This document shows, piece by piece, positions 1 to 37,981 of a DNA stretch of 37,981 nucleotides. The stretch is from the NCBI GenBank assembly GCA_944390535.1, contig CALXQV010000024.1:1-37981 (forward strand). Direction: 5' to 3'. A model generated the notes under the pieces. The model searched no databases and was not told where the DNA came from. It saw nothing but the letters and a program-made list of their open reading frames with translations. Every line of letters begins with the position of its first letter. Position 1 is the first letter of the stretch. Position numbers and translations under genes: made by a program. The stretch comes from an uncultured Clostridia bacterium (lineage in GTDB: Bacteria > Bacillota > Clostridia > TANB77 > CAG-508).

Positions 1-915
1 GACTCTGTTGTAAATCAATTCTTCTTGCCTATGATAAAGCAAAAATTTGATGAGCCTAGAGAACAATTAGAAAAAGAGATAAACACTCAAAAGAACAAAT
101 TAGAAAGAATTAAAAAAGCATATATCAATGGAATATTTGAATTAAAGGAATATAACGAAGAAAAGAAAATTGTTGAAAATGCTATTACAGAATTAGAAAA
201 CAAACTAGATACAACAAATGGCACGGAAGAATTGGGATTTACTCCAAAAGATATTTTACTAAAACGAGATATTGACTTTATCAACAAAATAAAGCTAGAT
301 AAAGAATACCAAGCAAGAACTAAAACTTGGAAAGATTATACCCGACAAGAACAAGCAGAACTAATAATGAAATATGTTGATGATATAGAACTTGCTTTAG
401 TTGGTAAAGAAGTAGTTGTCAATCAAATAAACTTTAGAGACTCAATTTGCAAACCTTGTCAAGAATTATATAAAAACGGATATATTGATACCACAAAACC
501 TATGATATTAAGTAATGTACTTGGTAGTGTTAGATTTAGTAATTATCTGCCAGAGGAAGAAGTTGGCGAAATTATTATGAGATTAAGACAATATTATGAT
601 GTTCATTATACAGAGGCAACTTACTTTGTTGATAGGCAAATGTTTTATTTTAATTTTGCAGAAGATAATAGTGCTATTGTTAGAGTATTTCCTTTAAAAG
701 ATTACTATAAGTTAGACCCAGATAATAAAATGGAAACTTATGAATTTGGGATAATCTATATTCGTGAGGAAGATAAATTCCAAATGCAAGAAATAGACAC
801 TGCATTTGAATATATACCAGATGAAACAAATAATAGTGTAATTTATATGAAAGAGCCTAAACCTATTTCAGTAGGTGTAAAGCCAGTAAAGTTCTGCGAA
901 GATAATGCACAATAA
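1..915 (+). CDS. Large serine recombinase, C-terminal part (5' end outside window)
   Basis: The reading frame is open to the first base of the window, so this is the 3' part of a longer gene. The residues visible at the start (about 10-65) form a charged Glu/Lys-rich coiled coil. A segment with KTWKDYTRQEQAELIMKY and VVVNQINFR follows, which is characteristic of the C-terminal region of large serine recombinases such as TnpX and TndX. The catalytic N-terminal resolvase domain would lie upstream and cannot be seen. The last ~165 residues, after a CKPC pair, are an extension I do not recognise as part of the standard domain. The family cuts and rejoins DNA through a phosphoserine link to integrate and excise mobile elements. 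A MobV relaxase gene lies 210 bp downstream on the same strand, which fits a mobilizable element of the Tn4451 kind. The family call is fairly safe; the exact element is inferred. Confidence 0.75.
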   Translation, partial: DSVVNQFFLPMIKQKFDEPREQLEKEINTQKNKLERIKKAYINGIFELKEYNEEKKIVENAITELENKLDTTNGTEELGFTPKDILLKRDIDFINKIKLDKEYQARTKTWKDYTRQEQAELIMKYVDDIELALVGKEVVVNQINFRDSICKPCQELYKNGYIDTTKPMILSNVLGSVRFSNYLPEEEVGEIIMRLRQYYDVHYTEATYFVDRQMFYFNFAEDNSAIVRVFPLKDYYKLDPDNKMETYEFGIIYIREEDKFQMQEIDTAFEYIPDETNNSVIYMKEPKPISVGVKPVKFCEDNAQ

Positions 916-916
916 A

Positions 917-1092
917 CAAATTAACGAAAGTAAAATTATATTTGCAGTTAGCAATATAATTTTCTACTTTAGTTAATTTGAATAAATTTTGTCACTTGTG
1001 GGAGAAAATTTATTGCCTCGCAGAGCCCCCATGTTTTGATAGAATGTCAAAACATATAGGGGGTTAGGAATATTGACTAAAGTCAAATTCCT
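917..1092. other. Cluster of four hairpins before MobV gene; candidate transfer origin (oriT)
   Basis: Four inverted repeats lie head to tail between the recombinase stop and the relaxase start. They are 917-980 (ends CAAATTAAC/GTTAATTTG, inner arms around TTTGC/GCAA), 981-1014 (AATAAATTTT/AAAATTTATT), 1026-1063 (CCCCCATGTTTTGA/TCAAAACAT..AGGGGG) and 1066-1092 (AGGAAT..TTGACT/AGTCAAATTCCT). MobV relaxases nick at hairpin-rich origins just upstream of their own gene, so oriT is the natural reading. The first hairpin could also end recombinase transcription. I cannot identify the nick site. Confidence 0.5.
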
Positions 1093-1125
1093 ATTCTACG
1101 AAGAAAATTCTAAAGGAGGAAAATG

Positions 1126-2517
1126 ATGAGCGAAGAATTAGCATATTCTATTCACTTGGGTAGTGATAAAAATAAAACAGCAAAAGCAAAGCAGATTGCA
1201 AAAAATAATCCATCTGGAGAAACATCATTTGCTAACAATGGAATACAGAATGCAACACAGCTATCAAAAGTGAATAAGCACAATTTAAGAGATTATGATA
1301 ATAATAAAGAAAATATTTATATTTTGTATGGGACGGATAACTTATATCAAGATGTTCAAGACTTATATTTACAAGAATTTGAACAAACGAGATTAGAATA
1401 TAACAACAAACAAACTCGTGAAGATAGAAAAATTGACAACTATTTCAAGCATGTATCACAAGATAAGCAAAAGGATTTGGCTTGCGAACTAATAATAGAA
1501 CTTGGAGATATGGACTTTTGGAATGATAAAAGTTTAAATTATAGAATGAATATGAGATATGTTTTCAATGAACAAGTACAAGACTTAATGAGAATTGTAC
1601 CAGAATTTAAAATTGCAAATGCAGTAATACATTTTGATGAACTATCTCCACATCTACATTTAGTTGGTGTTCCTATAAAAGATGGTTATAAAAAAGGTAT
1701 GAGAAAGCAACCTGCAAAATCAAAAGTATTTACAAAAGAGTCTTTAGGGCGAATACAAGCTGAAATGAGAGTTTGTTGTATAAAATCGTATAATAAGCAT
1801 TATGAAAAAAACTCAATACTAAAACAAAAGAAAAAAGGAAGAAATCAAGATATAGATGTTAAAGATATGGGAAATTATAGACAAATAAAAAAGCAACTAG
1901 AACAGAAAGAAAAGAAACTTGCTGAAGCAAATAATCAAACTAAAAAATTAGATAAGACAACTAACGATATAACCACTATACTAGATAATTTAAAACCTAC
2001 TAAACTAAACAAAAATAATATGGTTATTTCAAACGAGGATGTCCAAATAATAAAAAATTATACAAACAAAGTAAAAGATACTACTGAAACTATTAGAAGT
2101 GTGAATGACTTAAATATGGCGATTAAAGATTTTGAACATAGTTCTTTTGAAATAAGACAAGAAAATCGTTCTTTAAAATATCAATTAGAATTAAAAGGTG
2201 ATGAAATAAGTAGTTTAAAAGGTGAATTATCAACTAAAGACAAGATTATAGGTAAGTTACGAACTGAAAAAGAAAAACTAAAACAAGAATTGCACAAGTT
2301 CAAAGATTTCTGGCATAATATTATGAGCCATTTTCACAAAAGAATTTGCTATGATAAAGATGAAAACTATAAAATTGTTAGTGATGACCTATATAAAAAT
2401 GGTATATTTGATAGTAATGATAACGAATTTGCTAATAACATTTATAGAAAAGTAACTATACTAGATGAAAATAAAATTGAAAAGAATAGAAAGAAAAATA
2501 ATGATACAAGATTTTAG
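1126..2517 (+). CDS. MobV/Pre-family relaxase (plasmid mobilization protein, TnpZ-like)
   Basis: This relaxase nicks one strand at oriT and pilots it during conjugative mobilization. The family's metal-binding signature is present at about residues 169-178 (HFDELSPHLHL, i.e. HxDE...PHxH). An N-terminal HNLRDYDN segment near residue 53 also fits the Pre/MobV family. The C-terminal half (about 255-400) is a long Lys/Glu-rich coiled coil, as is usual in Pre proteins. Two adjacent ATGs lie at 1123 and 1126; the second sits 6 nt after GGAGG and is preferred. The hairpin cluster at 917-1092 immediately upstream is the likely substrate. The gene encodes no transfer machinery, so the element would depend on a helper conjugative system. 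A small unknown gene follows 12 bp later, probably in the same transcript. Confidence 0.88.
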   Translation: MSEELAYSIHLGSDKNKTAKAKQIAKNNPSGETSFANNGIQNATQLSKVNKHNLRDYDNNKENIYILYGTDNLYQDVQDLYLQEFEQTRLEYNNKQTREDRKIDNYFKHVSQDKQKDLACELIIELGDMDFWNDKSLNYRMNMRYVFNEQVQDLMRIVPEFKIANAVIHFDELSPHLHLVGVPIKDGYKKGMRKQPAKSKVFTKESLGRIQAEMRVCCIKSYNKHYEKNSILKQKKKGRNQDIDVKDMGNYRQIKKQLEQKEKKLAEANNQTKKLDKTTNDITTILDNLKPTKLNKNNMVISNEDVQIIKNYTNKVKDTTETIRSVNDLNMAIKDFEHSSFEIRQENRSLKYQLELKGDEISSLKGELSTKDKIIGKLRTEKEKLKQELHKFKDFWHNIMSHFHKRICYDKDENYKIVSDDLYKNGIFDSNDNEFANNIYRKVTILDENKIEKNRKKNNDTRF

Positions 2518-2529
2518 TATGGAGGTAAT

Positions 2530-2865
2530 TTGAATATCGAAACAGATAAAGTAAAATATTTAATAGATATGATAAATGATATAAATATAAAAGATAAATT
2601 AAGACTTGCAATATGTATGAGTAATAGTAGTTATACTAATCTAAAATATGATAAACCTAAAATGTATGTGAGATTTGATAATATGTTAAAAGAAATTGAT
2701 GATGAATATAGAACTAGTTTAATAAATTTTTCTAAATATCATTTTATAATGTTTGCAATGGCTAAAATTATGGAAATGGCAAAAGAAGAACAAAACCAAG
2801 TTGCATTATTTTTATTTAATGCTATCAATTTAGAGGTTAATAAAACAATATTGGATAATGTATAA
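2530..2865 (+). CDS. Small protein of unknown function, mobile-element associated
   Basis: The gene encodes 111 residues from a TTG start placed 5 nt after a strong GGAGG (2521-2525). That spacing favours TTG over any later start. The protein is mostly helical in appearance, with no clear signal peptide, zinc motif or catalytic pattern; one moderately hydrophobic stretch (FIMFAMAKIMEMA) lies near the middle. It starts 12 bp after the MobV stop and is probably co-transcribed with it, so a role in mobilization or in the element's maintenance is possible. I do not recognise the family. The transcript probably ends at the hairpin at 2884-2919. Confidence 0.6.
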   Translation: MNIETDKVKYLIDMINDINIKDKLRLAICMSNSSYTNLKYDKPKMYVRFDNMLKEIDDEYRTSLINFSKYHFIMFAMAKIMEMAKEEQNQVALFLFNAINLEVNKTILDNV

Positions 2866-2883
2866 ATAAATATTTCATAATTA

Positions 2884-2919
2884 CAACCAGCACATTCTCG
2901 ATTGAGAAGGTGCTGGTTG
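2884..2919. terminator. Strong hairpin between convergent genes
   Basis: CAACCAGCAC (2884-2893) pairs with GTGCTGGTTG (2910-2919), and an inner TTCTC/GAGAA extends the stem. The hairpin lies between the converging genes ending at 2865 and 2948. There is no long T tract right after it, so termination is likely but not certain. It is more GC-rich than its surroundings and could instead be an element-specific site. Confidence 0.5.
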
Positions 2920-2947
2920 CTGTCCATTTTAGACGATGGACTTGTTG

Positions 2948-3184
2948 TTACCATGAGACTTTCACGTCGCTACCGTCTTTTGTAGAATCCACACGTTGAA
3001 CATCGTAGCCCAGAGATTTGAGCCATTTTTCCGTAGCTTTGGAAATCCAAACACCAAGCCAGCAGTAGCTTTCGCCTTTCTCAACAGCCTTATTGATTTT
3101 TTCTTCGGCTGTTTTCTGTTCCTGCTTGCCACGTTCAGTTTCTAACGTGTCAATTCTTTCCCGTGCTTCTTTTGCTGTAATCAT
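2948..3184 (-). CDS. Small phage/ICE-type protein of unknown function
   Basis: The likely start is the ATG at 3184, preceded by a perfect AGGAGG at 6-nt spacing, giving 78 residues starting MITAKEARERIDTLETE. The frame stays open upstream to 3286, but those codons cross the promoter and operator and are probably not translated. The protein has an N-terminal helical, charged half (MITAKEAR...EEKINKAVEKGE) and a C-terminal half ending in KWLKSLGYDVQ and SDVKVSW. This pattern is common in small hypothetical proteins of Firmicute prophages and conjugative elements. The coding sequence is visibly more G+C-rich than its neighbours, consistent with horizontal origin. It has its own promoter (3230-3258). 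Function unknown. Confidence 0.65.
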   Translation of the reverse strand: MITAKEARERIDTLETERGKQEQKTAEEKINKAVEKGESYCWLGVWISKATEKWLKSLGYDVQRVDSTKDGSDVKVSW

Positions 3185-3203
3185 ATGATAACCTCCTAAA
3201 AAT

Positions 3204-3258
3204 CTCACTATGTGAGTTAGTATAATAATATTATACATCATTTTACATAAAAAAGCAA
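3204..3258 (-). promoter_or_regulatory. Sigma-A promoter with palindromic operator candidate for the 78-residue gene
   Basis: On the minus strand, -35 TTGCTT (3258-3253) and -10 TATAAT (3235-3230) are separated by exactly 17 bp. Just downstream, in the leader before the ribosome site, is the perfect palindrome CTCAC-TAT-GTGAG (3204-3216), suited to a dimeric repressor. Confidence 0.6.
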
Positions 3259-3512
3259 ATTTTTTGACAGATTTTACATAAACCACATTATCTTTTAAAT
3301 CTTTTCTACTAAAGTTTATACTAACACCAATTTAAGCATAGTTTGATATAAAATTTATTAATAACTTCACAGGGTACTTTCAAAAATATACTTGCAAAAT
3401 TATAATTATTGTGTTAAAGTAAAGATACTAAATTGATTGATTTTTATATCAATCGTCAAGAGAGCAAAAAAGTTGTAGATAACTACTTCGTTGGCACCAT
3501 TTATAAAATAGT

Positions 3513-3545
3513 AGTTCTTAAGTTAAAATTGAGAACTTTTTTTAT
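3513..3545 (+). terminator. Rho-independent terminator
   Basis: AGTTCT (3513-3518) pairs with AGAACT (3532-3537), with further A-T pairing inside the loop, and a run of T follows at once. It is orphaned: no clear gene ends just upstream. It may belong to a degraded gene or a small RNA. Confidence 0.55.
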
Positions 3546-3841
3546 TGTTCTGATACATAAAGTAAAAATGTGTCATTTTTATCTTTTCATTTCTTACAAT
3601 TTCTTTATCCATTCTTTTTACTCTTTCAAATTATGAAACAACTCTAAAATTATATTTTCCACCATCTATCTTCCCATCTAAAGTAGCAAAATTTGAAAGG
3701 ATAAAAAATAGAATCTTTTTGCTTATATTTTCTAAATGAAACTTCTTTTATTTAATAGGAGAGTAGAAATATATTTTCGCTCTTCTATTACTCTAAGAAA
3801 TGATAAAATTTAAAAATGTTTATGAATTAATTAAAAATTTT

Positions 3842-3870
3842 CCATATTTTTTTATAAAATATGGTATAAT
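3842..3870 (+). promoter_or_regulatory. pepC promoter with palindrome
   Basis: An extended -10, ATGGTATAAT, has its TATAAT at 3865-3870. A perfect inverted repeat, CCATATTTT (3842-3850) and AAAATATGG (3856-3864), covers the spacer and -35 region, where a bound repressor would block polymerase. No good -35 hexamer is visible. Confidence 0.5.
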
Positions 3871-3941
3871 CTAGACAAACGATATAACATTTAGCTTTAA
3901 ATTAAATAATAGTAGTAAATAGATAGGAGATAGGAGATAAA

Positions 3942-5249
3942 ATGAAAGAAATAGAATTAAAAGATATAGAATATTTTTCAAAAAATTATAATAAGCATAT
4001 TGAAAATAAAGCTATAGAAAATAAGATCAAAAAATATGGTTTAGATAAAGTTTGTATAAATAAAAAAATTATTGAAGAAAATCCCCCTATCTTTAATCTT
4101 GAACTTGAAGAAACAAAAAGATATGATCAAAAAGAAAGTTTGCGATGTTGGGCCTTTTCTGGAATTAATGTTATTAAACGTAATATGGCAAACAATTTGA
4201 ATATGGATATCATGAAATTTGAATTGTCTGATAATTTCATTGCATTTTTTCACCGTTTAGAAAAAGCTAACACTGCTTATGAAAGAGTTATTACAAGTAA
4301 AACAACTGATTTAGATAAAATTGTCAAAAAAAATATTTTAAAAAATCCAATTGAAGAAGTTGGGAATTGGAAAACTTTTATAGGTATTGTAAAAAAATAT
4401 GGACTTGTTCCAATAGAAACTATGCCTACTACTATAGAAGGAAAAAGTGCTACTAAAGTAACTAACTTATTCTCTGAAACCGTTAGAAGTAATGCTATTA
4501 CCTTACTAAAATTAAAACAACAAAATAAAAACATAGATGAAATAAGAAAGAAAAAAGCAAAGATACTAGAAGAAGATTATGCCTTTTTATCAAAAGTTTA
4601 TGGAGAACCCGTAAAGACCTTTCATTATGAATATACAGATAAAAATGGCAATCATATCATTTTAAAAAATATAACCCCTAAAAAATTTGCACAACAATTT
4701 CTAAGTATTGATATCGAAAATTTTGTTTTCGTTTCTAATGTACCTAAAAAGAATAGGAAATACGGACAAAAATTAAAAAATCCGACATCGATTAATATTC
4801 ATAAAATGAAATATGTAGAATTTTTACACATCTCATCCCAAGAACTAAAAGAACTATCACTTAAGCAATTAAGAGAGCACATCCCTGTTATGATAGGAAT
4901 ATATATTAGGAAATTTGCTGATAACGATTCTGGCGTTTTAGATACAAGACTATATGATTATCATAAATTTGTAAATTATAAAAGTTTAAATAAAGAAGAT
5001 GGCCTGCTTACAGGAGACATCTATCTTCATCATTGGATGACAATAACAGGTGTACAAATTGAAGATAACAAGCCAATTAGATGGAAAGTAGAAGATAGTT
5101 ACGGTGATAAAGAAAAAGTAAATGGCTACTATATTATGAATGACAATTATTTCGACAAATATGTATTTACAGCTATTATAGACAAAAAATACTTATCTGC
5201 TAAACAATTGAAATGGTATAAACAAAAAGGAATGATAGAAAAAAGTTAA
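3942..5249 (+). CDS. pepC: Aminopeptidase C / bleomycin hydrolase family (peptidase C1B), catalytic Asn replaced by Asp
   Basis: This is a cytosolic papain-fold cysteine peptidase; the family trims N-terminal residues from peptides and usually forms a self-compartmentalised hexamer. The oxyanion Gln and nucleophile are at Q63 and C69 (DQKESLRCWAFSG). The catalytic His is in HHWMTITGV (H364). The third triad position reads KVEDSYGD (D385), where typical PepC has Asn (VENSWG). The length of 435 residues is normal for the family. The ATG lies downstream of a GATAGGAGATAGGAG ribosome site. The nucleotidase-transporter fusion begins 65 bp later on the same strand and may be co-transcribed. Asp in place of Asn may lower or shift activity, but some papain-like enzymes tolerate it. 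The family call is safe; activity is uncertain. Confidence 0.85.
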   Translation: MKEIELKDIEYFSKNYNKHIENKAIENKIKKYGLDKVCINKKIIEENPPIFNLELEETKRYDQKESLRCWAFSGINVIKRNMANNLNMDIMKFELSDNFIAFFHRLEKANTAYERVITSKTTDLDKIVKKNILKNPIEEVGNWKTFIGIVKKYGLVPIETMPTTIEGKSATKVTNLFSETVRSNAITLLKLKQQNKNIDEIRKKKAKILEEDYAFLSKVYGEPVKTFHYEYTDKNGNHIILKNITPKKFAQQFLSIDIENFVFVSNVPKKNRKYGQKLKNPTSINIHKMKYVEFLHISSQELKELSLKQLREHIPVMIGIYIRKFADNDSGVLDTRLYDYHKFVNYKSLNKEDGLLTGDIYLHHWMTITGVQIEDNKPIRWKVEDSYGDKEKVNGYYIMNDNYFDKYVFTAIIDKKYLSAKQLKWYKQKGMIEKS

Positions 5250-5314
5250 TACTTTATGAAAGCTGTGAAAAATGATTAAATTTCAATAAATATTATCAAG
5301 AAGTAGGTGCACTT

Positions 5315-7090
5315 ATGAAAATAGGAATTGATATAGATAATGTAATATCAAATTTTGATGAAATATTACTAAATGAATTTATCATTCATGATAAAGAATT
5401 AGGTAATAATGGAGTTCCCAATAAAAATGCTGATTATATAACAATAGGTATGTTTAATTGGGCAAAAGAGGAAATACATAATTTTTACCATGATCATATT
5501 GAAAGAATTGCTAAAAGTTTATCTTTAAAAGATGGTGCAAAACAATACATAGACAAATTAAAACAAGATGGGCACATGATTTACATTATCACAGGTAGGG
5601 ATAATGGAGAATACTCGGATCCATATACTATGACAAAAGAATGGTTATCTAAATTTAATATATATTATGATGATCTAATCTTAACAAATTCTTATCAAAA
5701 TGATAAACATGGAAAAACAAAAGTATGTCTAGAAAATGGTATAGATATCATGATAGATGATTCTGCACATATTTGTAATGATTGCATTGAAAATGGAATT
5801 GAAGCATTATTGATGGATACACCTTATAATAATAAAGAACATATACAAAGGGTTCATAATTGGAATGAAATATATGATTATATTTCAAATCATGAAAATC
5901 ATTCTAAGACAAATAGATTATCTTTTATATCTAAAATTTTAATACTAGATCAATCCATTGGAAAAATCATAAGTATCTTTTTAGATATTTTCTTAGCCGC
6001 ATATTTCTATAAAATATCTAGCCAAAATATATTTTATCTATCTATTTATAATATTGTGACTTGGATTGTTGCAACAATTGGGGCACTTTTAGTTGCCAAT
6101 ATTATAAAAACCAAGGATAAAATAAAACTATATAGATTTGGAATATTTATAAAATCCTTATATATTTTTATGATTATACTTTTAGGAGAAAAAATTGTTA
6201 GTTACGTGTATATTCTAGGAATAATGAACGGTATATCCATAGCTACTACTGGTTTTCCATTTAATATGATTGAATCAGAAAATATCTCAAAAAAAGAAAG
6301 ATGTAAATATGTAGGCTATGCATCAGCCGCAACAGAAATAATGAGTTTTGTAGTTCCCATATTATTAGGAGCATATATAACTGTTCAATCCTATCAAGTA
6401 GCAGCAATATTAATATTTGTGTTTTCTATATTAAAATTCATGTTTAGTTTTTATATAAAAAATAAAAATATACAAAAATCAAAAGTTAATTTAAAAGATT
6501 TTAATACCATTTATAAAAACGATACAAATTTAAAAAAATTATATATAATAGAATTCTTAAAAGGATTTAATCGATATGGCGTAATGAGTTTAGTTGTATC
6601 ACTTTTAATAATATATCAAACTAGTAATGACTTTGAACTAGGTGGATGGACATCCGTATTTTCTATCTTTACAATCATAGCAATGTTTCTATTTGGAAAA
6701 TATTATCATAAAGATAAAAAGAACCAGACTCTTATAATATCATTATTATTTTCAATAATAAGTTTTATATTTGTGTTATATAAAATTAATATGACAACCG
6801 TAATATTATATAATATAGTTTATTATATATTTATGAATATTATTTTAAAGACAACAGAAATAGATTTATTTGATTATTCAAATAAATTACCTTTCAAGAC
6901 AATGTATAACACAGAATATTTTATATATCGTGAAATATTTTTAAATATTGGTAGAATATTAGGATATGTAGCATTATTAATATTAGTTGGTTTTACACAA
7001 AATCTAGCTAATTTAAATATTATATTTTTTATCATCGTCCTATCAATAGTAGGTGTTGTTCTCATTAGTCAAAAAATAAAAATTAGATAA
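5315..7090 (+). CDS. Fusion: HAD-type 5'(3')-nucleotidase domain + MFS-like transporter
   Basis: One uninterrupted frame of 591 residues joins two domains. Residues 1 to about 190 are a HAD phosphatase of the 5'-nucleotidase (NT5C) kind. Motif I is GIDIDNVIS, motif II is IITGRD, the Lys of motif III lies in HGKTK, and motif IV is IMIDDSAH, so all catalytic elements are present. From about residue 205 to the end the protein is very hydrophobic, with roughly ten to twelve membrane segments and an MFS-like layout; a FPFNMIESE segment and a GYASAATEIMSFVVP segment are visible. An AGGTG ribosome site precedes the ATG. The arrangement suggests dephosphorylation of a nucleotide (or similar phosphate ester) coupled to export or import of the product. 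A guanine-deaminase-like gene converges on it, which fits nucleoside salvage. The domain calls are good; the coupling is inference. Confidence 0.8.
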   Translation: MKIGIDIDNVISNFDEILLNEFIIHDKELGNNGVPNKNADYITIGMFNWAKEEIHNFYHDHIERIAKSLSLKDGAKQYIDKLKQDGHMIYIITGRDNGEYSDPYTMTKEWLSKFNIYYDDLILTNSYQNDKHGKTKVCLENGIDIMIDDSAHICNDCIENGIEALLMDTPYNNKEHIQRVHNWNEIYDYISNHENHSKTNRLSFISKILILDQSIGKIISIFLDIFLAAYFYKISSQNIFYLSIYNIVTWIVATIGALLVANIIKTKDKIKLYRFGIFIKSLYIFMIILLGEKIVSYVYILGIMNGISIATTGFPFNMIESENISKKERCKYVGYASAATEIMSFVVPILLGAYITVQSYQVAAILIFVFSILKFMFSFYIKNKNIQKSKVNLKDFNTIYKNDTNLKKLYIIEFLKGFNRYGVMSLVVSLLIIYQTSNDFELGGWTSVFSIFTIIAMFLFGKYYHKDKKNQTLIISLLFSIISFIFVLYKINMTTVILYNIVYYIFMNIILKTTEIDLFDYSNKLPFKTMYNTEYFIYREIFLNIGRILGYVALLILVGFTQNLANLNIIFFIIVLSIVGVVLISQKIKIR

Positions 7091-7172
7091 AAAAATAAAC
7101 AAAAAATTTCTATAAAAGCTTATAAGTATAGAAAATCACTAAAATATGGTATAGATTATCCTAACCTTTTGG

Positions 7173-7215
7173 AAAAAACACTTATTTCAGATAAAAACTG
7201 AAAATAAGTGTTTTT
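7173..7215. terminator. Bidirectional terminator
   Basis: AAACACTTATTTCAG on the left pairs with CTGAAAATAAGTGTTT on the right, with A and T tracts on both sides. It serves the converging genes ending at 7090 (+) and 7214 (-), and its T tract overlaps the stop codon of the latter. Confidence 0.85.
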
Positions 7216-7675
7216 AATAAATCATTCCACCCTCTTCTTTATATTTTTTAAATAATTCTAAACATTCTTCCCTATCAATTTTATTTAAATGAATCATATC
7301 TGGATTATTCCCTTTTAAATACTCATAAATCATATCATCTCGGAAACCAATTTCACCAGCATCTTTTCTTGTACAAGCATAATATATTTCTTTTATATTA
7401 GCCCAAATTATAGCAGATAAACACATTGGACAAGGTTCACAAGAGATATATAATATATAATCTGACAAATCATATGTATGTAATTTTTCACATGCTTCCC
7501 TAATAGCAACAATTTCTGCATGTGCCGTTGGGTCACTATTCTTTATTACTTGATTATTTCCATTTGAAACAATATTTCCTTGTTTATCAACAATAACAGC
7601 ACCAAATGGTCCCCCTTCTCCTCTCTCTACTCCTTTCTCCGCATTTTGTTTAGCTAATTCCATATATCGATTCAT
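7214..7675 (-). CDS. guaD: Guanine deaminase-like nucleoside/base deaminase
   Basis: A zinc-dependent deaminase of 153 residues, close in layout to Bacillus GuaD, which turns guanine into xanthine. The zinc ligands and general acid are in TAHAEIVAIREAC (H52, E54) and SCEPCPMC (C82, C85). The PFGAVIVD segment near residue 23 and GFRDDMIYEY near residue 113 fit GuaD better than tRNA-adenosine deaminase TadA, which also has a different C-terminus. The ATG is preceded by AAAGGAAG. The gene stands alone, converging with the nucleotidase-transporter fusion; the two may serve purine salvage. Closely related cytidine or guanosine specificity cannot be excluded by eye. Confidence 0.85.
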   Translation of the reverse strand: MNRYMELAKQNAEKGVERGEGGPFGAVIVDKQGNIVSNGNNQVIKNSDPTAHAEIVAIREACEKLHTYDLSDYILYISCEPCPMCLSAIIWANIKEIYYACTRKDAGEIGFRDDMIYEYLKGNNPDMIHLNKIDREECLELFKKYKEEGGMIY

Positions 7676-7885
7676 ATTCTTACTTCCTTTCTAAAATATT
7701 TTTGCATGCTATTTATATATATTTATGCAAGTTTTATAAATTTTTACATCTTTATTTTAATATAAGTTTTCTATTTCGTAAATAGCTGTAAAAACGGTTA
7801 ACAATATATTGTTATTTTTGTTCCGTATATAAGGAATGGTCATGATTCTCATTTCATTTTCATATATTTTTATGAGGTGTTTTGA

Positions 7886-8944
7886 TTGATTATAAAATCG
7901 ATACATATAAAAAAGAATTGGATGATATGCATATCTCTTCTAATACTCATTATTTTCTTATCCTCTACACTCACTTTTTATTTCACACAAAACCAGATAC
8001 CATCTGTTGAAGTAAATTCTGATAGTAAAGAAGATTATATAAAATGGGTGGACTTCACCATTCCTTGTTATGTTTTAAAATTAACTTCCAAATTAGACAT
8101 TGATTCTCATAATAATAATGAATCTGTCACATATAATTGGATTGAATTACTAGCATATTTAGCTTGTATTTATGGTGGAAATTTTAAAAGCTTTCACTCA
8201 AGTGATTTAGATAAAATTATAGAAAATTTGAAAAGTGGTAAAACTATGGAAGAACTTACATCTACTTTAACCTTTTATGATTATTATTTAGAGGCTTATA
8301 CTGCTGTTCTAGGTGGATTTATAGGCAATTATACTATTGAAACAATCAATGAAAATAATGAGAAGGTCTTTGAAAATAGATATGGTTTAAAAGCTTTTTT
8401 ACCTATTGCCAAAAATTATTATTTTACACATTATAAAGACTTTGGAAATTCTAGGTCTTATGGTTTTAAAAGAACACATTTAGGCAATGATTTAATGGGA
8501 AGTATCGGAACACCTATTATTGCCGTAGAATCTGGAATTGTCGAACAACTTGGTTGGAATCAATATGGTGGTTGGCGTATTGGAATTCGAAGCTTTGATG
8601 GGAAACGATATTACTACTACGCTCATCTACGAAAAGATCACCCTTATGTAGAAAGTCTGGAAAAAGGAGATACTGTAAAAGCAGGTGATGTCATTGGATA
8701 TTTAGGAATGACAGGATATAGCATAAAGGAAAATGTAAATAACATTAATGTTGCCCATTTACATTTTGGTATGCAATTAATTTTTGATGAATCACAAGTG
8801 GATAGTCCTAATGAAATTTGGATAGATGTTTATGAAATTATTGAATTTTTAAGAAGTAATACTTCAGAGGTTTATCTTTCAAATGAGGAGACAAAAGATT
8901 ATTCTAGAAAGTATGACTTTTTGGAAGATACATTAATAGATTAG
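7886..8944 (+). CDS. Membrane-anchored M23 (LytM-type) peptidoglycan metallopeptidase
   Basis: 352 residues from a TTG start 6 nt after GAGGTG. An N-terminal membrane segment (about 13-33) anchors the protein with the rest outside. After an unrecognised middle domain (about 45-165) comes a complete M23 domain. The zinc ligands are H198 and D202 in HLGND and H293 in AHLHFGM; H291 and the YAH histidine (H247) are the catalytic companions. It should cut peptide cross-links of cell-wall peptidoglycan at the outer face of the membrane, in growth, division or sporulation. It is not clearly SpoIIQ or a known autolysin. The TAG stop overlaps the start of a GGGAC palindrome (8944-8988) that probably also terminates the transcript. 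Confidence 0.85.
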   Translation: MIIKSIHIKKNWMICISLLILIIFLSSTLTFYFTQNQIPSVEVNSDSKEDYIKWVDFTIPCYVLKLTSKLDIDSHNNNESVTYNWIELLAYLACIYGGNFKSFHSSDLDKIIENLKSGKTMEELTSTLTFYDYYLEAYTAVLGGFIGNYTIETINENNEKVFENRYGLKAFLPIAKNYYFTHYKDFGNSRSYGFKRTHLGNDLMGSIGTPIIAVESGIVEQLGWNQYGGWRIGIRSFDGKRYYYYAHLRKDHPYVESLEKGDTVKAGDVIGYLGMTGYSIKENVNNINVAHLHFGMQLIFDESQVDSPNEIWIDVYEIIEFLRSNTSEVYLSNEETKDYSRKYDFLEDTLID

Positions 8945-8988
8945 GGACGTACCAAAATGGACAAAAAATGTCCATTTTGGCCTGTCCC
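8944..8988. repeat. GGGAC palindromic repeat, simple form; likely terminator
   Basis: The arms are CCAAAATGGACA (8952-8963) and TGTCCATTTTGG (8969-8980), flanked by GGGAC and GTCCC. A related sequence (GGGACATGCCAAAATGGACA, read on the minus strand) ends at the tex stop near 20302, so this is a dispersed repeat. It lies between two converging genes, only 7 bp from the end of the HtrA gene, and its first G is the last base of the M23 stop codon. Confidence 0.75.
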
Positions 8989-8995
8989 CAATAGC

Positions 8996-10129
8996 CTATT
9001 TTCCTAATTTTACGACAATTTCTCTTTTTATTTTCCCTCTATTAATTTTGACTGTTACTTCATCATTAGGTTTCTTTGTGTAAATATATTCTCTTAAATC
9101 ATTCATTGTTTCTAATGTCACCTCATCTATTTGTGTAATTATATCTCCTTCTTTTATTCCTGCTGTATCTGCCGGACCATTTTTTGTTACTTCTGTTACA
9201 TAAATTCCTTCTTGAAAACTGGTATTTGTCCCTGTTTCTAAATATGGTATTACCTCTGTATCATAAGCATATATTCCAATTTTAGCTTCTTGAAAATCTC
9301 CTGTATTTTGATAACTCTCAATAATAGGTTTTACAATATTAATAGGTATAGCAAAACCAATTCCTTCTGCAGAAGATATTTTTACTGTATTAATTCCAAT
9401 CACTTGTCCATTGGGATAAATAAGTGGTCCTCCACTATTTCCCGGGTTAATTGTTGCATCCGTTTGGATTAGATCTGTCATATAAGATACTGTATCCTCT
9501 TCTTCAATTTTTATTGTTCTGTTCTTCGCACTAATAATTCCCGAAGTAACAGTTCTTCTAAATTCAAAGCCAATCGGATTTCCAATAGCATATACCGTTT
9601 CTCCTATTTTAATATTATCTGAGTTAGCTAATGTAACATATTTTAAGTTATTCGCTTCTATTTTTACAATTGATACATCAATATTAGAATCACTCCATAC
9701 AACTGTTCCATTATAATTATTTCCATTTTCTAATGTCACATAACATTTGCTATATTTACTCCCTGTTACATGTTCATTACTTAAAATATAGCCGTTTTCC
9801 GTGACAATAATCCCTGTTCCTAATCCTAATTGGCTTTCTGTACTATTCGAAAAAATAGAAGTTCCTGCATTTTTTAATTTTGATATTCCTACTACACTTT
9901 CTACTGTTTCTTCAATAACATCTGCCACAGTTTTACTTTCTTCCTCTACTTTTCCCACAGTTTGTTCTTCTATTGTGGATTGTGTCCTTTCCGCTGTATA
10001 ATTTGAGTTGTTTATCTCTATATTATTATATGTAACATATATATAAAATCCTAATAACCATATCACTAATAAAAAGATTGTTGTAGTAATAATCTTTTTT
10101 CCACTATTTTTTCTTTTGGCTCTTTTCAA
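8996..10129 (-). CDS. HtrA/DegP-type membrane-anchored serine protease with PDZ domain
   Basis: A quality-control protease at the outer face of the membrane. I choose the TTG at 10129 as start because GAGGTGG lies 5 nt before it. The frame is open to an ATG at 10180, but that would start inside the end of a repeat element. This gives 377 residues with a membrane anchor (about 12-33), a low-complexity linker and a trypsin-like domain. The triad is H120 (SNEHVTGS), D151 (SNIDVSIVKI) and S232 (NPGNSGGPL). One C-terminal PDZ domain (about 300-375, GPADTAGIKEGDIITQID) completes it. The HtrA family degrades misfolded exported proteins. It stands alone, separated from the next upstream gene by a 305-bp repeat element. 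The choice among HtrA, HtrB and YyxA orthologues is not possible by eye. Confidence 0.9.
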   Translation of the reverse strand: MKRAKRKNSGKKIITTTIFLLVIWLLGFYIYVTYNNIEINNSNYTAERTQSTIEEQTVGKVEEESKTVADVIEETVESVVGISKLKNAGTSIFSNSTESQLGLGTGIIVTENGYILSNEHVTGSKYSKCYVTLENGNNYNGTVVWSDSNIDVSIVKIEANNLKYVTLANSDNIKIGETVYAIGNPIGFEFRRTVTSGIISAKNRTIKIEEEDTVSYMTDLIQTDATINPGNSGGPLIYPNGQVIGINTVKISSAEGIGFAIPINIVKPIIESYQNTGDFQEAKIGIYAYDTEVIPYLETGTNTSFQEGIYVTEVTKNGPADTAGIKEGDIITQIDEVTLETMNDLREYIYTKKPNDEVTVKINRGKIKREIVVKLGK

Positions 10130-10178
10130 TAAAACCACCTCAAAAATAGTATTGACCATATTTAAAATTTTAGTCATC

Positions 10179-10483
10179 AAAAAGGAATTTTGGGGACGGA
10201 CTCATTTTTGCTTTTTAGTATTACACAACAAAAATATAGAATATAAAAGTCATTACACAATTTTGTATAAGATAAATTTTCATAGAAATTCTAAATAAAA
10301 AAGTGAGCCTCTTTCATTGTTGCCAAAAATCATAGGCAAAATGAACATCTCTTACTTTTTTATTAAAGAATTTCTAATTTCAAATTTATATACGCAAAAT
10401 CGTTTCATTTTTTTATATTCTATATTTTTTCTATCGTTTAAACCAAAAAGGGAAAGATGAGTCCGTCCCCAAAATCCCTTTTT
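10179..10483. mobile_element. MITE-like element with 27-bp terminal inverted repeats (copy 1)
   Basis: The ends 10179-10205 and 10457-10483 are inverted copies differing at one of 27 positions; both contain TTTTGGGGACGGACTCAT. The interior is itself nearly palindromic (AGAAATTCT..AAAAAAGT against ACTTTTTT..AGAATTTCT), so the whole would fold into one long hairpin. It encodes nothing. Its minus-strand interior (GATTTTGCGTAT, GATGTTCATTTT, CTTATACAAAAT in order) matches the interior of the element at 20036-20267. It sits between the starts and stops of two minus-strand genes. Confidence 0.8.
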
Positions 10484-10489
10484 CAACTA

Positions 10490-12217
10490 TTAAACTTTCT
10501 TTAATTCTTCATAACGCTTTACTTTTTTCGTTGTTGTTTTAATCAAAGGTTCTGTTGTTATCGTTATCTGTTTTATATGTTTAAATACTGGCAACTGTTT
10601 ATTCATTTCTTTTATTTCTTCCCAGATGCTATCTTTATATTCTTTTACGGTTTTTTCTCCTAGTTTTTCCTTTATCATATCTTTATCATACACAATTTTA
10701 GCACATAACATCGTATCTGTTTTATCTTTTTCTCTTTGGTAAACTAAAGATTCTGTTACATAAGGAATTTTATTAATCAAAAATTCAATTTCTTGTGGAT
10801 AAACATTTTTTCCATTTTTTAAAACAATAATATCTTTTTTTCTACCTGTTACATAGATAAATCCATCTTCTGTTATATACCCATAATCTCCTGTTCTAAA
10901 CCAACCATCAACAAATGCTTTTTGATTTTCCTCTTCATTATGATAATATCCCATCATAACGCTTGGACCTTTTACTAGGATTTCTCCTTCTCCATTTTCA
11001 TTCGGATTTTCTACTTTTACATTTAGACTTGGTAGAGCTAGTCCTACGGAACCTGGCATTTTTTCTTTGTCTGATTCTGCTGCAATAACTGGTGATGTTT
11101 CTGTTAAACCGTATCCTTGTACTAATGCAATTCCAAAATTGTTAAAACCTACAATTGTTTCTTTATCCATAGGTGCTGACCCATATAATACGACACGAAG
11201 ATTTCCTCCAAAATTATCTAATATTTGTTTAAAAATTACTTTTCGTAAATCTATTCTACATTTTAAGAGTCCATTAGATATGTTAATCATTCGCTTCATT
11301 AATTTGTGTTTTCCTTGATCATGGATTGCTTTTTGAATTTTTTTATACATCGTTTCTAATACCAAAGGAACTGCTACAAATACAGACACTTTATACTCTG
11401 CCAGATTTTTTTGAATATATTTTAATCCATCGCAAAAAGCAACTGTACAACCACTATAAAATCCATAAAGAAAGGTTACTGTACATTCAAATGTATGATG
11501 AATTGGTAAAAAAGAAAGCAAGGTATCTGTCGGATATAGCCTTACCCATGAAGCGAAATCTGATAAATTGGCACATATGTTTTTTTGAGATAACATAACA
11601 GCTTTAGGTACATTCGTTGTTCCTGATGTAAATAACATAATAGACATTTTCTCTGGATTGATTTCTACTTTTTCATAGCGATTATCTCCATTTTTCACTA
11701 ATTCCTCACCTTTTTGCAATAACTGCGAAAATCTTTCTATGTCTTTATCTTTTATTTCATCCATACATATTAACATTTGTAAATTCACATTTGTATCTTT
11801 TTTTAATTTTTTCATAACCTCTATATATTTTTTATCAAATATGGCTACTTCTGCCTCACTTCTTGTTACCAAGTTTTCTATTTCATTATCTGGAAGCGCT
11901 TTATCTAATGGGACAATAATCATATTTCCGCTTGTAACTGCTAAATAACTAATACACCATTCATATCGATTATTTCCAATGACAACAATTTTTTTATGTT
12001 CTAACCCTTTATTTAATAATTCTGTTGCAAAAGCTTTGATGTCTTTTCCCACTTGTTCATATGTCTTTTCCACATATTTTACATTTTTTAAATCTCCATT
12101 TTTTTTATATTTATAGGCTATTTTATCTGCATAATTTTTGACAGAATATTCTATCATCTCCCTATAATTTTTTACAACTCTTGGCTCATAAACCTTCCTA
12201 TTTTCATTATCTCCCAT
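10490..12217 (-). CDS. AMP-forming acyl-CoA (or acyl-ACP) synthetase, long-chain type
   Basis: 575 residues of the adenylate-forming family, which activates a carboxylic acid with ATP and transfers it to CoA or a carrier. The phosphate loop is LFTSGTTNVPKAVML (about 195-209; the usual Gly after GTT is Asn). Further motifs are GYGLTETSP, GWFRTGDYGY, GRKKDIIVLKNGKNVYP and a C-terminal TTTKKVKR carrying the catalytic Lys. The order and length match fatty acyl-CoA ligases. The ATG follows GGAGGGAGCGT. It is divergent from the NRPS gene, with 311 bp between them. The NRPS begins with a condensation domain that needs an acyl donor, so this ligase is a plausible supplier; general lipid metabolism is the alternative. 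Confidence 0.85.
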   Translation of the reverse strand: MGDNENRKVYEPRVVKNYREMIEYSVKNYADKIAYKYKKNGDLKNVKYVEKTYEQVGKDIKAFATELLNKGLEHKKIVVIGNNRYEWCISYLAVTSGNMIIVPLDKALPDNEIENLVTRSEAEVAIFDKKYIEVMKKLKKDTNVNLQMLICMDEIKDKDIERFSQLLQKGEELVKNGDNRYEKVEINPEKMSIMLFTSGTTNVPKAVMLSQKNICANLSDFASWVRLYPTDTLLSFLPIHHTFECTVTFLYGFYSGCTVAFCDGLKYIQKNLAEYKVSVFVAVPLVLETMYKKIQKAIHDQGKHKLMKRMINISNGLLKCRIDLRKVIFKQILDNFGGNLRVVLYGSAPMDKETIVGFNNFGIALVQGYGLTETSPVIAAESDKEKMPGSVGLALPSLNVKVENPNENGEGEILVKGPSVMMGYYHNEEENQKAFVDGWFRTGDYGYITEDGFIYVTGRKKDIIVLKNGKNVYPQEIEFLINKIPYVTESLVYQREKDKTDTMLCAKIVYDKDMIKEKLGEKTVKEYKDSIWEEIKEMNKQLPVFKHIKQITITTEPLIKTTTKKVKRYEELKKV

Positions 12218-12528
12218 ACGCTCCCTCCTTTTTTCTTCATTCTATCTCTATTTTTTCTATTTTTCAATACAAGTTTTGTTTTTCTTATTTTTTATATGAT
12301 TAAAACATAGTTTTAGAAAATCCCTACAATATTATCATTTGGAGGATTCTTTGTTATTTGTTTCATTTAACTACATAAAAATTATTCGAGAATGTTAAAT
12401 TTTTTGAACATTTATCAATGTCAAAAATTAAGAAAATGTAATATTTTTAGTTATTTTGTAGAATAATTTGATTTTTTTATTTTTTATATGTATAATCTCT
12501 TTATCAAAAAAAATTAAGGTGATGTTGT
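12218..12528. promoter_or_regulatory. Divergent control region with strong NRPS promoter
   Basis: The stretch holds a good sigma-A promoter for the NRPS: -35 TTGATT (12468-12473), 17-bp spacer ending in ATATG, and -10 TATAAT (12491-12496), about 32 bp before the ATG. Upstream is an inverted repeat, AATGTT (12391-12396) and AACATT (12407-12412), a candidate activator or repressor site. A clear promoter for the ligase on the other strand was not found. No riboswitch-like structure was seen. Confidence 0.65.
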
Positions 12529-15500
12529 ATGGATACTTTAAATTATGAATTAACAAACCCACAAAAATCTATTTTATTAACAGAACAATTTAATGAAAAT
12601 ACTTGCGTTTCAAATATATGTGGGACATTATCTATTCCAGAAAAAATACATGTAGATGCTTTAGAAAAAGCAATTAATATATTTATAAAAAGTAATGATT
12701 CTATAAGAATTCATTTAACACAGGATGGTCCTGATATTAAGCAATCTGTCAAAGACTATTCTTTTATTGACATTGAAAAAGTTTATCTTACAAGTGATTA
12801 CCCTTTATCAAAGCTAGAAGAAGATGTTATTACAAAACCTTTTACACTTTTTAATAGTAATTTATATCGTTTTGTTATTTTTAAAAATGCGGATGGCACA
12901 GGTGGATATATGGCTAACCTACATCATATTATTTCTGACGCTTGGACAATGAGCTTATTAATTGACCAAATTATGAGCCATTATGTTTCTATTATTCAAA
13001 ATATCCCCATACCAAATACAAAAAATAGTTCTTATATAGATTTTATCCATGAAGAAAAAAACTACATAGAAAGTCCAAAATTTGAACGTGCAAAAACTTT
13101 TTGGAAAAAGCAATTTGAGCATTTAGAATTTTCTTATTTAAAAGACTCTCAAGCTAGTTCATATGAAGCAATCAGAAAAAGTGTTGTTCTTTCTAAAGAA
13201 GAGACCAATCACTTGGTAACCTTTTGTAATAACCATAAAATTTCTCTATTTTCACTTTTTATGGCTGTTTTAAATATCTATTTATCTAAAATCAATAATA
13301 CAAGTTCATCTATTGTTGGAACACCTATATTAAATAGATGTAATTTCAAAGAAAAAAACACAACTGGTATGTATATTAGTACTGTACCTTTTCATATGGA
13401 AATAGACAAAGCTTGTACTTGTATAGATTTTATTAACTCTGTTTCTAAACACGAATTGAGTGTGTTTAGAAATCAAAGATATCCATACAATTTATTATTA
13501 GATACCATTAGAAAAAAATTTAATATTTCTAAAAATCTTTACGATGTTTGTTTATCTTATCAAAATGCAAGAAATCATAGGGCTAGTTGTTCTGTCCCAT
13601 ATTCTTGTAGATGGCTATTTAATCATTGTGTAGTTAATAATTTAGACATTCATTTATATGATATAGATGATACTGGTATGATTAGCATTTATTATGATTT
13701 CAAAAAAGATTTATTTACTTTAAAAGAAATTGATTTATTACATGAACGTTTAATGGAAATGTTACAACAAATTATGGAAAATCCAGAATTAACCATTAAA
13801 GATCTTCAAATTATTTCTTCTAAAGAAAAAAACTATATATTACATACATATAATCCTACAAAAGCAGAAGCTTCTTTTGTTTCTGTTTATGAATTATTTA
13901 AGCAACAATTACAAAAAACGCCTGATAAATTGGCAATTTCTTATAAAAACACATCACTTAATTATCAAGAACTAAACGCACTTGCAAATTTAATTGCGCT
14001 AAAATTAAAAGAATATAGTATTCAACCAGGGGATATCATTTGTCTAGCTTTTACAGATTCTATTGAATTTGTTGCTAGTGTATTGGCTACACAAAAATTA
14101 GGTATTTGTTACATTCCAATTGATGTTAACTATCCAAATGAACGTATTGAATATATTGTAGAAAATAGTCATGCAAAACGAATTTTAACACATCCTAATG
14201 CCTTAAAATCTGTAAAATTAGATAAGAATCTTATTTTGAAAATAGATTTAAATGATTTTGATTATCATACAGAAACAGTTAATATAGATTATGCTTTAAA
14301 AGAAAATGATTTAGCATATATCATTTACACTTCTGGTTCAACAGGAAAACCAAAAGGTGTAAAAGTTTCTCACAAAAGCTTAAGTAATTATATATCTTGG
14401 GCCATTAACCAATATGTACATGATGAAGAAACAAATTTCCCTTTGTTTTCTTCTGTTGCTTTTGATTTAACTGTCACTTCTATTTATACGCCTCTATGTT
14501 CTGGAAATGCTATTTATATTTATCAAAATGAAAATCCACAACTACTGTTAGAGGAAATCATTAAAGATAAGTATGTTCAAATTATAAAATTAACACCTGG
14601 ACATTTTACTTTATTGCAAGATATTGATTTGCATGATAGTTCTGTATGTAAGTTTATTTTAGGAGGAGATATTTTAACCAAAGAAATGTGTGAGAAAATT
14701 ACTTCTTTATTTTCTCATCCCATTCATATATATAATGAATATGGGCCAACAGAGGCAACCGTTGGTTGTATGATTTATGAATATCAGCCAGAAGATACTT
14801 ATACTTCTGTTCCTATTGGATACCCTATTGACCATACACAAATCTTACTTTTAAATCATGCACAAGAATTAGTACCTTTAGATACTGTGGGAGAGATGTA
14901 TATTAGTGGAAATTGTTTGGCACTAGGCTACACAGATGAGCAAAAAACAAATGAAAAATTTATAAATCATCCCTTAGATGATAGAAAGAAAATCTATAAA
15001 ACTGGAGACTTAGCTATTTTACATTCTAATGGTGTGATGGAATATCTAGGCCGTAGTGATTTTCAAGTAAAATTAAATGGTTACCGAATTGAATTAGGAG
15101 AAATTCAATCTATCTTATTAACACACCCATCTATTAAAGATGTTTATATTACACTCATTACCTTAGATGACCATAAATTTTTATGTGGGTATTATGTTTC
15201 CGAAACAGAAATCGAAGATTTATCAGGTTTTCTAAAGAAAAAATTACCTAGTTATATGATACCAAATTATTTTGTAAGATTACAAAAGCTTCCATTAACC
15301 ATTAACGGAAAAGTAGATAAATCTGCTCTTCCTTTACCCAAAAAATCTCATACCAAATATGTAAAGCCACAAAATAAATTAGAAGAAACTTTACAAGAAA
15401 TTTTCACAGAATTATTAGAACAAAAAAATAAAATTAGTGTAGAAGATAATTTGTTTGATTATTATATGGATTCCCTTCTATTAATAAAAGCACAATCTAT

Positions 15501-16755
15501 TTTATATAGCAAAGGAATTTCTGTGAATGCACAAGACTTTTACGAATATCCGACCATCAGGAAAATGGCAGATTTTCTTTTAGTTGAACAACCAAAAGAA
15601 ACTTCTGTTTTAATTGAAAAAATGCCAATTATTAAAGAAATCAGAAAAACAATCGAAGCTCCTGAAACATTTAGAAGGATTATTCTGTTTGGTGCTACTG
15701 GATTCTTAGGAATGCATATATTGTATTATCTATTAACAAACACTTCTACGAAGGTTTTTTGTGTTATTAGAAAAAAAGACTCTGTCAATCCATTAAATAG
15801 ATTTATTACAAAATTTAATTTTTATTTTCCAAATGTAAATATAGAACAATATTTATATCGAATAAAAATTATTGAAGGAAATCTTTTGGATAATCACTTT
15901 GGTATTGAAGAAGATTTATATAATCATTTAGGTACTACATGTGATTGTGTTATAGACACAGCTGCTTTAGTAAAACATTATGGAAATTATGAATTATTTA
16001 ATAAAACCAATGTGAATTCTACTAAAAAAATGATTGCTTTTTGTAAAGAGTTTCAAATGCCTTTACATTATGTATCAACTATGTCTGTATCTGGAAATGG
16101 ATTAGTAAAAACACCTTCTACTGATTTTACAGAAGATGATTTATATATTGGTCAATCTTACAAAGAAAATGTATATGTTAGAAGTAAATTTGAGGCAGAA
16201 AAAGCCGTAATAGAAGCTTGCAAAAATGGTGAAATAATAGCAAGTATTTATCGCTTAGGAACCATTACAAACCGATATGAAGATGGCATATTCCAAGAAA
16301 ATTTTAGTGATAATGCTTTTTTAAATAGATTAGAAGCTTTTATCAATTTAGGAATTTTTCCTAAAGAACTTTCTCACTTTTACTTTGAATTTTCACCAGT
16401 AGACATTTGTGCCAATTTTATTGTACAATTAATGCAACATCAATCTCATAATATAGAAATTTATCACTTATACAACAACCATTATATTTCAGGTTCTGAT
16501 TTAGTAGATATGTTAAGTCATTGTGGTGCTTTGATACAACTTGCTTCTCTTGATGAATTTAAACTTGCTTTGTCTAAAGCTAAGTCCAATTACTTTGGAA
16601 TCACAGCTTATGTAAAAAATATGCATAATAGCATCGTAACCTTACATAATGAAAAAACAAACGCTGCTTTGGAAACCTTAAATTTAGATTGGCCTGAGAT
16701 TAACCTTGAATATGTTCATAAAATTTTATTATACTTAAAAGAAAAATTTAATTAA
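12529..16755 (+). CDS. Single-module NRPS: condensation - adenylation (Asn-like code) - carrier - thioester reductase
   Basis: 1408 residues. The condensation domain (about 1-435) has HHIISDAW at H132-W139. The adenylation domain (about 450-940) has YTSGSTGKPKG (around 602), NEYGPTEATVGC (736-747), YKTGDL and NGKVDK (K928). The carrier domain (about 950-1020) has its pantetheine Ser at S982 in YYMDSL. The reductase (about 1050-1400) has GATGFLG (1055-1061) and YxxxK (Y1216, K1220). Aligned by eye to GrsA, the pocket residues are D646 L647 T650 K687 I710 G712 E737 V745 G746 K928, i.e. DLTKIGEVGK; the classical Asn code is DLTKLGEVGK. With no earlier module, the condensation domain should acylate Asn with a free acyl donor, and the reductase should release an aldehyde or alcohol. 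No phosphopantetheinyl transferase is in the window. AAGGTGATG precedes the ATG. A kinase gene follows after 13 nt. Confidence 0.9.
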   Translation: MDTLNYELTNPQKSILLTEQFNENTCVSNICGTLSIPEKIHVDALEKAINIFIKSNDSIRIHLTQDGPDIKQSVKDYSFIDIEKVYLTSDYPLSKLEEDVITKPFTLFNSNLYRFVIFKNADGTGGYMANLHHIISDAWTMSLLIDQIMSHYVSIIQNIPIPNTKNSSYIDFIHEEKNYIESPKFERAKTFWKKQFEHLEFSYLKDSQASSYEAIRKSVVLSKEETNHLVTFCNNHKISLFSLFMAVLNIYLSKINNTSSSIVGTPILNRCNFKEKNTTGMYISTVPFHMEIDKACTCIDFINSVSKHELSVFRNQRYPYNLLLDTIRKKFNISKNLYDVCLSYQNARNHRASCSVPYSCRWLFNHCVVNNLDIHLYDIDDTGMISIYYDFKKDLFTLKEIDLLHERLMEMLQQIMENPELTIKDLQIISSKEKNYILHTYNPTKAEASFVSVYELFKQQLQKTPDKLAISYKNTSLNYQELNALANLIALKLKEYSIQPGDIICLAFTDSIEFVASVLATQKLGICYIPIDVNYPNERIEYIVENSHAKRILTHPNALKSVKLDKNLILKIDLNDFDYHTETVNIDYALKENDLAYIIYTSGSTGKPKGVKVSHKSLSNYISWAINQYVHDEETNFPLFSSVAFDLTVTSIYTPLCSGNAIYIYQNENPQLLLEEIIKDKYVQIIKLTPGHFTLLQDIDLHDSSVCKFILGGDILTKEMCEKITSLFSHPIHIYNEYGPTEATVGCMIYEYQPEDTYTSVPIGYPIDHTQILLLNHAQELVPLDTVGEMYISGNCLALGYTDEQKTNEKFINHPLDDRKKIYKTGDLAILHSNGVMEYLGRSDFQVKLNGYRIELGEIQSILLTHPSIKDVYITLITLDDHKFLCGYYVSETEIEDLSGFLKKKLPSYMIPNYFVRLQKLPLTINGKVDKSALPLPKKSHTKYVKPQNKLEETLQEIFTELLEQKNKISVEDNLFDYYMDSLLLIKAQSILYSKGISVNAQDFYEYPTIRKMADFLLVEQPKETSVLIEKMPIIKEIRKTIEAPETFRRIILFGATGFLGMHILYYLLTNTSTKVFCVIRKKDSVNPLNRFITKFNFYFPNVNIEQYLYRIKIIEGNLLDNHFGIEEDLYNHLGTTCDCVIDTAALVKHYGNYELFNKTNVNSTKKMIAFCKEFQMPLHYVSTMSVSGNGLVKTPSTDFTEDDLYIGQSYKENVYVRSKFEAEKAVIEACKNGEIIASIYRLGTITNRYEDGIFQENFSDNAFLNRLEAFINLGIFPKELSHFYFEFSPVDICANFIVQLMQHQSHNIEIYHLYNNHYISGSDLVDMLSHCGALIQLASLDEFKLALSKAKSNYFGITAYVKNMHNSIVTLHNEKTNAALETLNLDWPEINLEYVHKILLYLKEKFN

Positions 16756-16768
16756 GGAGGAACATAAG

Positions 16769-18757
16769 ATGAAACCTATTAGAATTTTTAACATTGATAA
16801 TGAAAAAAAATTGGCTTTTGTGAATACCTTAATATTTGCTATGATTGCTACTGTTTTGTATTTTACACTACCTTTTGTGCTAAATTATCCTCCAAATTCA
16901 ACAGACAATAGCTTTCAAATAGAAATTGTTGGTATTACTTATACAACACAATTTTTCATTATCATATCTATTTTACTAATTCTTCTATATATCGCTTTGC
17001 GATTTATATATAGTAAATTATCACTTTCGGAAGAAAAGCTAAATAATCCTGAGTATATTCGAAATTTAAGAAAAAAATCTTTTAACTATCCTTATATGAT
17101 GCTTTTGTTAGAATTATTTGTTCCTTCTATTATTATTGCTATTTTATTATTTGCATTTAATACAGAGGCAGAGTTAGTTATTAGAATTACAACTGTTGTG
17201 TTCTCTTTTTCTGCCGTGTTTGCGATATTTTCTTATATGCTTAGTAAAAAATTCTTTTCTAACAGATTAACAGCAACAGCAGCATTAGCTAAAAATGAAG
17301 TAACAGGCGTTCGATTACCTTTATATAATAAATTATTAATACAAATACTACCGTTATTTCTATATTCTTTTGTTTTAATTTTGCTAATTTCTATGTCACT
17401 TATGACAAGAGAAAAAGGAGATTTATTATATCATTTTTACAGACAAGAATTGTTATCTCGTTTTAATGAAGAAACAGTATATGATATTGAAGAAGTAAAA
17501 AATATTCTAAACTCCATAGAATTTAAATCTGAAGGTGATCATGCATTAATTATGTCTGCTGATGATGGAGAAGTGATTTATTCTCCTGAACCATTAAATG
17601 CCTTTTTTACAAAATATGTTTTAAATTTCTATGATGAAACAGATGGATATACTTATGAATATTATGGTCAAAACAGAGAAGGTGCTGTTATTAAAATTAA
17701 CACCAATATGGGGCAATGTTATATTGGTATTCGTTTCTTTGTTTTTGGCAATAATTTTATCGCACCATTTTTATTAATTGCTTTATTGCTAATTTTGATA
17801 AATTGTCTTTTCATTCTTTATATTGGTAAAGATTTAAGTAATGATATTAATAGTGTTATTGATGGAATGAAACATATATCTAATTCTGATGATGTCATAT
17901 ATGCCAATAACTTACCTGTTACTTCAAATGATGAAATTGGTGATTTGACTGTGTCATTTAATAAAATTCAAAAATTAAATAAAACCTATGTGGATCAATT
18001 GCACAGCAATCAAGAAACTTTAATGGAAAGTGAACGTCTAGCATCTTTAGGACAATTAATTGGTGGTATTGCTCACAATTTAAAAACGCCTATTATGTCT
18101 ATTTCTGGAGCTTTAGAAGGATTATCAAATTTAATCAAAGAATATCAAGATTCTATTGATGATCCTGAAGTTAACTCACAAGATCATCATGACATCGCTA
18201 ATGATATGTCTGAATGGATTTCTAAAATAAAAGACTATACAGAATATATGTCTGACATTATTACTGCTGTTAAGGGACAAGCTGTTACATTGTCTGAAAC
18301 ATCTGCTGTCCATTTTACCATTGATGAATTGGTTAAACGTGTGAATATTTTAATGAAACATGAATTGAAAAATTCTCTAACCTATTTGAATATTTCTATG
18401 AAAATGGATGAACATACAATTATAAATGGGGATATTAATAGCTTGGTACAAGTCATTAATAATATGATATCAAATGCCATTCAGGCATATGGTGGCCAAA
18501 AAAATAAAAATATTGAATTAATATTAGAAACAAAAGATAATCATGTATTAATACATGTAAAAGATTATGCAGGTGGTATGCCACAAACTGTTCAAAATAA
18601 ACTATTTAAAGAAATGATTACAACAAAAGGAAAAAATGGTACAGGTCTAGGGTTGTATATGTCTTACTCAACCATAAAAGCACATTTTAATGGTGATATT
18701 GTCTTTGAATCCGAATTAGAAAAAGGTACAACTTTCACTATTATATTACCTTTATAG
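16769..18757 (+). CDS. Multi-span membrane sensor histidine kinase, co-transcribed with NRPS
   Basis: 662 residues, starting 13 nt after the NRPS stop with AAGGAGG in the gap. Five membrane segments (about 15-39, 60-80, 109-130, 137-158, 188-212) are followed by an outside domain (213-328) with a small Cache-like look (HALIMSADDGEVIYSP). A sixth segment (329-351), a HAMP-like linker (350-405) and the kinase core follow. The phospho-accepting His is H436 in GGIAHNLKTP; the ATP lid has N569 (NMISNAIQA), DYAGGM and GTGLGL (624-629). It should phosphorylate a response regulator, most simply the REC-HD-GYP protein 193 bp downstream. Tight linkage to the NRPS suggests that it senses the NRPS product, its precursor or its effect on the envelope. 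That is inference; the kinase call is safe. A terminator follows at 18851. Confidence 0.9.
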   Translation: MKPIRIFNIDNEKKLAFVNTLIFAMIATVLYFTLPFVLNYPPNSTDNSFQIEIVGITYTTQFFIIISILLILLYIALRFIYSKLSLSEEKLNNPEYIRNLRKKSFNYPYMMLLLELFVPSIIIAILLFAFNTEAELVIRITTVVFSFSAVFAIFSYMLSKKFFSNRLTATAALAKNEVTGVRLPLYNKLLIQILPLFLYSFVLILLISMSLMTREKGDLLYHFYRQELLSRFNEETVYDIEEVKNILNSIEFKSEGDHALIMSADDGEVIYSPEPLNAFFTKYVLNFYDETDGYTYEYYGQNREGAVIKINTNMGQCYIGIRFFVFGNNFIAPFLLIALLLILINCLFILYIGKDLSNDINSVIDGMKHISNSDDVIYANNLPVTSNDEIGDLTVSFNKIQKLNKTYVDQLHSNQETLMESERLASLGQLIGGIAHNLKTPIMSISGALEGLSNLIKEYQDSIDDPEVNSQDHHDIANDMSEWISKIKDYTEYMSDIITAVKGQAVTLSETSAVHFTIDELVKRVNILMKHELKNSLTYLNISMKMDEHTIINGDINSLVQVINNMISNAIQAYGGQKNKNIELILETKDNHVLIHVKDYAGGMPQTVQNKLFKEMITTKGKNGTGLGLYMSYSTIKAHFNGDIVFESELEKGTTFTIILPL

Positions 18758-18850
18758 GATGATATTTCCTCTTAACTGCATAATAAAAATATTGTATTTT
18801 TAGTTAGATTTTTTATTTAATCCTATCATTTCATATACTATTTTTATCGA

Positions 18851-18908
18851 CAAAAATCGAGCTTTTTACATATAAAATCAGGTAAAAAGCTTGATTTTTG
18901 TTTTTTTT
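18851..18908 (+). terminator. Terminator of the NRPS-kinase transcript
   Basis: CAAAAATCGAGCTTTTTAC (18851-18869) pairs with GTAAAAAGCTTGATTTTTG (18882-18900) with one G-T pair, and eight T follow. It separates the NRPS-kinase unit from the response-regulator gene. Confidence 0.9.
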
Positions 18909-18919
18909 ATTAATATAAT
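18891..18919 (+). promoter_or_regulatory. Promoter of the HD-GYP regulator, overlapping the terminator
   Basis: -35 TTGATT (18891-18896) lies in the right arm of the terminator stem. A 17-bp spacer contains the T tract, and the -10 is TATAAT (18914-18919). The ATG is 32 bp beyond. The regulator can thus be made independently of the NRPS-kinase unit. Confidence 0.65.
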
Positions 18920-18950
18920 GAAAAAAATTAAATTTTGAAAGAGGTTTAAT

Positions 18951-20021
18951 ATGAGAAAGCATATACAAGGAATAGAAAATGTGGAAAATAACACATATCG
19001 AATTATAGCCGTAGATGATGAAGAGGGAATTGTAGATTCTTTATCTATATTTTTAAAACGTTCTGGATATGATTTTACTGGTGTTACAGACCCACAACAA
19101 GCAATTCAATTAGTAAAAGAAGAACATTTTGATTTGATGATATTAGACTTTATTATGACACCTTTTCATGGAGATCAAGTTGTTGAAGAAATTAGAAAAT
19201 TCAATAAAGATTTATATATTTTATTATTAACTGGGCATAAAGATTTAGCACCACCTTTAGAAACCATTAGAAGATTAGATATTCAAGGATATTGTGAAAA
19301 AAGTGATAAATTTGACCAATTGCTTTTGTTGATTGAATCTGGTATTAAGTCTATTAAACAAATGAATGAAATCAAAGAAATTAATACCAAATTATCTGAT
19401 ACATATGAAAGATTGGAACAAGCATATTTGGATTCTATCAAAACCTTACGTTATACTATTGAAGCAAAAGATGAATATACAAGAGGCCATTCTGATAGAG
19501 TTGCTGCTTTTTCAGTTCTTATGGGGAAAAAACTTGGTTTATCAGAAGAGGATTTACATACTTTAGAAATTGGTGGATTATTCCATGATATTGGGAAAAT
19601 TGGTGTTCCAGATAGTATTTTATTAAAAGATTCAAAATTAACTGATGAAGAATATTCTCAAATAAAACAACATCCAAATATTGGTGTTCATATCTTATCA
19701 AATGCTTCTATATTTGATGATATCTTACCAATTGTGGAACATCATCATGAAAAATATGATGGAACAGGATATCCTGGAAAACTTGCTAGTAATCAAATTC
19801 CATATTTAGCAAGAATTACATCTATTGCAGATAGTTTTGACGCTATGGCTTCGAGAAGGGCTTATCGTGATTCCCTAGATATAGATACAATTATTTCTGA
19901 ATTTGAAAGGTGCAAAGGTACACAATTTGACCCAGAATTAGATGACTTATTTTTAGATATTTTAAAGAATCATTTTGATGAGATAAAAGAAATACAAGAA
20001 AAATATAAATCAGACCAATAA
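18951..20021 (+). CDS. Response regulator with HD-GYP domain (cyclic-di-GMP phosphodiesterase)
   Basis: 356 residues. The receiver domain (about 15-130) has acidic residues in VDDEE, phospho-acceptor D66 (LMILDF), T94 in LLTGH and a Lys in CEKSD. A helical linker (about 135-165) leads to an HD-GYP domain (about 168-350) with HSDRVAAFS, the metal pair H212-D213 in FHDIGKIGVP, HPNIGVHIL and the full HHHEKYDGTGYP signature (264-275). HD-GYP proteins hydrolyse cyclic di-GMP, or related cyclic dinucleotides, through a metal centre. All key residues are present, so it should be active. It has no DNA-binding domain, so its output is second-messenger level. The kinase encoded just upstream is the obvious partner. 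GAAAGAGG precedes the ATG. Confidence 0.92.
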   Translation: MRKHIQGIENVENNTYRIIAVDDEEGIVDSLSIFLKRSGYDFTGVTDPQQAIQLVKEEHFDLMILDFIMTPFHGDQVVEEIRKFNKDLYILLLTGHKDLAPPLETIRRLDIQGYCEKSDKFDQLLLLIESGIKSIKQMNEIKEINTKLSDTYERLEQAYLDSIKTLRYTIEAKDEYTRGHSDRVAAFSVLMGKKLGLSEEDLHTLEIGGLFHDIGKIGVPDSILLKDSKLTDEEYSQIKQHPNIGVHILSNASIFDDILPIVEHHHEKYDGTGYPGKLASNQIPYLARITSIADSFDAMASRRAYRDSLDIDTIISEFERCKGTQFDPELDDLFLDILKNHFDEIKEIQEKYKSDQ

Positions 20022-20035
20022 GAATGTATCAAAGA

Positions 20036-20267
20036 GGACAGACTTACTGGAAATCCTAGTTAAGCATATATGATATAAAAAAATGAATCGATTTTGCGTA
20101 TCTAAATTTGAAGATAGAAATTGTTAAAAAAAATATGAGGGATGTTCATTTTTAATGAAAGCGGCTCATATTTTTTTATACAAGTTCTACGAAAAATTTA
20201 GCTTATACAAAATCGTGAATGGCTTTATATCATATATGCTTAACTAGGATTTCCAGCAGGTCTGTCC
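20036..20267. mobile_element. MITE-like element with 44-bp terminal inverted repeats (copy 2)
   Basis: The ends 20036-20079 and 20224-20267 are inverted copies with two mismatches in 44; the inner 33 positions, including AAATCCTAGTTAAGCATATA, are identical. The interior shares ordered blocks with the minus strand of 10179-10483 (CGATTTTGCGTAT, GATGTTCATTTT, AATGAAAG.GGCTCA, CTTATACAAAAT). A second palindromic GGGAC unit is joined to its right end (20262-20304) and reaches the stop of tex. It lies between converging genes. Confidence 0.8.
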
Positions 20268-20301
20268 CTTTTGACCAATTTTTGTCCATTTTGGCATGTC
20301 C

Positions 20302-22485
20302 CTAACATTTCATAGAAAGTCCAACCTTTTGTCTTTCTTGATCAATCTTAATAACTTTAACTTTTACAATATCCCCTACTGACACAATCTCTGATGGGTT
20401 TTTGATAAATTTATCACTCATTTCTGAAATATGAACAAGTCCATCATGTTTTACACCAATATCTACAAATGCACCAAAATCAATAACATTTCTAACAGTT
20501 CCTGTTAATACCATGCCCTCTTTTAAGTCTTCTAATTTTAATACATCACTTCTTAATATTGGTTTCGGCATATCTTCACGCGGATCTCTTCCTGGTTTTG
20601 ACAATTCTTCAATAATATCTGTTAATGTCATTTCCCCTATGTTTAATTCTTTTGCCATTTCTGGTATATTGACATTTTTTAATTTCACTCTTAATTGTTC
20701 TAATTTTTCTTTATCTTTTAAATCTTGTTTATCAAAACCTAATTGTGCTAATAATTTTTCTGTTACTTCATAACTTTCTGGGTGTACTGCTGTAATTTCT
20801 AATGGATTATCTCCATCAAATATTCTTAAAAATCCAGCACACTGTTCAAATGCTACTTTTCCTAATTTTGAAACCTTTAGCAATTCTTTCCTATTTTTTA
20901 ATTTTCCATTTTCATCTCTGTATTTTACAATGTTTTTAGCTATTGTGTTATTGATACCTGAAACATAAGAAAGTAATGATGGCGTAGCAGTGTTTACATC
21001 AACTCCTACTTTATTAACACTATCCTCTACAACACCTGTTAAACTTTCTTGTAATTTCTTTTGATTAACATCATGTTGATATTGCCCTACACCAATCGCT
21101 TTGGGGTCTATTTTTACTAATTCTGCTAATGGGTCTTGTAAACGTCTAGCAATAGAAATTGCTCCTCTGATAGATACATTGATATCTGGATATTCTTCTG
21201 TTGCTAGTTTTGATGCAGAATATACAGATGCTCCTGCTTCGCTAACAATCACATAATGAACATCTCTTGAAGCTTCTTTTATCATCTCTGCTACAAACAT
21301 TTCTGATTCTCTTGAAGCAGTTCCATTTCCAATAGCTATCATATCAATTTTATCTTTTTCAATTAATGTTAATAATTCTTTTTTTGCACCTTCCACATCA
21401 TTTTGTGGTTCTGTTGGATATACAGTGGTATAATCTAATAATTTTCCTGTTTCGTCAATAACGGCAATTTTACATCCTGTTCGATATGCTGGGTCAAATC
21501 CCATAACGGTTTTCCCTTTAATTGGTGCTCCTAATAATAATTGTTTTGAATTTTTACCAAATACTTTTATCGCTTGATCTTCTGCTTTTTCTGTTAAATC
21601 TGAACGAATTTCTCTATCAATTGATGGTTCTATCAATCTTTTAAAACTATCTAAAATGGTATCTTTTAGCATTTGAGTAAATTGTGTTTCATCTTTTATG
21701 ATGTCTCTTTCCATATAAGTTAATAGTTTATCTTCTGGTTTTTCAATTTTTACTTTTAGAAAATTTTCTTTCTCCCCTCGATTGATTGCCAATATTCTAT
21801 GACTTGGTATGTATTTTATGGCTTCTTGATATTCGTAATACATTTCATAATTTGATTTTTCTTCTGGCTTTACAGCTTTTGTTTGAATCATTGCTTCTCT
21901 ATAACAGATTCTCTTGATTTGTTTTCTATATTTACTATTATCAGAAATATCTTCTGCAATAATGTCTAAAGCTCCTTGTACTGCCTCTTCTGCTGTTGCT
22001 ACTACTTTATCTTTATTCTTCTTATCCTCTTCTGATAAAGTATCTATATTCACATATTGTTTTGCAATTTCAAGAATTGGTTTTGTTTCTTTTTGCTCTA
22101 TAATTATGGTTGCTAATGGCTCTAAACCTTTTGCTTTGGCAACTGTTGCTCTTGTCTTTTTCTTTTGCTTATATGGTCTATAAATATCTTCTACTTCTGC
22201 CAATGTTTTACAAACGGCAACTGCTTGTAAAATTTCATCTGTTAATTTTCCTTGTTCATCAATAGATTTTATAACTTCTTCTTTTCTTTGCTCTAAATTT
22301 CTTAAATAATTTAGTCTTTCGCCTAAGTCTCTTAGAATTTCATCACTTAGTCCTCCTGTTACTTCCTTTCTGTAACGTGCAATAAAGGGAATGGTATTCC
22401 CTTCATCTATTAATTTTATTGTAGCTTCTACTTGTTTTTGTTTAATATTTAATTCTTCTGCAATTGTATTAATAATTTTATCCAT
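20302..22485 (-). CDS. tex: Tex-family S1 RNA-binding protein (transcription accessory factor)
   Basis: 727 residues from the ATG at 22485, which has GAAAGGA before it. The frame extends to 22524, but that would overlap the preceding stop at 22499. The domain order is standard: an N-terminal helical region (INTIAEELNIKQKQVEATIKLIDEG, RYRKEVTGGLSDE), a YqgF/RNase-H-like domain (about 310-430, MGFDPAYRTGCKIAVID), helix-hairpin-helix repeats (about 480-560, TATPSLLSYVSGI) and a C-terminal S1 domain (about 650-725, GTVRNVIDFGAFVDIGVKHDGLVHIS). Tex binds nucleic acid and affects transcription and RNA stability; its exact role varies among species. It follows the dCMP deaminase by 13 nt, so the two are co-transcribed. 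Its TAG stop is the end of a GGGAC repeat. Confidence 0.95.
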   Translation of the reverse strand: MDKIINTIAEELNIKQKQVEATIKLIDEGNTIPFIARYRKEVTGGLSDEILRDLGERLNYLRNLEQRKEEVIKSIDEQGKLTDEILQAVAVCKTLAEVEDIYRPYKQKKKTRATVAKAKGLEPLATIIIEQKETKPILEIAKQYVNIDTLSEEDKKNKDKVVATAEEAVQGALDIIAEDISDNSKYRKQIKRICYREAMIQTKAVKPEEKSNYEMYYEYQEAIKYIPSHRILAINRGEKENFLKVKIEKPEDKLLTYMERDIIKDETQFTQMLKDTILDSFKRLIEPSIDREIRSDLTEKAEDQAIKVFGKNSKQLLLGAPIKGKTVMGFDPAYRTGCKIAVIDETGKLLDYTTVYPTEPQNDVEGAKKELLTLIEKDKIDMIAIGNGTASRESEMFVAEMIKEASRDVHYVIVSEAGASVYSASKLATEEYPDINVSIRGAISIARRLQDPLAELVKIDPKAIGVGQYQHDVNQKKLQESLTGVVEDSVNKVGVDVNTATPSLLSYVSGINNTIAKNIVKYRDENGKLKNRKELLKVSKLGKVAFEQCAGFLRIFDGDNPLEITAVHPESYEVTEKLLAQLGFDKQDLKDKEKLEQLRVKLKNVNIPEMAKELNIGEMTLTDIIEELSKPGRDPREDMPKPILRSDVLKLEDLKEGMVLTGTVRNVIDFGAFVDIGVKHDGLVHISEMSDKFIKNPSEIVSVGDIVKVKVIKIDQERQKVGLSMKC

Positions 22486-22498
22486 TTTCGTTTCCTTT

Positions 22499-22981
22499 CT
22501 ATTCTTCTTCAAAAATCGTATCATCCTTTTGTACCCAGTTTTCTACTTCCTGTACTCTATATTCTTTTTTTGTATCTCTCATAATTACTTTTTCAATTCC
22601 AGCATTAATAATCATTCTTTTACAAAAAGAACATGGTTCGTTATCTGTTACATATTCCCCATTTCGTTGATTGATTCCCACTAAATACAATGTAGCTCCT
22701 ATCATATCCTTTCTCGCTGCACTAATAATAGCATTTTGTTCACTATGTACTGATCGACATTTTTCATATCCTTTTCCACTAGGCATTTCATATTTTTGCC
22801 TTGTACAATATCCTAAATCAATACAATTCTTTCTCCCTCTTGGCGCACCAGAATATCCTGTTGAAATGATCTCATCGTTTTTTACAATAATACTTCCATA
22901 ATTATTTCTTAGACAAGTTCCTCTTTCGGCTACACTTTCTGCAATATTTAAATAATAGTTTATTTTATCAACTCTTTGCAT
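22499..22981 (-). CDS. comEB: dCMP deaminase (ComEB-type)
   Basis: The enzyme deaminates dCMP to dUMP, feeding thymidylate synthesis. I choose the ATG at 22981 (160 residues), about 11 nt after GAAAGGA; a GTG at 22990 lies only 2 nt from that site. The zinc site is HSEQNAI (H79, E81) and EPCSFCKRM (C117, C120). The characteristic insert GYSGAPRGRKNCIDLGYC, with extra Cys residues, matches dCMP deaminases rather than cytidine deaminases. It lies between the ABC-F gene (74 nt upstream) and tex (13 nt downstream), all on the minus strand, so probably one operon. Confidence 0.9.
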   Translation of the reverse strand: MQRVDKINYYLNIAESVAERGTCLRNNYGSIIVKNDEIISTGYSGAPRGRKNCIDLGYCTRQKYEMPSGKGYEKCRSVHSEQNAIISAARKDMIGATLYLVGINQRNGEYVTDNEPCSFCKRMIINAGIEKVIMRDTKKEYRVQEVENWVQKDDTIFEEE

Positions 22982-23054
22982 TTTTATCACATTCCTTTCA
23001 AAAGGATTTTATCTTGACCACATACAAATTTTTCCATATATAACAAGGTTAGGC

Positions 23055-24647
23055 TTATTCTACTCCTAAATACTCATTATAAGTAATTTCTCTGTCAATG
23101 ATTTTTCCATCTTCTTTAATATCAATAATTCTATTGGCAACAGTTTGCGTTAATTCATGATCATGGGATGTAAATAACATATTTCCTGTAAATCGTTTCA
23201 TACCTTCATTTAATGCTGTAATACTTTCCATATCTAAATGGTTTGTTGGCTCATCAAATATTAAGAAATTTGCTCCTGATAACATCATTTTTGATAATAC
23301 ACATCTTACTTTTTCTCCTCCGGACATCACTTTTACTTGTTTTAATGCCTCATCTCCTGAAAACAACATCCTTCCTAAAAAGCTTCTTACATATGTTTCA
23401 TCTGGGTCTTTAGAATATTTTCTAAGCCATTCTGTGATATTTTCATCTGTTTCAAATAAATAATTATTATCCTTAGGGAAATATGATTTTGTGATGGTTG
23501 TCCCCCATACCAATTCCCCTTCATCTGGTTCTAGTTCTCCTTCTATAATTTGGAATAACACAGTTTTTGCTAGTTCATTATCTGCTAAAAAAGCAATTTT
23601 ATTTCCTTCTTTTACATCAAATGAAATCTTATCTAATAATTTCACACCATCAATTGTTTTCGATATATTTTTTACTTGTAAAATTTCTCTTCCTGGTTCT
23701 CTATCTGGTTTAAAGTCTACATATGGGTATTTTCTATTAGATGGTTTAATTTCTTCTAATTCTATTTTTTCTAATGTTTTCTTTCTTGAAGTTGCTTGTT
23801 TTGATTTTGATGCATTGGCACTAAATCTAGCAATAAACTCTTGTAACTCTTTTATTTTTTCTTCTTTTTTCTTATTTTGTTCTCTTGCTTGTTTTAATGC
23901 TAGTTGACTTGACTCATACCAGAAATCATAGTTTCCTGGATATACTTTTATCTTTCCAAAATCCACATCTGCAATATGTGTACATACTTTATTTAAAAAA
24001 TATCTATCGTGTGATACAACAATGACTGTATTTTCAAAATCCATTAGAAAATCTTGTAACCAATTAATACTTTTCATGTCTAAGTCATTGGTTGGCTCAT
24101 CTAATAATAAAACATCTGGATTTCCAAATAAGCTTTGTGCTAATAGGACTTTAACTTTTTCTTTTGCTTCAATTTCTTTCATGTATTTATAGTGATTATC
24201 TGGTATAATTCCTAAATCATTCAATAAAATCGCAGCATCTGATTCTGCATTCCAACCATCTAATTCTGCAAATCTTTCTTCTAGTTTTGCAGCTTCCATA
24301 CCATCTTCTTCTGAAAAATCTGGTTTTGCATAAATAGCTTCTTTTTCCTTCATAATGTCATATAGCTCTTTATTCCCCATAATAACTGTATCCATAACTG
24401 TATATTCTTCAAAAGCAAAGTGGTCTTGTTTTAATACAGATAGTCTTTCACCTTTATCTAAACTAACATCACCTTTACTTGGTTCTATTTCTCCTGATAA
24501 TACTTTTAAGAAAGTAGATTTTCCTGCACCATTTGCTCCAATAATTCCATAGCAATTTCCTTTTCCAAAATTTATATTGACATCCTCAAATAACACTCTT
24601 TTTCCAAATCTGACTGTGACTCCATTTGCACTTAACATGTATTTCAT
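23055..24647 (-). CDS. ABC-F family ATPase, YkpA/YbiT-like
   Basis: 530 residues with two ABC domains and no membrane part. Domain 1 has Walker A GANGAGKST (about 36-44) and Walker B LLLDEPTNDLD, but its signature is worn to EIEAKEKVKVLL. Domain 2 has a degraded Walker A (ADNELAKT) but an intact signature MSGGEKVRC and FDEPTNHLD. A charged linker (about 240-300, KQAREQNKKKEEKI) joins them. One composite ATP site (Walker A of 1, signature of 2) is thus intact and the other is not. ABC-F proteins bind the ribosome and adjust translation; a few give drug resistance, but nothing here points to that. It is probably the first gene of the operon with dCMP deaminase and tex. Confidence 0.9.
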   Translation of the reverse strand: MKYMLSANGVTVRFGKRVLFEDVNINFGKGNCYGIIGANGAGKSTFLKVLSGEIEPSKGDVSLDKGERLSVLKQDHFAFEEYTVMDTVIMGNKELYDIMKEKEAIYAKPDFSEEDGMEAAKLEERFAELDGWNAESDAAILLNDLGIIPDNHYKYMKEIEAKEKVKVLLAQSLFGNPDVLLLDEPTNDLDMKSINWLQDFLMDFENTVIVVSHDRYFLNKVCTHIADVDFGKIKVYPGNYDFWYESSQLALKQAREQNKKKEEKIKELQEFIARFSANASKSKQATSRKKTLEKIELEEIKPSNRKYPYVDFKPDREPGREILQVKNISKTIDGVKLLDKISFDVKEGNKIAFLADNELAKTVLFQIIEGELEPDEGELVWGTTITKSYFPKDNNYLFETDENITEWLRKYSKDPDETYVRSFLGRMLFSGDEALKQVKVMSGGEKVRCVLSKMMLSGANFLIFDEPTNHLDMESITALNEGMKRFTGNMLFTSHDHELTQTVANRIIDIKEDGKIIDREITYNEYLGVE

Positions 24648-24761
24648 TCCTTTCTTTTAGGCTAAATACATTTACTATGTATATGAAATAGCCTTTTATT
24701 ATATCGTTGGTATTATATACTATTTTATGATATTTTTCAAGGATTTTACATACGGAAATAG

Positions 24762-24954
24762 GGGAAAGAAAGGTTACTGTTCAACCCGAGGTTCACTATA
24801 TAGTATTTTGAGACACTGCGTAAGCGACCAAACGAACGAATGTGAGTGCGATTGGAGCAACCTACATTTATATTTTCATTAATAAGTTGCGACACACAAA
24901 GTGTAAGAAATACTATATAGTGAACCTCGGGTTGAACAGTAACCTTTCTTTCCC
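24762..24954. mobile_element. MITE-like element with 47-bp perfect inverted repeats
   Basis: 24762-24808 and 24908-24954 are perfect inverted copies, containing GGTTACTGTTCAACCCGAGG. The 99-bp interior holds smaller inverted motifs (GCGACC..; TTGCGACACACAAAGTGT) and no gene. It is more G+C-rich than the surroundings. The outermost bases (TAGGGAAAG, right end read inward) only partly resemble the GGGAC elements, so this is probably another family. It fills most of the 353-bp gap between the ABC-F gene and DUF378. Confidence 0.75.
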
Positions 24955-25000
24955 TAATTTTATCTATATTATGTTTTACAGATTTGTTTATATCAAATGA

Positions 25001-25189
25001 TTAATCATCAAATAATAACTTAATACCCCATAAACCAGATAATCCCACTAGTCCATATACAATTCTTGACCATATTGTCATGTCTCCAAATATTAGTGCT
25101 ACTAAGTCTAATTCAAATAATGCAATTAATCCCCAATTGATTGCACCAATAATAATTAAAACTAATGCGATTTTATCTATTACTTTCAT
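25001..25189 (-). CDS. DUF378 small membrane protein (YuzA-like)
   Basis: 62 residues with two membrane segments (about 6-27 and 40-58) and the family's typical INWGL and GLVGLSGLWGI motifs. The ATG is preceded by GGAGGAAATGCA. The function of DUF378 proteins is unknown; they are short, widespread membrane proteins. It stands alone here, divergent from the CapA-like gene. Confidence 0.9.
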   Translation of the reverse strand: MKVIDKIALVLIIIGAINWGLIALFELDLVALIFGDMTIWSRIVYGLVGLSGLWGIKLLFDD

Positions 25190-25376
25190 TGCATTTCCTC
25201 CTTTTACTGTATTTTTATATTATTTTAACCTTTTTTCTTTTTATTTATACATTTATTGAAAATTTTTCTTTTTTATGATAATTTGTAAATAGAAATTTAA
25301 ACTTTTAATATAAACAAATATACTACCATTCAAAATGAAAATAGTTTTTTATTTAACAATGAAGGAGGAAAAATAT

Positions 25377-26663
25377 TTGAGTAGAAACCAAAGAAATCGT
25401 AGAAAACGTAAAAATATTGTACTAGATGATACCAAAAAAATCACAAGTATCCTAATAAAAGTCGTGTTGGTATTACTTGTTGTCTTTCTCATTGTTGCCA
25501 TATTTCATATTGTAAATAATTGGATGAAATATCGCTCTATCACAAATCAATATCTTGAAACTGCAAGTAATGTGGAAGAAAACACGGATGGTCTTGATGA
25601 TACTACACAAAATACGACTGAAGATACTACTTTTCATTTAACAGCTTTAGGAGATATTATGTGCCACAACACACAATACATGGATGCATATCATACAGAT
25701 ACTGGTGAATATGATTTTTCATATGTATTTAAAGATGTTGAATATTATATAAAAAATTCCAATATTACTATTGCCAATTTGGAAACAACTTTTGCAGGCG
25801 AAGAAGTGGGATATAGTAATTATCCTAGATTTAATACGCCTGATGCTTTAGCATATAATCTAAAAAAATTAGGTGTCGATGTTGTTTCTACTGCTGGTAA
25901 TCATAGTCTAGATTATGGTTTTGATGGATTATCAAGAACCATTGATGTTTTAGATAGAGCAGATATCACCCATGTGGGAACTTATCAGACACAAGAAAAA
26001 CGAGATACAATTGTATTTAAGTATGTAAAAGGAATTAAAATTGCTTTTCTAAATTATACTTATGGTACAAATGGAATTACCATTCCTTCTGACAAATCTT
26101 ATTGTGTTAATTTAATAGATAAAGATGTCATCAAAAATGATATTGAAACTGCTAAATCGCAAGAGGCAGATATCATTGTTGCTTCTGTCCATTGGGGGAA
26201 TGAATATAGTACAGTTCCAAATGACACACAAAATGAACTTGCTGATTTTCTTTTTCAAAATGGTGTCAATATTATTTTAGGTACACATCCTCATGTTTTA
26301 CAAAAAATGGAGAAAAAAACTGTTGCCTTAGAAGATGGCTCAACACAAGATGGTTTCATCATTTATTCTTTAGGAAATTTTATTAGTGATCAAAACGCTG
26401 ATAACACTAGAACCTCTATTATTTTAGATTTGCAAATCACAAAGCATATTGATGATTCTGTTACCATAGATTCTGTAAATTATATACCAATATATATGTA
26501 TAAGAATTCTACGGCAAGTACACAAAAAATGAAGCTATTAGATATCAAAAAAACGGTATCTTTATATGAAGATGGCTCTGATACTTCCATTGGAGAAACT
26601 ATGTATACTTTTTTGAAGAAAGAATTAGATATGATTTCTAAAATTTTGAATACACATGAATAG
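25377..26663 (+). CDS. CapA-family (PGA_cap) metallophosphatase-like membrane protein
   Basis: 428 residues from a TTG start 6 nt after AAGGAGG. An upstream ATG at 25335 in frame has no ribosome site. One membrane segment (about 29-52) follows a basic N-terminus (RNQRNRRKRK), so the large domain is outside. That domain shows the PGA_cap pattern of a calcineurin-like fold: ALGDIMCHN, IANLETTF, TAGNHSLDYG, SVHWGNEY, GTHPHVLQ and YSLGNFISD. In Bacillus, CapA takes part in poly-gamma-glutamate export. Here there are no capB or capC neighbours, so a phosphatase or wall-related role is as likely. It ends before a bidirectional terminator. Confidence 0.88.
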   Translation: MSRNQRNRRKRKNIVLDDTKKITSILIKVVLVLLVVFLIVAIFHIVNNWMKYRSITNQYLETASNVEENTDGLDDTTQNTTEDTTFHLTALGDIMCHNTQYMDAYHTDTGEYDFSYVFKDVEYYIKNSNITIANLETTFAGEEVGYSNYPRFNTPDALAYNLKKLGVDVVSTAGNHSLDYGFDGLSRTIDVLDRADITHVGTYQTQEKRDTIVFKYVKGIKIAFLNYTYGTNGITIPSDKSYCVNLIDKDVIKNDIETAKSQEADIIVASVHWGNEYSTVPNDTQNELADFLFQNGVNIILGTHPHVLQKMEKKTVALEDGSTQDGFIIYSLGNFISDQNADNTRTSIILDLQITKHIDDSVTIDSVNYIPIYMYKNSTASTQKMKLLDIKKTVSLYEDGSDTSIGETMYTFLKKELDMISKILNTHE

Positions 26664-26735
26664 CAAGTTAAAAATACAAGTTAAAAATTTTTGAAAATCA
26701 AATCGTTTTGCCTTTTATAAAATGTGAATATACAC

Positions 26736-26770
26736 AAAAATGTTAGGTTTTCTGCAACCTAACATTTTTT
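26736..26770. terminator. Bidirectional terminator
   Basis: AAAAATGTTAGGTT (26736-26749) pairs with AACCTAACATTTTTT (26756-26770). It lies between the converging CapA-like gene (ends 26663) and corA (ends 26830). Confidence 0.88.
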
Positions 26771-26829
26771 AATGATATTTTATTTATGATATAAATACAA
26801 GAAAAGATCGAGCTCACACGGAAACTTGT

Positions 26830-27789
26830 TTAATTCAACATATCTTTTCTCTTTAACCACCATGTTACCACTAATGTTAATATGACAGCAATTAATACCA
26901 TGATAATAAACCCTATTGGACTATTTTCAAAAGGTAATTGTACATTCATTCCCCAAAAACTAGATATCATTGTTGGAATAGCAAGTACAATGGTAATCGA
27001 AGTTAAAAATTTCATCACACCATTCAGATTATTTGAAATGATAGAAGCATATGCATCCATTGTTCCATTTAAGATATTGGTGTAAATTTGTGCCATTTCT
27101 ATTGCTTGTCTATTTTCGATAATAGCATCTTCTAATATGTCTTCATCATCATCATATAATTTTACGAATTTTCCTCTCATGGTTTTTTCCATGACAATTT
27201 CATTTGATTTTAATGAAGTGGCAAAATATACCAATCCTTTTTCTAAACTTAGTAATTTTAATAACTCTTTATTTTTCATAGAATTTTTTAAAATATATTC
27301 CGCAATTTCTGTTTCTTTATTAATTTGTTTTAGATAATTTAAGAAATATGAAGAATTTAAGTAAAAGATTTGAAAAATAAACCTAGTCTTTTTATATGTC
27401 TGGAAATTTTTAATCTTTCTTTTTTCAAAATCTTCTATAACTTTATTTTTTCTTAAAGATACTGTTATAAAGAAATCATCTCTTACCACAATCATTCCTA
27501 ATGGCATTGTTGTATAAATTTCATTATCTTCACTTTTTTCAATAATCGGTACATCCACTACAAAAAGAATGGTATTGTCATCTTCTTCCATATCAATTCT
27601 GGCTTTTTCTTCATAGTCTAATGCATCTCTTATAAAATCTTCTTGAATATTAATACTTTCACATACTCTTTTTATTTCATTTTCGGAGGGATTTACTAAA
27701 TTAATCCAGCTTCCTTTTCTAAACTCTTTGATTTCTTCTAATTTGTTTGTTTCCATATTTGTGTTATAAATTTTTAGCAAATCTCTCAC
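26830..27789 (-). CDS. corA: CorA-type divalent cation (Mg2+/Co2+) channel
   Basis: 319 residues. A long cytoplasmic domain (1 to about 255) has a coiled stretch (FLNYLKQINKETEIAEYILKN) and the NGTMDAYASIISNNLN helix. It is followed by two C-terminal membrane segments (about 258-278 and 293-313). The selectivity motif GMN is at 280-282 in SSFWGMNVQLPF. The protein ends with the basic tail LKRKDMLN. These are all hallmarks of CorA, which takes up Mg2+ as a pentamer. tRNA-Lys lies 92 bp upstream on the same strand with a terminator in between, so corA has its own start. Co2+ or Ni2+ specificity cannot be told by eye. Confidence 0.93.
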   Translation of the reverse strand: MRDLLKIYNTNMETNKLEEIKEFRKGSWINLVNPSENEIKRVCESINIQEDFIRDALDYEEKARIDMEEDDNTILFVVDVPIIEKSEDNEIYTTMPLGMIVVRDDFFITVSLRKNKVIEDFEKRKIKNFQTYKKTRFIFQIFYLNSSYFLNYLKQINKETEIAEYILKNSMKNKELLKLLSLEKGLVYFATSLKSNEIVMEKTMRGKFVKLYDDDEDILEDAIIENRQAIEMAQIYTNILNGTMDAYASIISNNLNGVMKFLTSITIVLAIPTMISSFWGMNVQLPFENSPIGFIIMVLIAVILTLVVTWWLKRKDMLN

Positions 27790-27818
27790 CCCTTTTTAAA
27801 ATTTACATAACTTGTATT

Positions 27819-27865
27819 AAAAAACAAAAAAATAAATCTAATGTCTTCATCTGTATTTAGATTTA
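27819..27865 (-). terminator. Terminator after tRNA-Lys
   Basis: On the minus strand, TAAATCTAA (27865-27857) pairs with TTAGATTTA (27841-27833), then a T-rich run is read from 27832 downward. It separates tRNA-Lys from corA. Confidence 0.6.
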
Positions 27866-27881
27866 CTTTTATTTATTGTAG

Positions 27882-27957
27882 TGGTGCGCCATAGAGGGAT
27901 CGAACCTCCGACCATCAGATTAAGAGTCTGCTGCTCTACCAACTGAGCTAATGGCGC
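27882..27957 (-). tRNA. tRNA-Lys (anticodon CTT)
   Basis: A 76-nt cloverleaf with encoded CCA. The acceptor arms are GCGCCAT and ATGGCGC with discriminator A. The D arm is GCTCAGTTGGTAGAGC. The anticodon loop CTCTTAA is closed by CAGA/TCTG, giving anticodon CTT. The T arm holds GGTTCGATCC. It reads AAG codons. Confidence 0.97.
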
Positions 27958-28030
27958 ATTTTCATATAGACATATATAATTATACTACTTTTTTTGCTTT
28001 TGTCAATGGAAAACACTGTTTTTTAACAAA

Positions 28031-28165
28031 GAACTTTAGGGACAGTCCTTAAAGTTCATACACGATTCCAGTTTTTCGTTTTATATTTTTTACAATATCC
28101 ATATTTATAAAATAAGATGATTTTATTCTAAAAAAAGAGAACTTTAAGGACTGTCCCTAAAGTTC
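28031..28165. mobile_element. Short MITE-like element with 27-bp perfect inverted repeats
   Basis: 28031-28057 and 28139-28165 are perfect inverted copies, each containing TTTAGGGACAGTCCTTAAAG, which is itself palindromic. The 81-bp AT-rich interior has no gene. The right end supplies the TAG stop and the last two codons of the VanW-family gene. It belongs to the GGGAC-ended group. Confidence 0.78.
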
Positions 28166-30199
28166 ATCTTGTTCTGAATCTTGTGTTTCTTCTGGTTCTT
28201 GTGTTGAAGGGGTTTCTTCTGGATTTACATCTACTGGTACATTCTCTGTTGGCGTATTTGTTACAGGTGGTGTGGTAACAGTTGGTGTATTGGATTGAGA
28301 ACTACTTGCTGCTGTACCCCTGTTTACAATTTTTTGCATTGCACTATAAGTATCTTTAGAAAGTAATTGTGTTGAAATAATTTTTCCATTTTGCATCTTT
28401 GTCATATATGTCTTGCAAACTAGCCCGTTAGCTCCTTTTTGCTTTACAACTTCTTTTCCTTTTGCTAGACTAGAGTCTTCAACATATTTGGTTGTATATG
28501 GTATTGTTGATACGATTTCTGTTCTAAATGAATATGTATATTCTCTATCTGCTTCTTTGATACCATATATTGAAATTGTTGCTACTCCGCTTTTAGCAGA
28601 AGCTACAATCCTTACTGGGTATGTTCTTGTATTTTTAAATCTAAAGTCGGTTAATCCATATACGACAGTTGCATCTCTTCCCTCATCTACATATGATGTT
28701 ACAAACTGGTGATTTCTTCTTTCTACAATTTCCATATCTGACATTAAAGCTGCATTATATAATGTTGATGAAATTTGACAGATACCTCCTCCTAGTCCAT
28801 CTACAACTTGACCATTTTCATATATTTTTGCATTTCTATATCCTGCTGCATAAGTTCTTGGTCCTAATGTTTCATTATATGAAAAAGTTTCTCCTGGCAT
28901 AATGACTTTTCCATTTAATTTTTGACAAGCTAACACCAGATTTGTTGTTCTATCTTTATCACTAGCATCATACCTCGTTGAAAAAGTTGATAGTCTGTCT
29001 GGGAATGCTTCTGTTCCAATCTGTTCTATTGTTACTTTTGGTTTTGTTATAATCAACGGAATAATATATTCTTCTTTTTCCTCGGCTGCAATGATTTCTT
29101 TTGCTTTTTCTACATCAAAATCAATTCCTTCTACTTCTGGGTAAATAGTAAATGGGTCTTTCGTATAATAAGCATCTTGCGGTTCTTGATAAACTTCACT
29201 ATGTATTTTATCTATGTCAATCTCTTGAGGCGTTTTAGTTTCCACTGGGATTTCAATAACATTTTCTGTTTCATGAATATCATTTAACATGTCTTTTACT
29301 TGATTTAAAAGCGTATCTGTGCTAACAACAATTCCCTCTTTTCCTCTAGTGATAATTAATTCATCATCTTCTATGCTATAACTAGATTCTATCATAATTC
29401 CTGGAAGATTTGCTCCTATATCATTAATTGTTTGTTTAGTTGTTTCTTCATTCATTATCATCTCTACATCAAAGTCTCTTTTTCCAATTAATGTTCCTAA
29501 TATATGATAATTATTAATAAATATATTTCCATCTCTTCCTAAAGAATATGCTTCATTTACGGCTTTTTCTATATCATATTTTACTTCCATCAATGTTGCA
29601 TTTAATTCTGACTCAAAATCTTGATATTGTAACATAATATTTTTTTCCATTTTCTCTGCATATGTTGTTTCCATTTTTGTAATGGCCTCTTCTTTTGTTA
29701 AGCCCGAAACTTCTATGCCTTCTATGGTAACACCACTAATAATTTTTTGATTATTAATATTTGTTAATGCAAACACCGTAGAAAATAGTAATGCGATAAT
29801 TGCTATAATGATAATAGAAATTACAATTTTTTTGACTTTCCTTGTGTGTTTTTTCTCTATCTCATTTTCTTGTTTATCTTCTTTATTTTGCTTCTTTTTT
29901 TCTTTACCTTTTTTTTCTTCTTTCTTAGAAACTTTCTTAGAAGGTTTTAAATCTTTTTCCTCTTTTTTTTCATTTTGTACATCCTCTTTTTTTTCTTGTT
30001 GATGTTCTTTTACATTTTCTTTTTGTTCCAATACTTCGGGTTCTTCTACTTTACTTTCAACAGTTTCTTCTTCATTCAATTTTTTTTCTTCTTCCTCCTC
30101 ATGTAGGACATCTACTGCATTATTTTTTTCTTCTTGTAACTTTTCTTCCATTTCATCTTTTGATTTCAAGTCTTTCTCCTCCATTAAATCTTCTTTCAT
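28157..30199 (-). CDS. VanW-family cell-wall protein with peptidoglycan-binding and G5-like domains
   Basis: 680 residues. The first ~123 are extremely Glu/Lys-rich and cytoplasmic. One membrane segment (about 124-146) leads to an outside region. That region has repeated YoaR-like PG_binding_4 domains (about 160-400), a VanW domain (about 425-555, with MPGETFSYNETLGPRT and GLGGGICQISSTLYNAAL), a G5-like segment (about 555-625) and a Thr/Pro-rich tail. VanW proteins are widespread wall-associated proteins of unclear activity; despite the name, this is not evidence of vancomycin resistance. The ATG is 8 nt after GGGGAAG. The minus-strand promoter is TTGTCA (30255-30250), 17 bp, TAAGAT (30232-30227). 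The last two codons and the stop come from a repeat element, so the original C-terminus may have been longer. Confidence 0.9.
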   Translation of the reverse strand: MKEDLMEEKDLKSKDEMEEKLQEEKNNAVDVLHEEEEEKKLNEEETVESKVEEPEVLEQKENVKEHQQEKKEDVQNEKKEEKDLKPSKKVSKKEEKKGKEKKKQNKEDKQENEIEKKHTRKVKKIVISIIIIAIIALLFSTVFALTNINNQKIISGVTIEGIEVSGLTKEEAITKMETTYAEKMEKNIMLQYQDFESELNATLMEVKYDIEKAVNEAYSLGRDGNIFINNYHILGTLIGKRDFDVEMIMNEETTKQTINDIGANLPGIMIESSYSIEDDELIITRGKEGIVVSTDTLLNQVKDMLNDIHETENVIEIPVETKTPQEIDIDKIHSEVYQEPQDAYYTKDPFTIYPEVEGIDFDVEKAKEIIAAEEKEEYIIPLIITKPKVTIEQIGTEAFPDRLSTFSTRYDASDKDRTTNLVLACQKLNGKVIMPGETFSYNETLGPRTYAAGYRNAKIYENGQVVDGLGGGICQISSTLYNAALMSDMEIVERRNHQFVTSYVDEGRDATVVYGLTDFRFKNTRTYPVRIVASAKSGVATISIYGIKEADREYTYSFRTEIVSTIPYTTKYVEDSSLAKGKEVVKQKGANGLVCKTYMTKMQNGKIISTQLLSKDTYSAMQKIVNRGTAASSSQSNTPTVTTPPVTNTPTENVPVDVNPEETPSTQEPEETQDSEQDEL

Positions 30200-30226
30200 A
30201 CTATCTTCCCCTTTTCCTCTATTTAA

Positions 30227-30255
30227 ATCTTATCATATTCTTACTTTTTTGACAA
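30227..30255 (-). promoter_or_regulatory. Promoter of the VanW-family gene
   Basis: -35 TTGTCA at 30255-30250 and -10 TAAGAT at 30232-30227 have a 17-bp spacer, and the -10 ends 27 bp before the ATG. Confidence 0.55.
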
Positions 30256-30394
30256 TATATTTATTCTCTTTAAAATACATTTTCTATGCTTATATATCTT
30301 ATTCAGTGTAGCTTTTCCTCATTCACATATTTGTTACAAAATAATTACAAAAAGATTACATTTTCGATATTTTGTTTATTTTTAGAAAAAATAC

Positions 30395-30423
30395 TTGAAG
30401 AATGTAAAATTTAATACTATAAT
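30395..30423 (+). promoter_or_regulatory. Promoter of the CBM25-like gene
   Basis: -35 TTGAAG (30395-30400), 17-bp spacer, -10 TATAAT (30418-30423). The ATG is 35 bp further, after CAAGGAGAT. Confidence 0.7.
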
Positions 30424-30458
30424 ATCTTTAGCAAAAGATAAGCAAGGAGATTTAAAAG

Positions 30459-30935
30459 ATGGAATTAACAAAAAATATTTTTTTTAATACTGATAAATTA
30501 GTTGAAAATACAAAAGTTAAAATTTCATATACAGGTCAATTATTTCAAGATGCTTCTAAAGAAGTATCTATTCATTATGGATTTGGAGATAATTGGGATA
30601 ATGTAAATGACATTGCTATGGAAAAAACAGATTTAGGTTTTCAAGCTGAAATTACATTAGGCGAAGGTTCTACTTTTAATTTCTGTTTTAGAGATGAAAA
30701 TAACCGTTGGGATAATAATAATGGTCAAAATTATATATTTACATTAGAAAAACTTCCAACAGAATTATTAGTTCTAGATGATGAACCAACTGCATTAAGT
30801 TCTCCTAGAAAATTAAGAAGAGCTTACTTATGGAGTAAAAAAATTCGCTTAGCTGTATACAAAATTATTACATATCTTCCAAAAATTATTTCTGGAAATT
30901 ACAAGAAAAGAGCAACAAATAATAATGAAGAATAA
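30459..30935 (+). CDS. Small CBM25-like carbohydrate-binding protein without catalytic domain
   Basis: 158 residues. Positions about 8-95 read as a starch-binding CBM25-type beta domain: VSIHYGFGDNWDNVNDIAM, a GFQAEITLGEGSTFNFCF strand pair and NRWDNNNGQNYIF, with the aromatic and Asn residues typical of the glycan site. There is no signal peptide and no enzyme domain. The tail (about 115-158) is basic and amphipathic (SPRKLRRAYLWSKKIRLAVYKI). The protein is therefore probably cytoplasmic and may bind glycogen, or attach something to it or to the membrane through the tail. It is a single-gene unit with a strong promoter and terminator. The fold call is good; the role is unknown. Confidence 0.82.
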   Translation: MELTKNIFFNTDKLVENTKVKISYTGQLFQDASKEVSIHYGFGDNWDNVNDIAMEKTDLGFQAEITLGEGSTFNFCFRDENNRWDNNNGQNYIFTLEKLPTELLVLDDEPTALSSPRKLRRAYLWSKKIRLAVYKIITYLPKIISGNYKKRATNNNEE

Positions 30936-30941
30936 ATTAGA

Positions 30942-30968
30942 AGAGGCTTTCATGCAAGCCTCTTTTTT
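30942..30968 (+). terminator. Rho-independent terminator of the CBM25-like gene
   Basis: AGAGGCTT (30942-30949) pairs with AAGCCTCT (30956-30963), and the stem runs into a six-T tract. Confidence 0.92.
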
Positions 30969-31093
30969 GTTGAATTGGTTATATCAAAAAATTGATTTTT
31001 CTTTTGAGAATAAATGATTATAAATTATCTTTTAGTTTTACTATATATTTTTTTATATTTTCTCACTACTATTCTACTTATATGAATACAAAG

Positions 31094-31825
31094 TTAGGTA
31101 ATTACCCATCCTCCATTTATTGAAATAACTTGACCAGTTGTAAATTCATCTTCTACTAGCCATTTAACACATTTAGCAATATCTTCTGGTTTTCCTATCC
31201 TTTCTAGCGGTGTTTCTTCTTTTATTTCTTCTATTTCTTCTTTTGAATATTTTTCATTCATATCTGTATCTATATAGCCTGGAGCAATTGAATTTACCCT
31301 AATATTAGAAGGTCCTAACTCTTTTGCTAAAGCTTTTGTCATTCCATCTACTCCTGCTTTTGAAGCAGAATATGCCACAGCACAAGAACCACCATTAATA
31401 CCATAAATGGAAGAAATATTAATAATGCATCCTTGCTTTTGGTTTATCATATATTTTACTACTTCTTGTGTCATACAAAAAGCAGAATACAGATTTACTT
31501 TTATAACATCATTCCAATCTTCATCTGTGATATCTTGGAATAGTTTCTCTTGGTCAATTCCTGCATTATTAATCAATATATCAATTTTGCCATATTTTTT
31601 TATCGTTTCATTCACTAACTTTTTTACTTCTTCTCTTTTAGATACATCTGCTTTAAATATATCTATTTGGATATTTTCTTTTTCTAGGTCTTTTTTTAAC
31701 TGTTTTGCTTTTTCTTCTGAATGATTGTAATTTGCAATTACTTTTATGTTTTCTCTTGCTAGTGTTTGTACGATGGCTTTTCCGATTCCTCTAGAACCAC
31801 CTGTTACAATTGTTACCTTTTCCAT
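31094..31825 (-). CDS. Short-chain dehydrogenase, FabG-like 3-oxoacyl-ACP reductase
   Basis: 243 residues from the ATG at 31825, preceded by AGAGGTAATCTGT; the frame continues upstream to 31867 without a better start. It is a classical SDR: the NAD(P) loop TGGSRGIGKA (about 8-17), NNAG (about 85), catalytic Ser in SSIYG (about 140), YSASK (about 151-155) and PGYIDTDMNEK. FabG reduces 3-oxoacyl-ACP in fatty-acid synthesis. This copy is not next to other fab genes, so a different carbonyl substrate is possible. A broken membrane-protein gene lies upstream on the same strand. Confidence 0.85.
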   Translation of the reverse strand: MEKVTIVTGGSRGIGKAIVQTLARENIKVIANYNHSEEKAKQLKKDLEKENIQIDIFKADVSKREEVKKLVNETIKKYGKIDILINNAGIDQEKLFQDITDEDWNDVIKVNLYSAFCMTQEVVKYMINQKQGCIINISSIYGINGGSCAVAYSASKAGVDGMTKALAKELGPSNIRVNSIAPGYIDTDMNEKYSKEEIEEIKEETPLERIGKPEDIAKCVKWLVEDEFTTGQVISINGGWVIT

Positions 31826-31898
31826 ACAGATTACCTCTTCTCTCTTTATTTGTAAATATTCTATCATCTTTTATTATCAATGACAAGCTTATGTCTAT

Positions 31899-33596
31899 CT
31901 ATACTTGCACATTTTCAATTCTTAACTTTTTTATATGTTTATAACTTACATAAACAATGACAAACATCAAGGTTGTTATCGAAATGATTTTTGAGATATA
32001 CATGTAACTTGTCCCTGTATATTCTACTATAATTTCTGCTCTTTCCATTTCTGGTAAAGAAATTGCTAGAAAACCATTATCACTTTCAAAACTTTCTATT
32101 GTTTCATCATTTATCATTATTTTATAACCAGGATAATAGATATATGGAAATTCTAAAATCGTTCCACCCTCTACTCCTTCTATTTTACAAGTGAAACTTT
32201 GACCATTTTTATTTACTTCCTGTATATTTCCGAGTTCCTTTTATTGCATAAACCGTATCTTCTCTTGTCCTTATATATTCTCTATTTTCATTACTTTTTA
32301 CAGGTAAGTATTCTCCTTTTCCCATTCCTATTATTGTATCTCTTTCATTTGCTGTCACTTTCCCAATTGTATATTGCTCAATCTCTTGTATTTCTAAATC
32401 AATTTGTAGCATTGGTATAATCATTCCTGTGTAGAGAATACAAACACTAGAGATAACAACAATATCTTTATAATTAAAAAACTTGATAATGGTTCCCATA
32501 TTAATTGCACAAATCACTGCTAAAAAGAAATTTGAAAATAGCAACATCCTCCACTTGAATTGTATAATCTGAAAAATATCTTCAAATATTCCCCATGGGA
32601 ATTGTTTTACCGTTATTACCGTAGATAGGATTCCTAAAGCCAAAAACAAGATATATTCTTTTTTATATATTTTATTTATTTTTTTCTTTATAACAAATAT
32701 GGATAGGCAAACCATGATTAAAATGGGTATTCCTATTTCAAATATATGGGTTACCTCTTCTTCTTTCCTATTTGTATATAGTAATGACTTTATATCTAAA
32801 CCGCTTTCATTAAAAGATTCTGTTGTTGCCATACCACCTTTTTGATATACTACATAATCAGCAGAAAAATAAGTTTCTAACATGGGCATCCAGAAAAATG
32901 CACTGATACCTATCATACATACTATGGAAATTCCTAATTGTTTTAATATTTCTTTATCTTTTAATTTTGAAATATTGATACACAGATATACACAAGCCAT
33001 AATAGCGGTTAATACTGTCATTAAAATATGTGTCAAAATCAAACCGAACCGCTCCTATACATAATATCCATTTTCCATTCTCTTTTTGAAATATTTTATA
33101 TAGTCCCCAAAATACAAGCGGAATAAACATATAGCTTAAAAATTCTCCTAAAGCATTTCTAATATACATATCATTTAAATGATACGGCATTACCATATAT
33201 ATAATTGCTGCAAGGATGCCTATTTTTTTGCTCTTTGTTAATGCTTTTACAAACCAGTACATCGTTATTCCGAGAAAAGAAAAGCCCTATAAATAAAGTT
33301 AATTTATATCCTCCTATAAAACTGGTGGTAATATATTTTCCTATTAAAATGAATATAGTCGAAAAATTTCCATAAAATAAATCCCAACTATATCCGAATC
33401 CATTTGTTAAGCTCGATAAAACCTCTGTATGTTCACCATTCATATTTGCTAAATACGTCGCATATGCTCTAGCAATGTGTTGAATCCCATCATCATAATA
33501 TATATATATATCTTCAATAAAAAGTGGAACAGATAAAATACTTGCAACTATTAAGATGATGAACACATATGTATATTTTTTTAATTTTTCTTTCAT
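31899..33596 (-). pseudogene. Disrupted multi-span membrane protein (PTPS-related / YfhO-like, GT-C type), three frameshifts
   Basis: Four consecutive minus-strand fragments (33596-33171, 33262-32954, 33042-32209 and the tail to 31899) read as one ~565-residue membrane protein in shifting frames. The N-terminus has YYDDGIQHIARAYATYLANM, like the DG..H motif of PTPS-related membrane proteins of the GT-C fold. The middle has MPYHLNDMYIRNALGEFLSYM. The C-terminal part reads IYYPGYKIMINDETIE, then a final membrane segment. Breaks fall near 33272-33284, 33040-33052 and 32214-32222; each is repaired by removing one base (giving IGLFFLGIT, IGAFGLILTHIL and KYTEVNKNGQSF). The original role was probably envelope glycan or polymer transfer. 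Either it is a true pseudogene or the assembly has three local insertion errors. The flanking genes are intact. Confidence 0.78.
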
Positions 33597-33783
33597 TGAT
33601 TTTCCTTTCTTTTTTAGATTTCCTCTTTATTTCGTAAATAGTTTTTTATAGCTTATCATAATTTTTTTAAAAAATATAGATGTTATTATAAAAATCAATT
33701 GCTTAAATATGATAGATATTTTTAAATATCTGTATCTAAAATTTTATTTTTATGATATAGTTAACTCATAGGGGGAAATCATA

Positions 33784-34686
33784 ATGAAAAAATATTTAAT
33801 AATTATCCTAGCAATCATATTATTCATCATGATGTATGCCATTTTTATAATTTACCATGGTAATCTAAAAAATGATTCTATAACTGATTCTAGTATACTA
33901 CCTATCGAAAATGCATTAGAAATAAAAAATTACAATCTCTTTTCTAGTAATGCTGTTTCTATTTCAGATTTAGATAGGATAAATAATATTTATTATAAAA
34001 AAATTTCTAATTATGAAGAATATCAAATTTATAAAAATAAATTTGCAGATATATTAGATATGACTATTGCGGATTTTGAAAATACTTTTATGATAATAAC
34101 ATATACGGAAAATGTATCGGCTTCTCACCTAGTTCCTTACAAAATTGATATTAGAGATAATACCTTATATTTAGGTATGGAAAAAAATTTTTCAAAAAAC
34201 CAAAACAATGCCCAATCTTCTATCATATTACCTAAAGAAGCAAATGTGGATAATACCATCATCTACCAATGTATTGATTTTACATTTCCAACAGATACAT
34301 ATGCTGATATCACATCACTTCCTGAAGACTATCCTTTGGAACAAGCCCAAAAAGATTTTTGTTATATCTCTTATAAAGATGGACAAGTTTACAATGATGA
34401 TATATTGACTTCTTTTCTAGATGCTGTTAATCATAATGAAGATTATTATATACGCATGATTAGATATTCATCTGACAATCAAACTATCATTACAGATGTA
34501 TATTATTCTTCTGAAAATCAAGTATTTTATGTATGTCAAGATGGTTCAAGAGCTTTCCCTCAAACCACCTTTAATTACTATACATTTACATCATTAGAAA
34601 AAAGATTTTATAATTCTTTTACGAATCGCCCTGTTTATTATCTAACAGATGAAACACAATATGATTTTGTTTTATATACGGATTAA
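33784..34686 (+). CDS. Membrane-anchored exported protein of unknown function
   Basis: 300 residues. An N-terminal hydrophobic segment (about 3-24) acts as an uncleaved anchor or signal; no lipobox Cys is visible. The rest is a soluble outside domain rich in Asn, Tyr and Asp. The C-terminal third (FLDAVNHNEDYYIRMIRY, TIITDVYYSSENQVFYVCQDGSRAF) faintly recalls small lipoprotein domains of the DUF4362 kind, but I would not assign it. The ATG follows GGGGGAAATCATA. It converges with the 72-residue gene at 34786 across a shared terminator. Confidence 0.7.
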   Translation: MKKYLIIILAIILFIMMYAIFIIYHGNLKNDSITDSSILPIENALEIKNYNLFSSNAVSISDLDRINNIYYKKISNYEEYQIYKNKFADILDMTIADFENTFMIITYTENVSASHLVPYKIDIRDNTLYLGMEKNFSKNQNNAQSSIILPKEANVDNTIIYQCIDFTFPTDTYADITSLPEDYPLEQAQKDFCYISYKDGQVYNDDILTSFLDAVNHNEDYYIRMIRYSSDNQTIITDVYYSSENQVFYVCQDGSRAFPQTTFNYYTFTSLEKRFYNSFTNRPVYYLTDETQYDFVLYTD

Positions 34687-34745
34687 AGTAATTCCAAAAG
34701 TATTTCTTATTGTAATAGTGATAACATTTTATAAATCTTAGTTGT

Positions 34746-34782
34746 ATAGAGCAGAAAATATATAGTTCTGCTCTATTTTTTT
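34746..34782. terminator. Bidirectional terminator
   Basis: ATAGAGCAGAA (34746-34756) pairs with TTCTGCTCTAT (34766-34776), then a T run follows. It serves the converging genes ending at 34686 and 34786. A near-identical stem ends the anti-sigma transcript at 37146. Confidence 0.88.
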
Positions 34783-34785
34783 ATT

Positions 34786-35004
34786 TTACTTAACATTATT
34801 AAAAACTTCAATTCCTAATATCTCTATTATAGTTCCATTCTCGTACATTGTCTCTAAATCCCCTGTTAATCTATGAACATCTGATATTTTGTAAAGTATC
34901 GCTTTATATTCAACTGTTCCACCATCATTTAAATGCATCGGTATAGGTATTAATAAAATTAACAAAATAACGATGATTATCAATATTATTGTTTTCTTCT
35001 TCAT
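34786..35004 (-). CDS. Small membrane-anchored protein, widespread Firmicute family of unknown function
   Basis: 72 residues: a basic start and a membrane segment (about 4-22), then an outside part with the recurrent pattern DGGTVEYKAILYKISDVHRL and the ending IIEILGIEVFNNVK. I recognise this pattern from many small hypothetical proteins of Firmicutes, without a known role. The ATG follows TAGGGTGATAGT. The neighbouring gene upstream (35021-35653) starts the same transcript 16 nt before, so the two probably work together at the cell surface. Confidence 0.75.
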   Translation of the reverse strand: MKKKTIILIIIVILLILLIPIPMHLNDGGTVEYKAILYKISDVHRLTGDLETMYENGTIIEILGIEVFNNVK

Positions 35005-35020
35005 ACTATCACCCTACAAA

Positions 35021-35653
35021 TTAATTTTTATCTGTGAAAAATAATGAATCTATAATAAAATCTCCAACATTTTCCCATTCATCTCTCAAGGCTTCCGTAC
35101 AATTAAAGGTAATAATGACTAATTTATCTTCATAAGAAAAACAAATCATGTTATTGTAAATATTCGTATCTGTCGCATGACTCATTAATTTAATTTGACC
35201 TACATTATGCCCATCTACGGTATAATAATTTGTACTTATTATTTCACTATTATTCTTCATAATATCTTCCATTTGATTATTAAAATCAGCTATTTCATCA
35301 TTTTTCATGCTATTTTCTGTCATATGAATGACAATATTAATGTTTATCTCATCATTCGAAAATACTATATTAGGTATATCTCCACTATATTTTTGTATGA
35401 TGGTATCATAATCTAGTTGCTGAAAATTCGTTGGGATTTTTAAGAAAAATTTATTATCTTCTACATGTGTATATTGTGTTTCTATTTGTTCCCCACCTTT
35501 GGTTTGTGTTATTAATGTGTCTAATTCTTCACTTCTTTTTTCTAGTTGTTTTGTATCATTATTCACTATAACTTGAATGATAATACATACTGCAATAATT
35601 ATAATACAAATTATATTAAAAATTATCATTCCAATTTTCTTTTTATTTTTCAT
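35021..35653 (-). CDS. Membrane-anchored exported protein of unknown function
   Basis: 210 residues from the ATG at 35653, which has AGGAGATG before it; an in-frame start at 35671 overlaps that ribosome site and is rejected. A membrane segment (about 9-29) is followed by a short coiled linker (QLEKRSEELDTLITQTKGG) and a compact outside domain. That domain has KFFLKIPTNFQQLDYDTIIQKY, HNVGQIKLMSHATDTNIYNNMICFSYEDKLVIITFNC and a closing IIDSLFF. This layout resembles PsbP/DUF1795-like lipid- or peptide-binding folds, but I cannot confirm it. It is followed 16 nt later by a small membrane protein in the same operon. Confidence 0.7.
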   Translation of the reverse strand: MKNKKKIGMIIFNIICIIIIAVCIIIQVIVNNDTKQLEKRSEELDTLITQTKGGEQIETQYTHVEDNKFFLKIPTNFQQLDYDTIIQKYSGDIPNIVFSNDEININIVIHMTENSMKNDEIADFNNQMEDIMKNNSEIISTNYYTVDGHNVGQIKLMSHATDTNIYNNMICFSYEDKLVIITFNCTEALRDEWENVGDFIIDSLFFTDKN

Positions 35654-35945
35654 AAAAACATCTCCTATCAAAATTGCTAATTGTTTTTATTAGCATTTTC
35701 CTTTTTTTATTCTTCCTGTAACTAGAATCATTCCAAAATGAAAGTATTTAAAATATTTCTTTTAAACATTTTTAAATTATCTTTAATTTTGATGTTTATA
35801 TGATATCATAAAAGAAGAAAATAGTATATAAAAAAGTCCAATTTCACAGGGTCATTTCATGAGTTATAAAAAATATTATAAAAATAAATTTTTTTGTAAC
35901 AAAATTACAATGAAGGAGACTAAATAAATGAAAGGGGGAAATGTT

Positions 35946-36434
35946 ATGCAGAATATAAATGAAATATATAACAAATACGGACAAACTGTTTATAAATATG
36001 TATTCTGCTTAACTGGAAATGAAGATATAACTGAAGAGATTGTTCAAGAAACTTTTTTGGTAGCTGTACGAGATATAAAAAAGTTCAGAGGGGAATGTAA
36101 AATTTCATCTTGGCTATGCCAAATTAGTAAATATATATGGTATAAGAAATTAAAAAAAGAAAAAATAAAGAAAGAAATACCAATAGATATATTACAGGAT
36201 TCTCTATTTATAGAAGATTCCATAGAGGAAAACTTTTGTAATAAAGAAAATAAAATACAATTATTTAAAAAAATACAAAGTCTTGATGAAGATACTAGAA
36301 ATGTAATGTATTTAAGAATATTTGGTAATTTTGAGTATAATGAAATAGCCGAGATTATGAATAAAACATCCAATTGGGCAAGGGTTGTATTTTTTCGTGG
36401 TAAGCAAAAATTAAAGGAGGAACTAGATAAATGA
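35946..36434 (+). CDS. ECF-type RNA polymerase sigma factor
   Basis: 162 residues from the ATG at 35946 after AAGGGGG; an ATG at 35928 after GAAGGAG is equally possible and adds six residues. Sigma region 2 (about 8-72, YKYVFCLTGNEDITEEIVQETF, FRGECKISSWLCQISKY) binds core polymerase and the -10 element. Region 4 (about 108-158, LDEDTRNVMYLRIFGNFEYNEIAEIMN) binds the -35 element. There is no region 3, as expected for ECF sigmas. The next gene overlaps it by 4 nt (ATGA) and encodes its zinc-finger anti-sigma factor, so the sigma is held inactive until an outside signal releases it. I could not find a convincing self-regulated ECF promoter upstream. Confidence 0.92.
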   Translation: MQNINEIYNKYGQTVYKYVFCLTGNEDITEEIVQETFLVAVRDIKKFRGECKISSWLCQISKYIWYKKLKKEKIKKEIPIDILQDSLFIEDSIEENFCNKENKIQLFKKIQSLDEDTRNVMYLRIFGNFEYNEIAEIMNKTSNWARVVFFRGKQKLKEELDK

Positions 36435-37069
36435 AAAATGAGTGTGATATTGTTAAAGATTTACTTTTTAGTTATCATGATGGTGTTTTAAGCAATACAT
36501 CAAAAGCATTCGTGGAGGAACATTTAAAAACTTGTAAAAGTTGCAATCATATTTTACAAGAAATAAAGTTAGAAAATCAAAAGAAAAAGCCATTAAAAGA
36601 AATTGATATTTTTAAGAGGATTAGAAAAAAAATAACTAAAAGAAATATCATTATTTTAATCAGTTTACTATTTTTATTGTTAGTCATTATATTCAATATA
36701 TTTGTTTTTAGAAATTACAATGAAATTGCTTCTACAATGGAAATATATTTACAAGATGATATAACAGAAGAACAGATAGAAAATATTAAAAATACAATAA
36801 TAGGAACAAGTGATAATATTGAACTTGAATATGTTTCAAAAGAAACAGCACTAGAAAGAATGAAGAATAATTTTAAAGACAATCCTGATTTGTTAAGTGG
36901 GTATAACAAGGAAAATAACCCTATTCCTGCATCTATTGAAATAAAAACAAATACAGAAATTCAAACAATAGTAGATAATATACAAGATATGCCAGGAATA
37001 GCTCATATAAAAACTCATATCAATTATAATCCATATCAATTATTTTTCTATACAATTTTTAATAAGTAG
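36431..37069 (+). CDS. Anti-sigma factor with zinc-finger domain and FtsX-type extracellular domain
   Basis: 212 residues, start overlapping the sigma stop by 4 nt. The N-terminal zinc-finger anti-sigma domain (about 1-45) has C5, H16, H31, C35 and C38 (EEHLKTCKSCNH). One membrane segment (about 72-93) follows. Outside, residues about 100-195 match the extracellular domain of the division protein FtsX: EIYLQDDITEEQIENIK, then LEYVSKETALERMKNNF, NPDLLSGYNKENNPIPASIE and NIQDMPGIAHIK. In FtsX this domain contacts peptidoglycan hydrolases or their activators. Here the ABC-permease part is absent and the domain is attached to an anti-sigma instead. The topology fits: zinc finger inside, FtsX-like part outside. 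It should sense a wall or hydrolase signal and release the ECF sigma. The fusion is real in sequence; the sensing role is inference. Confidence 0.85.
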   Translation: MKNECDIVKDLLFSYHDGVLSNTSKAFVEEHLKTCKSCNHILQEIKLENQKKKPLKEIDIFKRIRKKITKRNIIILISLLFLLLVIIFNIFVFRNYNEIASTMEIYLQDDITEEQIENIKNTIIGTSDNIELEYVSKETALERMKNNFKDNPDLLSGYNKENNPIPASIEIKTNTEIQTIVDNIQDMPGIAHIKTHINYNPYQLFFYTIFNK

Positions 37070-37145
37070 ATTTATTATAAAAATTAACTTTTATTATATA
37101 AAATGTTTGATACTATAAAAATAACCCAAAAACAGTAATTAGTCG

Positions 37146-37178
37146 ATAGAGCGGATTCGTGGTCTGCTCTATTTTTTA
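37146..37178 (+). terminator. Terminator of the sigma/anti-sigma transcript
   Basis: ATAGAGCGGA (37146-37155) pairs with TCTGCTCTAT (37163-37172) with one G-T pair, followed by a six-T tract. Confidence 0.85.
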
Positions 37179-37478
37179 CAAAAAAAATCTGTGCATTCGT
37201 GGTACACAGACAACTAAATTGAACAACTGCGATTCAATGTTCATTTATTTTGTAATTAAATGATAATATATGATTTAAAATTTGTCAAATTTAATTTCAA
37301 ATTCATGTTATTAGCACTTTCATCATTATTATATGTAAATTAAAAAAAGCAATACTTTAATAATATTTTTACAAAATAGTTAATGAAAAAAGAATAAAAA
37401 TTATTCCAAAAAATTGATTTTGAGCATAAAAAAAGCCAATCATCAAGAGCTTCCCTCAAAACGAATGACCTTTTATAA

Positions 37479-37524
37479 TGGAGCCACTTCCCAGATTCGA
37501 ACTGGGACCCTCGCATTACAAGTC
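37479..37524 (-). pseudogene. 3' half of a tRNA-Thr (TGT); likely attachment-site scar
   Basis: Read on the minus strand, the sequence runs from an anticodon loop CTTGTAA (anticodon TGT) through TGCGAGG, a full T arm (CCCAG-TTCGAAT-CTGGG), the acceptor strand AAGTGGC, T and CCA. The matching 5' acceptor GCCACTT and a D arm are missing on the upstream side, and the anticodon stem does not pair. Tyrosine integrases often recombine in the anticodon loop and leave just such a 3' half behind. Confidence 0.75.
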
Positions 37525-37872
37525 AACAGTCTTTTATTGACTTTATTATTCTCAATTACTTGATATTACTATAATAGCAGACTTTTGCAAGTTTTTCAAG
37601 TAAAATAAAAAAGTTTAAAATAGTTTAAAGAGATTTAATTAACTTTATATAAAACCATTTTAGTTTGTGTTTTTGGGGATTTTGTGGGGACTTTCCTTAT
37701 AAAATAATTCTAATTGGAACGATAATATGCCAACAGAGATAAAATAAAAAAGTAATATCCAACAAAAAGATGTTTAGAGAGATGAAGAATTTGAAGAAAT
37801 TACATTTAATAATTTTTAATAGTATGGTATAATCTTGGCAAATAGTAATTTGTAGAGATGAGAAGAGTATTT

Positions 37873-37981
37873 ATGAATAAAAAGTTAGTTAAGGAATTTT
37901 TAATAATAACATTTGTTATAATGCTAATATTTTGGGGTGGTTGTGCTTTAATTAGTCAAATATTTAACTTGACAATAAATA
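37873..37981 (+). CDS. Start of a membrane protein, possibly CPBP-family intramembrane protease (truncated by window end)
   Basis: Only 36 codons are inside the window. The start MNKKLVKEFLIITFVIMLIF is a short basic head and a membrane segment, and the FWGGCALISQIFNLTIN continuation resembles the N-termini of CPBP (CAAX-like) membrane proteases of Clostridia. None of the catalytic motifs is in view. The ATG is preceded by a weak GAGAAGAG; a TTTAAT-17-TATAAT promoter lies at 37805-37833. If the tRNA scar at 37479 marks an island end, this is the first gene of that island. Confidence 0.5.
   Translation, partial: MNKKLVKEFLIITFVIMLIFWGGCALISQIFNLTIN

Follow-up and report, generated by a model that had tools for sequence, protein, structure and literature searches.

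The analysed window, a 37,981-nt stretch of DNA from an uncultured Clostridia bacterium, contains three plus-strand ORFs at 12529-16755 (1408 aa), 16769-18757 (662 aa) and 18951-20021 (356 aa). Pfam matches to these ORFs bore out the gene set that a first-pass annotation had proposed for 12529-20021, namely a C-A-T-reductase nonribosomal peptide synthetase (NRPS), a membrane histidine kinase and a REC-HD-GYP protein. The NRPS stop and the kinase ATG are separated by 13 nt, exactly the spacing claimed earlier, and the ATG is preceded by AGGAGG. Between the kinase and HD-GYP genes (18850-18901, plus strand), an inverted-repeat search detected a 20-nt stem whose arms (18850-18869 / 18882-18901) are 95% complementary and lie 12 nt from each other; a T run comes next. 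A terminator had been annotated here; the stem and T run are indeed present, but a simple terminator scan permitting loops of 3-8 did not list this stem with its 12-nt spacing, and we therefore consider a terminator plausible and left it unscored. The trio is flanked by minus-strand genes identified by Pfam. Upstream lies an HtrA-like protease (8996-10180), a common flank found in 66 of 87 loci, together with a divergent acyl-CoA ligase (10490-12217; AMP-binding), which occurs in a minority of loci (19/87) and could provide the acyl group to the NRPS. A Tex protein (20302-22524) is the common downstream flank (49/87 loci). The HtrA-like protease and Tex are outside the system and were used as species markers. 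A DUF975 gene located 3' of the HD-GYP gene in some loci was judged to be unrelated to the cassette. Neither an exporter nor a DNA-binding regulator is among the three cassette genes, and locus maps (ORFs of at least 90 aa, plus query matches) contained no extra ORF that keeps a constant size and strand next to the trio.

In the NRPS, Pfam assigned residues 6-437 to Condensation, 457-801 to AMP-binding and 858-928 to its C-terminal part, 954-1017 to PP-binding and 1055-1298 to an NAD_binding_4 reductase, all encoded on the plus strand. The Condensation domain (12544-13839; PF00668, 1e-75) carries the motif HHIISDA, and the first C-domain His is present in 61/65 relatives when gaps are set aside. 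On the same basis, the Ser of the carrier domain (15388-15579; PF00550) and both the Tyr and the Lys of the terminal thioester reductase, whose Pfam-matched part lies at 15691-16422 (PF07993, 4e-43), are each kept in 65/65 aligned NRPSs. The enzyme thus has the C-A-T module, the NAD_binding_4 reductase and the intact motifs of a reductase-terminated NRPS, with the reductase scoring 185.5 bits against TIGR01746, under the cut-off of 213.35. The best NCBIfam neighbour of the NRPS was aureusimine synthetase (NF047350), whose cut-off is 2500 bits; the NRPS scored 667.9. Two class-level relatives terminate in a thioesterase.

The C domain clustered with the first-module C domains of two-module relatives, and 20 second-module C domains formed a separate clade with a support of 1.0. 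The domain is therefore of the starter type, not of the non-starter type that the first-pass annotation had named as speaking against its reading. An upstream module required by the NRPS was ruled out by this assignment and by the window genome (84.6% complete), in which the only Condensation match is that of the cassette NRPS itself. Reading ten pocket positions of the adenylation domain (13897-15330; PF00501, PF13193), placed where we take them to lie in the A-domain motifs, a script reproduced the residues DLTKIGEVGK given earlier. In a published code list (PMC12283262), this code sits in the Asp/Asn section, with cyano-alanine described as "also compatible"; a confident non-Asn call, the other result that would have spoken against the earlier reading, was thus not obtained. 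Since an Asn-section code is combined with a first-module C domain and conserved neighbours, an N-acyl-Asn aldehyde or alcohol is the best prediction for the product from the domains.

The kinase contains HisKA and HATPase_c domains and no receiver domain. Its conserved core (17990-18754, plus strand; HisKA His436 and the HATPase, by Pfam) retains the kinase His in 82/82 relatives, gaps set aside. The preceding sensor half (16769-17908, plus strand), termed type I, comprises membrane helices and, at about 17402-17743, an extracytoplasmic domain of alpha/beta type, as judged from hydropathy and an AlphaFold2 model (mean pLDDT 86). No Pfam family matched the type I sensor above its cut-off, and its model gave zero matches to the PDB at E <= 0.001. 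A known fold was rejected on this basis; the best PDB candidates, the periplasmic domain of CpxA and models of chemoreceptors, reached E 0.1-0.2. The type II sensor model gave 43 matches at E <= 0.001, and among the matches listed nearly all were PAS-containing proteins. A shorter, 7TM-like sensor was recognized by hydropathy in all 19 two-module loci having a full-length kinase, and Pfam found HisKA_7TM and PAS in two kinases from two-module loci; the 7TM-type sensor also occurs in five one-module loci. Within the two-module loci, the 7TM part was associated with the second A domain and the PAS part with the C domain, which we only note because n was 15-19 and several models were fitted.

The third gene encodes Response_reg and HD_5 domains, that is, a receiver domain (19002-19331, plus strand; PF00072) with Asp66 and an HD-GYP domain (19446-19940, plus strand; PF13487). 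Among relatives, gaps set aside, the REC Asp is conserved in 67/67, the HD His in 66/67, and the HD Asp and the G-Y-P residues in 66/66, so that the HD and GYP residues of the phosphodiesterase signature are all present.

We found that the three genes form a conserved cassette, which is also present in further families of the same order and class. In 86/87 loci, the kinase lies 3' of the NRPS in the same orientation, with a median gap of 12 nt, and the 87th locus stops at a contig end. Among 292 genomes of the family, NRPS and kinase occur together in 212, the NRPS only in 7, the kinase only in 1, and neither in 72. A chance neighbourhood of genes is ruled out by these loci and this co-occurrence. 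The HD-GYP gene is coupled to the NRPS less tightly than the kinase is, in both the family genomes and the loci: it is immediately downstream in 61/87 loci, farther along in 8, and missing from the fetched stretch in 17/86 kinase-bearing loci, some of them ended by contig ends, and it occurs without the NRPS in 15 family genomes. At the order level, all 20 kinase loci found outside the family were inspected; an NRPS match stood beside or near the kinase in 19, and an HD-GYP gene was in the stretch in 11. At the class level, 34 matching genomes lie outside the order; of the 20 examined, 10 have an NRPS before the kinase, 12 have an HD-GYP-type regulator after it, and 10 have no NRPS in the fetched stretch. 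The last circumstance named as telling against the earlier reading, a kinase and HD-GYP gene not conserved beside the NRPS, was therefore not encountered.

The locus is polymorphic, with one- or two-module NRPSs and many pocket codes, Asn being one of many specificities. The nearest sensor from another genus had the same code in 28/30 cases against a chance expectation of 3.2, as compared with 3/30 for the kinase core, 5/23 for HD-GYP, 0/21 for HtrA and 2/19 for Tex, in a test whose 8-of-10 code threshold and single representative per genus and code were both chosen after the data had been seen. Given species distance, sensor distance was correlated with A-domain distance (r 0.46, p 0.002), and the kinase core of the same proteins gave r -0.07 and 0.01. 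Along the kinase, r was 0.31-0.57 over residues 1-350 and -0.12 to 0.11 from 401 on. In 19 pairs with a Tex distance below 0.1 and differing codes, identity was 31% in the sensor and 79% in the kinase core. In these two analyses, the codes of loci L039 and L040, neither a representative in the nearest-neighbour test, were hand-set to the Asn code. Some loci without a genus label were assigned to the genus of the window.

HD-GYP and the kinase core likewise correlated with some NRPS parts, more weakly than the sensor but significantly. The partial correlation of HD-GYP with A was 0.12 given HtrA (p 0.018) and 0.07 given Tex (p 0.14). With C and R, delimited by position as the first 440 and last 370 residues, HD-GYP gave 0.13-0.27, and the kinase core gave 0.23 with R given Tex (p 0.004) and 0.23 with C given HtrA (p 0.024). 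Among the 14 Asn-code loci alone, the sensor tracked C (0.58, p 0.012), not A. Taken with the nearest-sensor comparison and the sensor/A-domain correlation over all codes, the picture is nevertheless one in which the kinase sensor varies with the predicted amino acid of the NRPS, which suggests a new family of lineage-specific chemical signals.

Considering the observed gene set, its conservation, the intact active sites, the polymorphism and the sensor-code match, we favor the hypothesis, with a probability of roughly 0.6, that the cassette is a self-contained, nonribosomal, pherotype-like small-molecule autoinducer system acting via the HD-GYP enzyme. The NRPS would acylate a single amino acid, Asn in the window, and release an N-acyl amino aldehyde or alcohol reductively. 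The Asn aldehyde could cyclise onto the side-chain amide, giving a 4-acylamino-5-hydroxy-pyrrolidinone, a ring that would resemble acyl-homoserine lactones. The molecule would exit the cell and be recognized by the neighbouring kinase through its sensor half. The kinase would govern phosphorylation of the REC-HD-GYP protein and thereby alter the level of a cyclic dinucleotide, most likely c-di-GMP. A-T-R and the kinase sensor would form a type-specific block, with the kinase core, HD-GYP and flanks tracking species, so that each lineage would hear its own molecule, as in the agr and ComQXPA pherotypes. Several observations weigh against this hypothesis: the correlations of HD-GYP and the kinase core with NRPS parts, the Asn-code loci in which the sensor tracks C, the lack of an exporter or DNA-binding regulator in the trio, the loci and genomes in which the HD-GYP gene or the NRPS is missing, the two thioesterase-terminated relatives and the five one-module loci with a 7TM-type sensor.

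The first-pass interpretation is thus supported in part, the c-di-GMP output being a weaker prediction than a kinase response to the product. A GGDEF family was found in 24/24 genomes of the genus. One of three GGDEF matches in the window genome has an intact motif, PilZ was found in 0/20 genus genomes, the c-di-GMP-I riboswitch matches in 4/20 genus genomes did not extend to the window genome, and the HD-GYP coupling is looser. In two genomes, five GGDEF places were inspected, of which two, one in each genome, matched an intact GGDDF pattern.

A response of the kinase to the NRPS product has strong indirect support, as the sensor matches the pocket code, although linkage in one block would produce this pattern as well. 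A window-wise test showed roughly equal agreement with the code for A, T, R and the sensor, which therefore move together as a block; the match could then arise by linkage without recognition. The regression order A > C > R as an argument against linkage is weakened by this test, and we do not rely on it. The molecule might thus be used otherwise and the kinase sense something else, with A-T-R and the 5' kinase half travelling together only through crossovers in the conserved kinase core and the upstream part. Besides the even code agreement, this would suit the kinase core and HD-GYP being well-conserved stretches between types. However, linkage alone leaves unexplained the kinase beside the NRPS in 86/87 loci and in other families, the agreement of NRPS and kinase presence and absence in 284/292 genomes, and the switch of sensor type with module number, and we consider it unlikely.

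Somewhat less probable still, and compatible with signalling, is feedback or self-protection, in which the kinase senses the product or its stress in the producing lineage and tunes tolerance or production, with no cell-to-cell message. The short NRPS-kinase gaps and the reactive product expected from reductive release are consistent with this idea, but the kinase is partnered by an HD-GYP enzyme instead of a DNA-binding protein, and the locus maps lack a further constant ORF. We give equally little credence to the molecule being aimed at the host or competitors as a protease inhibitor of the peptide-aldehyde type known from gut Clostridia, with the kinase/HD-GYP pair only timing its use: aureusimine synthetase is the best NCBIfam neighbour and the same kind of locus holds two-module relatives, but timing by an outside cue would need no sensor tracking the pocket code.

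Among the closest known systems are the agr and ComQXPA pherotype loci, in which the genes that make the signal and the N-terminal half of the receptor form one contiguous type-specific block, with a conserved kinase C-terminal half. The cassette likewise has a type-specific block, and the N-terminal half of its putative receptor, but not the C-terminal half, varies with the synthase; where agr and ComQXPA have ribosomal peptide precursors and a response regulator that binds DNA, the cassette has an NRPS and an HD-GYP protein. Reductive-release NRPSs of gut Clostridia, reportedly described by Guo et al. in 2017, and AusA are known for peptide aldehydes and pyrazinones. They have C-A-T and reductase parts in common with the cassette NRPS; AusA has two modules, and the cassette NRPS, far below the AusA cut-off, has one. 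We know of no kinase or HD-GYP link for either.

By analogy, two systems provide precedents for the wiring. The RpfF-RpfC-RpfG (DSF) system of Xanthomonas (PMC6337780) also pairs a synthase gene with a membrane sensor kinase and a response regulator of the REC-HD-GYP type; RpfF, however, is a putative enoyl-CoA hydratase making a fatty acid signal and RpfC is a hybrid kinase, in contrast to the NRPS and the non-hybrid kinase with a polymorphic sensor of the cassette. In Vibrio furnissii AsrK-AsrR, as summarized in its abstract (PMC11796354), a membrane kinase senses an autoinducer through its extracytoplasmic domain and controls a response regulator that is a c-di-GMP phosphodiesterase, as proposed here; AsrK senses AI-2 via dCache_1, and the abstract mentions neither a linked synthase nor polymorphism.

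How uncultured gut Clostridia signal from cell to cell has been little described. A literature search over titles and abstract beginnings, with little subscription coverage, returned no NRPS system with a kinase and HD-GYP or c-di-GMP signalling. Tentatively, and at slightly less than even odds, the cassette may be the first nonribosomal pherotype system, chromosomal and widespread in uncultured gut Clostridia, in which the exchange of NRPS parts would alter signal and receptor and create many mutually deaf or cross-inhibiting groups sharing one second-messenger enzyme. The acyl-amino aldehydes of gut NRPSs are regarded mainly as protease inhibitors. If the receptor kinase indeed covaries with the NRPS pocket, these compounds would gain a native purpose, matched synthase-receptor pairs would become available, and signal identity could be read from the genome sequence as pocket code and sensor type. 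Beyond the single-locus reading of the first-pass annotation, the Asn locus belongs to a polymorphic set that is invisible from one sequence.

The ORFs of the window bore out the three genes that the first-pass annotation had placed on a common strand at 12529-20021, namely a nonribosomal peptide synthetase (NRPS, 12529-16755), a histidine kinase (16769-18757) and a REC-HD-GYP protein (18951-20021). Pfam scans assigned Condensation, AMP-binding, PP-binding and NAD_binding_4 domains to the first protein, HisKA and HATPase_c to the second, and Response_reg and HD_5 to the third. The NRPS stop and the kinase start are separated by 13 nt, and a stem with a T run was found between the kinase and HD-GYP genes. 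A script reading of the adenylation (A) domain gave the pocket code DLTKIGEVGK, with code positions assigned in what we take to be the correct way. The Asn specificity previously proposed for this code agrees with its placement in the Asp/Asn section of PMC12283262, where that section also calls it "also compatible" with cyano-alanine.

We surveyed 292 genomes of the window's family, scoring presence at the E-value limits of each search. Matches were obtained in 219 genomes for the NRPS, 213 for the kinase and 221 for a close HD-GYP relative. NRPS and kinase occurred together in 212 genomes (the NRPS alone in 7, the kinase alone in 1 and neither in 72), and NRPS and HD-GYP in 206 (NRPS only, 13; HD-GYP only, 15; neither, 58). 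Eighty loci, 60 with one-module and 20 with two-module NRPSs, were taken down the list of matches, skipping fragmentary rows; a further 10, including two labelled chicken, were drawn from named records (for example "uncultured Clostridia bacterium"), and removal of three duplicates left 87. The proposed neighbourhood recurred in this set: the kinase followed the NRPS on the same strand in 86 of the 87 loci, the exception (L048) stopping at a contig end, and the gap was -40 to 130 nt in 84 of those 86 (median 12). HD-GYP lay directly downstream in 61/87 loci and further along in 8, and was not seen within the fetched stretch in 18, L048 among them. Within the stretches, the flanking genes HtrA (8996-10180, reverse strand, in the window), Tex (20302-22524, reverse) and acyl-CoA ligase (10490-12217, reverse) were present in 66, 49 and 19 of the 87 loci, respectively. 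The NRPS-kinase-HD-GYP set is a real cassette. At two fetched places (L039, the same place as L052, and L040) the NRPS is split into two overlapping ORFs by a frame break at a common A-domain site, codon ~690, with intact kinase and HD-GYP ORFs, which may reflect shared loss, recoding or error.

The cassette extends beyond the family. At the order level, the kinase was found in 124/191 genomes, counting the window's own family. All 20 listed kinase places outside the family were fetched; in 19 of them an NRPS match adjoined the kinase or lay near it (in one case just a contig-end fragment, in another separated by two intervening genes, in a third preceded by the kinase), and 11 had HD-GYP within the stretch. 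At the class level, 46/391 genomes matched the kinase search, 34 of them outside the order, and 20 of these 34 were fetched. The NRPS preceded the kinase in 10/20 (one a fragment), and an HD-GYP-type regulator of 502-531 aa followed it in 12/20, the two regulators scanned being REC-DUF3369-HD-GYP. The remaining class-level loci speak against a strict cassette: tandem kinases at four loci of one family, two kinases without an NRPS in a short stretch in another family, and two loci with a short REC protein only. Among eight class-level NRPSs whose C-terminal part was scanned, this part was a reductase in five and a thioesterase in two; the eighth (L159) had no Pfam family besides the carrier, and its residues ~1030-1440, where a reductase is usual, showed a weak likeness to PigE and SbnB, far below cut-offs, perhaps representing a different release chemistry. 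Another locus (L138) has two additional genes separating its NRPS-kinase pair from HD-GYP, namely a further kinase from the same family, encoded on the other strand, and a 587-aa ORF; this further kinase could be a second receptor.

Condensation (C) domains of one-module NRPSs grouped with those of first modules (mean identity 41%), apart from 20 second-module C domains, which formed one clade (support 1.0) with 22% identity to the one-module set. The commonest motif was HHxISDA in the former group and HHxxxDG in the latter. The window C domain is of the starter type, and its NRPS thus looks self-sufficient, with a predicted acyl starter. The fetched loci carried diverse codes, including DLTKIGEVGK, DILQ and DIFQ types, DVAYLGGICK, DFWNIGMVHK, DSELTAEVCK and DVQFIAHVVK; those from the window's genus alone had six one-module codes and two two-module loci. 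PMC12283262 lists DILQLGMIWK as Gly and DVWYLGGICK as Met, and names DFWNIGMVHK in its section on Thr. The N-terminal sensor half of the kinase fell into two types. In type I there are about six membrane helices, the last two separated by some 130 aa; its predicted structure combined long helices with a mixed alpha/beta domain (mean pLDDT 86), with no Foldseek match at E <= 0.001. Type II kinases are shorter and have about seven helices, and two of them carried HisKA_7TM and PAS in Pfam. Type II occurred in 19/19 two-module loci with a full-length kinase and in five one-module loci (L059, L060, L070, L078, L080); the remaining one-module loci had type I.

The type I sensor tracked the A domain. 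With species distance (Tex or HtrA) held, in 37-38 loci and 499 permutations, the partial correlation with A-domain distance was 0.46 (p 0.002) for the sensor, -0.07 and 0.01 for the kinase core, and 0.07 (p 0.14, given Tex) or 0.12 (p 0.018, given HtrA) for HD-GYP; kinase core and HD-GYP also showed some weaker but significant correlations with C and the reductase (R). Along the kinase, r was 0.31-0.57 at residues 1-350 and about zero from 401 onward. A regression on 40 loci tied sensor distance to A (0.35), to C (0.25) and to R (0.20) and not to HtrA (0.10, p 0.11), and kinase core (0.61) and HD-GYP (0.57) were tied to HtrA and not to A. Within 14 Asn-code loci, sensor distance was tied to C alone (0.58, p 0.012). 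When one locus per genus and code was retained (31 of 58), the nearest other-genus sensor had the same code in 28/30 cases and the nearest kinase core in 3/30. In this set, sensor identity was at most 36% for pairs with clearly different codes, and at most 32% in 6/48 same-class pairs.

Linkage alone could produce this match of sensor and code, as the carrier (T), R and sensor agree with the code about as well as A itself (~23-28/29 in A, T, R and sensor, 8-19 in C and 2-8/29 in the kinase core); A-T-R and the sensor thus act as one exchanged block. Two observations make recognition of the NRPS product by the sensor the better explanation, short of proof: NRPS and kinase stay paired in different families, and the sensor type shifts with module number.

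As for the output, the HD, GYP and Asp66 residues were conserved among relatives. GGDEF proteins occurred in 24/24 genus genomes. In the window genome, one GGDEF place out of three had an intact GGDDF motif, as did one out of two in another genome. PilZ was found in 0/20 genus genomes, and the c-di-GMP-I riboswitch in 4/20, with no match in the window genome; the c-di-GMP-II riboswitch gave 0/20, and its control no match either. The second messenger is likely c-di-GMP.

Polymorphism like that of the cassette is known from agr and ComQXPA. In wiring, the cassette is similar to RpfF-RpfC-RpfG (PMC6337780) and AsrK-AsrR (PMC11796354); membership in the Rpf family was ruled out by the different synthase and kinase type, and in AusA by score and module number. 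Literature searches aimed at the NRPS, kinase and HD-GYP set found no paper on it among those listed, as judged by titles and abstract openings. The cassette is real, conserved and polymorphic, and is most likely a nonribosomal signalling system whose molecule and receptor are lineage-specific. We place signalling via the adjacent kinase at a probability of roughly 0.6, and hold the c-di-GMP output and the exact molecule, previously proposed as an acyl-Asn aldehyde or alcohol, each with less confidence.

Between the HD-GYP gene and tex, at 20020-20283, lies a MITE-like element with 60-nt inverted repeat arms, 87% complementary and 144 nt apart. A search of the window genome with it gave 23 matching rows, counting the query itself and self-inverted rows, one match being at 10234-10425. 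Near the window start, a Pfam Mob_Pre plasmid recombination protein (1123-2517) suggests a mobile element. Three overlapping ORFs at 32209-33596 (reverse strand) resemble, by eye, fragments of a single membrane protein; the one fragment scanned had no Pfam family. A single ORF at 5315-7090 combines NT5C nucleotidase and MFS transporter parts in Pfam. The protein at 36431-37069, whose gene directly follows one that is sigma factor-like by eye (35928-36434), is an unusual fusion in which a zinc finger of the anti-sigma type (zf-HC2) is joined to an FtsX extracellular domain.
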